A stretch of DNA of 64,000 bases, taken from positions 5,890,001 through 5,954,000 of the forward strand of contig NC_015953.1 of assembly GCF_000177195.2 (NCBI RefSeq), given 5' to 3'. The notes beneath the pieces are model-generated. The model did not search any database. It saw only the letters and a program-made list of their open reading frames with translations, and was not told where the DNA came from. Numbering within the stretch: position 1 is the first letter of the stretch; each line of letters opens with the position of its first letter. The DNA is from Streptomyces sp. SirexAA-E (lineage in GTDB: Bacteria; Actinomycetota; Actinomycetes; Streptomycetales; Streptomycetaceae). Of this stretch, positions 1-64,000 are shown piece after piece. The position numbers were made by a program, and so were the translations under genes.

Positions 1-64
1 CCGTGATTGTCTGGCTACTTTTGTTCGTTGCTCTTGGGAAGCGTGCTGTGACAGCATTCGGTGA

Positions 65-574
65 GTGTTTGATAACGGGGATGACGTAGCGGAGCCGCCT
101 GCCCAGCGCTCGAAGATTGCCGACTTGGTCAACTGGCCTGCTCCGCGAGCGTCACTCGCACCGTATGAGGCGCTGGTGCCGGCCCCTGCCGCGCCGCCGG
201 AGGATGATCCGATGGCGACGGCTCGCGGGGAGTTTGCTGTGTTGCTGGGTGAGTTCCGGCGTACGGCGGTGCTGGTGCCGCTGGATGGCAATGGGGATCT
301 GTGGTCGGCCGATCAGAACGGGGTGCGCTGGATCTGCGTGTTCTCGGACGAGGAGGCGCTGGCTCGGTTCGCGTGGGCTCGGGGGGATGCCGGGCGGGAG
401 TGGGCGTACCGGACGGTGCTGGGGGCGCGGTTGCTGGATGTGATGGTGCCGTTGTTGCCGGGTCCGGCGGGGGTGGCGCTGGATGCGGGCAGTGAGGACG
501 GCGGGGTGTTGTTCCCGCCGGTGGCGGGCATCGTGCCGGACGCGGTCGCGGTGGATCTCGGGGGGACACGATGA
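65..574 (+). CDS. SseB-like domain protein
   Basis: Protein of 169 aa. Residues about 50-165 read like an SseB-type domain (motifs RRTAVLVPLDGNGDLWSA, RWICVFSDEEALARFA and GVALDAGSEDGGVLFPPV). In streptomycetes such proteins commonly sit beside ESX/WXG100-like and polymorphic-toxin genes, where they are thought to be accessory or chaperone-like; no enzymatic role is evident. The start is uncertain: an in-frame stop lies at 62-64, so GTG 65 is the earliest possible start, and an ATG near 209 would leave only the core domain. The stop overlaps the next ATG by 4 nt (ATGA), so the two genes are translationally coupled. Confidence 0.7.
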   Translation: MFDNGDDVAEPPAQRSKIADLVNWPAPRASLAPYEALVPAPAAPPEDDPMATARGEFAVLLGEFRRTAVLVPLDGNGDLWSADQNGVRWICVFSDEEALARFAWARGDAGREWAYRTVLGARLLDVMVPLLPGPAGVALDAGSEDGGVLFPPVAGIVPDAVAVDLGGTR

Positions 575-1218
575 GCGGGGAGAGCCCTGATCTTCATGTG
601 CCGCCGGAGGCGTTGGCGGAGATCGCGAAGGGGATCGACCTGGCGCACGCCGAGTTGAAGGAGCTCGGGTTCATCGGTCAGGCGTCAACAGGCCGTGGCT
701 TTTCAGAACTGGCTCTGTCGGGACTTGAGTTGGGGCACGGCGGGCTGACGTCAGAGTTCGAGACGTTCTGCGACCGGTGGGAGTGGGGTGTGCGGGCGTT
801 GACGCAGAAGGGGAACGGGTTCGCGCTCGGGGTCGGGTTGTCGGCAGGCTCGTTCGCCGAGCAGGAGCAGTACATCAAGGACTCGTTCAAGATCGGCGTG
901 AACTCTCTGAACGGCAATCCGCACGCGTCCGAGGACGAGGTCAAGGCCATGAGCTGGGACGCGGTTAGCGGTCAGTCCCCGTACGACGGGGCGGACTGGA
1001 GCCGGGAGTCGATGAGTGAGGCTCACGGCGAGGTGAAGCAGACCTGGCAGGACACCACCTACGACGTGGAGGACGCCGCGCTCGACTCCATGGAGCGTAA
1101 CGGGCTGGTGGACCCGGCGGTGCGAGCGGCGGCGGATGAACGGCTGAGAGAACAGCTCGATCCGTCGCAGGAGACGATCGACCAGGCTGAACAGCCGCGA
1201 TGGGGGCAGGGCGACTGA
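571..1218 (+). CDS. ESX/WXG100-like helical protein
   Basis: Protein of 215 aa, soluble, acidic and predicted mainly helical, with no signal peptide. It starts with a proline-glutamate-rich N-terminus, and the middle (about residues 60-110) carries spaced W and G residues (CDRWEWGVRALTQKGNG) typical of secreted WXG-type partners. The charged C-terminus (about 140-215) is rich in E, D and R. It is coupled to the upstream SseB-like gene by ATGA and to the downstream degenerate toxin gene by a shared TGATG, so the three form one operon. By context it is probably a type VII secretion-associated partner or adaptor of the toxin. I do not recognise a named family. Confidence 0.6.
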   Translation: MSGESPDLHVPPEALAEIAKGIDLAHAELKELGFIGQASTGRGFSELALSGLELGHGGLTSEFETFCDRWEWGVRALTQKGNGFALGVGLSAGSFAEQEQYIKDSFKIGVNSLNGNPHASEDEVKAMSWDAVSGQSPYDGADWSRESMSEAHGEVKQTWQDTTYDVEDAALDSMERNGLVDPAVRAAADERLREQLDPSQETIDQAEQPRWGQGD

Positions 1219-1687
1219 TGCCGGACTGAGGGAAGTTCGCCGGGGACCTGTACGACGGAGCGGGGAACCTTGTCGACAAGGGCAAGGAGATCGTCGGCGA
1301 GGGGATCGACAAGGGCACCGATGTGCTCGGCTCCGGCCTGGAGAAGGTCGGCGCCGACGAGTGGGCGGACAAGGTCGAGGACTGGGGGGGACGAGACCGC
1401 GTCGTCACTGGGCGCGGGGGTCGGTGAGCAGCAGCTCGGGCAGAGTGAGGAAGCGAACGAGCTGATTCACGGCAGGCCGGAGAAGATCGCCGCGGCGGTG
1501 AAGAACCTGCGCGACTTCCAGAGGGCCTTCGACCTCGTCGGCAGCGGGATGAAGAAGCTCGACTCGGTCACTGGAAGGGTATGGCCGCCGATACGTTCCG
1601 GGAGAAGTTCCAGACCCTGCCTACCGACTGGGTGCGTGCGGCTGCCGCGTTCGAGGACGCGGCAGCGGCGTTGGAGCCGGACTCCAC
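1218..1687 (+). pseudogene. degenerate T7SS-type toxin N-terminal region
   Basis: Remains of the N-terminal part of a secreted polymorphic toxin. Reading from ATG 1218 gives MPD, then an in-frame TGA at codon 4 (probably an ancestral TGG), then GKFAGDLYDGAGNLVDKGKE. A G7 run at 1384-1390 shifts the frame by one base (six Gs restore WGDETASS). Near 1567 one missing base shifts it again (LDS then HWKGMAADTFREKF). The last part, DTFREKFQTLPTDW, is the WXG-like helical hairpin usual before Rhs or other toxin cores. The match stops near 1670, where the sequence passes directly into an Rhs tip in a third frame, implying an internal deletion of the whole core. With three lesions plus a deletion it is almost certainly inactive. 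Confidence 0.75.
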
Positions 1688-2155
1688 TACAACTTTCACC
1701 GCCACTACGATCCGGAAACCGCCCGATACCTCTCTGTCGACCCTCTGGGCATTGCGCCGTCACCCAACTCGGATGCCTACGTCGCAAATCCTCACACATG
1801 GGCAGATCCTTTTGGGCTTTCCCCCTGCCCCGAAGTCAACCCGAGAAAATTGGATTACCTGTTCAATAAGGATGTGAAGTCGGATCCTCACAACACGCCG
1901 AGGGCGATACAAAATGCCAATCAACTCAAGAGTATAGGGTTCTATGACACTCCGGCCTCTCGTCAGTTCGTGACCGAACACTTGAAGGAGGCGACCGGCA
2001 ATGGATTCTCGGAACATTTCACCAACGAATGGGGGAATTTCGGGAAAACGAAATCCGTACTATACGGCCCACATGGAATGCTCGGTGTGGATAGCACCCG
2101 GCAGATCATGCCCGACGGTGGATACAGGCTATCGACGGTAATATTCCGCAGTTGA
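1688..2155 (+). pseudogene. Rhs core tip with C-terminal toxin-like domain
   Basis: In frame 2 from about 1688 the translation reads YNFHRHYDPETARYLSVDPLG followed by AYVANPHTWADPFGL. This is the hallmark end of an Rhs repeat core, after which each toxin carries a variable effector domain. The variable part runs to the TGA at 2155 and is about 105 aa (LDYLFNKDVKSDPHNTP ... GPHGMLGVDSTRQIMPDGG ... STVIFRS). Its layout loosely recalls DUF6883-type domains, but I cannot assign a reaction. The first usable start is TTG 1850 without a clear ribosome binding site, so expression is doubtful. GC content drops here relative to the flanks, consistent with acquired tip DNA. The Rhs call is firm; the toxin class is unknown. 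Confidence 0.8.
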
Positions 2156-2217
2156 GAGATCCGCCGGTCGCTTGCAGTTCGAGCAGGTAATCGCATGCGA
2201 AATCCAGGAGAAATTCC

Positions 2218-2568
2218 TTGCCAGTTGAATTTGTCACACCTGACCCACAGGAAATCGTCAACGCACTGGGAGTCGAGCCAGAGATCACTGGTGAGACTCA
2301 AAGGACCGTAAATCTCGTCGATGTCACAGGTGAAGACTTGACACTGTCGTACGACGCGGTCGGGCAGTCGGTAACTGTACGCTGGTGCGCGCCATCCGGC
2401 AAGGCCATGTTGAATCTGTTCAGAGAAGGAGCGATTCTACTCCGCGTCCAAGAGGGAGACGGCGAGACCCAACTTGTCGTGGAATTCGAAACCAGAGACA
2501 CCGCAGGAGAGCTCAGAGTGAAGGTATTTCCAGAAGTGTCTATCACTGAAACATTGCTCTTCTCGTGA
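2218..2568 (+). CDS. putative immunity protein
   Basis: Intact ORF of 116 aa starting at TTG 2218 with a good ribosome binding site (AGGAG at 2206-2210). It lies 62 nt after the Rhs toxin tip, the usual place for the cognate immunity gene. The protein is acidic and predicted mostly beta-strand (VNLVDVTGEDLTLSYDAVGQ, then alternating strands), with no signal peptide or membrane segment, so it should act in the cytoplasm. I recognise no family; the function rests on position and size. It shares the lower GC of the toxin tip, supporting transfer as one cassette. Confidence 0.55.
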   Translation: MPVEFVTPDPQEIVNALGVEPEITGETQRTVNLVDVTGEDLTLSYDAVGQSVTVRWCAPSGKAMLNLFREGAILLRVQEGDGETQLVVEFETRDTAGELRVKVFPEVSITETLLFS

Positions 2569-2603
2569 TCCGCTCGTGAAATCCGGCACGACAAGCCGCC
2601 TCT

Positions 2604-2950
2604 ATGCAGGGAGCTGGGGGGATAAAATCAAAGCACATCGAGCGATCTCGGGCTGCACCCAGCATTTGTGAGAAAATTACAGATCCGGTGTATTCTTTCA
2701 AGAATGTGATCTCGTCCTGGGAGCATCTTGTGCGCAGGATGGGGTCCGACTGGCAACTACCGAGGCAGTACCCGATCAGCGCTTACATCAATGATCTGGA
2801 TGCGGTGATCAGTTGCCGATCGCCATGGGCGCACTGACCGACGAGGTCCCAGCAGAGCTGTCCGCTCTGCTGGGAGCGTTGGATGCGCGCGTTGTGCACG
2901 AGTCTGTGCCGGACGAGGGGGCCTGTGGCGCGAGGGACTCACCACATCCC
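2604..2950 (+). pseudogene. frameshifted second immunity-like gene
   Basis: Two reading frames together give one plausible small soluble protein. Frame 3 (from about 2640) reads EKITDPVYSFKNVISSWEHL, then RRMGSDWQLPRQYPISAYINDLDA up to about 2803. Frame 2 (from about 2807) continues DQLPIAMGALTDEVPAELSA and LLGALDARVVHESVPDEG. Skipping one base near 2804 joins YINDLDA to DQLPIAMG. The W, then YxNDLD, then LDARV spacing resembles small actinobacterial immunity-like proteins found in tandem behind toxin loci. The reading degrades after about 2930, perhaps with a second shift. Probably a dead orphan immunity gene; the assignment is inference from layout. Confidence 0.4.
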
Positions 2951-3449
2951 GTGGGTGTTTTTCCGCGGAGCCGTCGGTCGGTGGGGACGCTGCCGACGTT
3001 TGATGCCGAAGGCGGTGGGCGTCGGGTAGGTCGATCGCAGTGTCGGTGTGCCGCGTCATCAGCCGCACGCTTCGATGGTGGTCGGCGCCGGGGGTGAGCA
3101 CCGACCGGTGATTCTGCACATCTGACGTCCTTGTTTCCGGCAGTGTGCGGGACTGCCGTCGACACCCGTCGAGCAGGGCCGACCCGTCACGGCCGTGACG
3201 CTCGTTTGACGCTCCGGGCGCATGGAAGCTGCTCCTCGTGAGCGTGAAATGGCGTCTGACCTGCTAGTTCTCTGCATGCCGCTTCCGATGACGTGATTCC
3301 GATGACTCAGCATGTGAAGAGCGCGGCGCTCGGAAGCCGTCGCTCCTGGTGCAAAGTCCCAGATCAGTTCCAGAAACTTCGTCACGCCCCACCTCACCTC
3401 GAATTTGGCAGGTCAGGAAGGGCGCGACGGTGCTTCTTCTGGCAGGCTT
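2951..3449. other. non-coding stretch, no feature seen
   Basis: About 500 bp between the immunity-gene remnant and the 3' end of the XRE-MurA gene. Several short overlapping frames exist on both strands, but none has a family signature, a ribosome binding site and streptomycete codon bias together. I see no strong hairpin or direct repeat. It is best regarded as decayed DNA of the accessory island. Confidence 0.4.
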
Positions 3450-4979
3450 TCAGATGTCCCGGAAGATCTCGATCTGCGCCCCCACCGAGTTCAGCCGCTC
3501 CGCCAGTTCCTCGTAGCCGCGGTTGATCACGTACACGTTCCGCAGCACCGACGTGCCCTCGGCCGCCATCATCGCCAGCAGGACCACCACTGCCGGGCGC
3601 AGGGCCGGCGGGCACATCATCTCTGCCGCGCGCCAGCGGGTCGGTCCCTCGACCAGGACGCGATGGGGGTCCAGGAGCTGGAGCCTGCCGCCGAGGCGGT
3701 TGAGGTCGGTGAGGTAGATGGCGCGGTTGTCGTAGACCCAGTCGTGGATCAGGGTCTTGCCGTGGGCCGCGGCGGCGATGGCCGCGAAGAACGGGACGTT
3801 GTCGATGTTCAGGCCCGGGAACGGCATCGGGTGGATCTTGTCGATGGGCGCCTCCAGCTTGGAGGGCCGGACCGTCAGGTCCACCAGCCGCGTACGGCCG
3901 TTGTCGGCCGCGTACTCCGCGGTGCGGTCGCAGTCGACGCCCATCTCCTCCAGCACCGCGAGCTCGATCTCCAGAAACTCGATCGGGACCCGGCGGATCG
4001 TCAGCTCGGACTCCGTCACGACCGCGGCGGCCAGCAGGCTCATCGCCTCGACCGGGTCCTCTGAGGGGGAGTAGTCGACGTCCACGTCGATCTCCGGCAC
4101 GCCGTGCACGGTCAGCGTCGTCGTACCGACGCCCTCCACGCGTACGCCGAGCGTCTCCAGGAAGAAGCACAGGTCCTGGACCATGTAGTTGGAGGAGGCG
4201 TTGCGGATGACGGTCGTGCCGTCGTGCCGGGCGGCGGCCAGCAGCGCGTTCTCGGTCACCGTGTCGCCGCGTTCGGTGAGCACGATCGGGCGCTCCGGCC
4301 TGACCGTGGGGTCGACCTGTGCGTGGTACAGCCCGTCCGTGGCCGCGATGTCCAGGCCGAAGCGCCGCAGCGCGATCATGTGCGGCTCGATGGTCCGCGT
4401 GCCGAGGTCGCAGCCGCCGGCGTACGGCAGAGTAAAGCGGTCCGTACGGTGCAGCAGCGGGCCCAGGAACATGATGATCGAGCGGGTCCGGCGGGCGGCG
4501 TCCGCGTCGATCGACTCCAGCTCCAGCTGCGCGGGCGGAAGGATCTCCAGGTCGACGCCGTCGTTGATCCAGCGGGTGCGCACGCCGATGGAGTTGAGGA
4601 CCTCCAGGAGGCGGAAGACCTCTTCGATCCGGGCGACCCGGCGCAGCACGGTGCGGCCCTTGTTGAGCAGGGACCCGCAGAGCAGGGCGACACAGGCGTT
4701 CTTGCTGGTCTTGACGTCGATGGCGCCGGAGAGGCGGCGGCCGCCGACGACTCGCAGGTGCATCGGCCCGGCGTAACCGAGCGACACGATCTCACTGTCG
4801 AGGGCTTCACCGATGCGAGCGATCATCTCAAGGCTGATGTTCTGGTTGCCGCGCTCGATGCGGTTGACGGCGCTCTGGCTGGTGGCGAGCGCCTCGGCGA
4901 GCTGCGTCTGTGTCCAGCCTCGGTGCTGACGGGCGTCACGGATGAGCTTGCCGATACGTACGAGGTAGTCGTCTTCCAT
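3450..4979 (-). CDS. XRE-MurA fusion (enolpyruvyl transferase)
   Basis: Protein of 509 aa with two parts. Residues about 5-65 form an XRE/Cro helix-turn-helix (GWTQTQLAEALATSQSAVNRIERG). Residues about 73-505 form an EPSP-synthase-fold UDP-N-acetylglucosamine 1-carboxyvinyltransferase, the first committed step of peptidoglycan precursor synthesis. Catalytic elements are kept: KTSKNA near 90 (the K/N substrate pair) and GGCDLG with Cys190, aligned with the fosfomycin-target cysteine of MurA. The length is normal MurA (about 420 aa) plus the DNA-binding head. This architecture recurs in Streptomyces as a second MurA. An inverted repeat 12 nt upstream (4991-5006) is a candidate operator, possibly for autoregulation. 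Activity and DNA binding are inferred. Confidence 0.85.
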   Translation of the reverse strand: MEDDYLVRIGKLIRDARQHRGWTQTQLAEALATSQSAVNRIERGNQNISLEMIARIGEALDSEIVSLGYAGPMHLRVVGGRRLSGAIDVKTSKNACVALLCGSLLNKGRTVLRRVARIEEVFRLLEVLNSIGVRTRWINDGVDLEILPPAQLELESIDADAARRTRSIIMFLGPLLHRTDRFTLPYAGGCDLGTRTIEPHMIALRRFGLDIAATDGLYHAQVDPTVRPERPIVLTERGDTVTENALLAAARHDGTTVIRNASSNYMVQDLCFFLETLGVRVEGVGTTTLTVHGVPEIDVDVDYSPSEDPVEAMSLLAAAVVTESELTIRRVPIEFLEIELAVLEEMGVDCDRTAEYAADNGRTRLVDLTVRPSKLEAPIDKIHPMPFPGLNIDNVPFFAAIAAAAHGKTLIHDWVYDNRAIYLTDLNRLGGRLQLLDPHRVLVEGPTRWRAAEMMCPPALRPAVVVLLAMMAAEGTSVLRNVYVINRGYEELAERLNSVGAQIEIFRDI

Positions 4980-4990
4980 GACTCAACGCT

Positions 4991-5006
4991 ATCTCAGATA
5001 TGAGAT
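4991..5006. promoter_or_regulatory. inverted repeat ATCTC-N6-GAGAT before XRE-MurA
   Basis: ATCTCAGATATGAGAT lies 12 nt upstream of the XRE-MurA start codon, where a bound protein would block transcription or translation initiation. It shares arms and 6-nt spacing with the repeat at 5552-5567. No strong Shine-Dalgarno lies between the repeat and the start codon. Confidence 0.5.
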
Positions 5007-5142
5007 GAAGATCGTGCGGGGGTGTGCGGTTCGGGTGGGAACCGGGTGCCCGCGCCGCGTACGGGCGCCCCTTCGACGGTCGTTCCCCGCGCGGGATCCG
5101 GCGCGCGGGGATCGGCCGAACGGGTGGCGCCCGGTGCGGTGG

Positions 5143-5340
5143 TCAGCCGCTGCGGCGCCGGGTCGTCCTGCGCCAGCCGAACGGGCCCGGCAGGTCCATC
5201 GAGGTGGTGCGGCGGCCGGTGCTGCTGGTGGTGCGCTTCGGGCCGTGCCGTCCGCCGGTGGTGACGGACCAGGAGCGGCGGTTCAGGTTCAGCCGGACAC
5301 CCGGAAGGATCCGGAAGCTCTTGCGGAATGTGAGCGGCAT
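5143..5340 (-). CDS. DUF4236-like small protein
   Basis: Protein of 65 aa starting at ATG 5340, with an excellent ribosome binding site (AAGGAGG five bases upstream). It begins MPLTFRKSFRILPGVRLNLN, matching the short F-R-K-S / PGVRLNL / SVT pattern of DUF4236 proteins, and continues TGRRTTSMDLPGPFG. The tail is strongly basic. The function of this family is unknown. A longer in-frame ORF extends to 5583 across a purine-rich tract, but the ribosome binding site and family match fix the start here. It is divergent from aconitase and shares that intergenic control region. Confidence 0.7.
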   Translation of the reverse strand: MPLTFRKSFRILPGVRLNLNRRSWSVTTGGRHGPKRTTSSTGRRTTSMDLPGPFGWRRTTRRRSG

Positions 5341-5390
5341 CTGCGCCTCCTTCGTCGCAGTGCGGGTTTCCCGGTACCGCCGATCCATGC

Positions 5391-5490
5391 GCGGGAAGGG
5401 AGCGGGAAGGAGGGAGGGTGAGGGGGTGGGAGGGGAGAGGGCAAGGAGGCGGGGGAGGGTGGGGAAGGAAACGGAAGGGAGGGTGAGGGG
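5391..5490. other. purine-rich G-run tract
   Basis: About 100 bp in which nearly every + strand base is G or A, with many runs of three to five Gs separated by one to three bases. It lies between the DUF4236 gene and the aconitase promoter. The pattern could fold as G-quadruplex on the + strand or form triplex DNA. Confidence 0.6.
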
Positions 5491-5550
5491 TCGAAGACGC
5501 GGTCGTGACCGGTGCCCGGGCATGACCGCGCGGCGGTGATGTACTAGAGT

Positions 5551-5568
5551 TATCTCGACATCGAGATA
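5551..5568. promoter_or_regulatory. perfect palindrome, candidate TamR-type operator
   Basis: TATCTCGACATCGAGATA is an 8-bp perfect inverted repeat with a 2-bp centre, 154 nt upstream of the aconitase start. From literature memory, the MarR-family regulator TamR of S. coelicolor controls its aconitase gene and answers to citrate and aconitate isomers; MarR proteins of that kind bind 18-bp palindromes. The link to TamR is inference. Confidence 0.5.
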
Positions 5569-5609
5569 TCTGCCGAGGCGCACCGCAGCCGCCGCTCGGT
5601 AAGGGTTAC

Positions 5610-5628
5610 CTAACTAATCCTTACCTTA
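5610..5628 (-). promoter_or_regulatory. DmdR/IdeR-like iron box before aconitase
   Basis: Read on the minus strand, this 19-mer (TAAGGTAAGGATTAGTTAG) matches the iron-box consensus TWAGGTWAGSCTWACCTWA at 15 of 19 positions. An overlapping + strand 19-mer at 5600-5618 matches at 13. The site is about 95 nt upstream of the aconitase start, a sensible position for iron-dependent control of an iron-sulfur enzyme. Confidence 0.45.
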
Positions 5629-5694
5629 GCGGATGGTGGGGGCCGCAGGCGGCACCGAGCGGCGCCGGCCGCCTATGAGGCGCGGCGCGGTTGA

Positions 5695-8439
<2,745 letters not shown>

Positions 8440-8458
8440 GGGCGCAGGAAGCAGTCGA

Positions 8459-8484
8459 GGGCCGCACCCCGGTGGGTGCGGCCC
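8459..8484 (+). terminator. terminator after aconitase
   Basis: An 11-bp perfect GC-rich stem (GGGCCGCACCC pairing with GGGTGCGGCCC) with a 4-nt loop, followed by TTCG. It starts 20 nt after the aconitase stop codon. Confidence 0.8.
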
Positions 8485-8548
8485 TTCGCCGTGCCGCCCG
8501 TCCCCGTTCCCGAAAGGCCCACGCGCCGGCCCGTAGGCTCGACACGCC

Positions 8549-9778
8549 ATGAACAAGTCCCTCACCTCACCCGCGGCCAAGGCCGGGCACGAATCCGTGC
8601 GACGCCACAACCTCAGCCTCGTGCTGCGCACCGTGCGCGAGGAGGGTGAGGCCACCCGGGCCCGGGTGGCGAGCCTCGTCGGGCTCACCCGCGCCGCCGT
8701 CTCCTCCCTCGTGGAGGAACTCCTCGCACTCGGCTGCCTGAGCGAGTCCGGCAAGACCTCCAGCGGATCCGCGGGACGCCCCGGCACCGTACTCACCCTG
8801 GCCCGCACCGGCCCGGCGGGGCTCGGGGTGGAGATCAACATCGACTACGTGTCGGTGTGCGCCGTCGACCTCACCGGAACCGACCGGGTCCGGGTCACCG
8901 AGCACACCGACCACCGAGGCGTCCCGCCCGCCGAGGTCCTCGCCCACGCCGCCCGGCTCACCAACCGGGTCATCGGCTCCACCCGCGAACAGGACCTGCG
9001 CGTCGTCGGCGTCGAACTGGCCCTGCCCGGCCTCGTCTCCGGCGGTGTCGTCCGGCAGGCGCCGAACCTCGGCTGGAGCCGGGTCGCCGCCGAGGGCATC
9101 TTCGGGCAGGCACTCGGGACACTGCGCCCGGCCGGGCGCGCGCTGGCCGTCGGCTCCGACAACGAGGCCAATCTGGCGGCCCTGGCCGAGTACTGGTTCG
9201 GCGGACTCGGCGGCGTACGCACCTTCCTCTATCTCACGGGTGAGATCGGGGTGGGCGGCGCCCTCGTGGTGAACGGTCAGATGCTGCGGGGCGCCCACGG
9301 CTTCGCGGGCGAGATCGGCCATGTGGTCGTCGACCCGCAGGGCCCCCTGTGCCGGTGCGGGGCACACGGCTGCCTGGAGCAGTACGCGGGCCGTGGGGCG
9401 CTGCTCGCGGCCGCCGGCATCGACCCGGACCAGGGCGTACGAGGCGTGGCGGAGCTGGAACAGCGCGCCGCCGCGGGGCAGACGCGGGCCGTCGAGGCCC
9501 TGACCACGGCGGGGGACCGGCTGGGGGTGGTCCTGGCCGGGGCGGTCAACCTCTTCGACCCCGAGGCGGTCGTGCTGGGCGGGATCTACCGCACCCTCAT
9601 GCCATGGCTGGAGGAGTCCGCCGACGCCCAGCTCACCGCCCGGGTCGTCTCGGGCCGCTGGCACGCGGGCGGCAGCCGGCTGCGGGCCTCGTCCCTCTCC
9701 GGGGACGCGGCCCGGGGCGCGGCGGCCCGGGTGGTGTACGAGGTGATGGAGAACCCGGCTGCGTACGCGGTGCGGTGA
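8549..9778 (+). CDS. ROK family transcriptional regulator
   Basis: Protein of 409 aa. Residues about 15-80 form a winged helix-turn-helix (RVASLVGLTRAAVSSLVEEL). Residues about 90-395 form a ROK sugar-kinase-like domain with the zinc cluster GEIGHVVVD then CRCGAHGCLE. ROK proteins of this build are usually repressors or activators that sense a sugar or sugar phosphate. Position between aconitase and the membrane genes gives no clear target; the sugar locus starts 2.5 kb downstream and is a possible client (inference). A TAGGCT hexamer only about 11 nt before the ATG suggests a very short or leaderless transcript. Confidence 0.85.
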   Translation: MNKSLTSPAAKAGHESVRRHNLSLVLRTVREEGEATRARVASLVGLTRAAVSSLVEELLALGCLSESGKTSSGSAGRPGTVLTLARTGPAGLGVEINIDYVSVCAVDLTGTDRVRVTEHTDHRGVPPAEVLAHAARLTNRVIGSTREQDLRVVGVELALPGLVSGGVVRQAPNLGWSRVAAEGIFGQALGTLRPAGRALAVGSDNEANLAALAEYWFGGLGGVRTFLYLTGEIGVGGALVVNGQMLRGAHGFAGEIGHVVVDPQGPLCRCGAHGCLEQYAGRGALLAAAGIDPDQGVRGVAELEQRAAAGQTRAVEALTTAGDRLGVVLAGAVNLFDPEAVVLGGIYRTLMPWLEESADAQLTARVVSGRWHAGGSRLRASSLSGDAARGAAARVVYEVMENPAAYAVR

Positions 9779-9850
9779 CCGCGTACGCCGCCGGGTTCCG
9801 TCGTACGGCTGTGCCGGCCGGGGACGCGGCGGGCGGCCCGGCCGTCTCGT

Positions 9851-10195
9851 TCACCGGCGTCCGCGGCGCTTCCCGATCAGCACCAGCAGGACGACGGCCG
9901 CCGCCACCAGCAAGGGCCCGCGGCGCCGGTTCGCGGTCCGCGCGAGGCGGCCCGCCGTGTCGGCGACCGCGTCCGGGGTCTTCTCCTGGATCCTGCCCGC
10001 CACCGTGGCAGCGGCCTGGGCGATCTGCTCACGGGCCTGGCCGGCGTTGTCCGTGACCGCGTCCGGAAGCCTGTCCTGCGCCTCCCTGACGACCTGGGCC
10101 GCCTTGTCCTTGACCTGTACCGCCTTCTGTTGCATCTGTGCCTTCACGTCGTCGGGTGCCGGGGTCTCGCCGTGGGACTGCGCCGTGTCGCTCAT
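9851..10195 (-). CDS. small apolipoprotein-like membrane protein
   Basis: Protein of 114 aa. The body is an amphipathic, repeat-like helix rich in Q, A, K and D (QQKAVQVKDKAAQVVREAQD, then DAVTDNAGQAREQ), followed by one hydrophobic segment (about residues 94-108, PLLVAAAVVLLVLIG) and a basic tail KRRGRR. It resembles the DUF3618-like partner often found after holin-like proteins in streptomycetes. ATG 10195 is chosen over a long upstream extension because it overlaps the stop of the holin-like gene (ATGA). Together the pair probably modifies membrane or envelope properties; the exact role is unknown. Confidence 0.75.
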   Translation of the reverse strand: MSDTAQSHGETPAPDDVKAQMQQKAVQVKDKAAQVVREAQDRLPDAVTDNAGQAREQIAQAAATVAGRIQEKTPDAVADTAGRLARTANRRRGPLLVAAAVVLLVLIGKRRGRR

Positions 10196-10611
10196 CGGTG
10201 TGCCTTCTCCTTGATCTCGGCCACGTCGGCCTTGACGCTGTCCATGGTCCGCGTGGGGGTGGGCGGGGTGGCCCGGGCGACCTGCTTCTTGCCCATCAGG
10301 GCCAGGACCGCGGCGATCGCCAGCAGCACGCCGCACACGATCAGTGCCGACGCCCACACCGGCACCGCCAGGGCCAGCGCGGCGATCCCGGCGACCACCA
10401 GCGCCTGCAGTGCGAGGAAGGCCACCGTGCCCGCGCCCCCGAACAGGCCGCCGCCGAGGCCGAACCGCTTGCCCTTCTCGGTCATCTCCGCCTGGGCCAG
10501 GCGCATTTCGTCACGCACCAGCTGCGACAGCTGCTGCGAGGCCTGGGTCACCAGTGCCCCGACCGTGTCGTCCTTGCCGCGCGTCCCGGTGGGGTGTTCG
10601 ACGGTGCTCAT
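10192..10611 (-). CDS. phage holin-like superfamily membrane protein
   Basis: Protein of 139 aa matching the actinobacterial Holin-X style (Phage_holin_3_6): a cytoplasmic amphipathic N-terminus (VTQASQQLSQLVRDEMRLAQ) and two adjacent membrane helices (about residues 55-110). Despite the name, these chromosomal proteins are not phage lysis genes and their cellular role is unclear. ATG 10611 is used; a GTG lies two codons upstream. It is translationally coupled to the downstream small protein and follows the YihY-type gene 108 nt downstream, so the three may be one envelope-related operon. Confidence 0.8.
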   Translation of the reverse strand: MSTVEHPTGTRGKDDTVGALVTQASQQLSQLVRDEMRLAQAEMTEKGKRFGLGGGLFGGAGTVAFLALQALVVAGIAALALAVPVWASALIVCGVLLAIAAVLALMGKKQVARATPPTPTRTMDSVKADVAEIKEKAHR

Positions 10612-10719
10612 GGCCACGTACCCGCCTTTCCTTGGAGTGTCGCCTCTGCGCGAGGCCTGCCGGTGGGGCCGTCGCAGCGGGTACCCCGAGGGGAACCCTC
10701 CATCCGGCGCGCACCGGAT

Positions 10720-11802
10720 TCAGTCGAGATGGCGCCGGTCCTCCTCGGACCACTTGGCGGTGTCGCGCGGTTCGACGTACGGCTCCTCGGTCGCCGGATG
10801 GCCGCCTTCGATGGCACGCTGACGGGCCATCTCCGCGTCGAACTCGAGACCGAGCAGGATCGCGAGGTTGGTGATCCACAGCCAGACCAGGAAGACGATC
10901 ACGCCCGCCAGGGCGCCGTAGGTCTTGTTGTAGGAGGAGAAGTACGCCACGTACAGCGCGAAGCCGGCCGAGGCGATCATCCAGAGCAGCAGGGCGAGGA
11001 AGCTGCCGGGCGTCACCCACTTGAAGCCGCGGCCCCGGGCGTTGGGCGCGGCCCAGTACAGGAGCGCGATCATGACGGTGACGAGCAGGACCAGGACCGG
11101 CCACTTGGCGATCGACCACGCCGTCAGGGCGGTGTCGCCGACCCCCAGGGCGGAGCCGGCCCGCTGGGCGAGGGGCCCGGTGAACACCACGATCAGCGCG
11201 CTGACGACCGCCAGCACCATCAGGGTCACGGTCAGGGCCAGGCGCAGGGGCAGCACCTTCCACACCGGCCGCCCCTCGGGTATGTCGTAGACGGCATTGG
11301 AGGAGCGGATGAACGCCGCGATGTAACCGGAGGCCGACCAGAGGGCCAGTACCAGACCGAGGACGGCCATCAGGGATCCCGTGCCGCCGTTGCCCTGCAA
11401 CTGCTCCACGGCGTCGGACAGGATGTCCCGGACCGGGCCGGGGGCGAGTTTGCGCAGGTTGTCCATCACCTGCTGGGTGGCGGACTCGCCCGCGATGCCC
11501 AGCAGGGACACGAGTACGAGCAGGGCCGGGAAGAGGGAGAGCACACCGTAGTAGGTCAGGGCCGCGGCCCGGTCGGCGAGCTCGTCGTCCGCGAACTCCC
11601 GCACCGTGCGCCTGAGTACCGCCCACCACGACCGCTTGGGCATGGCGGTCGGCTCGTCCGGTGCCTCGCGCTCCACCTCCGGTCCCGGCCCGACGTGGTC
11701 CGGATCCCGCGCGGTGCCACCCACGCCGTCCGCGCGCTCCGGGTAGGGGTCGTGGCCGCCGGGTGCGGTCGGGGGTTGCTGTGGTTCCGGTGTCCGTGCC
11801 AT
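10720..11802 (-). CDS. YihY/BrkB family inner-membrane protein
   Basis: Protein of 360 aa. A hydrophilic, proline-rich N-terminus of about 65 aa precedes the YihY/virulence-factor-BrkB domain with six predicted membrane helices. Typical signatures are ADRAAALTYYGVLSLFPALL and, near the end, FSSYNKTYGALAGVIVFLVW with LGLEFDAEMAR. The family was once called ribonuclease BN in error; the present view is an envelope membrane protein of unknown transport role. The start ATG 11802 leaves 138 nt to the divergent GlsB-like gene; an internal ATG just before KRSWWAVLRR is a possible shorter start. Confidence 0.9.
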   Translation of the reverse strand: MARTPEPQQPPTAPGGHDPYPERADGVGGTARDPDHVGPGPEVEREAPDEPTAMPKRSWWAVLRRTVREFADDELADRAAALTYYGVLSLFPALLVLVSLLGIAGESATQQVMDNLRKLAPGPVRDILSDAVEQLQGNGGTGSLMAVLGLVLALWSASGYIAAFIRSSNAVYDIPEGRPVWKVLPLRLALTVTLMVLAVVSALIVVFTGPLAQRAGSALGVGDTALTAWSIAKWPVLVLLVTVMIALLYWAAPNARGRGFKWVTPGSFLALLLWMIASAGFALYVAYFSSYNKTYGALAGVIVFLVWLWITNLAILLGLEFDAEMARQRAIEGGHPATEEPYVEPRDTAKWSEEDRRHLD

Positions 11803-11940
11803 GCGAGTCCGGTAACCGCCCCGGGCCGACGGAAACGGAATTTCCGCGACCGCGTGTCCCGGGGCATAGGTCACGGTGTGCCGGGCACGCGGGCTGTAAC
11901 TTCCCGAAACGTTCAGGGCAGAGGAAGAGGAGGACGTGAC

Positions 11941-12201
11941 GTGTCGTTCCTGTGGGCCATCATCGCGGGACTCATCATCGGCCTGCTGGCCAAGCTCGTC
12001 GTACCCGGCCGGCAGCCCATTCCCCTGTGGCTGACCACCCTCCTCGGTATCGTCGGCGCCCTCGCCGGCAACGCGCTCGCCGGCGCGGTCGGCGTACGCG
12101 ACACCGGGGGCATCGACTGGATCCGGCACATCTTCCAGATCGGTGTCGCCGCCGTCCTCATCGCCTTCGTCACCCCCATGTGGGTCCGGCGACGGACCTG
12201 A
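11941..12201 (+). CDS. GlsB/YeaQ/YmgE family stress membrane protein
   Basis: Protein of 86 aa consisting almost wholly of three membrane helices. It has the family pattern AIIAGLIIGLLAKLVVPGRQ, LTTLLGIVGALAGNALAG, and a closing hydrophobic stretch before WVRRRT. Members are induced by stress in many bacteria (the transglycosylase-associated protein family). GTG 11941 is preceded by GAGGAGG at about 8 nt. It is divergent from the YihY-type gene and ends at a shared bidirectional terminator. Confidence 0.88.
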   Translation: MSFLWAIIAGLIIGLLAKLVVPGRQPIPLWLTTLLGIVGALAGNALAGAVGVRDTGGIDWIRHIFQIGVAAVLIAFVTPMWVRRRT

Positions 12202-12269
12202 CACCGCACTGCCGCCCTGCCCGCCGTAGCGATGCGACCGGTAGGGCGGCTCCAGGCGCGGACGGCGCA

Positions 12270-12311
12270 AAAGGGGCTCGGCCCGGCTGACCGGCCGGAC
12301 CGAGCCCCTTT
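12270..12311. terminator. bidirectional terminator
   Basis: A 12-bp perfect stem (AAAGGGGCTCGG pairing with CCGAGCCCCTTT) with an 18-nt loop. It lies between the convergent GlsB-like and beta-glucosidase genes; A and T residues at the stem base serve both directions. Confidence 0.8.
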
Positions 12312-12324
12312 CCGTGTGCCGGGG

Positions 12325-13704
<1,380 letters not shown>

Positions 13705-13712
13705 GGAAACCC

Positions 13713-14570
13713 TCACTTGACCGAGCCGCCGGTGATCCCGGCGGCGATGTACTTCTGGGACAGGACGAGGAGGACCGCGGCGGGCACGGCCGAGAGCACG
13801 GACGCGGCCATGACCGAACCCCAGTCACCGACGTGCGCGCCGATGTACTGGTAGATGCCCAGCGTGATCGGCTTGACGTCGTCCGTCGTGTTCAGCGTGA
13901 GCGCGAACATGAAGTCGCTCCACGCGTACAGGAAGGAGAACAGCCCGGCGGTGATCAGCGAGTTGCGGCTCATCGGCAGGACGACCCGGACGAACGTACG
14001 GATGCGGCCCGCGCCGTCGACCTCGGCGGCCTCGATGACCTCGCGCGGGATGGACACCATGAACGAGCGCATCAGCACGATCGCGAAGGGGATGCCCAGC
14101 GAGGCGTCCGCCAGCATCAGGCCGAAGTAGGAGTTGACCAGGCCGAGGTCCACGTACGCGCTGTACAGGGCGTTGGCGATGACGATGCCCGGCACCATCT
14201 GGGTGATGAGCGTGCCGAAGACGATCGTCCTGCCGCCGCGCAGGTTGAACTGCGCCAGCCCGTACGCCGCCGGCGCGGAGATCGCCAGACAGATCGCCAC
14301 GGCGCCGAGCGCCACCGCCAGCGAGGTCAGCAGGTTGGTGCCCTGGTCGGTGAGGGCCGAGGTGAAGCCGGAGAAGTCGATGCCCGTGGGCACCGGGCCC
14401 ACGTCGACCAGGCTCGCGTCCGGCTGGAGGGCGGTGTTGATCATCCAGTACAGCGGGAACAGCATGACCGCGAGGACGACGAGGCCGAACACGGTCGCAC
14501 CCCAGCGGCGCCTGGGCCGGTGGACGGCGGCGGGAGCCGGGGCGGCGGGGATCTGGGTGGTGGTCGCCAT
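13713..14570 (-). CDS. carbohydrate ABC transporter permease (MalG-like)
   Basis: Protein of 285 aa with six membrane helices and the permease EAA loop (EVIEAAEVDGAGRIRTFVRVVLP, in part) that docks an ATPase subunit. It matches the second permease of family-1 sugar importers. ATG 14570 is chosen; the frame stays open much further upstream, but that part overlaps the first permease. The gap to the upstream permease is 5 nt. No ATPase gene is in the cluster, so a shared multiple-sugar ATPase (MsiK type) encoded elsewhere is expected, as is normal in Streptomyces. Confidence 0.92.
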   Translation of the reverse strand: MATTTQIPAAPAPAAVHRPRRRWGATVFGLVVLAVMLFPLYWMINTALQPDASLVDVGPVPTGIDFSGFTSALTDQGTNLLTSLAVALGAVAICLAISAPAAYGLAQFNLRGGRTIVFGTLITQMVPGIVIANALYSAYVDLGLVNSYFGLMLADASLGIPFAIVLMRSFMVSIPREVIEAAEVDGAGRIRTFVRVVLPMSRNSLITAGLFSFLYAWSDFMFALTLNTTDDVKPITLGIYQYIGAHVGDWGSVMAASVLSAVPAAVLLVLSQKYIAAGITGGSVK

Positions 14571-14575
14571 GCCGG

Positions 14576-15547
14576 TCACTTCCCCTCGTTGCGGTTGACC
14601 CGCAGGTAGAACACCGCGAAGACGGCGGAGATCAGGATCAGGATGTTGCCGACCACGGCACCGGCTCCGAAGTCCATCTGGACGAAGGAGTTCTGGTACG
14701 TGAGCGTGCCGAGCGTCTGCGTGGAGTCGGCGGGCCCGCCGTCGGTGAGGGCGAGGACCAGGTCGAGGATCTTGACCGTCGACATGAAGCCGAGCACCAG
14801 CACCACGGTGATGACGGGCTTGAGCATGGGCAGGGTGACCGAGCGGAACGTACGCCAGGCGGACGCGCCGTCGAGCGCGGCGGCCTCGCTCAGCTCCTTG
14901 GGGACCTCCTGGAGGCCGCCGTAGAGGATCACCATGTTGAACGGGATGCCGATCCAGATGTTCACCAGGATCACCGAGATCAGCGCCATGCTCGTGCTCG
15001 TCAGCCACGGCGTGTCACCGGGGAGGCCGACGGTGCCCAGGAAGGAGTTGAGGACCCCGGTGTCCTGGTCGAAGATGCGCCGCCACACGATGCCGGAGAC
15101 GACCATCGGGACGAGCCACGGCAGCAGGATCAGCGAGCGCAGGATCCCGTTCAGCGGGAAGCGGCGGGTGAAGAAGACGGCGAGGGCCAGACCGATGCAG
15201 AACTGGCCGACGAGCGAGCCGACGGTGAAGAGGATCGTCTGCCAGAGGGCCTTGCCGAACAGTCCGTCGCCGAAGACGTTGCTCCAGTTGTCGAAGCCGT
15301 TGAACGGCGCCTCACCGGTGAAGAAGGTGGACGGTGAGTAGTCCTGGAAGCTCATCACGATGTTGCGGACGAGCGGGTAGCCGAAGAACAGCGCCATGAA
15401 GATCACGGCGGGGGCGATGAACCCCCACTGGGCGAGCGACTTGCGCCGCTTGGCGCTCCGCGGGTTCACCGGCTTGCCGACCGCACCGGCCGCGGGGGCC
15501 TTCGTGCCGGTGGCCGGCGCGGCGGCTGAGGCTGTGGTGGATGACAT
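14576..15547 (-). CDS. carbohydrate ABC transporter permease (MalF-like)
   Basis: Protein of 323 aa. A flexible Ala/Pro-rich N-terminus of about 38 aa precedes six membrane helices, with the EAA loop ELSEAAALDGASAWRTFRSV. It should pair with the neighbouring MalG-like permease and binding protein. The first residues MSSTTASAAAPATG are cytoplasmic. The spacing of 11 nt to the binding-protein gene shows one operon. Confidence 0.92.
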   Translation of the reverse strand: MSSTTASAAAPATGTKAPAAGAVGKPVNPRSAKRRKSLAQWGFIAPAVIFMALFFGYPLVRNIVMSFQDYSPSTFFTGEAPFNGFDNWSNVFGDGLFGKALWQTILFTVGSLVGQFCIGLALAVFFTRRFPLNGILRSLILLPWLVPMVVSGIVWRRIFDQDTGVLNSFLGTVGLPGDTPWLTSTSMALISVILVNIWIGIPFNMVILYGGLQEVPKELSEAAALDGASAWRTFRSVTLPMLKPVITVVLVLGFMSTVKILDLVLALTDGGPADSTQTLGTLTYQNSFVQMDFGAGAVVGNILILISAVFAVFYLRVNRNEGK

Positions 15548-15558
15548 GGTGCGTTACC

Positions 15559-16821
15559 TCAGTTCCCGCTCGTGACCTGCTGCTGGGCACGCTTCAGAGC
15601 GGCCTCGCTGGACTCACCGGTGAGCGCGGACTGGAAGGCGCTCTGCAGGGCCAGCGACACGGACGACCACCGCGCGCCGACCTTCGCGGTACGGGAACGG
15701 GCCGTGGCGACCTGGTCGGCCAGCGCCGCCAGCTCGGGGGTCTTCTTCCGCCAGATGTCGGCCGCCTTGGTGTTGGCGGGGACCATCCAGCTGTTGATGG
15801 CGTAGGAGATCTCCTCCTGCTCACCCGACATACAGCCGATGATCTTCGCGGACATCTTCTCGCGCTCGGTGTCACCGGTGTTGGGCACGGTCAGCACACC
15901 GCCGCCCAGCGGACCGACCGAGTCGTCGCCCGCCTTCGGGACCGGGATCTCGGCGATGCCCCAGTTGAGGCCCTTCTTGGAGTTCAGGGTCTCGACCTGC
16001 CACGGGCCGTTGATCATCATGGCCGCGTTGCCGGCCATGAACTGGTCGTTCACGTCGGCCTGGGTCCAGTTGACCGTGGACTTGGAGAGCGAACCGTCCT
16101 TCAGCAGCGCCTTCCAGTAGTCCAGGGCCCCGGCGACCTCGGGGGAGTCGAGCTTCGTCTCGTCGCCGCCGTTGGACCACATGAACGGGGTGAACTGGAA
16201 GACGCCGTCCTCCGCGCCGCCCGCGCTCAGCGCCAGGCCGTACCGCTTGCCCTGGGTCAGCTTCTTCGCCGTCGACTGCATCTCGGCCCAGGTGGTGGGC
16301 ACCTCCAGACCGGCCTTGTCGAGGGTGTCCTTGTTGTAGAACAGCGCCAGGGTGTTCACCGTGCGCGCCGCCCCGTAGTACGTCCCGTCGAACGAGCCGA
16401 AGTCGACGATCCCGTCGGGGATGTCCGTCGTGGTCAGCCCGAGGTCCTTCAGTGGGATCAGCCCGCCGGCCTCGGCGAAGGTCGGCATCTCGGAGGCGTC
16501 CAGCTGGAGGACGTCCGGCAGCGACTTCGAGGAGGCCATGCGCAGCGCCTTCGTCATCAGCTGCGAGGCCGGCACGCTCTGCTGCTCGATGGTGACCCCG
16601 AGCTCCTTGCTGCAGCGCTCGAGTGTGTCACCGTCCCAGCGGTGGTACGACTCGTCGGTCGAGGAGTTCATGACGGTGTAGACGTCCTCGTCCCGCTGCT
16701 GCCCGCACCCCGACAGAACGGTGCCGGCGACGATGGCGGAGACGACGGTGAGAGGGACGACGATCCGCCTGGTGCGACGGCTGCGGCGTCCGGTCCGCCC
16801 GTCCGGGGAAGGTTCTGTCAC
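15559..16821 (-). CDS. sugar-binding lipoprotein of ABC importer
   Basis: Protein of 420 aa, a family-1 extracellular solute-binding protein. The basic N-terminus RRSRRTRRI, a hydrophobic segment and the lipobox LSGC (Cys39) mark a lipoprotein on the outer face of the membrane. Aromatic and acidic clusters such as FQFTPFMWSNGGDE and MMINGPWQVE fit an oligosaccharide pocket. GTG 16821 is the most plausible start, although its ribosome binding site is weak. The promoter region holds a CebR-like box (16858-16871), and with the downstream GH1 enzyme this suggests cello- or xyloglucan-oligosaccharide uptake. Substrate identity is inference. Confidence 0.9.
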   Translation of the reverse strand: MTEPSPDGRTGRRSRRTRRIVVPLTVVSAIVAGTVLSGCGQQRDEDVYTVMNSSTDESYHRWDGDTLERCSKELGVTIEQQSVPASQLMTKALRMASSKSLPDVLQLDASEMPTFAEAGGLIPLKDLGLTTTDIPDGIVDFGSFDGTYYGAARTVNTLALFYNKDTLDKAGLEVPTTWAEMQSTAKKLTQGKRYGLALSAGGAEDGVFQFTPFMWSNGGDETKLDSPEVAGALDYWKALLKDGSLSKSTVNWTQADVNDQFMAGNAAMMINGPWQVETLNSKKGLNWGIAEIPVPKAGDDSVGPLGGGVLTVPNTGDTEREKMSAKIIGCMSGEQEEISYAINSWMVPANTKAADIWRKKTPELAALADQVATARSRTAKVGARWSSVSLALQSAFQSALTGESSEAALKRAQQQVTSGN

Positions 16822-16857
16822 GGTGGTGCCCTTGCGGTGAGAGGGTGGCCGGGCCCA

Positions 16858-16871
16858 TGGGAACGCTCCCA
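16858..16871. promoter_or_regulatory. CebR-like operator
   Basis: TGGGAACGCTCCCA differs at one position from the 14-bp CebR box TGGGAGCGCTCCCA known for cellobiose/cellotriose control in Streptomyces. It lies 36 nt upstream of the binding-protein start codon, where it could overlap the promoter or leader. Confidence 0.6.
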
Positions 16872-16932
16872 CGGGATGTTCGTCAAGCCCCTGCGCGGAT
16901 TCGGCTGTGTCACGGCGGGGGGACGACTGCGG

Positions 16933-16965
16933 GGTGCCCGGCGGCCGGAACGCCGCCGGGGCACC
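16933..16965 (-). terminator. hairpin after xylose isomerase
   Basis: A 13-bp GC stem (GGTGCCCGGCGGC with one bulged G in the other arm) begins 7 nt past the xylA stop. It probably separates xylA transcription from the importer operon. Confidence 0.55.
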
Positions 16966-16971
16966 GGGGAA

Positions 16972-18141
16972 TCAGCGGACGTTGAGGAGGTGGTCCATGG
17001 CGAGCTGGTCGAGGGCTTCGAAGGCCATGGAGCGTTCGGCGGCGGCGGTGGCGTCGAAGTCCTCGTAGGCGGTGCGGTCGGCGAGGAGTGCCTTGAGGCC
17101 GTCGTCGGCGGTGGGGCGGGCGAGTTCGTCGAGGCGGGAGGCGGTGAGGGCCTCCTGGACGGCGGGGTCGGCGCGGAAGGCGGCGGCGCGCTCCTTGAGG
17201 ATGAGGTAGTTGCGCATGCAGTTCTTCGCGGACTCCCACACCCCGTCGATGCCGTCGGTGCGTACCGGCTTGAAGTCGAAGTGGCGTGAGCCGTCCCAGC
17301 CGGCCGTCTCCAGGAGGTCCACGAGCCAGAACGCCTGGCGCAGGTCACCGGCGCCGAAGCGGAAGTCCTGGTCGTACTTGATCCCGGACTGGCCGTTGAG
17401 GTCGATGTGGAAGAGCTTGCCCGCCCACAGGGCCTGCGCGATGCCGTGGGGGAAGTTCAGCCCGGCCATCTGCTCGTGCCCGGTCTCCGGGTTCACCCCG
17501 ACCAGCTCGGGGCGCTCCAGGCGCTCGATGAAGGCCAGCGCGTGCCCGATCGTGGGCAGCAGGATGTCACCGCGGGGCTCGTTGGGCTTGGGCTCGATCG
17601 CGAACCGCAGGTCGTAGCCCTGCTCGGTGACGTAGTCGCCCAGCAGGTCGAAGGCCTCCTTCATCCGGTCCAGGGCCGACCGCACGTCCTTGGCCGCACC
17701 GGACTCGGCGCCCTCACGCCCGCCCCAGGCCACATACGTCTGCGCGCCGAGCTCCACCGCGAGATCGATGTTGCGGATCACCTTGCGCAGCGCGAACCGC
17801 CGCACGTCACGGTCGTTGGAGGTGAACCCGCCGTCCTTGAACACCGGGTGCGTGAACAGGTTCGTCGTCGCCATCGGCACCTTGAGCCCGGTACGCTCCA
17901 GCGCCTCCCTGAACCGCCCGACCAGCCGCGCCCGCTCACGGTCGTCCGACCCGAACGGAATCAGGTCGTCGTCATGGAACGTCACCCCGTGCGCACCGAG
18001 CTCCGCCAGCCGCTCGACCGACTCCACCGGGTCCAGCACCGGACGCGTCGGCTCACCGAACGGGTCGTTGCCCCGCCAGCCCACGGTCCACAGACCGAAC
18101 GTGAACTTGTCCTCAGGAGTGGGAGTGAAACGCTCCGGCAT
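16972..18141 (-). CDS. xylA: xylose isomerase
   Basis: Protein of 389 aa, the length of class I (Streptomyces-type) xylose/glucose isomerase, converting D-xylose to D-xylulose with two divalent metals. Signatures are [16 protein letters not shown] at the N-terminus, [20 protein letters not shown] with the catalytic His, [25 protein letters not shown] and LFHIDLNGQ. No xylulokinase gene accompanies it, whereas streptomycetes often pair xylA with a divergent xylB. Here it is divergent from an alpha-xylosidase instead, so it likely handles xylose released inside the cell from xylosylated oligosaccharides (inference). Confidence 0.96.
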
Positions 18142-18466
18142 CGGTCAGCCTCTTGTCCACGAGAGCCGGTCGGCTGCACTGCCGGCCGGCACCAATTTGT
18201 TTGCTTGGAGTACTAATACGCCATCCCGTCAAGGGTTTCTAGACCGTTTCCGTGATGTTTCGGTCACATGGCGCAAACATGGCTGCTCGGAAGCGCTTCA
18301 CCTCGGGGGTGCCCACCCGGGCAATCCGGGAATTCCCGCTGCGGACCGCCCTGTCGGTCATATTTGTTTTGTGTACGATCAAAATGAAGAGGACCCGCAG
18401 CCGCGCTTGCCGCAGGCGCCCTGACGTCCCGCAGTCCAGCACTTCTGATCCGGCTAAGGACCCCCC
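18142..18466. promoter_or_regulatory. divergent control region xylA / alpha-xylosidase
   Basis: 325 bp without a gene. It holds AATTTGTTTGCTTGG (18194-18208), similar to the AGTTTGTTTG half-site of ROK-type xylose operators. It also has the perfect palindrome GAAGCGCTTC (18290-18299), the core of LacI-family operators, and TTTTG-N8-CAAAA (18367-18384). TTGACG on the minus strand near 18229-18234 could be a -35 for xylA. Confidence 0.45.
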
Positions 18467-20719
18467 ATGAAGTTCACCGACGGCTTCTGGCAGTTGCGCA
18501 GCGGTGTGCACGCCTCGTACGCCACCGAAGTCCGCGACGTCCGACTCGACGACGACCGTCTCGCCGCCTACGCCGCCGTCAAGCGCGTCCAGCGCCGCGG
18601 CGACACGCTGAACGCCCCGCTGATCACCGTGGAGGCCCACGCACCGGCCGAGGGCGTCATCGCGGTCCGCCTCACCCACCACGCGGGCAAGCGCCGCAAG
18701 GGCCCCGACTTCGAGCTGCCGGGAGCCGTGGCCCCGTCCGCCGGGGGCTCCGCACCCGGGTCCGCCGCGACCACCCGTACCGAGGGCACCACCGCCGAGC
18801 TGACCAGCGGCCCGCTCACCCTGAGGCTGCCCACCGAGGGGGCCTTCGGCCTGGAGTTCCTCGACCAGGACGGCCGGCTCCTGACCTCCGCCGGGCCCAA
18901 GGGCAGCGCGTTCGCCACCACCCCCGACGGAAGCCACCACATGGTCGCCCAGCTCGCCCTGGGCGTCGGCGAGACCGTCCACGGGCTCGGCGAACGCTTC
19001 ACGCCGTACGTCAAGAACGGCCAGGTCGTCGACATGTGGCAGGCCGACGGCGGCACCAGCAGCGAACAGGCCTACAAGAACGTCCCGTTCTACCTCTCCT
19101 CGCGCGGCTACGGCGTCTTCGTCAACCACCCCGGCAAGGTCTCCTTCGAGGTCGGCTCCGAGGCCGTCGGGCAGGTGCAGTTCAGCGTCGAGGACCAGAC
19201 CCTCGAATACTTCGTCGTCGCCGGCCCCACGCCGAAGGACGTCCTCACCCGCTACACCGCGCTCACCGGCCGCCCGGCCCTCCCGCCGGCCTGGTCCTTC
19301 GGGCTCTGGCTGACCACCTCCTTCACCACCTCCTACGACGAGGCCACCGTCACCTCGTTCGTCGACGGCATGGCCGAGCGCGGCATCCCGCTCAGCGTCT
19401 TCCACTTCGACTGCTTCTGGATGCGCGAGTACCAGTGGTCCGACTTCGAGTGGGACCCGGCGGTCTTCCCCGACCCGGAGGGCATGATCGCCCGGCTCAA
19501 GGGCAAGGGCCTGAAGATCTGCGTCTGGATCAACCCGTACATCGCGCAGAAGGGCGCCCTGTACGAGGAGGGCGCCCGCAAGGGCTACTTCGTCGAGACC
19601 GCCGACGGTGACATCTGGCAGTGGGACAAGTGGCAGGCCGGAATGGCGCTGGTCGACTTCACCGACCCGGAGGCCACCGCCTGGTTCCAGGGCAAGCTCA
19701 AGGGCCTCCTCGACCAGGGTGTCGACGGCTTCAAGACCGACTTCGGCGAGCGCATCCCCACCGACGTCGTCTGGCACGACGGCTCCGACCCGGAGCGCAT
19801 GCACAACTACTACACGCACCTCTACAACAAGGCGGTCTTCGAACTCCTGGAGCAGGAGCGCGGCGCCGGAGAGGCCGTCCTCTTCGCCCGCTCCGCGACC
19901 GCCGGCGGCCAGCAGTACCCGGTGCACTGGGGCGGCGACTGCTGGTCCTCCTTCGAGGCCATGGCCGAGTCGCTGCGCGGCGGGCTCTCCTTGTCGCTGT
20001 CGGGCTTCGGCTTCTGGAGCCACGACATCGGCGGCTTCGAGGGCACACCGGACCCGGCGGTCTTCAAGCGCTGGCTCGCCTTCGGCCTGCTCTCCTCGCA
20101 CAGCCGGCTGCACGGCTCGTCCTCGTACCGCGTGCCGTGGGAGTTCGGCGACGAAGCGGTGGACGTGGCCCGGCGGTTCACCCGGCTCAAGCACCGGCTG
20201 ATGCCGTACCTGTACGGCGCCGCGGTCGAGGCCCACCGCACCGGCGTCCCGACCATGCGCCCGCTGCTGCTGGAGTTCCCGGACGACCCGACCGCCCGCA
20301 CGGTGGACCGCCAGTACCTGCTGGGCCCGGACCTCCTGGTCGCGCCGGTCTTCGCCGAGGACGGCGAGGTCGAGTACTACGTCCCCGAGGGCACCTGGAC
20401 GCGGTTCCTCACCGGGGAGACCGTCACCGGCCCCGCCTGGCACCGGGAGACCCACGGCTACGACAGCCTGCCGCTGCTGGTCCGCCAGGGCGCGGTCCTG
20501 GCCCTCGGGGCGGACGAGTCCCGCCCGGACGGCGCATGGCTCGACGACCTCGAACTCCGCGTGTACGCCCCGGCCGGGACCGGCGACTTCACCCGCACGG
20601 TGACGGTCCCGGACCGCACGGGCGCGGTCGCCGCGACCTACGAGGTGGTCCGTGAGGGCGGCGATGTCCGCGTCACGACCGACACGGACCGGCCGTACAC
20701 CGTCACGGTCGTAGGCTGA
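18467..20719 (+). CDS. yicI: GH31 alpha-xylosidase (YicI type)
   Basis: Protein of 750 aa, no signal peptide, matching cytoplasmic GH31 alpha-xylosidases that remove non-reducing xylose from isoprimeverose and xyloglucan oligosaccharides. The nucleophile Asp is in GFKTDFGERIP (about residue 425) and the acid/base Asp in HWGGDCWSS (about 491). The 66-residue spacing is what I remember for E. coli YicI. FHFDCFWMREYQWSDFEWDP is the -1 site loop typical of the xylosidase branch. It is divergent from xylA and 1.6 kb from the importer, supporting one sugar pathway. Confidence 0.93.
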   Translation: MKFTDGFWQLRSGVHASYATEVRDVRLDDDRLAAYAAVKRVQRRGDTLNAPLITVEAHAPAEGVIAVRLTHHAGKRRKGPDFELPGAVAPSAGGSAPGSAATTRTEGTTAELTSGPLTLRLPTEGAFGLEFLDQDGRLLTSAGPKGSAFATTPDGSHHMVAQLALGVGETVHGLGERFTPYVKNGQVVDMWQADGGTSSEQAYKNVPFYLSSRGYGVFVNHPGKVSFEVGSEAVGQVQFSVEDQTLEYFVVAGPTPKDVLTRYTALTGRPALPPAWSFGLWLTTSFTTSYDEATVTSFVDGMAERGIPLSVFHFDCFWMREYQWSDFEWDPAVFPDPEGMIARLKGKGLKICVWINPYIAQKGALYEEGARKGYFVETADGDIWQWDKWQAGMALVDFTDPEATAWFQGKLKGLLDQGVDGFKTDFGERIPTDVVWHDGSDPERMHNYYTHLYNKAVFELLEQERGAGEAVLFARSATAGGQQYPVHWGGDCWSSFEAMAESLRGGLSLSLSGFGFWSHDIGGFEGTPDPAVFKRWLAFGLLSSHSRLHGSSSYRVPWEFGDEAVDVARRFTRLKHRLMPYLYGAAVEAHRTGVPTMRPLLLEFPDDPTARTVDRQYLLGPDLLVAPVFAEDGEVEYYVPEGTWTRFLTGETVTGPAWHRETHGYDSLPLLVRQGAVLALGADESRPDGAWLDDLELRVYAPAGTGDFTRTVTVPDRTGAVAATYEVVREGGDVRVTTDTDRPYTVTVVG

Positions 20720-20781
20720 TCCTTCGGGCCGGCCCCGCCCGGGGCCGGCCCACCGGCACGAGAGTCGCGAAGGTGGAGTCC

Positions 20782-21408
20782 ATGGGTGAGCTGCTTCTGA
20801 TCCGGCACGGCGAGACGGAATGGTCCCGCTCCGGGCAGCACACGAGCCACACGGACCTGCCCCTGACCGACCTCGGCGAACGCCAGGCCCGCGCGCTCGT
20901 CCCCGTCCTCGCCGAGCGCCGCATCGGCCTCACCCTGGTCAGCCCGCTCCTGCGTGCCCGCCGCACCGCCGAGCTGGCGGGCCTGGCCGCGCCCCGGGTG
21001 ACGCCGGACCTGCACGAGTGGGACTACGGGGCGTACGAGGGCGTCACCACGGTGGACATCCGCCGCACCCGGCCCGACTGGAACCTCTGGACCGACGGCG
21101 TCGCCCCCGGCCCCGAGGACCACCCCGGCGAGTCACCGGCCGACGTCGCGGCCCGGGCGGACCGGGTCCTGGCCGAGGTCCGGGCGGCGATGTCCCGCAT
21201 CGGCGACGACGACATCGCCCTGGTCGCGCACTCCCACTTCCTGCGCGTCCTCACGGCCCGCTACCTGGGCCTGCCGGCCACCGGCGGCGAACTGTTCCAG
21301 CTGGCCACGGGCGCGGTCTCCCGCCTCGGCCGGGAGCACGGCAAGCCGGTCATCACGGCCTGGAACGTCGCCATCCCGAAGAGCCTCTTCGACGCGGCGG
21401 GGTGCTGA
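20782..21408 (+). CDS. histidine phosphatase family protein
   Basis: Protein of 208 aa of the phosphoglycerate-mutase-like superfamily. The RHGET motif (LLIRHGETEW, catalytic His about residue 9), SPLLRARRTAELAG, the acid loop HEWDYGAYEGVTT and ALVAHSHFLRVL complete the active site. Such proteins dephosphorylate sugar phosphates or other small phospho-esters; the substrate is not predictable here. ATG 20782 has GGTGGAG five bases upstream, better than GTG 20773. It follows the alpha-xylosidase by 62 nt on the same strand and may be co-transcribed. Confidence 0.85.
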   Translation: MGELLLIRHGETEWSRSGQHTSHTDLPLTDLGERQARALVPVLAERRIGLTLVSPLLRARRTAELAGLAAPRVTPDLHEWDYGAYEGVTTVDIRRTRPDWNLWTDGVAPGPEDHPGESPADVAARADRVLAEVRAAMSRIGDDDIALVAHSHFLRVLTARYLGLPATGGELFQLATGAVSRLGREHGKPVITAWNVAIPKSLFDAAGC

Positions 21409-21483
21409 GCGAGCCCGGGCCCGGACACGCGGACGGCCGGTACCTCGCCCCCGAGGTACCGGCCTGTTCCGTGCCGCAGGCTC

Positions 21484-22200
21484 TCAGGCCGCCTGCTTCT
21501 TGAGTGAGGTGAGGTGGGCGAAGACGACGACGTTGGCCGAGTAGCCGTTCTTCTTGTCGAAGCGTCCGCCGCACGTCATGAGTCTGAGTTCCGGGCGGCC
21601 GGTGGGCCCGTACACCTTGTCGTCCGGGAACTTGTCCTTCGTGTACGTCTCCACCTCGTCGACGGAGAAGACCGCCGTCTTCCTGTCCGCCCGGGTGACC
21701 GTCACCGTGTCGCCCCGGCGCAGGGCGTTGAGGTTGAGGAAGATGGCCGGGCCCGTCTCGGTGTCGCGGTGACCGACGATCAGAGAGGTTCCCGCCTCCC
21801 CGGGGGACGGGCCGTCCTGGTACCAGCCCACCAGTTTCGGCTTGCTCAGCGGCGGGGCGCCGAGCCGGCCCTTCTTGTCGAGGCCGAGGCCGGTGACCGG
21901 GGCCTCGATGTAGATGGCGGGCACCGCGACCTTCACCGGCCGGGAGTGCACCAGCGGCGCGTGCGAGGCCGGAACCTTGTCCGGCGGCTTGTGCGGCGCC
22001 CGCTGGAACGGCGCCGCCCCGCCGCCCGCGGCGTCACCGCCGCGGGCGGCGGTGACCGGGTCGTCGGACGAGTCTCCACTCGCCCAGACGATGCCGGTCA
22101 CCAGCGAGAAGGTCACGCACAGCGTCATCGTGAGACGGCACGCGCGACTCGGTCCCCGTCGTCGCCGTCGGCTGCGGGCGTTATGCCTCGTTGCGGGCAC
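21484..22200 (-). CDS. class F sortase
   Basis: Protein of 238 aa. The N-terminus is basic (RSRRRRRG) followed by one membrane helix (about residues 24-40), a Pro/Ala-rich stalk and a sortase beta-barrel from about 88. The catalytic triad is visible: His144 in IVGHRDTETG, Cys210 in LMTCGG and Arg213 just after. The short form with an N-terminal anchor fits actinobacterial class F enzymes, which cleave LPXTG-like signals. GTG 22200 overlaps the end of the upstream gene by 20 nt. The overlapping exported partner has no visible LPXTG, so the natural substrate is unclear. Confidence 0.88.
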   Translation of the reverse strand: MPATRHNARSRRRRRGPSRACRLTMTLCVTFSLVTGIVWASGDSSDDPVTAARGGDAAGGGAAPFQRAPHKPPDKVPASHAPLVHSRPVKVAVPAIYIEAPVTGLGLDKKGRLGAPPLSKPKLVGWYQDGPSPGEAGTSLIVGHRDTETGPAIFLNLNALRRGDTVTVTRADRKTAVFSVDEVETYTKDKFPDDKVYGPTGRPELRLMTCGGRFDKKNGYSANVVVFAHLTSLKKQAA

Positions 22201-22861
22201 GGCGGCGTGCGGATCGGCGGACCATGACCAGCCCCGCGATACCGACCGCTCCGGCGGCCAGCGCGGTCGTGGTCACGGCGTTCGAGTCGCTCTCGGAGCT
22301 GACGCTCTCCATGTCCGGGACGCCGCCGCCGCCCGCGGGCACGGCGCCTGACGGCTTGTCGTACCCCTTGTCGTGGCCCTTCTCGGCGCCGGTGTCCGAA
22401 CCCCGGCCGTGGCCCTCGGAACGGTTGCCGTTCTCGGCGGGACGGGAGCAGTCGACCTCGAAGCTCTTCTGCTTCGGGCCCGCCGGGACGGTCCACACCA
22501 GCTGGTACGTGCCCTCCGGGAGCAGGTACTCCTGGCTGCGCGCCGAGCCGTTCACCAGCGGCAGCGTGCTCTGCAGGGTGTCGCCCGGGGGAACGGTCGG
22601 GGGCTGCGCGGTGATCGTCCACGGGACCGACGGGAACGACTCGAAGTTGCTGGCGACGAGGACGAACTTGCAGACCTCGACCCCGTCGCGGTCGCCGCGC
22701 GAGTGCCAGCCGACCGAACGGACGTCGATGTCACCGCTGTCGCCGGGGGCAGCGTAGGCGGCGGGTGCCCCGGCCAGGGTGGCTCCGGCGACGGCGACCG
22801 CGGCGGCCACCGTGGTGCCCGCACGGACGCTGCGGGAGCGGACGGAAGCGGAAATGCGCAT
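22181..22861 (-). CDS. exported protein with C-terminal membrane anchor
   Basis: Protein of 226 aa. A Sec signal peptide (VAAAVAVAGATLAGAPAAYA, cleavage about residue 37) precedes a mature beta-rich domain with a possible disulfide pair (CKFVLVAS and VDCSRP). A Gly/Ser/Glu-rich linker leads to one membrane helix (TTTALAAGAVGIAGLVMV) and a basic tail RRSARRRARNEA. The overall plan is that of a sortase substrate, yet no LPXTG-type motif is seen before the helix. ATG 22861 has AAGGAG about 7 nt upstream. It overlaps the class F sortase gene, implying a functional pair at the cell surface. Confidence 0.8.
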   Translation of the reverse strand: MRISASVRSRSVRAGTTVAAAVAVAGATLAGAPAAYAAPGDSGDIDVRSVGWHSRGDRDGVEVCKFVLVASNFESFPSVPWTITAQPPTVPPGDTLQSTLPLVNGSARSQEYLLPEGTYQLVWTVPAGPKQKSFEVDCSRPAENGNRSEGHGRGSDTGAEKGHDKGYDKPSGAVPAGGGGVPDMESVSSESDSNAVTTTALAAGAVGIAGLVMVRRSARRRARNEA

Positions 22862-23017
22862 GCTGGGCTCCTTCAAGCCGAGATGATTGTCGTACTGATC
22901 ACCTGATCGCCTAAGTGATGCCATGGATCGTCAAAAAAGTAGGTCGGGACACCGTAAAAACGGCCAGAAGTACCCTGACTAGCCGATAGGCGCCATAGGT
23001 GGAGGTCCCGGACACGC

Positions 23018-23050
23018 GGACGGGCCGCCCCATTCCGGGGCGGCCCGTCC
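23018..23050 (-). terminator. terminator after GH92 mannosidase
   Basis: A 14-bp perfect stem (GGACGGGCCGCCCC and its complement) with a 5-nt ATTCC loop, 20 nt past the stop of the leftward GH92 gene. Confidence 0.85.
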
Positions 23051-23069
23051 TTCTGAGGTAACGAGCGGG

Positions 23070-26000
23070 TCAGGAGATCAGTTCGATCTCCGCCAGCGTC
23101 GCCTTCTCCGTGCTGACCAGCCTGTATTTCGCGTACGAGCCCGGCGCGGCCACCGAGAACGCCCGGGTCTGCTTGTCCCAGGCGAACGTCTGTCCGGACC
23201 GCTTGTCCAGGTCCTTCCAGGTGGCCCCGTCCGAGGAGCCCTGGAGCACCCAGTCCGTGGGAGCCGCGTCCGCCGTCGCCGACGTCAGCGTGTACTGGAG
23301 CGCCTTCGTCCTCGCCGGGACGGGCAGGTCCACCGACTCGACGCCCGCCGAGGTGGCCGAGGTGTCGTCGAAGAGCGCGCCGTCACCGACGAGGACGTCG
23401 CCCCTGGGAGCGGGGACCTCGTCGTCCTGGGTGACGGAGACCGGGGCGGCGTTCTTGCCGGTGCCCCAGGCCGACGGCCGGGAGCCCATGTCGAAGTCCA
23501 GCACCCCGCCCTTGGCGAGCAGGTCGTGCGGCAGCGAAGTCGAGGTCCACTTCTTGCCGTTGACCTTCAGGCCCTGGACGTAGATGTTCTTCGTGCTGTT
23601 CTTCGGTGCCTTGACGACCAGGTCGCGGCCGTTCTCCAGGTGCACGGTCGCCTTGGTGAAGAGCGGCGAGCCGATCGCGTACTCACCGCTGCCCATCACC
23701 AGCGGGTAGAAGCCGAGCGAGGAGAAGAGGAACCAGGCCGACTGCTCGCCGTTGTCCTCGTCGCCGTGGTAGCCCTGGCCGATCTCGCTGCCGGTGTACA
23801 GCCGGCCGAGGACCTCGCGGACCTTCTCCTGCGTCTTGTAGGGCTGCGAGGCCGCGTCGTACATGTACGTGGCGTGGTGGGCGACCTGGTTGCTGTGGCC
23901 GTACTGGCCCATCCGCACGTCACGCGCCTCGGTCATCTCGTGGATGACCCCGCCGTACGAGCCCACGAACTCCGGGCCCGCCGTCTCGGGCGTCGAGAAG
24001 TAGGTGTCCAGCTTCTTCGCGAGGCCGTCGCGGCCGCCGTAGAGGTTGGCCAGACCGCGGCTGTCCTGCGGGGCGGTGAAGGCGTAACCCCAGCCGTTGG
24101 TCTCGGTGTAGTCGTAGCCCCAGACCCGCGGGTCGTACCGGTCGGACGGGAGCCGCCAGTCGCCGTTCGCCTTCCGGCCCTGGAAGAAGCCGGCCTTCTC
24201 GTCGAAGAGCTTGACGTAGTTCCGCGCGCGGTTGAGGAAGTACTCCGACTCCTCCTTGTAGCGCGCCTTCTTCGTCTTCTTGTAGAGCGCCTTGCCCATC
24301 TGGGCGATGCCGTAGTCGTTGAGGTAGCCCTCCAGCGACCAGGAGAGGCCCTCGTGGGTCGAGGTGTCGGCGTATCCGGTGAAGACCGAGGTCTCCATCC
24401 CCTTGCGGCCGACGCCGGAGGACGGCGGGGCCACCGTGGCGTTCTTGACCGCCGCGTCGTACGCCGCCTCCGCGTCGAAGTCGACGCCCTTGACGTACGC
24501 GTCGGCGAAGGCCACGTCCGAGCTGGTGCCGGTCATCAGGTCGGCGTAGCCGGGGGAGGACCAGCGCGAGATCCAGCCGCCGTCCTTGTACTGCTGGACG
24601 AAGCCGTCGACCATCTTCCCGGCCTGCTTCGGGCTGAGGAAGGAGTACGCCGGCCAGGTCGTGCGATAGGTGTCCCAGAAGCCGTTGTTGACGTACACCT
24701 CGCCCTCGACGATCTTCGCCCCCGTCTGCGTCGGGGTGTCGGTGCCGGTGGGCGCGGAGAACGGGCTCGCGTAGACGCTCTTGCCCTTCACCTGCTCGAA
24801 GCCGGAGTTGGGGTAGAGGTACAGGCGGTAGAGGCTGGAGTAGAGCGTGGTCAGCTGGTCGGCGTTCGCGCCCTCGACCTCCACCTTGCCGAGGATCTTG
24901 TCCCAGGCCTTCTGCGCGTCCTTCCGCACCCGCTCGAAGGAGTGCTTCGCCGGGAGCTCCGCGGCGAGGTTCTTCTTCGCCTGGTCGACGCTGATCAGCG
25001 AGGTGGCCAGACGCAGGCCGACCGTACGGTCCTTGCCCGCGTCGAAGCGGAAGAACCCGGTCACGTCATCGCCGCCACCGCCCTTCAGCGGGCCGCTGTC
25101 GGTGACCTTCGAGTCGAAGGAGCCGTAGACGAAGAGCCGGGTGGCCCCGGTGGAGCCGCCGCTCTTCACGTCGGAGTAGCCCGTGAAGGAACTGGTCGCC
25201 GGGTCGAGGGTGAGGCCGCCGTCGTTGTTGACGTTGTCGAAGACGATGCTCGCGTCGTCGCCGGGGAAGGCGAACCGCATCCGCGCCGCGTGGTCGGTGG
25301 GCGTCATCTCGGCCTTGAGGCCGTTCTCGAACGTCACCCCGTAGTAGTGGGGGGTGGCCGTCTCGTTCTCGTGGCGGAACGGCAGGGCGCGGGCCTTGCG
25401 GGAGGCGTCCGGGGTGCCGGAGGCCGCCGACGGCATCAGCTGGAAGGTCTGGCGGTCGCCCATCCAGGGACTCGGCTCATGGCTGGCCGAGAACGCCTGC
25501 AACGTGGGCAGGTTGTCCTCGTTGTTGCCGCTCGCGTAGTCGTAAAGCCAGCTCGTGGTACCCGCGTTGGTCACCGGGGTCCAGAAGTTGAACCCGTGCG
25601 GTACGGCCGTCGCGGGGATGTTGTTGCCGCGCGAGAAGCTGCCGCTTGAGTTGGTGCCGCGGATGGTCGAGGCGTAGTCCGACAGGTGCGCCTTGCGCTT
25701 CTGCGGTGCCTTCGGGGCGATCGTGATGTCGTCGATCCAGCCCTGGAACTTCGCCGGGCCCTTGGGGGAGTCGTACGCCACCAGGATCCGGTCGACCGTC
25801 TTGCCCGCCGCGACCGTGCCGATGCCCGCGTCGACCTTGTTCCACTGGTTGACGTACAGGCGCTTGGCGTCCGCCTGGCCCTGCGGGGTGAGCAGCCCGC
25901 CGTTGCTGTCGGTGGCCTTCAGGTCGCTCAGATAGGTGCCGTCGGTGAACGCCAGGTCCACCGCGACGTGCGTCGCCGGGTAGTTCAGGTCGGTCTCGCC

Positions 26001-26918
26001 CATCTGCGGGTAGACCAGGTAGGAGAGCCGGGTGTCCTCCGTGACGGCCGTGTCGACGTCGAAGACCTTGTTGTACGAGTAGGCGCGGCCGTCCGGCTGG
26101 TGCGTACCCGCGTAGCGCAGGGCCTTCCTGCCCGTGAACCCGACACCCGACTTGGCGGTGGGGGAGCCCGACGGGCCGCGGTCGGCCTGGGTGCGCATCT
26201 CGGCCGGCGCGGGGGAGGAGCTGTCACCGTCGGAGAACTGGACGTCGGCGAGCTGGATCGCGTCGGACGCGCCGTTGTTGGACGTGAACTCCAGCCGGAA
26301 GTGCTGGTAGGCCTGGTCCGGGGCGATGTCGTACGACGTGGTGCGGAGCCGCTCGGAGAAGGACTGGCCGGTCCGGGTGTCCAGGTCCTCCCAGGTCTTC
26401 CCGTCGGTGGAGCCCTTCAGGGTCCAGTCCTTCGGATCGCGTTCGCCGTGGTCGTTCGCCGAGGTCAGCGCGTACGCGGCGAGTCGGACCGGCTCGGCGA
26501 GGTCGAACTCCACCCACCCCGAGGACGCGAAGGCCAGCCATTTGGTGGCGGGCTCCACGTCGACGAGGTTCTCCTTCACCTCACCGCCGGCGACGTTCTC
26601 GCCGCTGGCCCGGACCTCCGTCACCTGATCGGTGACATTGCCCGGTATTCCGGAGGAGAATCCGCCATCGACACCCGATGCCCTCTTCTTTCCGTCGGGG
26701 CCTTCTTCGACGGTATTCCGCCAATCCGGCTGCTTTTCGTCGGCTTCGAAGGAGGAGCTGAACGAGGTGTTCCTGGCGGGTTTCCCCGGGGGGCCCGCCG
26801 GTTGTGCGAGGGCCGCGGTGGGGGCGGCCACGGCGAGGACGAGAGAGGCCGCGGTGACCGCGGCCCCGTAGCCGTGTCTCTTTCGGGAGTCCTGTCGGAG
26901 AGCGCGTAGGGACTGCAT
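23070..26918 (-). CDS. secreted GH92 alpha-mannosidase with F5/8-type domains
   Basis: Protein of 1282 aa. A Sec signal peptide (hydrophobic LVLAVAAPTAALAQP, cleavage about residue 38) is followed by a discoidin/F5-8-type carbohydrate-binding module (about 95-230). The GH92 catalytic region (about 410-1130) holds typical segments such as NTYRTTWPAYSFLSP-like DTYRTTWPAYSFLSPKQAGK, GYHGDEDNGEQSAWFLFSSL and GSPLFTKATVHLENG. A second F5/8-like piece ends the protein; both carry DW-L-GS-DG-TW-DLD-R-GQ-F. GH92 enzymes are calcium-dependent exo-mannosidases acting on N-glycans and mannans. ATG 26918 fits AGGAGG 11 nt upstream. Divergent from ngcE, which suggests shared use of glycoprotein sugars. 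Confidence 0.92.
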   Translation of the reverse strand: MQSLRALRQDSRKRHGYGAAVTAASLVLAVAAPTAALAQPAGPPGKPARNTSFSSSFEADEKQPDWRNTVEEGPDGKKRASGVDGGFSSGIPGNVTDQVTEVRASGENVAGGEVKENLVDVEPATKWLAFASSGWVEFDLAEPVRLAAYALTSANDHGERDPKDWTLKGSTDGKTWEDLDTRTGQSFSERLRTTSYDIAPDQAYQHFRLEFTSNNGASDAIQLADVQFSDGDSSSPAPAEMRTQADRGPSGSPTAKSGVGFTGRKALRYAGTHQPDGRAYSYNKVFDVDTAVTEDTRLSYLVYPQMGETDLNYPATHVAVDLAFTDGTYLSDLKATDSNGGLLTPQGQADAKRLYVNQWNKVDAGIGTVAAGKTVDRILVAYDSPKGPAKFQGWIDDITIAPKAPQKRKAHLSDYASTIRGTNSSGSFSRGNNIPATAVPHGFNFWTPVTNAGTTSWLYDYASGNNEDNLPTLQAFSASHEPSPWMGDRQTFQLMPSAASGTPDASRKARALPFRHENETATPHYYGVTFENGLKAEMTPTDHAARMRFAFPGDDASIVFDNVNNDGGLTLDPATSSFTGYSDVKSGGSTGATRLFVYGSFDSKVTDSGPLKGGGGDDVTGFFRFDAGKDRTVGLRLATSLISVDQAKKNLAAELPAKHSFERVRKDAQKAWDKILGKVEVEGANADQLTTLYSSLYRLYLYPNSGFEQVKGKSVYASPFSAPTGTDTPTQTGAKIVEGEVYVNNGFWDTYRTTWPAYSFLSPKQAGKMVDGFVQQYKDGGWISRWSSPGYADLMTGTSSDVAFADAYVKGVDFDAEAAYDAAVKNATVAPPSSGVGRKGMETSVFTGYADTSTHEGLSWSLEGYLNDYGIAQMGKALYKKTKKARYKEESEYFLNRARNYVKLFDEKAGFFQGRKANGDWRLPSDRYDPRVWGYDYTETNGWGYAFTAPQDSRGLANLYGGRDGLAKKLDTYFSTPETAGPEFVGSYGGVIHEMTEARDVRMGQYGHSNQVAHHATYMYDAASQPYKTQEKVREVLGRLYTGSEIGQGYHGDEDNGEQSAWFLFSSLGFYPLVMGSGEYAIGSPLFTKATVHLENGRDLVVKAPKNSTKNIYVQGLKVNGKKWTSTSLPHDLLAKGGVLDFDMGSRPSAWGTGKNAAPVSVTQDDEVPAPRGDVLVGDGALFDDTSATSAGVESVDLPVPARTKALQYTLTSATADAAPTDWVLQGSSDGATWKDLDKRSGQTFAWDKQTRAFSVAAPGSYAKYRLVSTEKATLAEIELIS

Positions 26919-26927
26919 ACGAAGCAA

Positions 26928-27429
26928 ATCCTCCTGGGGGCACGCATGGACAACGTTGTCAATCGAGGGCGCGGGTACCAGTAGGGAGCCAAGTGGCGGG
27001 ATGTGTCAAGGGTGTTGCACGTGGATGACCGTGCGAATCGACCGACAAAGCGGAAATGGGCATTCCGGTGCACGGGCGGCGGTCCGGGCGTGCGGTGCCG
27101 ACGCGTCCGCGAGGTCTCAACTCGGGAAAGACTGCCGCTCAAACCTGCATTCGATCTTGCTCAGTCGGCCGCAAGTGGACTATACCTGTCGGCGTCTGCC
27201 CAGCCGTTTCCCGCGGTCGGCGGATACGGGGGACGGGGTTACGTCGGAGGCGCCGCAGCAGGCGACTTGCCGCACGGTCCCTCGGAAACTCCCCCACTGC
27301 ACCTGGTAATACGGCAATCTGCACGACCCAAGCGCAACTGACCGCGGTGGCGGGGCCCTTCGCCTGAGGCGAATTCACGACGGGTGACCGGTACACCGCC
27401 TGAGTCCTGGAGAAGGCGAGGACTTGAGC
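26928..27429. promoter_or_regulatory. divergent control region GH92 / ngcE
   Basis: About 500 bp without a gene. It contains the perfect palindrome GACAACGTTGTC at 26949-26960, about 30 nt upstream of the GH92 start and typical of LacI-family operators, and the DasR-like element at 27174-27189 on the ngcE side. I saw no convincing -35/-10 pair. Confidence 0.45.
27174..27189. promoter_or_regulatory. DasR-responsive-element-like site
   Basis: AGTGGACTATACCTGT matches the dre consensus AGTGGTCTAGACCACT at 12 of 16 positions. DasR is the GntR-family regulator of chitin and GlcNAc use in Streptomyces, and a site before a chitobiose importer is expected. It is 240 nt upstream of the ngcE start. 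Confidence 0.45.
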
Positions 27430-28878
27430 ATGGGATCCACCTCCGCCCACAAGAATGAGGGCCTTGGCCGTCGCGATGTGATCAAGCGTTCGGCCGCACT
27501 CGGCCTGATCGCCGTCCCGACGATGAGCTTCCTGACGTCCTGCGCGAGTGGCGACAGCGGGAGCGACGACAAGGTAGAGAAGGGCACCAAGAGCGCGAAG
27601 AACCCGCTCGGTGTCAACGAGACCGCCCCCCTCGAGGTCGTCATCTTCAACGGTGGCTTCGGCGAGCAGTACGCCATCGACGCGGAGAAGAAGTACAACG
27701 AGGCCTTCCCCAAGGCCCCGAAGGTCAAGCACGCCGCGACGGAGAAGATCCAGTCGACGCTGCAGCCGCGCTTCAACGGCGGCACCCCGCCGGACCTGAT
27801 CGACAACTCCGGTGCCGAACAGATGGACATGGGTGTCCTGGTCGGCAAGAAGCAGCTCCTGGACCTGACGCCGCTGATGGACGCCCCGTCCGTCGACGAC
27901 CCGGCCAAGAAGGTCCGCGACACCCTGCGCCCCGGCGTCCTGGAGATGGGCCAGTTCGACGGCGACCCGGTGTGGATCATGTACTACGCGTACACGGTCT
28001 ACGGCGTCTGGTACTCGCAGACGGCGCTGGAGAAGCTCGACGCGACGTACCCGGAGACCTGGGACGACATGCTCGCGCTCTGCAAGAAGGCGAAGAGCAA
28101 GGGCATCGCCGGCTGGACGTACCCGGGCAAGTACCCGTACTACCTGCCGTTCTCGCTGTACCCCTTCATCGGCAAGATCGGTGGCCGCGAGGTCCTCGAC
28201 AAGATCGACAACCTGGAGCCGAACGCCTGGAAGGACCCGGCCGTCAAGGCCGCGTTCGAGGCGTACTACGAGCTCTTCCAGAAGGGCTACATCCTCAAGG
28301 GCACCCCCGGCCTCACCCACATCCAGTCGCAGACCGAGTGGACCAAGGGCAAGGCGCTCTTCATCCCGAACGGCTCGTGGGTGGAGAACGAGGCCGCGCC
28401 CACCACGCCGGACGACTTCAAGATGATGGTCGGGGCGCCCTCCAGCCTCGACTCGTCCGACAAGCTGCCCTTCGGCACCATCTGGGCCTCCGGCGGCGAG
28501 CCGTTCATCGTCCCGGCGAAGTCGAAGAACCCCGAGGGCGCCATGGAGCAGCTGCGCATCATGCTCTCCGAGGAGTCCTCGAAGAACTTCACCCAGTCGG
28601 TCAAGTCCCTCAGCGCCTTCAACGGAGGCACCGACGGACTGGAGCTGTCCACCGCCATGCAGTCCGGTGTCGACGTGCTGAAGAAGGCCGGCGACAACGT
28701 GGTGAACCCCCGTATGCAGGACTGGTACGTGAAGCTCCAGAAGGAGCAGATCGGCATCGCCGGAATCGGCGAGATGATGGCCGGCCGCGCGACCCCGGCG
28801 GAGACCATCAAGAAGATCCAGGCCTTCGCCGACGCGGCGGCCAAGGACCAGTCCATCAAGCACTACAAGCACCAGTGA
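27430..28878 (+). CDS. ngcE: N,N'-diacetylchitobiose/GlcNAc-binding lipoprotein
   Basis: Protein of 482 aa, an extracellular solute-binding protein of the NgcE type. The N-terminus has a twin-arginine-like RRDVIKRSAALGL and the lipobox LTSC (Cys about 38), so it is exported and lipid-anchored. Aromatic-rich stretches such as WIMYYAYTVYGVWYSQ and GKYPYYLPFSLYPF fit the NgcE family. From memory, the S. coelicolor gene at this place (SCO6005) encodes a diacetylchitobiose-binding protein. ATG 27430 fits GAGG 8 nt upstream; TTG 27424 is too close. First gene of ngcEFG, with no ATPase, so a shared MsiK is expected. Confidence 0.9.
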   Translation: MGSTSAHKNEGLGRRDVIKRSAALGLIAVPTMSFLTSCASGDSGSDDKVEKGTKSAKNPLGVNETAPLEVVIFNGGFGEQYAIDAEKKYNEAFPKAPKVKHAATEKIQSTLQPRFNGGTPPDLIDNSGAEQMDMGVLVGKKQLLDLTPLMDAPSVDDPAKKVRDTLRPGVLEMGQFDGDPVWIMYYAYTVYGVWYSQTALEKLDATYPETWDDMLALCKKAKSKGIAGWTYPGKYPYYLPFSLYPFIGKIGGREVLDKIDNLEPNAWKDPAVKAAFEAYYELFQKGYILKGTPGLTHIQSQTEWTKGKALFIPNGSWVENEAAPTTPDDFKMMVGAPSSLDSSDKLPFGTIWASGGEPFIVPAKSKNPEGAMEQLRIMLSEESSKNFTQSVKSLSAFNGGTDGLELSTAMQSGVDVLKKAGDNVVNPRMQDWYVKLQKEQIGIAGIGEMMAGRATPAETIKKIQAFADAAAKDQSIKHYKHQ

Positions 28879-28929
28879 GCAACCGTCACCAGCGGCGGCA
28901 CCCGCTCAGAGATCGGGGTCGGTAAAACG

Positions 28930-29853
28930 ATGCAGCACGGCAAATACCGTTTCATCGTGGGATTCCTGGTAGTCCCACTGGCGTTGTACGCCATCTTCGT
29001 CATCTGGCCTTTCGTCCAGTCCATCTACTACTCGTTCACGGACTGGACCGGGCTCAGCCCGGACTTCAAGATGGTCGGCTTCGACAACTACAGCCGAATG
29101 CTCGACGACGACATCTTCTGGAAGTCGTTGCAGCACAGCGTGCTGCTCGTGCTGCTGCTGCCGCTGGTGACGCTGGGACTCGCACTCTTCTTCGCCTTCA
29201 TGCTCAATGTCGGCGGCCGGCGGCGCAAGAACGCCACGGTCGCCGGCGTGCGGGGATCCTCGTTCTACAAGATCGCCTATTTCTTCCCGCAGGTCCTGTC
29301 GATCGTGATCGTGGCCCTGCTCTTCCAGTTCGCGTTCAACCCGACCTCCGGCATGCTGAATTCGACGCTGAAGGCCGTCGGCCTGAAGAGCCTCCAGCCG
29401 GACTGGCTCGGCGACCCGAACCTCGCGCTGTACTGCGTGATGGTCGTGCTCATCTGGTCCACCGTCGGATTCTTCGTCGTCCTGTTCTCCGCCGGAATGG
29501 CCTCCATACCGAAGGACTTCTACGAGGCGGCCCTGCTGGACGGTGCCGACCGCATCACGACGTTCTTCAGGATCACGCTGCCGCTGCTGTGGGACACCGT
29601 GCAGTCCGGCTGGGTCTACATGGGCATCCTGGCCCTCGGTGTGGAGGCGTTCACCGCCGTCCAGGTCATGACCGTGGGTCCGGGCGGCCCCGACTACTCC
29701 ACCACCATCCTGCCGCTGTACGTCTACCAGACGGCCTTCCGGGACGCCCAGGCCGGATACGCCACCACGATCGGCGTCGGGCTGCTCATCGTCACCATGC
29801 TCTTCGCGGGCATCGTGATGCGGCTGGGCCGGCGTGAGCGGCTGGAGTTCTGA
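28930..29853 (+). CDS. ngcF: chitobiose/GlcNAc ABC permease
   Basis: Protein of 307 aa with six membrane helices. The first starts at once (VGFLVVPLALYAIFVIWPF), and the EAA loop FYEAALLDGADRITTFFRIT lies near residue 200. It matches the MalF-like partner of NgcE-type importers. It follows ngcE by 51 nt and precedes the second permease by 97 nt on the same strand. The family-typical periplasmic extension is short, as in NgcF-like proteins. Confidence 0.9.
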   Translation: MQHGKYRFIVGFLVVPLALYAIFVIWPFVQSIYYSFTDWTGLSPDFKMVGFDNYSRMLDDDIFWKSLQHSVLLVLLLPLVTLGLALFFAFMLNVGGRRRKNATVAGVRGSSFYKIAYFFPQVLSIVIVALLFQFAFNPTSGMLNSTLKAVGLKSLQPDWLGDPNLALYCVMVVLIWSTVGFFVVLFSAGMASIPKDFYEAALLDGADRITTFFRITLPLLWDTVQSGWVYMGILALGVEAFTAVQVMTVGPGGPDYSTTILPLYVYQTAFRDAQAGYATTIGVGLLIVTMLFAGIVMRLGRRERLEF

Positions 29854-29950
29854 TGCCGGCGTCCGTGAGGTACGGCGACCGGATCCCCGGCGGCGCGCAC
29901 GAAAGCTCGGCCGCGGTGGCCGGCTCGACAGTTGTACGAGGTGAGCACAC

Positions 29951-30868
29951 GTGAAGGTCACTGAGACTCCTCCGGCCGTCCCGGCGCCGCGCTCGCCGGT
30001 GACGAAGACCGACGCCCCGGCCGGCGAACCGGCGAAGAAGAGCGAGGGCGCGGTCCTCAACGTCTTCTCGCACGGCATGCTGATCATCTGGGCCGTGCTC
30101 GTCGTCATGCCGCTGCTGTGGGCGGTGATGGCGTCCTTCAAGACGGACGACGCGATCCTGTCGACCCCGTGGTCGCTGCCCGACTCGCTCCACTTCGAGA
30201 ACTGGTCGCGGGCCTGGACCCAGGCCCATATGAGCGACTACTTCCTGAACACTCTGATGGTGGTGGGCGGTTCGCTCGTCGGCACACTGCTGCTCGGCTC
30301 GATGGCGGCGTACGTGCTGGCGCGGTTCGACTTCCCCGGCAACCGCTTCATCTACTACCTCTTCATCGGCGGGATGAGCTTCCCGGTCATCCTGGCGCTG
30401 GTCCCGCTGTTCTTCGTCATGAACAACATGGGCCTGCTGAACTCGGTGCACGGGCTGATCCTGGTGTACATCGCGTACTCGCTGCCCTTCACCGTCTTCT
30501 TCCTCACCTCGTTCTTCCGGACGCTGCCGACCTCGATCGCGGAGGCGGCCATGCTCGACGGCGCCTCGCACACCCGGACCTTCTTCCAGGTGATGCTGCC
30601 GATGGCCAAGCCCGGCCTCATCAGCGTCGGGATCTTCAACTTCCTGGGGCAGTGGAACCAGTACATGCTGCCGACGGTGCTCAACACCGACCCGGACGGC
30701 AAGGTCCTCTCCCAGGGGCTGGTCGAACTGGCCACCAGCCAGGGCTACAAGGGGGACTGGTCGGGGCTCTTCGCCGGTCTGGTGATGGCGATGCTGCCGG
30801 TCCTCGCGGCCTACATCGTCTTCCAGCGCCAGGTGGTCGCGGGACTGACGGCGGGAGCCCTCAAGTAG
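29951..30868 (+). CDS. ngcG: chitobiose/GlcNAc ABC permease
   Basis: Protein of 305 aa. A Pro/Ala/Lys-rich cytoplasmic head of about 35 aa precedes six membrane helices, with the EAA loop IAEAAMLDGASHTRTFFQVM. It forms the second half of the NgcFG channel and is MalG-like. GTG 29951 has a GAGGTGAG site upstream. A strong terminator 100 nt downstream closes the ngcEFG unit before rok7B7. Confidence 0.9.
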   Translation: MKVTETPPAVPAPRSPVTKTDAPAGEPAKKSEGAVLNVFSHGMLIIWAVLVVMPLLWAVMASFKTDDAILSTPWSLPDSLHFENWSRAWTQAHMSDYFLNTLMVVGGSLVGTLLLGSMAAYVLARFDFPGNRFIYYLFIGGMSFPVILALVPLFFVMNNMGLLNSVHGLILVYIAYSLPFTVFFLTSFFRTLPTSIAEAAMLDGASHTRTFFQVMLPMAKPGLISVGIFNFLGQWNQYMLPTVLNTDPDGKVLSQGLVELATSQGYKGDWSGLFAGLVMAMLPVLAAYIVFQRQVVAGLTAGALK

Positions 30869-30967
30869 CCGCGTGCCGACGGCGCTTCGGGAGTGCGTTC
30901 ACGTAACGACCGCACCTGGCGCCCCGGCCACAACACCCACCACGAACGAACAGGGCCTGCGGGCCGT

Positions 30968-31002
30968 GAATCGCCCCCCGGTCAGCGGCCGGGGGGCGAT
31001 TC
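30968..31002 (+). terminator. terminator after ngcEFG
   Basis: A 14-bp perfect stem (GAATCGCCCCCCGG and its complement) with a 7-nt loop, 100 nt past the ngcG stop. Confidence 0.85.
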
Positions 31003-31152
31003 GTGGTGCTTCCATGGCGTTCGCCGGTGTCCGGACGGGAGTGCCCGACGCTCATCGGAGGCTCCGACTGCTCAAGGTCTTGACGGGGGGCACCCCAAAA
31101 CGCTCAGCTTAGAGTTCACATGTTGGAGAATATGGCAGGAGTGGGAGAGTCG

Positions 31153-32352
31153 ATGGAGACTCCGGGGTCGCAGACGTCTCTGCATCGGGCCAACCTTGAG
31201 CGGGTCGTGCGCGCGGTCAGGATGGCGGGGTCGCTGACCCAGGCCGAGATCGCCAGAAGCACGGGCCTGTCCGCGGCCACCGTCTCCAACATCGTCCGGG
31301 AACTGAAGGAAGGCGGCACGGTCGAGGTGACCCCCACCTCGGCGGGCGGGCGCCGTGCCCGGAGCGTCTCCCTCAGCGGAGACGCGGGCATCGTCATAGG
31401 GGTCGATTTCGGTCATACGCATCTGCGCGTGGCGATCGGCAACCTGGCCCACCAGGTCCTCGCCGAGGAGTCCGAGCCGCTGGACGTGGACGCCTCGTCG
31501 GCGCAGGGCTTCGGTCGGGCGGAGCAGCTGGTCAACCGGCTGATCGAGACCACCGGCATCGCCCCCGGGAAGGTGATCGGCGTGGGGCTCGGCGTCCCGG
31601 GTCCCATCGACGTCGAGTCCGGCACGCTGGGCTCCACCTCGATCCTGCCGGGCTGGACGGGCATCAATCCGGGCCAGGAGCTCGCGGGCCGCCTCGGCGT
31701 CCCCGTGTACGTGGACAACGACGCCAATCTGGGAGCCCTGGGCGAGCTCGTCTGGGGCGCGGGCCGGGGGGTCAAGGACCTCGCGTACATCAAGGTCGCC
31801 AGCGGGGTCGGCGCCGGTCTGGTGATCGACGGGCACATCTACCGCGGGCCCGGCGGCACGGCCGGCGAGATCGGCCACATCACCCTCGACGAGTCGGGTC
31901 CCGTCTGCCGCTGCGGCAACCGGGGCTGCCTGGAGACCTTCACCGCCGCCCGGTACGTCCTGCCCCTGCTCAGGCCCAGTCACGGGCCCGACCTCACCAT
32001 GGACCGGGTCGTCCAGCTGGCACGCGAGGGCGATCCCGGCTGCCGCCGGGTGATCGGCGACGTCGGCCGGTACATCGGCAGCGGCGTGGCCAACCTCTGC
32101 AACCTCCTCAACCCCAGCCGGGTGGTGCTCGGCGGCTCCCTCGCGGAGGCGGGCGAGCTGGTGCTGGCCCCCATCCGCGACTCCGTGTCGCGCTACGCCA
32201 TCCCGAGCGCCGCCCGGCAGCTCTCGGTGCTCCCGGGCGCGCTCGGCGGGCGGGCGGAGGTGCTGGGCGCGCTGGCCCTGGTGCTCAGCGAGATGGGGGA
32301 TTCGACCCTTTTGGAGAGCACCCTCCCCACGGCGTCCCCCGTCTTCACTTAG
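31153..32352 (+). CDS. rok7B7: ROK family regulator Rok7B7
   Basis: Protein of about 399 aa. An N-terminal winged helix-turn-helix (about residues 12-70, TQAEIARSTGLSAATVSNIV) precedes a ROK domain with the zinc motif GEIGHITLDE then CRCGNRGCLE. Its place between ngcEFG and xylFGH matches rok7B7 of S. coelicolor (SCO6008 by memory), reported to affect xylose transport, carbon catabolite repression and antibiotic production. The start is uncertain: ATG 31153 has GGGAGAG five bases upstream, while ATG 31120 and 31132 are also in frame. A TAGAGT hexamer at 31110-31115, if a -10, would exclude the first. An inverted repeat just after the stop may be its own target. Confidence 0.88.
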   Translation: METPGSQTSLHRANLERVVRAVRMAGSLTQAEIARSTGLSAATVSNIVRELKEGGTVEVTPTSAGGRRARSVSLSGDAGIVIGVDFGHTHLRVAIGNLAHQVLAEESEPLDVDASSAQGFGRAEQLVNRLIETTGIAPGKVIGVGLGVPGPIDVESGTLGSTSILPGWTGINPGQELAGRLGVPVYVDNDANLGALGELVWGAGRGVKDLAYIKVASGVGAGLVIDGHIYRGPGGTAGEIGHITLDESGPVCRCGNRGCLETFTAARYVLPLLRPSHGPDLTMDRVVQLAREGDPGCRRVIGDVGRYIGSGVANLCNLLNPSRVVLGGSLAEAGELVLAPIRDSVSRYAIPSAARQLSVLPGALGGRAEVLGALALVLSEMGDSTLLESTLPTASPVFT

Positions 32353-32373
32353 ATAACGGATGGCACCGTTGTC
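32352..32373. promoter_or_regulatory. inverted repeat before xylF
   Basis: GATAACGG-ATGGCA-CCGTTGTC, 8-bp arms with one mismatch, begins in the last base of the rok7B7 stop codon and lies about 100 nt upstream of xylF. The position suits a regulator of xylFGH, possibly Rok7B7 itself. Confidence 0.4.
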
Positions 32374-32471
32374 ATCTCGTTAAGAATTTACTCCTTGACG
32401 GCAGCCCTGCGGCCGAGTTGACTTCCAGCCACCTCGGCCGCAACGTCGCGGCCTCGTCAGGGAGGTTCGAA

Positions 32472-33581
32472 ATGAACACGCGTATACGTCGTGCCGCCGT
32501 TGCCGTCGCCGCCACCACGATGGCCGTCTCGCTCGCCGCTTGCGGGAGCGCCAAGGAGTCGGGCGACAAGGCCGAGAAGGAGTCGGGCAAGAAGGGCGAC
32601 GATCTCAAGATCGCTCTGCTCCTTCCGGAGAACGCCACGGCCCGTTACGAGAAGTTCGACAAGCCGATCATCGAGAAGAAGGTCGGCGAGCTCACCGGCG
32701 GCAAGGCGGAGGTCGTCTACGCCAACGCCAAGCAGGACGCCACCACGCAGGCGCAGCAGGTCGAGACCATGATCACCAACAAGGTGGACGCGCTGATCAT
32801 CGACGCCGTCGACTCCAAGGCGATCGAGAACAGCGTCAAGAAGGCCAAGGACGCCGGTATCCCCGTCGTCGCCTTCGACCGCCTCGCCGAGGGCCCGATC
32901 GACGCCTACACCTCCTTCGACAACGAAGAGGTCGGCCGCGTCCAGGGCACCGCCCTCCTGGAGGCCCTCAAGGGCAAGACCAAGCCCACCGTCGTGATGA
33001 TGCACGGCGCGATCACCGACCCGAACGCCGCGCTCTTCAAGAAGGGCGCCAAGTCGGTGCTCGACGGCAAGGTGACCTACGGCAAGGAGTACGACACCAA
33101 GGAGTGGAAGGCGGAGAACGCCAACGCCAACATGGAGGGCGCGATCACCGCCCTCGGCAAGGACAAGATCGACGGCGTCTACTCCGCCAACGACGGCCTG
33201 GCCGGCGGCATCATCCAGGCCCTCAAGTCCGCCGGTGTCTCCAAGCTCCCGCCGATCACCGGCCAGGACGCCGAACTCGCCGGTGTGCAGCACATCGTCG
33301 CCGGTGAGCAGTTCATGAGCGTCTACAAGTCCTACCCGCAGGAAGGCATCATCGCCGCGGAGATGGCCGTCGCGCTCGCCAAGGGCGAGAAGCTGGACTC
33401 CATCGCCACGTCCACGGTCGACAACGCGAGCCAGAAGGGCGTGCCCACCGTGCTCGTCCCGGTCGTCTCGCTGACCAAGGACAACATCAAGGACACCATC
33501 ATCAAGGACGGCATCTGGAAGGTCGAGGAGATCTGCACGGCCAAGTACAAGGCCGCCTGCGACGCGATCGACCTGAAGTAG
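32472..33581 (+). CDS. xylF: xylose-binding lipoprotein
   Basis: Protein of 369 aa, a periplasmic-binding-protein-like (family 2) xylose binder. The signal ends in the lipobox LAAC (Cys24), followed by a Lys/Glu-rich linker. The core has AVVMMHGAITD-like VVMMHGAITDPNAALFKKGA and YSANDGLAGGIIQALKSAG, typical of XylF. ATG 32472 follows GGAGG at 6 nt; the longer open frame upstream lacks support. It is the first gene of xylFGH, with a 197-nt gap to xylG containing small hairpins, a common way to make more binding protein than transporter. Confidence 0.93.
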   Translation: MNTRIRRAAVAVAATTMAVSLAACGSAKESGDKAEKESGKKGDDLKIALLLPENATARYEKFDKPIIEKKVGELTGGKAEVVYANAKQDATTQAQQVETMITNKVDALIIDAVDSKAIENSVKKAKDAGIPVVAFDRLAEGPIDAYTSFDNEEVGRVQGTALLEALKGKTKPTVVMMHGAITDPNAALFKKGAKSVLDGKVTYGKEYDTKEWKAENANANMEGAITALGKDKIDGVYSANDGLAGGIIQALKSAGVSKLPPITGQDAELAGVQHIVAGEQFMSVYKSYPQEGIIAAEMAVALAKGEKLDSIATSTVDNASQKGVPTVLVPVVSLTKDNIKDTIIKDGIWKVEEICTAKYKAACDAIDLK

Positions 33582-33778
33582 TCCTTGCCGCGGCCGGCCC
33601 GCAGTACGGCCGGTCCGCAGGTGAAGAGCCTGTCCGGTGTCTCGCCCACCAACTGTCCCGCTACCGGGCGGGGCACCGGACGGAACGCTTCCTCCGTTCC
33701 CATTTTTCTGCTCGACCACCGTGCCTCCCCCCAGGCACGGCATCCCCGCCGGGTCAGGCGGCGAAGGAGATGGTTCAC

Positions 33779-34558
33779 GTGTCCGCTACGCCCGTGTTGG
33801 CGTTGCGAGGGGTCTCCAAGCGATTCGGTGCCGTCCAGGCGCTCACCGATGTCGAGCTTGAGGTCCACTCCGGCGAAGTCGTCGCCCTCGTAGGCGACAA
33901 CGGCGCCGGCAAATCGACGCTGGTCAAGACGATCGCCGGCGTCCACCCCATCGATGACGGAGTCATCGAGTGGGAAGGCCGGCCGGTCCAGGTCAACAAG
34001 CCGCACGACGCCCAGAACCTGGGCATCGCGACCGTCTACCAGGACCTCGCGCTGTGCGACAACATCGATGTCGTCGGCAACCTCTACCTCGGCCGGGAGA
34101 TCCGCCGGTTCGGGGTCCTCGACGAGATCGAGATGGAGCGCCGCTCCCGCGAGCTCCTGAGCACGCTGTCGATCCGTATCCCGAGCGTCCGCATCCCGAT
34201 CGCCTCGCTCTCCGGCGGTCAGCGCCAGACCGTCGCCATCGCGCGTTCGATGCTCGGCGAGCCCAAGCTCGTCATCCTCGACGAGCCCACCGCCGCCCTC
34301 GGCGTCGAGCAGACCGCCCAGGTCCTCGACCTCGTGGAGCGGCTGCGCGAGCGCGGCCACGCGGTCATCCTCATCAGCCACAACATGGCCGACGTGAAGG
34401 CCGTCGCCGACAAGGTCGCCGTGCTCCGGCTGGGCCGGAACAACGGGATCTTCGACGTGAAGAGCACCTCGCAGGAAGAGATCATCTCCGCCATCACGGG
34501 CGCCACGGAAAACGCCGTGACCCGTCGTGCGGCGCGCAACGCGGAGGCCCAGAAGTGA
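33779..34558 (+). CDS. xylG: xylose ABC transporter ATPase
   Basis: Protein of 259 aa with a single ABC domain: Walker A GDNGAGKST, signature LSGGQRQTVAIARS, Walker B LVILDEPTAALG and switch His in ISHNM. The E. coli XylG/RbsA type has two fused ABC domains of about 500 aa, so here the ATPase should act as a homodimer. GTG 33779 is chosen because GAAGGAG sits right before ATG 33770, leaving no spacing for that codon but a good one for GTG. Its stop overlaps the xylH start (GTGA). Confidence 0.93.
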   Translation: MSATPVLALRGVSKRFGAVQALTDVELEVHSGEVVALVGDNGAGKSTLVKTIAGVHPIDDGVIEWEGRPVQVNKPHDAQNLGIATVYQDLALCDNIDVVGNLYLGREIRRFGVLDEIEMERRSRELLSTLSIRIPSVRIPIASLSGGQRQTVAIARSMLGEPKLVILDEPTAALGVEQTAQVLDLVERLRERGHAVILISHNMADVKAVADKVAVLRLGRNNGIFDVKSTSQEEIISAITGATENAVTRRAARNAEAQK

Positions 34559-35832
34559 CGACCGACAAGACCTCCACCCCCGTGGTCAACCCGGAGGCCG
34601 CCAAGGGCGCGGAAACCGTGGTCGACCCCCGTCTGCTCGTACGCGAGCAGGGCCTGGGCGGATACCTCACCGAGTTCAAGCGCAAGATGCGCGGTGGTGA
34701 CCTCGGCTCGATCCCCGTGATCATCGGCCTGCTCATCATCTGCGTGGTCTTCCAGAGCCTGAACTCCGAGTTCCTCTCCGCGAAGAACATCAGCGACATC
34801 GCCGTGGCCATGGTGGCCACCGGCATGATGGCCGTCGGCGTCATCTTCGTGCTGCTGCTCGGCGAGATCGACCTCTCGGTCGGTTCGGTCAGCGGCGTCT
34901 CCGGCGCGGTCGTCGCCGTGCTCAGCGTGTCGCACGGCATGAACGAGTGGCTCGCCATCCTCGTCGCGATCGTCAGCGGTGCCGTCATCGGCGCGGTCCA
35001 CGGCTTCTTCTTCGCCCGGATCGGCGCCCCCGCGTTCGCCGTCACCCTGGCCGGCCTGCTGTTCTGGCTGGGCTTCATGCTCCAGCTCCTCGGCGACACC
35101 GGCACGATCAACCTGGACAGCGACGGGGTCGTCGGCAATCTGACCACGTACTACTTCACGGACGTCGCGGCCGCCTACGGCCTCGCCGCCTTCGCCGTGA
35201 TCGCGTTCTTCCTGTCCGCCTTCCTGGACAGCCGCCGCCGCGAGGCCGCGGGCATCCCCGCACGACCGCTGACGGACATCGTGGTGCGCACCGTCGTGCT
35301 CGCGGTGTTCGCCTTCGCCGCCGCCTTCATGTTCAACCAGCACCGGGGCCTCCCGCTGGCCCTGGTCCTCTTCCTCGTCGTCCTCGTCGGTACGGACTTC
35401 CTCCTGCGCCGCACCGCGTACGGGCGGAAGATCTTCGCGCTCGGCGGCAGCGTCGAGGCGTCCCGCCGCGCCGGTATCAACGTCACGGCGATCCGTGTCT
35501 CGGTGTTCGCCATCGCCGGTACCTTCGCGGCCATCGGCGGTCTGTTCTGGGCCTCCAAGATCGCCGCAGTCAACCAGGGATCCGGCACCGGTGACCTCCT
35601 GATGAACGTCATCGCCGCGGCCGTCATCGGCGGCACCAGCCTCTTCGGCGGCCGGGGCCGCACCTGGAACGCCCTGCTCGGCGTCATGGTGATCGTGTCG
35701 ATCCAGTACGGCCTCGCCCTGGAGGGCATCGCCACGCCGATCCAGTACATGGTGACCGGCGCCGTGCTCCTCGCCACGGTCGTCATCGACTCCGTCAGCC
35801 GCAAGACGCAGAAGACCGCGGGCCGCGCGTAG
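34555..35832 (+). CDS. xylH: xylose ABC transporter permease
   Basis: Protein of 425 aa of the RbsC/XylH permease family, with about ten membrane helices. It has the conserved LLLGEIDLSVGSVSG and, later, ALGGSVEASRRAGINVT and VIAAAVIGGTSLFGGRG. A cytoplasmic head of about 50 aa precedes the first helix. GTG 34555 overlaps the xylG stop by 4 nt, so the two are coupled. The long frame extending upstream to 33970 is a shadow over xylG. The gene ends xylFGH and a strong terminator follows. Confidence 0.93.
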   Translation: MTTDKTSTPVVNPEAAKGAETVVDPRLLVREQGLGGYLTEFKRKMRGGDLGSIPVIIGLLIICVVFQSLNSEFLSAKNISDIAVAMVATGMMAVGVIFVLLLGEIDLSVGSVSGVSGAVVAVLSVSHGMNEWLAILVAIVSGAVIGAVHGFFFARIGAPAFAVTLAGLLFWLGFMLQLLGDTGTINLDSDGVVGNLTTYYFTDVAAAYGLAAFAVIAFFLSAFLDSRRREAAGIPARPLTDIVVRTVVLAVFAFAAAFMFNQHRGLPLALVLFLVVLVGTDFLLRRTAYGRKIFALGGSVEASRRAGINVTAIRVSVFAIAGTFAAIGGLFWASKIAAVNQGSGTGDLLMNVIAAAVIGGTSLFGGRGRTWNALLGVMVIVSIQYGLALEGIATPIQYMVTGAVLLATVVIDSVSRKTQKTAGRA

Positions 35833-35902
35833 CCCCTTACGCGGCCCGGCCCGGCCTCCGGGCCCCGCCGGGCCCGCGTACGGGACCCCCGGCCGGCACA
35901 CC

Positions 35903-35935
35903 GGTGCCCGGCGCCCTGGACGGGCGCCGGGCACC
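35903..35935 (+). terminator. terminator after xylFGH
   Basis: A 14-bp perfect stem (GGTGCCCGGCGCCC and its complement) with a 5-nt TGGAC loop, 70 nt after the xylH stop. Confidence 0.8.
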
Positions 35936-36147
35936 GCCGTGTGTCCGCCCCCGGCGACACCCCGGGTGAGACCGGACACGCGTTCCGGGGCGGGGCCACC
36001 GGCGCGACCTGGCACAGGACGCGCGCCGCCGGCCGCGGCGGGCCCCCGGGGGACGGCACAACCCCCGCCCGATGCCCGCGGCCGCCCGGGGAACATTAGA
36101 CTCATCGGATCGGCAAGCTCGATCAGCTCAAACGCAAGGAGGCACGG

Positions 36148-38064
36148 GTGGACCTGCTGACCCGCATCGGGGGACCGCGTGACCTGGACCGGCTCAGCCT
36201 CGAGCAGCTGGACCAGCTCGCCGAGGAGATCCGTACCTTCCTCGTCGACGCGGTCTCCAAGACCGGCGGCCACCTCGGCCCCAACCTGGGCGTGGTCGAG
36301 CTGACCATCGCCCTGCACCGGGTGTTCGAGTCCCCGCGGGACAAGGTGCTCTTCGACACCGGCCACCAGAGCTATGTGCACAAGCTGCTCACCGGCCGCC
36401 AGGACTTCTCGAAGCTCAAGAGCAAGGGCGGACTCTCCGGATACCCCTCCCGCGCCGAGTCCGAGCACGACGTCATCGAGAACTCGCACGCCTCCACGGT
36501 GCTCGGCTGGGCCGACGGCCTCGCCAAGGCCAACGAGGTACGCAAGAAGGACGACCACGTCGTCGCCGTCATCGGTGACGGCGCGCTCACCGGCGGCATG
36601 GCCTGGGAGGCGCTGAACAACATCGCCGCCGCCAAGGACCGCCCCCTCGTGATCGTCGTCAACGACAACGAGCGCTCCTACGCCCCGACCATCGGCGGCC
36701 TGGCCAACCACCTCGCCACCCTCCGCACGACGGACGGGTACGAGCGCTTCCTGGCCCGCGGCAAGGACATCCTGGAGCGCACGCCGGTCGTCGGCAGGCC
36801 GCTCTACGAGACCCTGCACGGCGCGAAGAAGGGCCTCAAGGACTTCATCGCCCCGCAGGGCATGTTCGAGGACCTCGGCCTGAAGTACGTCGGCCCGATC
36901 GACGGCCACGACATCGAGGCCCTGGAGTCCGCGCTCCAGCGGGCCAAGCGCTTCGGCGGCCCGGTCATCGTGCACTGCATCACCGAGAAGGGCCGCGGCT
37001 ACACCCCCGCCCTCCAGGACGAGGCGGACCGCTTCCACGCGGTCGGCAAGATCCACCCGGACACCGGACTGCCCATCTCCACCTCCGGCCTGGACTGGAC
37101 GTCCGTCTTCGGCGAGGAGATGGTCAAGCTCGGCCACGACCGCGAGGACATCGTCGCCATCACGGCGGCCATGCTCCAGCCCGTCGGGCTCGGCAAGTTC
37201 GAGGAGGCCTTCCCGGACCGCATCTACGACGTGGGCATCGCCGAGCAGCACGGCGCGGTCTCCGCGGCGGGCCTGGCCACCGGCGGGCTGCACCCCGTCT
37301 TCGCGGTCTACGCGACCTTCCTCAACCGCGCCTTCGACCAGGTCCTCATGGACGTCGCGCTGCACAGGTGCGGCGTGACCTTCGTCCTGGACCGTGCCGG
37401 GGTCACCGGCACGGACGGTGCCTCGCACAACGGCATGTGGGACATGTCGATCCTCCAGTGCGTGCCCGGCCTCAGGATCGCGGCCCCGCGCGACGCCGAC
37501 CAGGTCCGTGCCCAGCTGCGCGAGGCCGTCGACGTCGACGACGCCCCGACCGTGGTCCGCTTCTCCAAGGGCGCGGTCGGCCCCGCGGTCAAGGCCGTCG
37601 GCACGGTCGGAGGCATGGACGTGCTGCGTACGGCGGGCACGGACGCCCCGGACGTCCTGCTCGTCTCCGTCGGTGCGCTCGCCCCGATGTGCCTGGAGAT
37701 CGCCGGACTGCTCGATGCCCAGGGCATCTCCACCACCGTGGTCGACCCGCGCTGGGTCAAGCCCGTCGACGAGGCGCTCGCCCCGCTCGCCGCCCAGCAC
37801 CGGGTCGTCGTCACCGTCGAGGACAACAGCAGGGCCGGCGGTGTCGGATCCGCCGTCGCCCAGGCGCTGCGCGACGCGGGCGTCGACGTACCGCTGCGCG
37901 ACTTCGGCATCCCGCCGGTCTTCCTGGACCACGCCTCCCGCAAGGAGGTCATGGCCGAGATCGGGCTGACGGCGCCGGACATCGCCCGCCAGGTGACCGG
38001 TCTGGTCGCCAAGCTCGACGGCCGGTACGAGAGCCGCCCCGCCGTGGCCCCGGTCCGCGACTGA
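36148..38064 (+). CDS. dxs: 1-deoxy-D-xylulose-5-phosphate synthase
   Basis: Protein of 638 aa, the normal Dxs length. It condenses pyruvate and glyceraldehyde 3-phosphate with thiamine diphosphate, the entry step of the MEP isoprenoid pathway. The TPP-binding motif [18 protein letters not shown] is near residue 150, the N-terminal catalytic His in [18 protein letters not shown], and the transketolase-type [19 protein letters not shown] near 355. GTG 36148 follows AAGGAGG at 8 nt. It is monocistronic, closed by a 17-bp hairpin. Confidence 0.97.
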
Positions 38065-38073
38065 CCGACGCTC

Positions 38074-38120
38074 CACGGCCGCGCCCCCTCGCCCGTCCGG
38101 GCGGAGGGGGCGCGGCCGTG
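38074..38120 (+). terminator. terminator after dxs
   Basis: A 17-bp perfect GC stem (38074-38090 with 38104-38120) and a 13-nt loop, 10 nt after the dxs stop. Confidence 0.85.
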
Positions 38121-38293
38121 TCCGGGCTCCGCACCGGCTGCCGTACGCCCGTTCGGCCGAGCGGATTTCCCTCTCCCGGGGCCCATCGGGTGAATCGCCC
38201 TCTCCTGCCGCCCGTCGGCCGCGCGCCCTCTCGATCATGACCGTGGTGCGGACAACGCGAGGAAGCGGCGACGGACATCACGGAGGCTGACCG

Positions 38294-39775
38294 ATGAGCA
38301 CACTGTTCCGGACGAAATCGGTCGAGCAGTCGATCAGGGATACGGAGGAACCCGAGCACGCCCTGAAGAAGTCCCTCTCCGCGCTCGACCTCACGGTGTT
38401 CGGGGTCGGAGTGATCATCGGGACCGGCATCTTCGTCCTCACCGGCAAGGTCGCCAAGGAGACGGCCGGGCCCGCCACGGCACTCGCCTTCGTCGTCGCC
38501 GGCATCGTCTGCGCGCTGGCCGCCCTGTGCTACGCCGAGTTCGCCTCGACGGTGCCGGTGGCCGGGTCCGCGTACACGTTCTCCTACGCCTCGCTCGGTG
38601 AACTCGTCGCATGGATCATCGGCTGGGACCTCGTGCTCGAATTCGCCCTGGGCACGGCGGTCGTGGCGGTCGGCTGGTCCGGCTACGTCCGCTCGCTCCT
38701 GGACAACATCGGCTGGTCGATGCCCGAGGTGCTCTCCGGGCCCGACGTCGCCGACGGCTTCGGCTTCGACATCCTGGCGTTCGTGCTGGTGCTCGTCCTG
38801 ACGGTCATCCTGGTGCTCGGCATGAAGCTCTCCGCCCGGGTCACCACCGTCGTCGTCGCCGTCAAACTGGCCGTCGTGGGGATCGTGATCGTCGCCGGCC
38901 TGTTCTTCGTCAAGTCGGCCAACTACACGCCTTTCGTCCCCGACGCCGAACCCCAGCCCTCCGGCTCCGGCTGGGACGCGCCGCTGGTCCAGCTGGTGTT
39001 CGGCTACGCCCCCACCAACTTCGGCCTCCTGGGTGTCTTCACCGCGGCCTCCATCGTCTTCTTCGCCTTCATCGGCTTCGACGTCGTGGCCACCGCGGCC
39101 GAGGAGACGAAGGTCCCGCAGCGCGACATGCCGCGCGGCATCCTCGCCTCGCTCCTCATCTGCACGGTGCTCTACGTCGCGGTGTCCCTCGTGGTCACCG
39201 GGATGCAGCACTACACCGAACTCTCCGTCAGCGCCCCGCTCGCCGACGCCTTCAAGGCACTCGGACACCCCTTCTACGCGGGGGTCATCAGCTTCGGCGC
39301 CGCAGTCGGGCTCACCACCGTCTGCCTGATCCTGCTGCTCGGCCAGACCCGGGTCTTCTTCGCGATGAGCCGCGACGGGCTGCTCCCGCGCTTCTTCTCC
39401 AAGACCCACCCGCGCTTCGGCACCCCGTACCGTCCGACGATCCTGCTCGGCGTGATCATCGCGGTCGTCGCGGGCGTCACCAGCATCAACGAACTGGCGA
39501 CGCTGGTGAACATCGGCACGCTCTTCGCGTTCGTCGTCGTCGCCCTGGGCGTCATCGTCCTGCGCCGCACCCGACCCGACCTGCCCCGGGCCTTCCGTAC
39601 CCCGTGGGTGCCGCTGCTGCCGGTCGTCTCGGTGGCCGCGTCGGTCTGGCTCATGCTGAACCTGCCCGCGGAGACATGGCTGCGGTTCGGGATCTGGATG
39701 GTGATCGGGGTGATCATCTACGCCGTCCACGGCCGCCGGAACAGCGGTCTGGCCAAGGCGGCCGCCCGCCGCTGA
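38294..39775 (+). CDS. APC family amino acid permease
   Basis: Protein of 493 aa with about twelve membrane helices. The APC signature of helix 1, TVFGVGVIIGTGIFVLTG, and later FFAFIGFDVVATAAEETKVP (helix 6 region) are clear; it is closest in style to cationic amino acid transporters. A soluble head of about 30 aa and a basic tail lie inside. ATG 38294 has GGAGG about 8 nt upstream. Substrate unknown; no metabolic gene nearby gives a hint. Confidence 0.92.
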   Translation: MSTLFRTKSVEQSIRDTEEPEHALKKSLSALDLTVFGVGVIIGTGIFVLTGKVAKETAGPATALAFVVAGIVCALAALCYAEFASTVPVAGSAYTFSYASLGELVAWIIGWDLVLEFALGTAVVAVGWSGYVRSLLDNIGWSMPEVLSGPDVADGFGFDILAFVLVLVLTVILVLGMKLSARVTTVVVAVKLAVVGIVIVAGLFFVKSANYTPFVPDAEPQPSGSGWDAPLVQLVFGYAPTNFGLLGVFTAASIVFFAFIGFDVVATAAEETKVPQRDMPRGILASLLICTVLYVAVSLVVTGMQHYTELSVSAPLADAFKALGHPFYAGVISFGAAVGLTTVCLILLLGQTRVFFAMSRDGLLPRFFSKTHPRFGTPYRPTILLGVIIAVVAGVTSINELATLVNIGTLFAFVVVALGVIVLRRTRPDLPRAFRTPWVPLLPVVSVAASVWLMLNLPAETWLRFGIWMVIGVIIYAVHGRRNSGLAKAAARR

Positions 39776-39788
39776 GGGGGCGCCCCGC

Positions 39789-40184
39789 TCAGGCCCCGGG
39801 CCGTACCGTGCGCGGGCCCGCGCACCGGGCCCCGTACGCCTCGACCCGTCGGCGCAGTTCCCGGTCGGCCGTGACCACCAGGCACGTACGGTCCGGCGCA
39901 CCGGAGGCCCAGTCGGCGACCAGGCCGACGATCCGGTCGTCGCCCTCGTCCGGGGCGCTCTCCACGCGTACACCCGGTACGCAGTCCACGCCCCGGGCGG
40001 CGCCCTCCACGACCAGCACCACATCGAGCGGCCCGGGGAGGCCGGGGAGCCCGGCCGCGGCGTACGGGACCAGCGAGTCCCGCAGCCGCTCGGCGGCACC
40101 GCGTCTGTCGCGCCACCAGCCGTCCGGCACCGACCCGACCACGTTCGCCGCGTCGACCACGACCAGGGCCCGTTCGTTCGTCAC
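39789..40184 (-). CDS. NYN/PIN-like domain protein
   Basis: Protein of 131 aa with a Rossmann-like fold typical of NYN (YacP-like) ribonucleases. The N-terminal acidic strand VVVDAANVVGSVPDGWW, the central DEGDDRIVGLVADWA and the last VVTADRELRRRVEAYGA supply the usual Asp residues of a metal-binding nuclease pocket. In streptomycete annotation such proteins are often called NTP pyrophosphohydrolase; the motif pattern fits a nuclease better. It is convergent with the permease, 13 nt apart, and 20 nt upstream of the LCP stop on the same strand as LCP. Confidence 0.65.
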   Translation of the reverse strand: MTNERALVVVDAANVVGSVPDGWWRDRRGAAERLRDSLVPYAAAGLPGLPGPLDVVLVVEGAARGVDCVPGVRVESAPDEGDDRIVGLVADWASGAPDRTCLVVTADRELRRRVEAYGARCAGPRTVRPGA

Positions 40185-40204
40185 CCCCGAAGGGTGACAC
40201 AGGC

Positions 40205-41302
40205 TCAGCCCCCGGTGGCCGGGGACTTCTTCGCGGACTCCGGGATCGAGGCGTCCTCACGGATCGCCTTCCAGAGGTCGTCGGCCTGCGGCTGCGCGGC
40301 CACCACACGGTTCGGGTCGGTCTTGTCGTACGCCACCGGGAGCATGATCGTCTCCATGGTGGACGGGTCCACGCCGTTCATCGAGCGGGCGAACTCGCTG
40401 AGCGAGGTCAGCGACGCGAGTCCCTCGTCCGTGGTGAGCGCCTTGGTGGCCGAGTCGGCGACCTTGTACGTGGTCGTCGGGCTGCCCAGCAGGTCCTGCG
40501 ACTTGATTTCCGTCAGCAGGGCCAGGAGGAACTGCTGCTGAAGACCGATCCGCCCGAGGTCGCTGCCGTCCCCGACGCCGTGCCGGGTCCGGACGTAGGC
40601 GAGCGACTGGGTGCCGTCCAGTTTGTGGGTGCCGGCGGTCAGATCGAGCCCGGAGGACTTGTCGTGGATCGGCTCCTCGACGTCGACGGAGACACCGCCT
40701 ATCGCGTCCACGAGATCCTTGAAGCCGGCGAAGTTGATCTCCATGTAGTGGTCGATGCGGACGCCGGACATCTTCTCCACGGTCTTCACCACGCAGGCCG
40801 GACCGACCTGCGAGTACACCGAGTTGAACATGACCCGCTCGGCGGACGGCGACGTCGAACCGTCCTCCTTGACACACTCCGGCCGGGTCACCAGCGTGTC
40901 GCGCGGGATGGAGACCGCGACGGCTTCCCGCCGGCCCTCGGGGATGTGCACCACCAGAGCGGTGTCCGACCGGGCCCCGCTGACGTCACCGCCACCGCCC
41001 AGCTCCTTGTTCTCCGCCCCGGCGCGCGAGTCGGAGCCGAGGACGAGCAGGTTCTGTCCGGCGGTGGGCAGCTTCTCGGGGCGGTCCTGGCCGAGGGCCT
41101 TGTCGATGTCGACGCCCTTGATGTTGCCGTCCAGACTGCTGTACAGCCAGTAGGCGGTGCCGCCGCCGGCGAGCAGGAGGACGACCAGCACACCGAGCGT
41201 GATCTTCAGGCCGCGACGGCGCTTGCGTGGCTTGGCCGCGCGCCGCGAGCGGGGGCCGTCCGGGCCGTCGTGTGAATCCGGCGTCATGGCGTCGTGGCTC
41301 AT
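40205..41302 (-). CDS. LytR-CpsA-Psr (LCP) family glycopolymer ligase
   Basis: Protein of about 365 aa. A basic cytoplasmic head (KPRKRRRGLK) precedes one membrane helix, then the extracellular LCP domain. Arg/Asp residues that bind the polyprenyl pyrophosphate are visible in LVLGSDSRAGAE, RSDTALVVHIPEG and SIPRDTLV, with AYVRTRHGVGDGSDLGRIGLQQQ near the end. LCP proteins attach secondary polymers such as teichoic acids or capsules to peptidoglycan. ATG 41302 is preferred over ATG 41326, which lacks a ribosome binding site. Divergent from the Stealth cluster, it could be the ligase for that polymer (inference). Confidence 0.9.
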   Translation of the reverse strand: MSHDAMTPDSHDGPDGPRSRRAAKPRKRRRGLKITLGVLVVLLLAGGGTAYWLYSSLDGNIKGVDIDKALGQDRPEKLPTAGQNLLVLGSDSRAGAENKELGGGGDVSGARSDTALVVHIPEGRREAVAVSIPRDTLVTRPECVKEDGSTSPSAERVMFNSVYSQVGPACVVKTVEKMSGVRIDHYMEINFAGFKDLVDAIGGVSVDVEEPIHDKSSGLDLTAGTHKLDGTQSLAYVRTRHGVGDGSDLGRIGLQQQFLLALLTEIKSQDLLGSPTTTYKVADSATKALTTDEGLASLTSLSEFARSMNGVDPSTMETIMLPVAYDKTDPNRVVAAQPQADDLWKAIREDASIPESAKKSPATGG

Positions 41303-41753
41303 CCTGCTCGAGTCCTCAAATCTCATGGCCCGGCATGGGCGGTGAAGTGCGTGGGACTCGGGTGGGGGGTGTGACCGGTCCGTGAATGCATGACTGACCG
41401 AGCACTATAGAACAGGTGACCGCAAGCGGTGCCCGACGGCCGTGCGACCGGAGGCCGTGCCACGGCCGCGTGGACGCGTCGTCGCGGCCTCCGTGCCCCG
41501 CCGGGACGAGGCGGACCGGTCGCGCCGAGGCCCCCCGCGATCGCCGCACGGTGGCGGCGAGCCGGTCTCCGGGGGCGGCGCGTCATGGAGATGTGTGGGC
41601 CAGGTGAAGCATGTGACAAAATTCTGATGCGCAGGTCTGTTCGACAAGGGCCTCGGGGGACACCGTTCCCGACGGGCTCCGTCGCACCACGGCCCCTGTG
41701 AGCCGGAGCTCGGGGGTGCCCCTGGGAACCGGACGAGATGTGACGAGAAGGGC
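41303..41753. other. divergent intergenic region LCP / propeller gene
   Basis: About 450 bp between divergent genes. It has an AT-richer patch at 41610-41630 that may hold the promoter of the rightward cluster. I could not fix a -35/-10 pair, and I see no strong repeat. Confidence 0.35.
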
Positions 41754-41759
41754 GTGGGC

Positions 41760-42878
41760 ATGCGAGTGAGGTCCGGGCGTGCGGCGCGGGTGAGCCGCCC
41801 AGGCGACACGGCCGACACGGAGAAGAAGGCGGCCGCTTCGACGCCCCGCGCCGTGGTCGTGGAAGGGCCGTGGCTCTCCATGGGTAAGGACGGTCGGCTG
41901 ACCGCGTTCACGCGTGTCGACGGGGGGCTGCGGCGTTGGACGCAGGTCCGCCCTGCCGGGCGGGAGTGGACCGGACCTGACTCCTTTTCCGCTCCGGCGT
42001 TGTCGCATCTGTCGGTGGCGCAGGGCGTGGACGGATTCGTCCGCCTCCTCGGGCGTCGTGTCTCCCGTGAGGGCGGTGCCGCTGCCGTGGTCCAGGCCAC
42101 TCAATTCCAGACGGGCCGTCCGGTCACGGAATGGAAGGTCGTGGGCAATCCGCACAACGACGCCGACAGCGCCGGGCGCATGGGCGCCCCGGTGGTCGCG
42201 GTGAGCGGATCGGGTCGCGTCCACGCCTTCGTGGCGAACGCCGGCGGAGGGGTGTCGATGCGCCGCGAGGGTGCCAACGGTGCGTGGGAGCCGTGGCGTG
42301 ATCTCCAGGGGAGTGGTGCGCAGGAAGGGTTGGTCGCTTCCTCCCTCGCTTCCGGGCGCATCGAACTCTTCGTGCCCGGTACGGGCTCCGTCCTGCGTTG
42401 GCGGCAGGCTGAGCCCGACGGTGCCATGGACCGGTGCCCCGACCTGCAGATCGCCGTGCGTCCCGGAAGTGCCATGGGGCTGGAGACCGCGCCGGACCGT
42501 GTGACGTACTACTGGGCGGACGCCGGGACGGGCGCTCTTGTCGCGCACCGGCCCGGCAGCTGGGTGATTCCGTTGGGAGGCGGGCAGGTCGACGGGCGCG
42601 TCGCGGCTCTCCGGACGTGGCTGGACGGCTACGACTGCACGGTGCTCGCCCACCGGGGCCTGGACGGCCGGATCATGATCGCCGCCTGTGGGACGGAGAA
42701 CGAAGGCGGGGGCCTTTGGTGGTCACCGACCGGGGAGAAGGCCGGCGGGTCGCCGGCGTTGGCGTGCGACGCCGAAGGCCGGGTCGTGTTGGCGGTGACC
42801 GGCGACGACGGAGCGCTGCGCATCGCCCGGCAGACGGACGAAGCCGGTTTGGCTATGGCGCCCTCGGTGAGGGTCTGA
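41760..42878 (+). CDS. beta-propeller lectin-like protein
   Basis: Protein of 372 aa with no signal peptide or membrane helix. It contains repeated blades of the tectonin/PLL-like kind, each with a pattern such as GRVHAFVANAGGGVSMRRE, WEPWRDLQGSG and GRIELFVPGTGSVLRWRQ. It aligns co-linearly with the C-terminal half of the PIG-L deacetylase at 48819-50819 (shared WKVVGNP / WEVVGNP, then HAFVANAG / HVFVRNFG). Such propellers bind sugars or glycopolymers. ATG 41760 has AAGGG about 7 nt upstream. It opens the surface-polymer cluster; its role may be recognition or chaperoning of the polymer. Confidence 0.65.
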   Translation: MRVRSGRAARVSRPGDTADTEKKAAASTPRAVVVEGPWLSMGKDGRLTAFTRVDGGLRRWTQVRPAGREWTGPDSFSAPALSHLSVAQGVDGFVRLLGRRVSREGGAAAVVQATQFQTGRPVTEWKVVGNPHNDADSAGRMGAPVVAVSGSGRVHAFVANAGGGVSMRREGANGAWEPWRDLQGSGAQEGLVASSLASGRIELFVPGTGSVLRWRQAEPDGAMDRCPDLQIAVRPGSAMGLETAPDRVTYYWADAGTGALVAHRPGSWVIPLGGGQVDGRVAALRTWLDGYDCTVLAHRGLDGRIMIAACGTENEGGGLWWSPTGEKAGGSPALACDAEGRVVLAVTGDDGALRIARQTDEAGLAMAPSVRV

Positions 42879-43140
42879 CGCGCTGTCGCTCCCTGGGTCG
42901 ATGGGTCCACCCCTTGATGTGGTCCGCGCTGCCTGGGGTGATGGGGGTTTCGCATAGGGGGTCAGAGGCGTAACGAACGCGCATATAACTTGTTCACGGA
43001 TGGACAAAAGTCGACCAAGATGTGAAGATCCTGTGGCGGCCCGTCTGCCTCCAGCGACAGGTCCCGCGCGATGAGGCTTTCGGTGGGACCGAAGAGTGAG
43101 ACGGGGCTGCGGCCCCTGTGTATGGGTGGGGCGAACTTCT
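42879..43140. other. intergenic gap before first Stealth gene
   Basis: 262 bp with no gene. It contains a weak dyad around 42989-43010 (CTTGT ... ACAAAAG). Possibly a second promoter for the Stealth genes, since the gap is longer than others in the cluster. Confidence 0.3.
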
Positions 43141-44940
43141 GTGAGCGGCAGCAATCCTGAGACCAGTGCGCTTGTGTCGACATATCGGTCTTTGGTTCCG
43201 GTTCGAGCCCGTCGTCGACTCGTACGACGCGTTCCCGCCCCACTCCGCAACCTGGTCATGCACGCGCTCGCGAGCTTCGACTCCGCCCGTTCGGCCGTCG
43301 TCGTACGGGCGCTGGGCGGTCGCCGGAAGCCCGCCAGGCACAGCGCCGAGGCTTCCCTCCGGGTGGTCCGGGTCCAGGGCAGGCACGTCCGCGCGGCGGT
43401 GGTGCGCGGAGCCACCGAGTGGGCCGCGCGGGCCAGGAACTTCCACATGCTTGTCGAGATCCTGGAAGAGGCCGAGATCGCGTACTTCGCCGTGCGGGGG
43501 ACCGGGAAGAGCATTCCGTGCGTCGCCGTGTCCGCGCGGCTGCGCGACGACGTCGAGGAAATCCTCCAGCTCGCCTTCGGACGCAATCCCGGCTACGCGG
43601 CCGAGGGGGCGGGTGGACAGCTGAGGGCCGGTTCGTCGGCGCAGACGTGGCGGCGGCTCCGCTCCAGCGCGGTGATACGCCTTTCCTGGAACGTCTGTGA
43701 TCCGACCGGGCATTTGATCTTCGGCCCGGAATCCGGCTGCGATCTGGAATTCTGGTCCGAGGAAGAAGGCGCGCTGATCGCCCCCAGGCCCAACTCCGTG
43801 CTGGCGCGGGTATCCGTCGCCGCGGAAGGCCGGATGGCTGAGCAGAAACTCTTCAGCCCGGTTCCGAGTCAGTACCACACGGGGTATGCCCGTACGCTTC
43901 CCGACTTCACCGTTCGGCTGCCGGAGGACCACGCCTACCCCATAGACGTCGTGTACACCTGGGTCGACGCCGACGATCCGGTCTGGCGCGCGGGCAAGGA
44001 GGCGGTCCGGCGTGGCCTGCGGCCGGACACCGAGGTGCGCCTGCACGAGCAGGCCGACAACGCCGCCCGGTACACGAGCCGTGACGAACTCCGGTACTCC
44101 CTCCGGTCGATCCACCAGTACGCGCCTTGGGTCCGCAACATCTTCCTCGTCACCGCGGGGCAGACACCGGGCTGGCTGAACACCGAACATCCCGGGATCA
44201 GAGTGGTGGACCACGAGGAGATATTCTCCGCTCCGTCGGCCCTGCCGACTTTCAACTCGCACGCCATCGAGAGCCAGCTGCACCACATCCCGGATCTCTC
44301 CGAGCACTTCCTCTACCTCAATGACGACGTGTTCTTCGGCCGTCCGGTGCAGCCGGACCTCTTCTTCCATCCCAACGGCCTGACCAAGTTCTTCATGTCG
44401 AAGGCGCTCATCCCCCCGGGCACCACGACGCCCGAGGACCTCCCGGTGGACGCCGCCGGGAAGAACAGCCGCGGGCTCATCGCCCAGCAGTTCGGCACGG
44501 TCATCTCGCAGAAGATGAAGCACACGCCGCACGCTCTGCGCCGTTCCGTGCTGGACGAGATCGAGCAGACGTACTCCCGCGCCCACTGGGTGACGCAGCA
44601 TTCGACGTTTCGCTCGCCGAACGACATCCCCATCGCGTCGTCGCTCCACCACTACTTCGCCTACCACCTGGCGCGCGCCACGCTGGGCAGTCTGCGGTAC
44701 GTCTACATCGACATCGGTGACGCCCTGGCGCAGCGCCGGCTGGACCGGCTCGTCGCCAGGCGGGACTTCGACACGTTCTGCATCAACGACACGGTGGTTC
44801 CGGCGGACCCCGCCGCCCAGGAGCTCATGGTGAAACGTTTCCTCGAAAGCTACTTCCCCGTGCCGAGCCCGTACGAGCTGCCCGGGGCCGAAGGACTGCC
44901 GACCAGGCGTACCGCCGAGCTGGGACGGACACACCAGTGA
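43141..44940 (+). CDS. Stealth family sugar-phosphate transferase
   Basis: Protein of 599 aa. Residues about 265-600 carry the Stealth conserved regions: CR1 YPIDVVYTWVDADDPVW, CR2 YTSRDELRYSLRSIHQYAPW with LPTFNSHAIESQLHHI and HFLYLNDDVFFGRP, and later CR3/CR4 (HTPHALRRSVLDEIE, ASSLHHYFAYHLA). The acidic and His residues of the GlcNAc-phosphotransferase-like active site are retained. Stealth enzymes transfer sugar 1-phosphate from a nucleotide sugar, building poly(glycosyl phosphate) chains. Residues about 100-190 form a separate alpha/beta module (EIAYFAVRGTG) also found in the GT4-Stealth protein. GTG 43141 is the likely start. Cytoplasmic. Confidence 0.87.
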   Translation: MSGSNPETSALVSTYRSLVPVRARRRLVRRVPAPLRNLVMHALASFDSARSAVVVRALGGRRKPARHSAEASLRVVRVQGRHVRAAVVRGATEWAARARNFHMLVEILEEAEIAYFAVRGTGKSIPCVAVSARLRDDVEEILQLAFGRNPGYAAEGAGGQLRAGSSAQTWRRLRSSAVIRLSWNVCDPTGHLIFGPESGCDLEFWSEEEGALIAPRPNSVLARVSVAAEGRMAEQKLFSPVPSQYHTGYARTLPDFTVRLPEDHAYPIDVVYTWVDADDPVWRAGKEAVRRGLRPDTEVRLHEQADNAARYTSRDELRYSLRSIHQYAPWVRNIFLVTAGQTPGWLNTEHPGIRVVDHEEIFSAPSALPTFNSHAIESQLHHIPDLSEHFLYLNDDVFFGRPVQPDLFFHPNGLTKFFMSKALIPPGTTTPEDLPVDAAGKNSRGLIAQQFGTVISQKMKHTPHALRRSVLDEIEQTYSRAHWVTQHSTFRSPNDIPIASSLHHYFAYHLARATLGSLRYVYIDIGDALAQRRLDRLVARRDFDTFCINDTVVPADPAAQELMVKRFLESYFPVPSPYELPGAEGLPTRRTAELGRTHQ

Positions 44941-45881
44941 TACCTCGACGATCCCACCTCCGCGCGGCTCGGGGCCGACTGGAGGCCCGTGCCGCCGCCT
45001 TGCGCTCGTGGCTCATCCTGCGCGTCTTCCTGCCGCGCCGTTCCAGGCACACGGCACGGCTGAAGTACGCAGCCGTGCTCGACGGTCAGACGGTCAACCT
45101 CCACGCCGAGCTGCCACGGTCGGTCCGGCTGCCGGACCACGCGGAACTCGTCCTCACACGCGGCCGACGGCACCACGAAAGTCCTGCCCGTGTCTACGAG
45201 GGCGGCGACGGCACCCTGCTCATGGACGCGGCCGTACTGCTCGGGGCCGAGGTGGGTGGCGCCCCGGTGGACCCCGGCCGCTGGCAGGTCAGACTGCGGC
45301 TGCGCACAGGGAGCCGGACACGCCGCATACCGTTGCTGCTGGTGGAACTGCCCACTCCGTACGAGGGCCCGACCAAGCCGATGACGGCATCCGGCGTGAC
45401 CGGCCGACGCCACCGGATCGGCCGGTCCGTCACCGGGAACATGCGTGTGGTCACCGCAGTCGCCAAGCCGGGCGCCGAAGTCGTCAAGGTGCACATCACC
45501 CATGCGGGGATCTCCGTCGACTTCCGGCTTCTCGGTATCCGGATCGACGAGCCCGAGGCGGAGTTCATCGCCTCGGGACGCCGACTGCGACAGCCCGTCA
45601 CCGTGCTGGCCGACGGGACCGCCAGGGTCGAGGTCCCGCTGGAGGGCATGGCCCCGCGCCGGAGCCGGCCCGAACACTGGGACGTCGCGGTGACCGGGGC
45701 GTCCGGCCGCACCTTCCGGCTGGGACGTCGTCTGCACGACGTCCGTAACCCCCTCCGGGTCTTCGCGATGCGTGCGACGGCGATCGCCCCGCGGGGGCAG
45801 CGCCCCCTGCTCGTCCAGCCCCGCTACACGCCTGCGGGCAACCTCCGCATCACCTGCACCCCGATGCCAGAAATCGGCTGA
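44937..45881 (+). CDS. beta-rich protein of unknown function
   Basis: Protein of 314 aa. The first 45 residues are Arg-rich and amphipathic (RSHLRAARGRLEARAAALRS). The rest is a series of beta-strands with short loops and two similar halves of about 120 aa (each ending in a W-V-L/V-R or WDVAVTG strand), suggesting two beta-sandwich domains. No signal peptide is evident. It overlaps the Stealth gene (GTGA) and lies 8 nt before the GT4-Stealth gene, so it is fully embedded in the pathway. It may be a scaffold or polymer-binding subunit. I recognise no family. Confidence 0.7.
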   Translation: MIPRRSHLRAARGRLEARAAALRSWLILRVFLPRRSRHTARLKYAAVLDGQTVNLHAELPRSVRLPDHAELVLTRGRRHHESPARVYEGGDGTLLMDAAVLLGAEVGGAPVDPGRWQVRLRLRTGSRTRRIPLLLVELPTPYEGPTKPMTASGVTGRRHRIGRSVTGNMRVVTAVAKPGAEVVKVHITHAGISVDFRLLGIRIDEPEAEFIASGRRLRQPVTVLADGTARVEVPLEGMAPRRSRPEHWDVAVTGASGRTFRLGRRLHDVRNPLRVFAMRATAIAPRGQRPLLVQPRYTPAGNLRITCTPMPEIG

Positions 45882-45889
45882 AAGACCAG

Positions 45890-48763
45890 ATGAAGATCAC
45901 TTTCCTGCTGACTACCGCCGATGCCGTGGGAGGAACCGAACGCGCCGTCTTCAACCAGGCGTCGGAACTCGCGGCAGGCCACGACGTGCGCGTGCTGAGC
46001 GTTTTCAAGTCCAAGGCGGCCCAGTTCTTCTCGCCCGACGAACGAGTGCGCGTCGACTATCTCGTCGACCTCACGGGACCTGTTCAGCGCCCCCTGCGCG
46101 ACACGACGGTGGACGACGCGGCCTGGGCGGCACTGTCCGCGCAGCCCAGTCGCATCGTGGACCGCGCCTGGGAGGCCGCGTTCAACCGGGTCTCGGACCT
46201 GGAACTCGAACTGGCGTTGCAGGACACGGACACCGACGTACTGATCACCACCACGCCCGCGCTCATGGCCCTCGCGGTTCACCTGGCACCCTCATGGGTG
46301 GTCACGGTGCATCAGGAGCACCGGGTGTCCGAACTACGCGGTACCAGCGGCGAGCCGCTCCTGCGCTATTCCGCCAAGCTCGACGCGCTCGGCGTGCTGA
46401 GCGAGCGGACCCGGGAATGGTTCGCGGAGACCCTGGGGACGGCCGCGCCGAGGCTGGAAGTCGTACCCAACGCCCTCCCCGGTGGATTCCGCCCGAGGTC
46501 GACCCTGGAGACCCGGACGGTCGTCATCGCCGGGCGGCTGGTGGGCGAGAAGCAGATCGACCACGCCGTCACGGCCTGGGCGACGGTGGCGCGGCGGCAC
46601 CCTTCGTGGACCTTGCGGATCTTCGGGGACGGGCCGCTCAGCGGCGCGCTCCGACGCCAGATCGACGCGCTCGGCCTGCACGACAGCGTCCAGCTCAACG
46701 GCAACTCACCGCATCTCGCGGAGGAGTGGGCCAAGGCCAGCATCGCCCTGCTGACCTCACGCAACGAAGCCTTCGGGCTCGTCCTCGCCGAGGCACAGGC
46801 CGCCGGTGTACCGGTGGTCTCCTACGACTCGCCCAACGGGCCCCGTGAGGTGATCATCGACGGTCACTCCGGGATGCTGGTGCCCACCGGCGACATCGAC
46901 GCGCTGACCGCCTGCCTGCTCCGGCTCATCGAGGACGCACCGCTACGACACCGCATGGGCGAGGCCGCTCTGGAGGTCGTCGGGCGTTTCGCTCCGGCGG
47001 TGGTCACCGGCCGGTGGGAACGCATCTTCGCGGAACTCGTCGCTGACCGGGACGCCGGCCGCCGGGACACGGCCAAGACCGAGCGACAGGCCATGCACGA
47101 CCTGCTCAGCGGGGGAGACGGCACCGTGCCGGCCGCCTCCCCGGCGCCCGCCAGCACCGTGCGTACCGGCAACCAGCGCGCGTCGGAGGACCGCCTGCTC
47201 AAGGGCGACCGCGGGCTGGTCCGCGACGGCGGACAGCTGTGCAAGGTCATCGAGTGGGAATCTCCCTGGGACATCGTCCAGGCCAATCTGGCGCTCGCCG
47301 CCGATGTGCTGGAGGGCGCGGACATCCCCTACTTCGTGGTGCGTGACTCCCTGGTGAGGCACACCGTCGCCGTGCACGCCTCCTACTGGGAGGCCACCTT
47401 GAAGTCACTCGCCGGCGCCTACCGGGACCGGGCGGTGTACGCCTCGGTGCTCAACGAGAACCAGAACGCGGTCGCCACGGTGCTCGCGGGCCTCCTCGAG
47501 AACTACCTCGGCACCCCTGGCTCGGGGGTACGCGTCTACCAGAGTGCCGTGGCCCGGTCCCGCACACTCAGGCTCGGCGCCGTCTACGGCTGCACCATCT
47601 CGTTCTGGGACGACGACCCGGAGGACGGGGCATTCCTCACCTCTCCCACCCGGACCCTCATCGGTGACCGGGTGCCCAAGCAGGCCATGACGCGCACCCC
47701 TCTCACCCTGGGGGCGCGCGTCTATCCCTCGATCACGCCCTTCACCCGTCCCCTGCACGGCGATGTGACGTTCCCCGTCGACGCCGTGTACACGTGGGTC
47801 GACGGAGCCGACCTGGACTGGCTGGAACGCAAGAACACAGCCCTGGCCGGGCTGGGTCTGGAGACCGAGGACGCGGCCACGAGCGCGGCCAGGTTCCGGG
47901 ACCGGGACGAGCTGCGCTACTCACTGCGCTCGATCGACATGTACGCGCCGTGGATCCGGAACATCTACCTGGTCACCGACCAGCAGGTGCCGTCCTGGCT
48001 CGACACCGAGCACCCCCGTGTCCGGGTCGTCGACCACAGGGAGATCTTCGGACCGCGCGGGATGCTGCCGACCTACAACTCCCATGCGATCGAGAGCCAA
48101 CTGCACCACATCGAAGGCCTGGCGGAGCACTTCCTCTACTTCAACGACGACGTCTTCGTCGGCCGGACCCTCCAGCCCGGCATGTTCTTCCACAGCAACG
48201 GCCAGGCGAAGCACTTCATGTCGCCCACCGCCGTGCCGATGGCTCCGGCGAGCTACGCCGACGAGTTCAACATCAGCGCGGCCAAGAACAACCGGGCGCT
48301 CATCGAAGCCACCTTCGGCCAGGTGCTGGCGCATTCCTTCCTGCACGCCCCCCACCCGCTGCGCCGCAGCGTGCTGGAGGAGATCGAGGAGTACTACCAG
48401 GGGCCCATGGCGACGACGGCCGCCAACCAGCTACGCAACCACAGCGATGTCTCCGTCGCCTCGTCGCTGCACCACTACTACGGCTATCACACGCTGCGCA
48501 GTGTGCCGGGAAGCATCTCCTGCGGCTTCGTCAACGTCGGCCTGAGCGACCACAAGCCGCGCCTGAACCGCATCCTGACGGCCCGTCCGCACGACGTCTT
48601 CTGCCTCAACGACTTCCATGACGGGGACGTTTCGGAGGAGGAACAGGACTCGATACTCACGGCCTTCCTCCCCAGCTACTTCCCCGTCGCGAGCCAGTTC
48701 GAGAAGGGTTCGCCACGCAATCAGCGCGCCCGCATCGGCAGCCTCCCGGGGTGGCCCATGTGA
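45890..48763 (+). CDS. bifunctional GT4 glycosyltransferase-Stealth protein
   Basis: Protein of 957 aa with three parts. Residues 1-390 form a GT4 glycosyltransferase (N-terminal LLTTADAVGGTERAVFNQA; nucleotide-sugar EX7E-type region SRNEAFGLVLAEAQAAGVPV). Residues about 440-620 form the same alpha/beta module as in the other Stealth protein (ADIPYFVVRDSLVRHTVAVH). Residues about 628-957 form a Stealth phosphotransferase (FPVDAVYTWVDGADLDW, FRDRDELRYSLRSIDMYAPW, HFLYFNDDVFVGRT, ASSLHHYYGYH). A single polypeptide could thus add one sugar by glycosidic and one by phosphodiester linkage, as needed for a diglycosyl-phosphate repeat. Cytoplasmic; products inferred. Confidence 0.87.
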   Translation: MKITFLLTTADAVGGTERAVFNQASELAAGHDVRVLSVFKSKAAQFFSPDERVRVDYLVDLTGPVQRPLRDTTVDDAAWAALSAQPSRIVDRAWEAAFNRVSDLELELALQDTDTDVLITTTPALMALAVHLAPSWVVTVHQEHRVSELRGTSGEPLLRYSAKLDALGVLSERTREWFAETLGTAAPRLEVVPNALPGGFRPRSTLETRTVVIAGRLVGEKQIDHAVTAWATVARRHPSWTLRIFGDGPLSGALRRQIDALGLHDSVQLNGNSPHLAEEWAKASIALLTSRNEAFGLVLAEAQAAGVPVVSYDSPNGPREVIIDGHSGMLVPTGDIDALTACLLRLIEDAPLRHRMGEAALEVVGRFAPAVVTGRWERIFAELVADRDAGRRDTAKTERQAMHDLLSGGDGTVPAASPAPASTVRTGNQRASEDRLLKGDRGLVRDGGQLCKVIEWESPWDIVQANLALAADVLEGADIPYFVVRDSLVRHTVAVHASYWEATLKSLAGAYRDRAVYASVLNENQNAVATVLAGLLENYLGTPGSGVRVYQSAVARSRTLRLGAVYGCTISFWDDDPEDGAFLTSPTRTLIGDRVPKQAMTRTPLTLGARVYPSITPFTRPLHGDVTFPVDAVYTWVDGADLDWLERKNTALAGLGLETEDAATSAARFRDRDELRYSLRSIDMYAPWIRNIYLVTDQQVPSWLDTEHPRVRVVDHREIFGPRGMLPTYNSHAIESQLHHIEGLAEHFLYFNDDVFVGRTLQPGMFFHSNGQAKHFMSPTAVPMAPASYADEFNISAAKNNRALIEATFGQVLAHSFLHAPHPLRRSVLEEIEEYYQGPMATTAANQLRNHSDVSVASSLHHYYGYHTLRSVPGSISCGFVNVGLSDHKPRLNRILTARPHDVFCLNDFHDGDVSEEEQDSILTAFLPSYFPVASQFEKGSPRNQRARIGSLPGWPM

Positions 48764-48818
48764 CGTACCCCGTGACACCTCCCGTCGACCCGTCCGGAGA
48801 CGCACAGAAGGCCACCGC

Positions 48819-50819
48819 ATGAACTCTCCAGCCCAGCCGCCACGTCAGGCATCGGTCGTCCAGATCCTCGCCCACCCGGACGACGACCTGTACTTCGTCA
48901 ATCCGGACCTCCAGCGCGCCGTCGAGGCCGGGCACCCGATCGCCAGCGTCTATCTGACGGCCGCCGAGGCGGACGGCCGGAACATCGACACCCGGGACCA
49001 GACGCGCGGCGCGGTTCCGCCGGACTATTCGGGCTACATGGCTGCCCGGCAGAACGGACTGCGCGCGGCGTACGCGGTCATGGCCACAGGGGAGCGGGAC
49101 AGCCCGTGGTCACGCGACGTCGTCGAGTTCTCGGCAGGAGTACTGGCCGAACGGTCCACGCTTCTCGCCGCACCTCACATCCAGCTGTACTTCCTCGGCG
49201 TGCGGATGGTGGACGCCGCGCACGGCTTCTCCCCGGACGTTCCCCCCTCGCGGCTGGCGACTCTGTGGAGCGGCCGGTCGCCGGTCGCACCGACCCTCGT
49301 CGCCGAGGACTCGCCCCTGCGGCAGGTGCAGGAACTGAGCAGCGAGAGTGTCCTGCTCTGTCTGGTCGAGATGATGCGGTACTTCCGGCCCACGGTGGTC
49401 TGGACGATGGATCCCGACCCGCAGCACACCGCCTGGGACAAAGCGAAGGGACCGTCCTCCAGCGATCACCAGGACCACACGGCCACCGCGCAGTTCGCCC
49501 TGGAGGCGGTGGACCGCTATCAACGTGCTGGAGGTGTGCCGCCTCTGGTGGAGCACTACCGGGGCTATGCCAACAAGCTCTGGCCGAGCAACCTCACCGA
49601 GACCGCCTATGCCGAGAAGAAGCGTCTGATCGACGTCTACGGTGGCGCGGACGGGCATCCGTGCACCCATCGTCACTGCGGTGACCACCAGCTCGGCGAC
49701 GGAGCGGACATCCGCCGCTACGGATGGAGCACGGCCTCGCGCTATGCACCTGGTACCGGCTGGCTGCGACTCCGCCCCGATGGGCGGCTGGCCGCCTACG
49801 CGGTCATGGGCGGGCGGGTCGCCGTCTGGACCGAGTCCGTCCCCGGCGGACCGGAATGGGTCGGACCGCTCTTCCTGCAGGGGGCCGGACTGTTGCCGGC
49901 GCTCACTGTGGCGCCCGACCGCCGAGGTTCCGTCCACCTCGTAGGCCTGCGTCGTACGTCGGGCCCGGGGGGCACCGCGGAGGTGGAGGTGGTCCGCGCC
50001 TGGCTGAGAGGTGAGGAAGCCTCTCCGTGGGAAGTCGTCGGCAACCCGCAGGGATACACGGGGGACTGGCAGCGGTGCCGTGAGGTCGGAGTACCGGCCG
50101 CGGTGACCGACCCGGCCGGTCGTCTCCATGTGTTCGTGCGCAACTTCGGCTTCGGCCTGAGTGCCCGCCGGGAGACCGACGAGGGCTGGTCCGACTGGGA
50201 GGACCTCGGCGGCGCCGGGCTGCAGGACGCACCGTCCGCCGTTCTGACGTCCACCGGTCGCATCGAGGTCTACGCCCCGACCCGCCAAGGCGTTTCGCGC
50301 TGGAAGCAGGATGCCGTCTACGGTCCCTTCAGCCATGACAGCGGGCTGCTCGTCCCCACGCAGGACACCTGGCGGCCCGCTGGTGGCATCACCCCGCTCC
50401 AAACCGGGCGTTCACGGATGTCCCTCTTCTACCGCGAGGAAGAGTCGGCAGAGATCCGCGAACACCGGCAGCAGCCTGGGCCGGGGGGATGGCCCGCAGA
50501 GGCGGAAAGCCTGGGGGGTGCCGGTGGCACCGGTCCCGTGGCGGCACTGCGCCGTCTCGGAGAGGGACACGACGCGATCGTGCTGGCCCGACGCAACGCC
50601 GCCGGCGGGGTCGGAGTCGCCGTCCTGGCCAACGACCGGCGGCGCGGGGTGCCTCTCTGGGAGGAGTCGCGCTTCTTGACCGTGGGAGCGCCGTCCCTGG
50701 CTGCCGACTGCCAGGGGCGCGTGGTCACAGCGGTGGTCGGTATCGACGGGCGACTGCGTGTCCGGCGGCAGGGAGAGCCGTTCGCCGAGAGCGGCTTCGC
50801 CGACTGGACGACCGTCTGA
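48819..50819 (+). CDS. PIG-L deacetylase with C-terminal beta-propeller
   Basis: Protein of 666 aa. Residues 1-290 form a PIG-L/LmbE N-deacetylase with the zinc motif AHPDDD (His18) and the later SSDHQDHTATAQ, which deacetylates N-acetyl sugars. Residues about 310-666 form a multi-blade propeller related to the free protein at 41760-42878, with blades such as GRLHVFVRNFGFGLSARRE and GRIEVYAPTRQGVSRWKQ. There is no signal peptide. ATG 48819 is chosen (AAGG about 7 nt upstream); the open frame further upstream overlaps the GT4-Stealth gene. Likely removes acetyl groups from GlcNAc residues of the cluster's polymer, with the propeller docking on the substrate (inference). Confidence 0.85.
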   Translation: MNSPAQPPRQASVVQILAHPDDDLYFVNPDLQRAVEAGHPIASVYLTAAEADGRNIDTRDQTRGAVPPDYSGYMAARQNGLRAAYAVMATGERDSPWSRDVVEFSAGVLAERSTLLAAPHIQLYFLGVRMVDAAHGFSPDVPPSRLATLWSGRSPVAPTLVAEDSPLRQVQELSSESVLLCLVEMMRYFRPTVVWTMDPDPQHTAWDKAKGPSSSDHQDHTATAQFALEAVDRYQRAGGVPPLVEHYRGYANKLWPSNLTETAYAEKKRLIDVYGGADGHPCTHRHCGDHQLGDGADIRRYGWSTASRYAPGTGWLRLRPDGRLAAYAVMGGRVAVWTESVPGGPEWVGPLFLQGAGLLPALTVAPDRRGSVHLVGLRRTSGPGGTAEVEVVRAWLRGEEASPWEVVGNPQGYTGDWQRCREVGVPAAVTDPAGRLHVFVRNFGFGLSARRETDEGWSDWEDLGGAGLQDAPSAVLTSTGRIEVYAPTRQGVSRWKQDAVYGPFSHDSGLLVPTQDTWRPAGGITPLQTGRSRMSLFYREEESAEIREHRQQPGPGGWPAEAESLGGAGGTGPVAALRRLGEGHDAIVLARRNAAGGVGVAVLANDRRRGVPLWEESRFLTVGAPSLAADCQGRVVTAVVGIDGRLRVRRQGEPFAESGFADWTTV

Positions 50820-50879
50820 CCACGCCGGTACGAGTCGGATCCATGCCAGGACAACAGGGCCAATGAGGAACAGAACGTC

Positions 50880-52268
50880 ATGAGGAAGATCTGCATCGTC
50901 GGCAACTCCGTCGCCGCGTCCAGGACACCCGCGGAGTCGCCGCTGGCCGGCTGGGGCCAGTACCTGGCCGAGTTCTTCACGGATCAGTGGGAAGTGAAGA
51001 ACTACGCGCGGGACGCGATGACCGCCCGCGACTACTATCCCGGCCGGTTCGTCGCCCTGCTGAACATGCTGAAGCCGGGCGACGTCGTGGCCGTCGACTT
51101 CGGCGGTGTGGAGCAGCGGATCAACATGGTGATCCGTTACCACAGCCACAGGGAGTTCAGGGAATACCTCCGGCTGTACGTGGAGGGAATACGCACACAG
51201 AACGCCGTTCCCGTGCTCGTCACCCCCGCCGCCCGCTGTACGTTCGACGTCGACGGCAATGTGCTCGACACGCGTGACGGCTATCCGGACGTCGTCCGGC
51301 AGGTCGCGGCGGAGACGGAGTCTCCGCTCGTCGACCTGAACGCCCTCACCACGGACTTCCTGCGGGGCCTCGGCCCCACACGCGCGAAGCAGTTCTTCCG
51401 CTGGGTCGATGCAGGCGAGCACCCGAACCACCCGGAAGGCATCATCGACGCCTCCCACTTCAACGAGGCGGGTGCTCGGGAGGTCGCGAAGATGTTCGCA
51501 TCCGCCCTTCACACACTGCCGGGCCTCCCCGAGGACCTCGTGCGTCCCGAAACCCTGGTCCCCGCCGTCTATCCACCGGTGCTGCCGGAATTCACGGTGG
51601 AGAATCCGGATTACGCGCTCTACGCCACGGAACGCACCGGCGCCGCACCGGCGATCGCGAAGCCGGACAGGGCGGCGCTCGTCGGCGCATCGCCGAAGTT
51701 CAGCGGCACGGTCCACCCCGGTACGGATTACGTCCTCTTCTTCGCGAACGGCGTATACGCGGGAGGCACGGGCGTCGGGCCGGACGGCACGTGGAAGTGG
51801 CGACGCGCCGTGCAGTGGCCCGAGGGGGACCACCTGCTCCAGGCGGTCGGTCTGACGCAACACGGCGTCTCACCCGCAGCCGAGCTCCCCTTCACCGTGC
51901 TGGACCGGATCGCGCCCCCGCGGGTCAACGGTCCCGCGGAGGGAGCGTGGAGCGGTCCACGGCCCCGCTTCTCGGGAACCGCGCCGAAGGGCGTGAGGAA
52001 GGTGATGGTGCTGGAGGGTGAACGGATGATCGCCGAAGCGCCGGTTCGCGACGACGGCACGTGGAACGTCACCCACCCACACGACTGGAGGCCGGGACTC
52101 CACACCGTTGAGTTCGTCTCCGTCTTCAGCGCCATCCACTCCGAACCGGCCCGCCGCACCTTCAGGGTCCTCGGCGTCCCGGACGGAAACTGGCTCAGGG
52201 AGTCGGCGGGATCCCGGCTGCCGTGCGGTGGCGACGCGTGTGAGCACCACCCCTTCGCCGGCCCCTGA
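50880..52268 (+). CDS. SGNH hydrolase with Ig-like repeats
   Basis: Protein of 462 aa. Residues 1-225 form an SGNH/GDSL esterase of the rhamnogalacturonan-acetylesterase style. Block I is GNSVA, with Ser in the GDS position; the block V Asp/His pair is DASHFNEAGA, and VTPAARCTFD is also typical. Residues about 260-440 hold two Ig-like repeats (PKFSGTVHPGTDYVLFFANG and PRFSGTAPKGVRKVMVLEGE) of the bacterial surface-repeat kind. No signal peptide is seen, unusual for an esterase with such repeats, so it may act inside the cell on precursor polymer. Probably removes or transfers O-acyl groups. Confidence 0.78.
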   Translation: MRKICIVGNSVAASRTPAESPLAGWGQYLAEFFTDQWEVKNYARDAMTARDYYPGRFVALLNMLKPGDVVAVDFGGVEQRINMVIRYHSHREFREYLRLYVEGIRTQNAVPVLVTPAARCTFDVDGNVLDTRDGYPDVVRQVAAETESPLVDLNALTTDFLRGLGPTRAKQFFRWVDAGEHPNHPEGIIDASHFNEAGAREVAKMFASALHTLPGLPEDLVRPETLVPAVYPPVLPEFTVENPDYALYATERTGAAPAIAKPDRAALVGASPKFSGTVHPGTDYVLFFANGVYAGGTGVGPDGTWKWRRAVQWPEGDHLLQAVGLTQHGVSPAAELPFTVLDRIAPPRVNGPAEGAWSGPRPRFSGTAPKGVRKVMVLEGERMIAEAPVRDDGTWNVTHPHDWRPGLHTVEFVSVFSAIHSEPARRTFRVLGVPDGNWLRESAGSRLPCGGDACEHHPFAGP

Positions 52269-52348
52269 GACCGGCGGGTCCGCCCCCCGGGGCGTCGTCG
52301 CTGACCCGAGGGCCCGCTCGTCCGCGCGGGACCGCGTCTGCGGACGGC

Positions 52349-53317
52349 TCAGCCGCCCGTCCGGATGTCGGCGAACACAGGAGCGTGGTCCGAGTAGCCG
52401 TCGGGCTCCACACCGCCGGCTTCGTTGGGCGTGGTGTCCATCCGGTCCCGGTCGACACCGCACCGGGCGAACGGCGCTCGCACCTCGGACGCCTTGCTGA
52501 CGAACACGTGGTCGAGTGTGTGGAAGGAGTGGGTACCCTCCGCGGGCATCCACTGGTGATAGGTGGATGTGCCCTGTCCGGTGCCGAGCAGCCCCGGGCA
52601 CTCGGTGAACGCGGAGGCGAGCGGTTTCAGCTGGGCGGCACCCGAGTTCCGGTTGAAGTCCCCGGTCAGTACGGTGGGACGGTCTTCCTGCCGCACGAAG
52701 TCCCGCACCCCGGTGATCTGCTCCAGCACCCGTGGCTCCTCGCCGGGGAGTATGTGCGTGGTGCACGGCGTGTACGACCAGCCGCTCACGCGGACGCACA
52801 GCACCGGCAGGGTCTCGTGGCTGTGGCCCGCGGGGTCCGGCGGGAGAACGTTCCGGGACCGGGCGCCGACCACCTTGCCGCGGACCGCGATGGCCACGCC
52901 GAGGTGCCCTGAGAGGCCGCCGCGGCACCGGGTGCGGCCGTCGGGGCGTGCCCCCTCGGCACGGCGGACGGACCACTCAGGGCCCAAGGCCGTCCGCAGC
53001 AGCGAAAGGTGGCTGCCCGCAGCGCCCCCGCAGATCTCCTGGAGGGCGATCACATCCGCGTCGCGCTCGTGCGCCAGCTCGGTGATCTGCTCGACCTTCT
53101 CCGCGGGAGAGTTCCGGTAGGGGCAGTAGCCCGCCTCGCCGCGCTTCCCGCCCGCCTCGCCGCAGACGTTCCAGGTGACGACACGCAGGACCGTCGGGCC
53201 ACGTGCCTCCCGGGGGCCGGGGGCCTCGTGCGTGGCCAGGCCCGCGAAGACCGCTCCCGCCGCCAGCAGGGCCACGACGCTGACGACAGCAGCCGCTGCG
53301 CGGGTGCGTACGGGCAC
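52349..53317 (-). CDS. secreted endonuclease/exonuclease/phosphatase-fold enzyme
   Basis: Protein of 322 aa. A Sec signal peptide (AAAAVVSVVALLAAGAVFAG) precedes an EEP-fold domain with metal and catalytic signatures VVTWNVCGEA, ADVIALQEICGG, LTGDFNRN and YSDHAPVFADI. Members cleave DNA, RNA or phosphodiesters such as sphingomyelin; here an extracellular phosphodiesterase or DNase is likely. It is convergent with the Stealth cluster, which makes phosphodiester-linked polymer, so polymer turnover is one possibility, but there is no direct evidence. Confidence 0.82.
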   Translation of the reverse strand: MPVRTRAAAAVVSVVALLAAGAVFAGLATHEAPGPREARGPTVLRVVTWNVCGEAGGKRGEAGYCPYRNSPAEKVEQITELAHERDADVIALQEICGGAAGSHLSLLRTALGPEWSVRRAEGARPDGRTRCRGGLSGHLGVAIAVRGKVVGARSRNVLPPDPAGHSHETLPVLCVRVSGWSYTPCTTHILPGEEPRVLEQITGVRDFVRQEDRPTVLTGDFNRNSGAAQLKPLASAFTECPGLLGTGQGTSTYHQWMPAEGTHSFHTLDHVFVSKASEVRAPFARCGVDRDRMDTTPNEAGGVEPDGYSDHAPVFADIRTGG

Positions 53318-53439
53318 GGAGATCCTTCGCTGCGTCGGAGAGACGGAAGGACCATCGTTCCACAGCCCGCGTGCGACGCGGGGACAGGAACGGCGGGCCG
53401 TGCGAAGAGAGTCGCAGGCCCGCCGTCACTGTGTGCGTG

Positions 53440-55569
53440 CTACGCCAGAACGCTCGCCACGCCCTGCTCCAGGAACTTCTTCCCGTTGACCCGCTCGGAG
53501 ACGCCCTCGCGGTCCAGGTACGGCGTGATGCCGCCCAGGTGGAAGGGCCAGCCCGCGCCGGTGATCAGGCAGAGGTCGATGTCCTGGGCCTCGGCGACGA
53601 CGCCCTCGTCCAGCATCAGGCCGATCTCCTGCGCCACCGCGTCCAGGACGCGGTCGCGGACCTGGTCCTCCGTCAGGACGGTGTCGCCCTGCTCGAGGAG
53701 GGCGGCGACCTCGGGGTCCAGCTCCGGGTTGCCGGAGTCGTAGACGTAGAAGCCGCGCTTGCCCGCCTTGACGACCGCCGCGAGGTTCTCGGAGACCGTG
53801 AAGCGCTCGGGGAACGCGCGGTTCAGGGTCTCGGAGACGTGCAGGCCGATGGCCGGGCCGACCAGCTCCAGCAGCACCAGCGGGGACATCGGCAGGCCGA
53901 GCGGCTCGATGGCCTTCTCCGCCGTCTCGACCGGGGTGCCCTCGTCGATGATGTTCTGGATCTCGCCCATGAAGCGGGTGAGGATGCGGTTGACGACGAA
54001 CGCCGGGGCGTCCTTCACCAGCACCGCGGTCTTCTTCAGCTTGCGGGCGACACCGAACGCCGTGGCCAGCGAGGCCTCGTCGGTCTGCTCGCCGCGCACG
54101 ATCTCCAGCAGCGGGAGGACCGCGACCGGGTTGAAGAAGTGGAAGCCGACGACCCGCTCCGGGTTCTTCAGCTTCGACGCCATCTCGGTGACCGAGAGGG
54201 ACGAGGTGTTCGTGGCGAGGATCGCGTGCGCCGGGGCGACCGCCTCGACCTCCGCGAACACCTGCTGCTTGACGCCGATCTCCTCGAAGACGGCCTCGAT
54301 GACGAAGTCGGCGTCGGAGAAGCCCTCCGCCTTGTCCAGCACACCGGTCACCAGGGCCTTGAGGCGGTTGGCCTTGTCCTGGTTGACGCGGCCCTTGCCG
54401 AGCAGCTTGTCGATCTCGGCGTGGACGTAGCCCACGCCCTTGTCGATCCGCTCCTGGTCGATGTCCGTGAGGACGACCGGGACCTCCAGGCGGCGCAGGA
54501 AGAGCAGCGCGAGCTGGCTGGCCATCAGGCCCGCGCCCACCACGCCGACCTTGGTGACCGGGCGGGCCAGGGACTTGTCCGGGGCACCGGCCGGGCGCTT
54601 GGCGCGCTTCTGGACCAGGTTGAAGGAGTAGATCCCGGACCGCAGCTCGCCGCCCATGATCAGGTCGGCGAGAGCCTGGTCCTCGGCGTCGAAGCCGGCC
54701 CCCAGGTCGCCGCTCCTGGCCGCGCCGATGATCTCCAGCGCGCGGTACGCGGCCGGGGCCGCCCCGTGCACCTTGGAGTCGGCGATCGCCTTGCCTCGGG
54801 CGACGGCCTGGTCCCAGGCATCCCCGCGGTCGACCTCGGGGCGCTCGACGGCGATCTCGCCCTTGAGGACGGACGCGGTCCACAGCAGCGACTGCTCCAG
54901 GAAGTCCGCGCCCTCGAAGATCGCGTCGGCGATCCCGAGCTCGTAGACCTGCTTGCCCTTGAGCTGACGGTTCTGGTTCAGCGCGTTCTCGATGATCACC
55001 GAGACGGCGCGGTCGGCACCGATCAGGTTGGGGAGCAGCGCGCAGCCGCCCCAGCCCGGGACCAGCCCGAGGAAGACCTCGGGCAGCGAGAAGGCCGGGA
55101 TGGCCTGCGAGACGGTGCGGTACGAGCAGTGCAGACCGATCTCCACACCGCCGCCCATGGCCGCGCCGTTGTAGTACGCGAACGTCGGGACCGCGAGGGA
55201 GGACAGACGCCGGAAGACGTCGTGGCCGCCCTTGCCGATGGCCAGCGCGTCCGAGTGGTTCTTGAGCAGCTCGACGCCCTTGAGGTCCGCGCCGACCGCG
55301 AAGATGAACGGCTTGCCGGTGACGCCGACACCGGTGACGGTGCCCTCGGCGGCCTCCTTCTCGACCTGGTCGATGGCGGCGTTGAGGTTCGCCAGCGACT
55401 GCGGGCCGATGGTGGTCGGCTTGGTGTGGTCCAGGCCGTTGTCCAGCGTGATCAGGGCGAACCTGCCCGCGCCGCCCGGAAGGTCGAGGTGGCGTACGTG
55501 CGCCTCGGTGACGACCTCGCCGGGGAACAGCTCGGCCGCGCCCTTCAGAAGCTCGGTGGTGGAGCTCAC
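53440..55569 (-). CDS. fadB: FadB-type 3-hydroxyacyl-CoA dehydrogenase/enoyl-CoA hydratase
   Basis: Protein of 709 aa. Residues 1-300 form an enoyl-CoA hydratase (oxyanion hole YNGAAMGGGVEIGL; catalytic Glu region PEVFLGLVPGWGG). Residues 325 onward form a 3-hydroxyacyl-CoA dehydrogenase with the NAD motif VGVVGAGLM and HFFNPVAVLPLLEIVRG. GTG 55569 overlaps the thiolase stop (GTGA), so the long frame reaching 56502 is a shadow. Together with the upstream thiolase it performs the last three steps of fatty acid beta-oxidation in the cytoplasm. Confidence 0.95.
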   Translation of the reverse strand: MSSTTELLKGAAELFPGEVVTEAHVRHLDLPGGAGRFALITLDNGLDHTKPTTIGPQSLANLNAAIDQVEKEAAEGTVTGVGVTGKPFIFAVGADLKGVELLKNHSDALAIGKGGHDVFRRLSSLAVPTFAYYNGAAMGGGVEIGLHCSYRTVSQAIPAFSLPEVFLGLVPGWGGCALLPNLIGADRAVSVIIENALNQNRQLKGKQVYELGIADAIFEGADFLEQSLLWTASVLKGEIAVERPEVDRGDAWDQAVARGKAIADSKVHGAAPAAYRALEIIGAARSGDLGAGFDAEDQALADLIMGGELRSGIYSFNLVQKRAKRPAGAPDKSLARPVTKVGVVGAGLMASQLALLFLRRLEVPVVLTDIDQERIDKGVGYVHAEIDKLLGKGRVNQDKANRLKALVTGVLDKAEGFSDADFVIEAVFEEIGVKQQVFAEVEAVAPAHAILATNTSSLSVTEMASKLKNPERVVGFHFFNPVAVLPLLEIVRGEQTDEASLATAFGVARKLKKTAVLVKDAPAFVVNRILTRFMGEIQNIIDEGTPVETAEKAIEPLGLPMSPLVLLELVGPAIGLHVSETLNRAFPERFTVSENLAAVVKAGKRGFYVYDSGNPELDPEVAALLEQGDTVLTEDQVRDRVLDAVAQEIGLMLDEGVVAEAQDIDLCLITGAGWPFHLGGITPYLDREGVSERVNGKKFLEQGVASVLA

Positions 55570-56786
55570 TTGGTGCCTCCGTCGAAGTTCGGGTTCTCCC
55601 AGACGACCGTCGCGCCCATGCCGAAGCCGACGCACATGGTCGTCAGGCCGTAGTGGACCTCGGGGTGCTCCTCGAACTGGCGGGCCAGCTGAGTCATGAG
55701 GCGGACGCCGGAGGAGGCCAGAGGGTGGCCGTACGCGATCGCGCCGCCGTACTGGTTGACGCGCGCGTCGTCGTCGGCGATGCCGTAGTGCTCCAGGAAG
55801 GCGAGCACCTGGACGGCGAACGCCTCGTTGATCTCGAAGAGGCCGATGTCGTCGATGGAGAGGCCGGCCTTGGCCAGCGCCTTCTCCGTCGCCGGGATCG
55901 GGCCGTAGCCCATGACCTCGGGCTCGACGCCCGCGAAGGCGTAGGAGACCAGGCGCATCTTGACCGGGAGGCCCAGCTCGCGGGCGACGTCCTCGGCGGC
56001 GAGCAGCGAGGCGGTGGCGCCGTCGTTCAGCCCGGCCGCGTTGCCGGCGGTGACCCGGCCGTGGGCGCGGAACGGGGTCTTCAGGCCGGCCAGGTTCTCC
56101 AGCGTGGTGCCCGGACGCATCGGCTCGTCGGCGGTGACCAGGCCCCAGCCCGTCTCGCCGCCCTCGGCGTTGGTGCGGCGCACCGCGACCGGCACCAGGT
56201 CCTGCTGGATCTTGCCGTCGGCGTACGCCTTGGCGGCCTTCTCCTGCGAGCGGACCGCGTACTCGTCGGCGCGCTGCTTGGTGATCGAGGGGTACCGGTC
56301 GTGCAGGTTCTCCGCGGTCATGCCCATGAAGAGGGCGGACTCGTCGACCAGCTTCTCCGAGACGAAGCGCGGGTTCGGGTCCACGCCCTCGCCCATCGGG
56401 TGGCGGCCCATGTGCTCGACGCCACCGGCGACGACGACGTCGTACGCGCCGAAGGCGATGGAACCGGCCGTCGACGTGACGGCGGTCAGCGCACCGGCGC
56501 ACATGCGGTCGATGGAGTAGCCCGGGACCGACTGCGGCAGACCGGCCAGGATCCCGGCGGTACGGCCCAGCGTCAGACCCTGGTCACCGATCTGGGTGGT
56601 CGCGGCGACGGCGACCTCGTCGATCTTCGCGGGGTCCAGGTCCGGGTTGCGGCGCAGCAGCTCCCGGATGGCCTTCACGACGAGATCGTCGGCGCGGGTC
56701 TCGTGGTAGATGCCCTTCGGGCCCGCTTTGCCGAACGGGGTGCGGACGCCGTCGACGAAGACGACGTCCCGGATGGTACGAGGCAC
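55566..56786 (-). CDS. fadA: acetyl-CoA acyltransferase (thiolase)
   Basis: Protein of 406 aa, normal thiolase length. Active-site residues are visible: nucleophilic Cys in IDRMCAGALTAV, His in YGHPLASSG and second Cys in TTMCVGFGMGA. It cleaves 3-ketoacyl-CoA to acetyl-CoA and a shortened acyl-CoA. First gene of fadA-fadB, translationally coupled to fadB. A GCTAC-N6-GTAAC dyad 70 nt upstream resembles operators of TetR-type fatty-acid regulators (weak evidence). Confidence 0.95.
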   Translation of the reverse strand: MPRTIRDVVFVDGVRTPFGKAGPKGIYHETRADDLVVKAIRELLRRNPDLDPAKIDEVAVAATTQIGDQGLTLGRTAGILAGLPQSVPGYSIDRMCAGALTAVTSTAGSIAFGAYDVVVAGGVEHMGRHPMGEGVDPNPRFVSEKLVDESALFMGMTAENLHDRYPSITKQRADEYAVRSQEKAAKAYADGKIQQDLVPVAVRRTNAEGGETGWGLVTADEPMRPGTTLENLAGLKTPFRAHGRVTAGNAAGLNDGATASLLAAEDVARELGLPVKMRLVSYAFAGVEPEVMGYGPIPATEKALAKAGLSIDDIGLFEINEAFAVQVLAFLEHYGIADDDARVNQYGGAIAYGHPLASSGVRLMTQLARQFEEHPEVHYGLTTMCVGFGMGATVVWENPNFDGGTK

Positions 56787-56856
56787 GGTGGCTCTCCTCC
56801 AGGGTGCGGGATGGCACTGCTGCGGGGCGCGCCGATGAGCGCGCCACGCCCCTCAT

Positions 56857-56872
56857 GCTACTTGCGGGTAAC
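56857..56872. promoter_or_regulatory. imperfect dyad before fadA
   Basis: GCTACTTGCGGGTAAC has GTTAC-type arms with one mismatch and a 6-nt centre, 70 nt upstream of the fadA start. Such dyads are common before acyl-CoA genes in actinobacteria. Confidence 0.35.
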
Positions 56873-56971
56873 CAAGCTGCCCACCCCCCGTGCCCGGAGC
56901 GTCGAAGGTCACATGCCGACGTGTGCCCGCGGGTGCCCGCCGTGCACCCGCCCGAGGCGGATGTACACGAA

Positions 56972-56999
56972 AGGGGCCGGGCCGTGCGGCCCGGCCCCT
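56972..56999. terminator. terminator after ribonuclease D
   Basis: A 12-bp perfect stem (AGGGGCCGGGCC and its complement) with loop GTGC, 28 nt past the leftward ribonuclease D stop and upstream of fadA. Confidence 0.8.
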
Positions 57000-57027
57000 G
57001 GCCGCCGGCCCGCCCCTCCGGGGACGC

Positions 57028-58302
57028 TCAGGCCTCGGTCGCCAGCGCACGGAGCAGCAGCGGGCCGACCTGCTCGATCTGCCAGCGGCGGGCGCCGTAC
57101 CCGGCGAGCGCGGTCTCCACCGCTCCGGGCGTCAGCTCCCTCGGCGGCTCCCAGCAGACCCGGCGCACGGTGTCCGGGGTGATGAGGTTCTCCTGCGGCA
57201 TGTGCAGCTGCTCGGCGAGCGCGGAGACCGCGGCGCGGGCCGCCGAGAGACGGGCCGCGGCGGCCGGGTCCTTGTCGGCCCAGGCGCGCGGGGGCGGCGG
57301 ACCGGCCGGCTGCTGGCCGGGCTGCGGAAGCTCCGACTCGGGCAGCGCCCTGGCCCGGTCGACGGCCGCCTGCCACTGTTCCAGCTGGCGGCGTCCCATG
57401 CGGTGGCCGAAACCGGGCAGTGCGGTCAGGGCGTGCGCGTTGACGGGCATGGCCAGGGCCGCCTCGATGATCGCGGCGTCACCCAGCACCTTGCCGGGCG
57501 AGATGTCGCGGCGCTGGGCGACCTGGTCCCGGGCTGTCCACAGCTCGCGTACGACGGCGATCTGGCGGCGGCGGCGCACCTTGTGCATCCCGGAGGTCCG
57601 GCGCCAGGGGTCCTTGCGCGGGGGAGCGGGCGGCGCCGAGGCGATCGCGTCGAACTCCTCCAGGGCCCACTCCAGCTTGCCCTGGCGCTCCAGCTCCGCC
57701 TCCAGGGCGTCCCGCAGGTCCACCAGCAGCTCGACGTCGAGCGCGGCGTAGCGCAGCCAGGGATCGGGGAGCGGGCGGGTGGACCAGTCGACGGCGGAGT
57801 GGCCCTTCTCCAGGGCGTACCCGAGCAGGTTCTCCACGATGGCGCCGAGGCCGACGCGCGGGAATCCGGCCAGCCGTCCGGCGAGCTCCGTGTCGAAGAG
57901 CGAGGTGGGGACCATGCCTATGTCGCGCAGGCACGGCAGGTCCTGGGTGGCGGCGTGCAGGATCCACTCCGTACCGGTCAGGGCCTCGCCCAGCGAGGAC
58001 AGGTCCGGGCAGCCCACCGGGTCGATCAGCGCGCTCCCGGCGCCTTCCCGGCGCAGCTGCACGAGGTAGGCGCGCTGCCCGTAGCGGTAGCCGGAGGCCC
58101 GCTCGGCGTCGACGGCGACGGGGCCGGTCCCCGCGGCGAACGCAGCGACGACCCCGGCCAGGGCGTCGTCGGTCGCCACCACCGGGGGAATGCCCTCGCG
58201 AGGTTCGAGCAAGGGGATCGGCGCCGGGGCGACGTCGTCCGGGGGAGCGCCCCCGGTGGTTCGCAGTGATGTGTCTGCTGCGGTCTCTTGGGCGTCGGTC
58301 AC
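57028..58302 (-). CDS. rnd: ribonuclease D-like 3'-5' exonuclease
   Basis: Protein of 424 aa. Residues about 40-210 form a DEDDy exonuclease: VAVDAERASGYRYGQ with the first Asp/Glu pair, HAATQDLPCLRDIG with the second Asp, and YAALDVELLVDLRD with the Tyr/Asp motif. An HRDC-type helical domain follows (about 240-330), then a C-terminal extension specific to actinobacteria. RNase D trims tRNA and other small RNAs. GTG 58302 is used; I see no clear Shine-Dalgarno, and a large palindrome lies just upstream. Confidence 0.9.
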   Translation of the reverse strand: MTDAQETAADTSLRTTGGAPPDDVAPAPIPLLEPREGIPPVVATDDALAGVVAAFAAGTGPVAVDAERASGYRYGQRAYLVQLRREGAGSALIDPVGCPDLSSLGEALTGTEWILHAATQDLPCLRDIGMVPTSLFDTELAGRLAGFPRVGLGAIVENLLGYALEKGHSAVDWSTRPLPDPWLRYAALDVELLVDLRDALEAELERQGKLEWALEEFDAIASAPPAPPRKDPWRRTSGMHKVRRRRQIAVVRELWTARDQVAQRRDISPGKVLGDAAIIEAALAMPVNAHALTALPGFGHRMGRRQLEQWQAAVDRARALPESELPQPGQQPAGPPPPRAWADKDPAAAARLSAARAAVSALAEQLHMPQENLITPDTVRRVCWEPPRELTPGAVETALAGYGARRWQIEQVGPLLLRALATEA

Positions 58303-58322
58303 ATGCCAAGGGTATCTGTGTA

Positions 58323-58368
58323 TGCACGGCGCACGCCGACGGAACGTTCCGTCGGCGTGCGCCGTGCA
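58323..58368. repeat. perfect 46-bp palindrome between whiI and rnd
   Basis: A perfect inverted repeat of 23 bp arms with no loop, centred at 58345/58346 (...GGAAC|GTTCC...). It sits 51 nt past the whiI stop and 20 nt before the ribonuclease D start codon. It probably acts as the whiI terminator or as a cruciform-forming element. Confidence 0.85.
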
Positions 58369-58419
58369 CGTGAACCGGCCGGGTGCGTGTCCGCGCAGGT
58401 GCCGGGCGGGGTCGCGGGG

Positions 58420-59082
58420 TCAGTGGATGATGCCCGTGCGCAGGGCGACGGCGACCATTCCGGCGCGGTCCCCGGTGCCGAGCTTGCGGGCGATGCGGGC
58501 GAGGTGGCTCTTGACGGTGAGTGCGGACAGGCCCATCGAGACGCCGATGGCCTTGTTGGACTGCCCTTCGGCGACCAGGCGGAGCACCTCCACCTCGCGT
58601 CCGGACAGTTCGCGGTAGCCGCCCGGGTGGCTCGGGGACCCGGGCGGCCTGCGGTGCATACGGGCGGCGTTGGCACCGATGGGTGCCATACCGGGACGGC
58701 CGGGGTGGCCGATGTTGGTCCGGGTGCCGGTGACGACATAGCCCTTCACACCACCCGCGAGGGCGTTGCGCACCGCGCCGATGTCATCGGCGGCGGACAG
58801 GGCCAGACCGTTCGGCCAGCCGGCGGCTCGGGTCTCGGACAGCAGGGTCAGCCCGGAACCGTCGGGCAGGTGGACGTCGGCAACGCAGATGTCGCGTGGG
58901 TTGCCGACGCGGGGGCGGGCCTCCGCGATGGACGACGCCTCGATGACGTCACGAACTCCGAGTGCCCACAGATGGCGGGTGACGGTGGAACGGACGCGCG
59001 GGTCGGCCACGACGACCATGGCCGTCGGCTTGTTCGGGCGGTAGGCGACCAGGCTTGCGGGCTGCTCGAGGAGAACGGACAC
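58420..59082 (-). CDS. whiI: sporulation response regulator WhiI
   Basis: Protein of 220 aa, an orphan atypical response regulator. Residues about 20-130 form a receiver-like domain with only one Asp of the usual acidic pair (Asp27 in VVVADPRV) and the phospho-site position Asp69 (VADVHLPDGSG). Residues about 155-220 form a LuxR-type helix-turn-helix (SGREVEVLRLVAEGQSNKAI ... LTVKSHLARIARKLG). WhiI controls aerial hyphae septation and spore maturation and, in the literature, works with BldM. Identity is supported by the neighbours rnd, DUF3000 and hemE. A SigmaWhiG-like promoter lies upstream (59161-59188). Confidence 0.93.
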   Translation of the reverse strand: MSVLLEQPASLVAYRPNKPTAMVVVADPRVRSTVTRHLWALGVRDVIEASSIAEARPRVGNPRDICVADVHLPDGSGLTLLSETRAAGWPNGLALSAADDIGAVRNALAGGVKGYVVTGTRTNIGHPGRPGMAPIGANAARMHRRPPGSPSHPGGYRELSGREVEVLRLVAEGQSNKAIGVSMGLSALTVKSHLARIARKLGTGDRAGMVAVALRTGIIH

Positions 59083-59160
59083 CAGGCCTCCTGGGAAGTG
59101 GCGGGACGGGCCGGCTCGGGGGGTGAAGCCGGGGGAACCGTGCTTGACGGGTCATTGACC

Positions 59161-59188
59161 TCTTCGGCAGCGGGGCCGTGCTCCTTTA
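59161..59188 (-). promoter_or_regulatory. SigmaWhiG-like promoter of whiI
   Basis: On the minus strand: TAAA, 16 nt, GCCGAAGA, close to the SigmaWhiG consensus TAAA-N15-GCCGATAA. It would start transcription about 70 nt before whiI. whiI is a reported direct target of SigmaWhiG. Confidence 0.6.
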
Positions 59189-59254
59189 GGGGAAGATCAC
59201 GATTTGGTGAGTAACAATTCGGGCAAATCGGACGCGCGATCGATTGTACGAAAA

Positions 59255-59283
59255 GAGAGCCGGTGCCTGTGCGACCGGCTCTC
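59255..59283 (-). terminator. terminator after DUF3000 gene
   Basis: A 10-bp perfect stem (GAGAGCCGGT and its complement) with a 9-nt loop and an adjacent run of Ts on the minus strand, 17 nt past the DUF3000 stop. Confidence 0.75.
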
Positions 59284-59300
59284 CCGAATGTGACGCACCG

Positions 59301-59960
59301 TTACGGAATCTGGGGCCCCCGCCGCTGGGGCAGCGTCACCACCGCCGCGTCGGCCGACTCCGACGGCGGCAGGCCGGCCAGCTGGCAGAGGAGATCCCCC
59401 CAGGCGGCCAGGTGTGCCGCCACGTCCGGCACCCCGCTGCGGCCCTCGCGCGGAGTCCAGGAGGCGCGGATCTCGATCTGGGTCGCGGGCCGGCGCGCGG
59501 ACAGCGCGCCGAAGTAGTGCGAGCCGGCGCGCGTCACGGTGCCTCCGGCCTCCCCGTACGCCAGGCCCCGGGCGTCCAGGGCCCCCGTCAGCCAGGTCCA
59601 GCAGACCTCGGGCAGCAGCGGGTCGGCGGCCATCTCCGGTTCCAGCTCCGCCCGGACGAGGGTCACGAGCCGGAACGTGCCCTTCCAGGCGTCGTGCCCG
59701 GACGGATCGTGCAGGAGGACCAGGCGCCCGTCGGCGAGGTCCTCGTCCCCGTCCACGACCGCGGCCTCCACGGCGTAGGCGTGGGGTGCGAGCCGCTGGG
59801 GCGGCCGTGTCGGTTCGACCTCCAGTTCGGGGCGCAGCTGCGCGGAGCGCAGCCCTTCGACCGCCGACCGGAACGCGGGCGGGACCAACTCGCCCTCCCC
59901 GCTCCCCTCGGTGTCGGCGCCTTCGGAATGATCGGAAAATTGTCCCTGAGCCGGAGCCAT
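59301..59960 (-). CDS. DUF3000 domain protein
   Basis: Protein of 219 aa, cytoplasmic, with an acidic N-terminus. The core carries [40 protein letters not shown] and [20 protein letters not shown], typical of the actinobacterial DUF3000 family of unknown function. ATG 59960 is chosen because the much longer open frame upstream lies antisense to hemE. It is divergent from hemE by 90 nt. Conservation of this order near whiI and hemE suggests housekeeping importance. Confidence 0.85.
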
Positions 59961-60050
59961 GCGGGGAAGAGTAGGCGGAACCGGGGCGTCGCGCAGGGAA
60001 GGACACCCGGCCGGGGCGGCTCCTTGCCGCTCCATGCGAAGATTCCAGGT

Positions 60051-61121
60051 GTGAGTGCCAACGACAGCCCCTCGGGCCTGCAGACGACATCCGCCACCCA
60101 TGAGTCGGCCTTCCTGAAGGCGTGCAGGCGTGAGCCCGTGCCGCACACCCCGGTGTGGTTCATGCGCCAGGCGGGGCGTTCGCTGCCCGAGTACCTCAAG
60201 GTCCGCGAGGGCATCGCGATGCTCGACTCCTGCATGATGCCGGAGCTGGTCACCGAGATCACGCTCCAGCCCGTGCGCCGCCACAAGGTCGACGCCGCGA
60301 TCTACTTCAGCGACATCGTCGTCCCGCTCAAGGCGATCGGCATCGACCTCGACATCAGGCCCGGCATCGGCCCGGTGATCGCCGAGCCCGTCCGCACCCG
60401 CGCCGACCTGGCCCGGCTGCGCGACCTCACGCCCGAGGACGTCTCCTACGTCACCGAGGCCATCGGCATGCTCACCGCCGAGCTCGGCGCCACCCCGCTG
60501 ATCGGTTTCGCCGGGGCGCCGTTCACCCTCGCGAGCTACCTCGTGGAGGGCGGCCCGTCCCGCAACCACGAGCGCACCAAGGCGATGATGTACGGCGACC
60601 CGGAGCTCTGGGCCGATCTGCTGGACCGCCTCGCGGAGATCACCGGGGCGTTCCTCGAGGTGCAGATCGAGGCGGGTGCCTCCGCCGTCCAGCTCTTCGA
60701 CTCCTGGGTGGGCGCCCTGGCCCCCGCCGACTACCGGCGCTCCGTGCTGCCCGCCTCCGCGAAGGTGTTCGACGCGGTCGCGGGGTACGGCGTCCCGCGC
60801 ATCCACTTCGGCGTGGGCACCGGCGAGCTGCTGGGCCTGATGGGCGAGGCCGGCGCCGACGTGGTCGGGGTGGACTGGCGCGTCCCTCTGGACGAGGGCG
60901 CGCGCCGTGTCGGCCCGGGCAAGGCGCTCCAGGGCAACCTCGACCCCGCCGTGCTCTTCGCGCCGACGGCGACGGTGGAGGCGAAGACCCGGGAGGTGCT
61001 CGACGCCGCCGCCGGTCTGGAGGGCCACATCTTCAACCTGGGGCACGGCGTCATGCCGACGACCGACCCGGACGCGCTGACGCGCCTGGTGGAGTACGTC
61101 CACGAGCAGACCGCGCACTGA
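60051..61121 (+). CDS. hemE: uroporphyrinogen decarboxylase
   Basis: Protein of 356 aa. It decarboxylates uroporphyrinogen III to coproporphyrinogen III in haem synthesis. Signatures are [15 protein letters not shown] near the N-terminus, [34 protein letters not shown] and [13 protein letters not shown] near the end. GTG 60051 is chosen; only a weak AGGT precedes it, so a short-leader mRNA is possible. The last haem-pathway gene in the window, hemY, is 2.6 kb away. Confidence 0.96.
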
Positions 61122-61189
61122 CCGCACCGGGGCCCGGGCCGCCGACAGGCACCCCGGGCCCCCGGAATTCGGCCGGAAATCGCCGTCCG

Positions 61190-62572
61190 TCAGGCGCTGC
61201 CGGCCGCCCGTACCACCGCCACCGCCTTGCGTGCCGCCACCAGCACCGGGTCCCAGACCGGGGAGAACGGCGGGGCGTAACCGAGGTCGAGTGCCGTCAT
61301 CGCCTCCACCGTCATTCCGGCGGTCAGCGCCACGGCCGCCACGTCGACCCGCTTGGCCGCCCCCTCCCGGCCCACGATCTGCACACCCAGCAGCCGCCCG
61401 GTGCGGTACTCGGCGATCATCTTCACCGTCATCGCCCGGGCCCCCGGGTAGTAGCCGGCCCGCCCGGTCGACTCGATCGTCGCCGTGACATAGCGCAGCC
61501 CCACCGCCGCCGCGTCCTTCTCACGCAGCCCGGTGCGGCCGATCTCCAGGTCGCAGACCTTGCTCACCGCCGTCCCCACGACACCCGGGAACGTGCCGTA
61601 GCCGCCGCCGACGTTCGACCCGATGACCTGGCCGTGCTTGTTGGCGTGGGTGCCCAGCGCGATGTGCCGGGTGCGGCCCGCCACCAGGTCGAGGACCTCG
61701 ACGCAGTCGCCGCCCGCCCAGATGTTGTGATGGCCCCGCACCCGCATCGTCAGGTCCGTCAGCAGCCCGCCGTTCGGCCCGGTCGGCAGGCCGGCGGCGC
61801 GTGCCAGGCCCGTCTCCGGCTCGACGCCGATGCCGAGCACCACCACGTCCGCCGGGTAGGTGGCGTCGTCCGTGGCCACCCCGGAGACCCGGCCGTCGTC
61901 ACCGGTGAGGATCCTGGTGACCGAGGCCCCGTTGACCGTGGTGATGCCCAGGCCGTCCATCGCCTCGTGGACCAGGCGCCCCATGTCGGGGTCGAGGGTG
62001 GCCATGGGCTGCGCGCCCCGGTTCAGGACCGTCACCTCGTACCCGCGCTTGAGCATGGCCTCGGCCATCTCGACGCCGATGTAGCCCGCGCCGACCACGA
62101 CCGCCCGCCGGCCCGTGGTCCGCTCCAGCGTCTCCAGGAGCGCCTGGCCGTCGTCCAGGGTCTGCACCCCGTGCACCCCGGGGGCGTCCATCCCCGGGAG
62201 CTCCGGGCGGACCGGGCGGGCCCCCGTAGCGATCACCAGCTTGTCGAAGCCCGTCCAGTAGCTCTCACCGCTCTCGCGGTCCAGGGCCCGCACCCGCTGC
62301 CCGGCGACGTCGATCCCGGTCACCTCGGTGCGCATCCGCAGATCGATGGCGTGGTCCCGGTGCTCCTCGGGCGTACGGGCGACGAGGGCGTCCGGCCCCT
62401 CGACGTCGCCGCCGACCCAGTAGGGGACACCGCAGGCGGAGTAGGAGGTGAAGTGGCCCCGCTCGAAGGCGACGATGCTCATCTCGTCGGGTCCCCTGAG
62501 CCTGCGGGCCTGCGACGCGGCGGACATGCCCGCCGCGTCGCCCCCGATGACCACCAGTCGCTCCGCCGCCAT
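61190..62572 (-). CDS. FAD/NAD disulfide oxidoreductase (CoA-disulfide reductase-like)
   Basis: Protein of 460 aa. The N-terminal FAD site is VVIGGDAAGMSAASQARR; a single redox Cys (Cys47) lies in SYSACGVPYWVGG; the NAD site is AVVVGAGYIGVEMAE. ATGARPVRPELPG and GGDCVEV support the family. The one-cysteine arrangement is that of CoA-disulfide reductases and NADH oxidases/peroxidases. Mycothiol is the main thiol in these bacteria, so the real substrate may be another disulfide or a sulfane sulfur compound. ATG 62572 has AAGGGAG at 6 nt. It follows the DUF4349 gene by 44 nt in the same direction. Confidence 0.87.
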   Translation of the reverse strand: MAAERLVVIGGDAAGMSAASQARRLRGPDEMSIVAFERGHFTSYSACGVPYWVGGDVEGPDALVARTPEEHRDHAIDLRMRTEVTGIDVAGQRVRALDRESGESYWTGFDKLVIATGARPVRPELPGMDAPGVHGVQTLDDGQALLETLERTTGRRAVVVGAGYIGVEMAEAMLKRGYEVTVLNRGAQPMATLDPDMGRLVHEAMDGLGITTVNGASVTRILTGDDGRVSGVATDDATYPADVVVLGIGVEPETGLARAAGLPTGPNGGLLTDLTMRVRGHHNIWAGGDCVEVLDLVAGRTRHIALGTHANKHGQVIGSNVGGGYGTFPGVVGTAVSKVCDLEIGRTGLREKDAAAVGLRYVTATIESTGRAGYYPGARAMTVKMIAEYRTGRLLGVQIVGREGAAKRVDVAAVALTAGMTVEAMTALDLGYAPPFSPVWDPVLVAARKAVAVVRAAGSA

Positions 62573-62616
62573 GCCGGCTCCCTTCGTCGAAGTGTCAGGG
62601 AGCCACGCTACGGCGC

Positions 62617-63588
62617 TCAGGACGCCGGCGGCGCCTGCGGCCCGGTCGGCGCCGGACGCTCCGGCACTTGGTGGCGCGGCACCCGGCGGCGCACCAGCCG
62701 CCACAGCACCACCAGGACGGCCGCTGCGGCCAGGAACGGCGCGGTCGCGCCGATCGCCACCGTGATCCACCGCAGGACCGTCAGGAAGGCGTCCCAGCCG
62801 CCGGCCAGCGCGTCCAGGAACCCGGTGTCCCCGTCGTCCGGGGCCGCCGCCTCCTCGTCCGGCTCGCCGAGATCCAGCGTGATGGTCGCCAGGGAGGTGC
62901 GGTCCCTCAGGGACGCCTGCTGGGCCAGCAGCGACTCCAGATCGGCCTGACGGCTGCTCAGTTCGCCCTCCAGGGCCACCACGTCGGAGAGGCGCTCCGC
63001 CTTCTCCATCAGCGAGCGGACCCGGTCCACGCTCGCCCGCTGGGTGGCGATCCGGCTCTCGACGTCGACGACCTGCCCCGTGACGTCCTTGGCGTCCGAC
63101 GAACGCGACAGAAGCCTGCCCGACCCCGCCAGCTCCTCCAGCACGCCCTCGTAGCGGTCCTGCGGCACGCGCAGCACCAGGTGCGAGACCTCGTGGGTGT
63201 CGTCCAGCCGCTCCGTGGTCTCCTCGGCGACCAGTCCGCCGGCGCCTTCCGCGGCCCTGCGGGCGGCGGCGACCGCCTTGGGCACACTCGCCACCTCGAC
63301 GTCGAGCGTGGCCGTACGGATGACGTGGGCGGCGACCGCGGGGGCCTGCTTCGCCTTCGACGCGGCCCCGTCGGCGGACCGCTCACCCGCCCCCTCCGCG
63401 CCCGGTGCCGCCGCCTTCCCGTCCGCGGACGTGGCCCCCTTGTCGGCGGCGGAGCCGCCTCCGCCCCCGGCCGAGCACCCGCCGGCGCCGAGCAGCGCCA
63501 CGAGCAGGGCGGCGGCCGGCACGGCGCGTGCCAGGCGCCTGCCGGACCGTGCGGGTGGATGGGTGTCCGTGCGGTGTCCGTCGTGCAT
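62617..63588 (-). CDS. DUF4349 lipoprotein
   Basis: Protein of 323 aa. A signal with lipobox GAGGC (Cys38) precedes a low-complexity Gly/Ala/Ser linker. The DUF4349 domain follows (about 90-250; HVIRTATLDVEVASVPKAV, VSHLVLRVPQDRYEGVLEEL) with a long coiled coil (VDVESRIATQRASVDRVRSL ...). One C-terminal membrane helix (about 280-303) and a basic tail follow, so the protein has both a lipid and a membrane anchor. The family is of unknown function and may sense envelope state. ATG 63588 is preferred over the longer frame reaching 63804. Confidence 0.85.
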   Translation of the reverse strand: MHDGHRTDTHPPARSGRRLARAVPAAALLVALLGAGGCSAGGGGGSAADKGATSADGKAAAPGAEGAGERSADGAASKAKQAPAVAAHVIRTATLDVEVASVPKAVAAARRAAEGAGGLVAEETTERLDDTHEVSHLVLRVPQDRYEGVLEELAGSGRLLSRSSDAKDVTGQVVDVESRIATQRASVDRVRSLMEKAERLSDVVALEGELSSRQADLESLLAQQASLRDRTSLATITLDLGEPDEEAAAPDDGDTGFLDALAGGWDAFLTVLRWITVAIGATAPFLAAAAVLVVLWRLVRRRVPRHQVPERPAPTGPQAPPAS

Positions 63589-63717
63589 GTCGCGTCCCCC
63601 CCAAGGGCCGTTCGCCGATGATGCCGGTTCGACGTACGGGCCGGTGCGCGGGTTGCCGGACGGCGGTGTCGAAGCGGTCACGTTCGGGACTCGTTCGGGG
63701 TTTGAGAGAGTGGACCC

Positions 63718-64000
63718 ATGCAGCGTTCTCTTCAGCACGACCCCGCGCGTACGGGGCATGTCGTCGTCATCGGCGGCGGCATCGCCGGACTCGCCGCCGC
63801 CCACCGGCTGCTCGCCACCGGACTCCGGGTCACCGTCCTGGAGGCGACCGAGCGGCTCGGCGGCAAGCTGATGACCGGCGAGGTCGCCGGCGTACGGGTG
63901 GACCTGGGGGCCGAGTCGATGCTCGCGCGGCGCCCCGAGGCGGTCGAGCTGGCCACCGCCGCCGGTCTCGGCGACCGGCTCCAGCCGCCCGCCACCGCCT
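63718..64000 (+). CDS. hemY: protoporphyrinogen/coproporphyrinogen oxidase (partial)
   Basis: The first 94 residues of an FAD-dependent porphyrinogen oxidase, cut by the window end. The dinucleotide-binding motif VVVIGGGIAGLAAAHRLLAT is followed by VTVLEATERLGGKLMTGEVA and VDLGAESMLARRPEAVELA, typical of HemY/HemG. In actinobacteria this enzyme generally oxidises coproporphyrinogen III (also named CgoX). ATG 63718 is the only good start. The gene is usually followed by hemQ in this group. Confidence 0.9.
   Translation, partial: MQRSLQHDPARTGHVVVIGGGIAGLAAAHRLLATGLRVTVLEATERLGGKLMTGEVAGVRVDLGAESMLARRPEAVELATAAGLGDRLQPPATA

Follow-up and report, generated by a model that had tools for sequence, protein, structure and literature searches.

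Six consecutive genes on the plus strand of the window (the whole 64,000-nucleotide stretch analysed, from Streptomyces sp. SirexAA-E) raise the question of whether they form a dedicated system that builds a phosphate-linked polymer for the cell wall or spore coat, as the first-pass annotation had proposed. Its reading of the gene content holds up well: all six open reading frames lie on one strand within 41754-52268, two encode Stealth enzymes with all four conserved regions (CR1-CR4) above the curated Pfam cut-offs, one of them fused to a GT4 domain, and the two propellers are related (P0002 against the propeller of P0006, 35% identity, E 5e-47). An LCP ligase does lie divergently alongside, with an EEP-fold enzyme convergent at the far end, both on the minus strand, and no initiating transferase or exporter was recognised among the cluster genes (Table 1).

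Table 1. Features of the cluster and its flanks, in window coordinates.
Feature	Coordinates	Strand	Basis
Amino-acid permease, left slot anchor, not a cassette member	38294..39775	+	Pfam AA_permease_2 2.7e-54
P0001, LCP glycopolymer ligase, one membrane segment	40205..41326	-	Pfam 6.2e-48; hydropathy
P0002, PLL/PHL-fold seven-bladed propeller, no signal peptide seen	41754..42878	+	predicted structure
P0003, putative Stealth phosphotransferase	43096..44940 (start uncertain, 43096 or up to 43258)	+	CR1-CR4; CpsY alignment 2.8e-77
P0004, tandem-Ig protein with N-terminal helix, possible scaffold	44937..45881	+	model pLDDT 84.7
P0005, GT4-Stealth fusion	45890..48763	+	GT4 1.8e-35; Stealth CR1-CR4; CpsY alignment 3.6e-68
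P0006, PIG-L deacetylase fused to second PLL-like propeller	48819..50819	+	PIG-L 1.2e-12
P0007, SGNH/GDSL + Ig-like protein, no signal peptide seen	50880..52268	+	Pfam; hydropathy
P0008, EEP-fold enzyme	52349..53317	-	Exo_endo_phos 9.2e-18; N-terminal hydrophobic segment within residues 7-25
fadJ-like fatty-acid oxidation gene, right slot anchor, not a cassette member	53440..55569	-	Pfam scan of longer ORF

Pfam gave no match for P0002 or P0004, and P0007 matches Big_13 above the cut-off (2.4e-7) and Lipase_GDSL_2 slightly below it (2.7e-7; 31.7 vs 32.9 bits). The genes for P0003, P0004 and P0005 are tightly packed (a 4-base overlap, then an 8-base gap), 217 bases separate the end of the P0002 gene from the first possible start of P0003, and the P0006 gene most likely starts at 48819, outside the GT4-Stealth gene. 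A sigma-70 promoter scan found no site (0.5 on average in shuffled sequence), and the number of terminator-like sites, 5, was close to the 3.0 expected by chance. Hydrophobic signal or membrane segments, called by a simple hydropathy scan rather than a signal-peptide program, were found in the LCP ligase and the EEP-fold enzyme but in none of P0002-P0007, so any acetyl tailoring by the PIG-L and SGNH proteins, which had been suggested earlier, would be cytosolic.

Searches with CR1 and CR2 find two Stealth genes in the genome, both in this cluster. The active-site residues of CpsY are given as E305, N322, D324 and R419 (PMC10668966), and in alignments to CpsY, inspected visually and numbered so that residue 1 of the chain corresponds to residue 201, all four (E, N, D, R) are kept in both P0003 and P0005. 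The likely product of the cluster is a sugar-phosphate polymer of the coat, either a glycosyl-1-phosphate polymer or an extension of wall teichoic acid, which would be made on the cytosolic side. The sugar specificity is not readable from sequence.

Whether this is a fixed system can be judged from the site itself, which lies between a permease gene and fadJ. A close match to fadJ occurs in 100 of 101 genomes of the genus, the permease keeps 68-92% identity to the window's copy in the surveyed slots where it was found, and of 101 stretches, drawn from 100 of the 101 genus genomes covered by the search, 84 carry both anchors. Forty-six of these slots are short and untyped (0.5-5.2 kb) and 38 are long and typed (6.9-17.5 kb); all of the long slots hold surface-polymer genes, and among the 84, with representatives checked by Pfam, no slot above 5.3 kb is without polymer markers. 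Eight slot types can be distinguished: two Stealth, three TagF/Tar-like, one synthase/UGDH, one polysialyltransferase-like and one poly-gamma-glutamate. Three short slots retain cassette remnants (L062, L067, L077), one locus carries two cassettes side by side (L078), and EEP-type neighbours are present in few other slots.

With the two flanking genes as lineage proxy, type does not follow lineage: a flank tree of 83 loci has 34 state changes (35.8 on average after shuffling; 24 of 200 shuffles gave 34 or fewer), although type III shows some clustering (6 changes against 7.8 on average after shuffling, with 6 or fewer in 10 of 500 shuffles). Among pairs in which both loci are typed, none of nine with flanks of at least 92% DNA identity share a type, compared with 3/25 at 90% or above, 12/77 at 88% or above, and about 14% expected from random pairing (arithmetic from the type counts). 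Conserved flanks around non-homologous polymer cassettes, with type largely independent of lineage on this proxy, are the marks of a capsule-type exchange locus, and from the sequences compared the slot is either close to empty or filled by a polymer cassette of one of eight or more unrelated kinds, with close relatives often differing in type.

Nor do the six genes travel as a unit. Among 19 type I slot loci, three show the exact order; two of the 19, L036 and L217, appear to be one contig, and several end before fadJ with their last genes possibly beyond. On this count a fixed six-gene operon was rejected: the core co-occurs across genomes, the full six largely do not. That core is a Stealth gene, then a tandem-Ig gene, then GT4-Stealth, with the PIG-L-lectin and SGNH genes optional. 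Of 20 slot hits to P0004 relatives, 19 lie next to GT4-Stealth and the remaining one is the second part of a gene that is split (L191); the pair is also adjacent at all nine loci outside the slot (four of the nine being in the profile's alignment). The same Ig module is also detected in the C-terminal half of five of eight GT4 proteins from type II/V cassettes (L050, L051, L055, L061, L091), pointing to GT4, Stealth and Ig as parts of a single machine. The tandem-Ig profile is found in 9 of 121 family genomes, in three of 17 genera. The full-length fusion occurs in 14 of the 101 genus genomes, at 15 loci of which 6 are in the slot, and is rare outside the genus: 11 of 119 genomes in a search of the order reach E 1e-150, all of them Streptomyces (ten matching over nearly the full length, G133 over residues 1-663), and 4 of 246 in a search of the class reach 1e-120, one of them outside the order.

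A fixed, dedicated poly(diglycosyl phosphate) system of the wall or spore coat, without cassette exchange, would fit the complete Stealth domains and the adjoining LCP ligase. We nevertheless consider it very improbable: the full-length fusion occurs in only that minority of the genus genomes, and the slots of close relatives hold other polymer classes, which already contradicts the word "fixed". What survives of the original proposal is a phosphosugar polymer system, favoured by the kept active sites, the recurring trio and the accompanying LCP ligase; the six-gene unit falls away, and nothing in the analysis favours spore coat over hyphal wall.

The LCP ligase of the slot accompanies wall-type cassettes. 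It is present in all 27 slots of types I-V and VII, in none of the nine pure poly-gamma-glutamate slots and in 7 of the 46 untyped slots, and across 15 independent pairs, presence of the ligase and of a wall-type cassette changed the same way in a mean of 10.8 and the opposite way in none (median p 0.001). These counts bear on whether the product might instead be a capsule or exopolysaccharide that is secreted without attachment to peptidoglycan, with the LCP gene only incidental. Types VI and VIII do resemble capsule synthases, and 10 of 11 such slots are without LCP (a combined IV+VIII slot being excluded); the constant presence of the ligase in the 27 wall-type slots, and the joint change of both traits on the tree, leave this view only a slim chance.

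Ligase sequence, as opposed to presence, follows lineage far more than type, whereas the PLL-fold propeller beside it follows cassette type. We compared residual identity between same-type and other pairs of loci with a single assigned type, a set that excludes untyped loci, the IV+VIII locus and near-duplicates; the shuffles ignore relatedness. A set of 80 named loci, the best 80 of 286 relatives, was chosen by LCP likeness (and so is uninformative on LCP frequency), and some of it repeats genomes of the slot survey (e.g. L217/L036, L155/L051). Same-type pairs gained 9.6 points for the LCP-adjacent propeller on the cassette side (51 loci; reached in 0/1000 shuffles) against 0.15 points for the LCP of the same loci (377-382/1000), and 14.1 points for the LCP-adjacent propeller on the permease side (30 loci; 0/1000) against 3.4 for the LCP of that subset (0/1000; 1.5 points among distant hosts, 36/1000). 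Over all 79 loci the LCP gained 0.7 points (39/1000; 105/1000 among distant hosts), and the g131 gene likewise 0.7 (60 loci; 9/1000; 524/1000 among distant hosts). Among distant hosts both LCP-adjacent propellers still gained about 7.8 points (0/1000), and the far propeller gave no type signal in its 12 loci (391/1000). The link between propeller and type may be partly physical linkage.

The P0002 model (pLDDT 90.3) has a low-confidence stretch at residues 1-35 followed by a single propeller, which superposes on PLL lectins with Z 36 and 2.2 Å over 313 residues at about 21% identity, against Z 25 or less for unrelated propellers; this places the predicted structure in the seven-bladed PLL/PHL fold. 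Two other assignments were rejected. UmbA4, as described in the umbrella-toxin literature, has a secretion signal and an N-terminal trypsin-like domain before its propeller, and P0002 has neither a hydrophobic N-terminus nor a preceding domain; Phage_RBD_prop matches, by Pfam, only a different propeller found in type V cassettes.

For P0004, left as a "beta-rich unknown" by the first-pass annotation, the predicted structure comprises one helix and two beta domains, which are likely to be paired Ig domains of the kind found in TarS, TarK and RmlT. In single-domain matches, domain 1 resembles TarS 352-491 (Z 13.3) and domain 2 the N-terminal domain of TarK (Z 12.2), RmlT aligns over both domains at up to Z 10.0, and the fold is that of the non-catalytic beta domains of these enzymes; whole-chain TM scores are low (0.30-0.35). 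Foldseek mixed TarS and RmlT with eukaryotic Ig and fibronectin entries at similar E-values, but the latter fell to Z 6.9 and below on structural recheck and were taken as common-fold background. P0004 is not itself a TarS/RmlT-type glycosyltransferase of wall teichoic acid, given that it has no GT-A catalytic domain (no Pfam match, and a model of helix and two beta domains).

This likeness is part of the case that the cassette decorates or extends a polyol-phosphate wall teichoic acid made elsewhere, in the manner of the utr genes of S. griseus. The same chromosome carries, at about 2.747-2.767 Mb, a locus rich in TagF genes that also encodes an ABC-2 permease with its paired ATPase, and all five genome matches to Glyphos_transf (PF04464) fall there (2.748-2.765 Mb); none is in the window, so the cluster is not a TagF-type wall teichoic acid cluster in its own right. 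Decoration of a borrowed lipid-linked teichoic acid would need no initiator or exporter, and the cluster has none that we recognised; P0004 resembles domains of the teichoic-acid-modifying TarS and RmlT, and of TarK; three loci (L043, L047, L048) have TagF-type genes around the Ig/GT4-Stealth pair; and a uronic polymer on wall teichoic acid is described in S. griseus (PMC13274773). Set against this are the separate LCP ligase that accompanies the cassettes and the TarIJ-like and TarF-like genes that most type V cassettes bring with them, and we regard decoration as unlikely, though the weightiest of the alternatives.

Our preferred reading, to which we give a probability of roughly 60%, is that the cluster is one allele of a Streptomyces surface-polymer exchange site and acts as a glycosyl-phosphate cassette. 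The cassette would act at the inner face of the membrane, where P0003 would place the first sugar-1-phosphate and the GT4-Stealth fusion P0005 would alternate glycosidic and phosphodiester steps with P0004 keeping hold of the chain during its growth, a role that the matching domains of wall teichoic acid enzymes may also have. The PIG-L enzyme, the SGNH enzyme or both would adjust acetyl groups, and the PLL-fold propellers would bind the chain. Initiation and export would be supplied from elsewhere, export probably by the TagF locus at 2.75 Mb, and the slot LCP, not specific to one polymer, would ligate the product to peptidoglycan; the acceptor could be either the cassette's own linkage unit or the wall teichoic acid of the TagF locus.

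Cell-wall data from other species bear on this reading. In S. coelicolor a wall polymer is described as -6)Gal(1-6)GlcNAc(1-P- (PMC11481543, PMC7831098), which one glycosyltransferase and one Stealth enzyme could give; we count this in favour of the reading. Its poly(diglycosyl phosphate) ligase is PdtA (SCO2578), and the other ten LCP homologues, including SCO6020, are described as having no severe phenotype (PMC7831098); we count the PdtA and SCO6020 data against the preferred reading. Two S. griseus records (L168, L181) carry a type I cassette. Cold trichloroacetic acid can cleave glycosyl-1-phosphate bonds. The S. griseus wall extract, obtained with cold 10% trichloroacetic acid, is described as containing ribitol/glycerol-phosphate wall teichoic acid and a uronic-acid polymer, and the account of it in the sections available to us reports no glycosyl-1-phosphate polymer (PMC13274773). 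These wall data stand against a glycosyl-1-phosphate product, although the strain may differ from the type I records.

A bolder proposal, which we hold only tentatively and think doubtful, treats the slot as a genus-wide "serotype" site with a generic LCP, in which the intracellular PLL-fold lectin of each cassette is matched to its own polymer and reads or presents the chain, so that generic export and ligation could serve unrelated polymers; phages and coat-recognising, lectin-guided toxins would drive the exchange. Surface glycans are described as differing between Streptomyces species (PMC13274773), and our literature searches found no genetic account of the permease-fadJ slot. If the exchange reading is right, one fixed site would predict the class of polymer that a strain can add to its coat, and Stealth, teichoic, sialic-like and poly-gamma-glutamate classes would be joined in one exchange system. 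The slot would also be a second variable locus beside utr, relevant to phage adsorption and lectin-guided toxins, and GT4, Stealth and tandem Ig would constitute a defined three-part machine.

Among known systems, the pneumococcal cps capsule (serotype) locus lies between dexB and aliA and has its cassettes exchanged; the Streptomyces slot likewise has fixed flanks, non-homologous polymer cassettes and types that do not follow lineage, but it belongs to soil actinobacteria, spans classes from Stealth and teichoic to poly-gamma-glutamate, is often nearly empty, and has a similar LCP serving its wall-type cassettes. With the Stealth hexose-1-phosphoryltransferases CpsY and the GNPTAB catalytic domain, P0003 and P0005 share CR1-CR4 and the CpsY active-site residues, whereas the fusion of P0005 to GT4, its adjoining tandem-Ig partner and the pairing of two Stealth proteins in one cassette set them apart. 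PLL/PHL lectins share their fold with P0002, whose sugar binding is putative, but P0002 has no visible signal peptide and lies beside polymer genes, and one copy (P0006) is fused to PIG-L. The poly(diglycosyl 1-phosphate)/PdtA system of S. coelicolor offers the same genus, an LCP ligase and a polymer type feasible for a glycosyltransferase and a Stealth enzyme; PdtA, however, lies in another locus, and the literature available to us reports no such polymer in a type I strain. Finally, the utr locus, a teichuronic-acid-like locus for the umbrella toxin receptor, is described as lying beside ribosomal proteins L21/L27, with variable surface-glycan genes, TarS/TarM-like parts and species-specific glycans (PMC13274773); variable surface-glycan genes are common to both sites, but gene content at utr, as described there, varies around a core, whereas the slot lies between different anchors and exchanges entire polymer classes that are unrelated to one another.

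Gene calls and Pfam matches agree with the first-pass annotation on the order of the six genes, which encode a propeller (P0002), a Stealth protein (P0003), a beta-rich protein (P0004), a GT4-Stealth fusion (P0005), a PIG-L-propeller (P0006) and an SGNH-Ig protein (P0007), and on the divergent LCP gene and convergent EEP gene at the two ends of the cluster. Third-position GC is 0.83-0.90 in the six genes against 0.91-0.98 for most other genes of the window. In the cluster region, hydropathy shows a signal or membrane segment for the LCP and EEP proteins alone, and CR1 and CR2 searches of the genome (7.41 Mb, one contig) find two Stealth genes, both in the cluster. A long ORF, conserved at roughly 45-70%, lies antisense to the amino-acid permease gene (window 37949-40099, minus strand). 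A second polymer locus of this genome, at 2.738-2.777 Mb (L241, L242), encodes five TagF-type proteins, a GT4, a methyltransferase and an ABC-2 exporter pair.

Full-length GT4-Stealth proteins occur in 14 of 101 genus genomes (the window's own included), at 15 loci, six of which adjoin an LCP gene in the slot beside fadJ, one of them (L038) reaching the contig end before fadJ. Outside the order, in another family of the class, one genome (G423, locus L243) encodes a full-length relative that is 51% identical. With a close fadJ match in 100 of the 101 genomes, the slot survey covered 101 stretches beside fadJ (one genome twice). Both anchors, the permease and fadJ, lie on one stretch in 84 cases; the 17 stretches left out include contig ends and stretches with no permease nearby, and 6 of these are typed or LCP-bearing. 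The gap between anchors is 0.5-5.2 kb in 46 slots and 6.9-17.5 kb in 38, all 38 of which hold polymer markers. Types were assigned by marker genes, themselves picked from clusters of these same slots, with Pfam run on representatives (30 proteins).

Cassette types in the 84 two-anchor slots and in a second sample, the best 80 of 286 LCP relatives (named loci, all titled Streptomyces or [Kitasatospora] papulosa)
Type	Content	Slots (of 84)	LCP-selected loci (of 80)
I	Stealth / Ig / GT4-Stealth	5	13
II	several Stealth + GT4, often GT4-Ig	4	14
III	GT2-GT2-TagF-like + CDP-alcohol transferase, often phosphodiester glycosidase (NAGPA)	8	16
IV	GT2-TagF	3	19
IV+VIII		1	
V	weak TarF-like, usually + TarIJ-like fusion, sometimes TarS-like	4	4
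VI	processive GT2 + UDP-glucose dehydrogenase	2	
VII	polysialyltransferase-like + cytidylyltransferase	2	
VIII	CapA/B/C poly-gamma-glutamate	9	
IX	mix, Stealth with GT2/TagF-like		3
None		46	11

On a FastTree phylogeny of permease and fadJ DNA from 83 loci, in which the flanking genes are a mere proxy for the species tree, slot states need 34 changes (shuffled mean 35.8, as low in 24 of 200). For types I, II, IV, V, VI and VII the number of changes equals the number of members, and type III is slightly clustered (6 changes versus 7.8 shuffled, as low in 10 of 500). The smallest starred set that includes the window comprises five loci, of types I, II, IV and V plus one untyped, and three loci of types I, V and III (L037, L113 and L094) have flanks that are 94.8-95.6% identical. 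Where both members of a pair are typed, the type is shared by 0 of 9 pairs at flank identity of at least 92%, 3 of 25 at at least 90% and 12 of 77 at at least 88%, close to the expectation of roughly 14% under random pairing. Records that share a name differ in S. atratus (L149 type I, L161 type III), S. anulatus (L176 type V, L177 untyped) and S. globisporus (L160 type III, L175 untyped), and the two of S. griseus are both type I; since the collection has one record per species, these names may be misleading. Pieces of slot genes are left in five short slots (L062, L067, L077, L165, L190), and L078 carries two cassettes. We consider an exchange slot well supported by the sequences, with a probability near 0.9.

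At about 16700-19800 of L191 (oriented coordinates), GT4-Stealth is split, with matches on both strands, as if interrupted or rearranged. CapA/CapB/CapC-like genes occur in the slot in both orientations (L066, L068, L078, L097, L100, L108, L116, L123, L126, L135); these poly-gamma-glutamate slots lack LCP apart from L078, which also holds a TagF-type cassette. The NAGPA-type glycosidase lies beside GT2-GT2-TagF-like in 6 of the 8 type III slots from the genus set (L057, L070, L074, L092, L093, L094), where it is possibly a matched hydrolase.

LCP is present in all 27 slots of types I-V and VII (IV+VIII counted under IV), 1 of 2 of type VI, none of 9 of type VIII and 7 of 46 untyped slots, an association with type also borne out by independent pairs. 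Across 87 loci, LCP identities of same-type and different-type pairs lie within about 1 point of each other in each of six host-divergence bins. The LCP-adjacent propeller tracks cassette type, although some figures weaken its contrast with LCP. P0002, for which Pfam gave no match and hydropathy no signal peptide, is modelled as a seven-bladed propeller (pLDDT 90.3), and the model is nearest to the PLL/PHL lectins, which superpose over 313 residues at 2.2 Å (Z about 36, about 21% identity), non-lectin propellers scoring Z 25 or less. The tracking of type by the LCP-adjacent propeller may reflect a lectin matched to the polymer or mere travel with the cassette, and we retain both readings.

Read by eye, the GT4, PIG-L and SGNH domains hold what we take to be their E-x7-E, HPDD, and Ser and Asp-x-x-His motifs, and the corresponding activities are predicted. 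The Stealth domains of P0003 and P0005 align to the hexose-1-phosphoryltransferase CpsY (2.8e-77 and 3.6e-68), and animal GlcNAc-1-phosphotransferase also aligns to both. Equivalents of CpsY E305, N322, D324 and R419, described as essential or important in one study (PMC10668966), are kept in both predicted enzymes. Stealth proteins 59-64% identical to P0003 open some cassettes with different polymerases, in type II loci that have one or two GT4 genes besides (L157, L182, L195 and L051/L155, the last two from the same genome) and in IX loci (L194, L202, L212), and the counterpart in some type I loci is no closer (59-62%). P0003 may perform a shared first step (priming) and P0005 the repeat. 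The NDD triplet is absent from the middle Stealth paralogue of the type II loci L052, L079 and L091, and the CR2 match is only partial in the one scanned (L052:8556-10103), so this paralogue may be a dead enzyme.

P0004 is modelled (AlphaFold2, 17 rows; mean pLDDT 84.7) as a helix at the N terminus (4-35) followed by a pair of beta domains. Foldseek places S. aureus TarS in rows 1-2 and Listeria RmlT in row 4, with low whole-chain TM (0.30-0.35) and eukaryotic Ig receptors ranking between and below them. In a second structure comparison, where unrelated rows reach Z 6.9 or less, domain 1 (37-177) resembles TarS 352-491 (Z 13.3, 2.5 Å, 129 residues), domain 2 (175-313) the TarK N-terminal domain (Z 12.2, 3.4 Å, 136 residues), and both together RmlT (up to Z 10.0, 7.8 Å over 202). 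Of 8 GT4 proteins from type II and V slots, 5 are matched by the P0004 profile over their C-terminal half (E 1e-11 to 5e-6). Inside the slot, 19 of the 20 P0004 relatives hit adjoin GT4-Stealth, as do those at all 9 loci elsewhere, 4 of these 9 having been in the profile alignment. We read GT4, Stealth and tandem Ig as a single functional set that is fused in different ways. In L043, L047 and L048, which lie away from the slot, the Ig/GT4-Stealth pair sits among TagF-type genes, and the module may therefore also move between polymer loci.

Literature searches, with most subscription papers outside their reach, yielded no paper that we recognised as describing the slot. Any assignment of a polymer and acceptor to the window's cassette, or of a function to its lectins and tailoring enzymes, is putative. 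In S. coelicolor, we take SCO6021 and SCO6023 to be Stealth genes adjoining SCO6020. Two papers describe poly(diglycosyl phosphate) and the LCP ligase PdtA in that species (PMC11481543, PMC7831098), one of them counting SCO6020 among its LCPs (PMC7831098). A further paper describes the utr locus, which is a different locus from the slot, and S. griseus wall polymers; the wall analyses speak against a Stealth polymer being abundant in S. griseus under the conditions used (PMC13274773).
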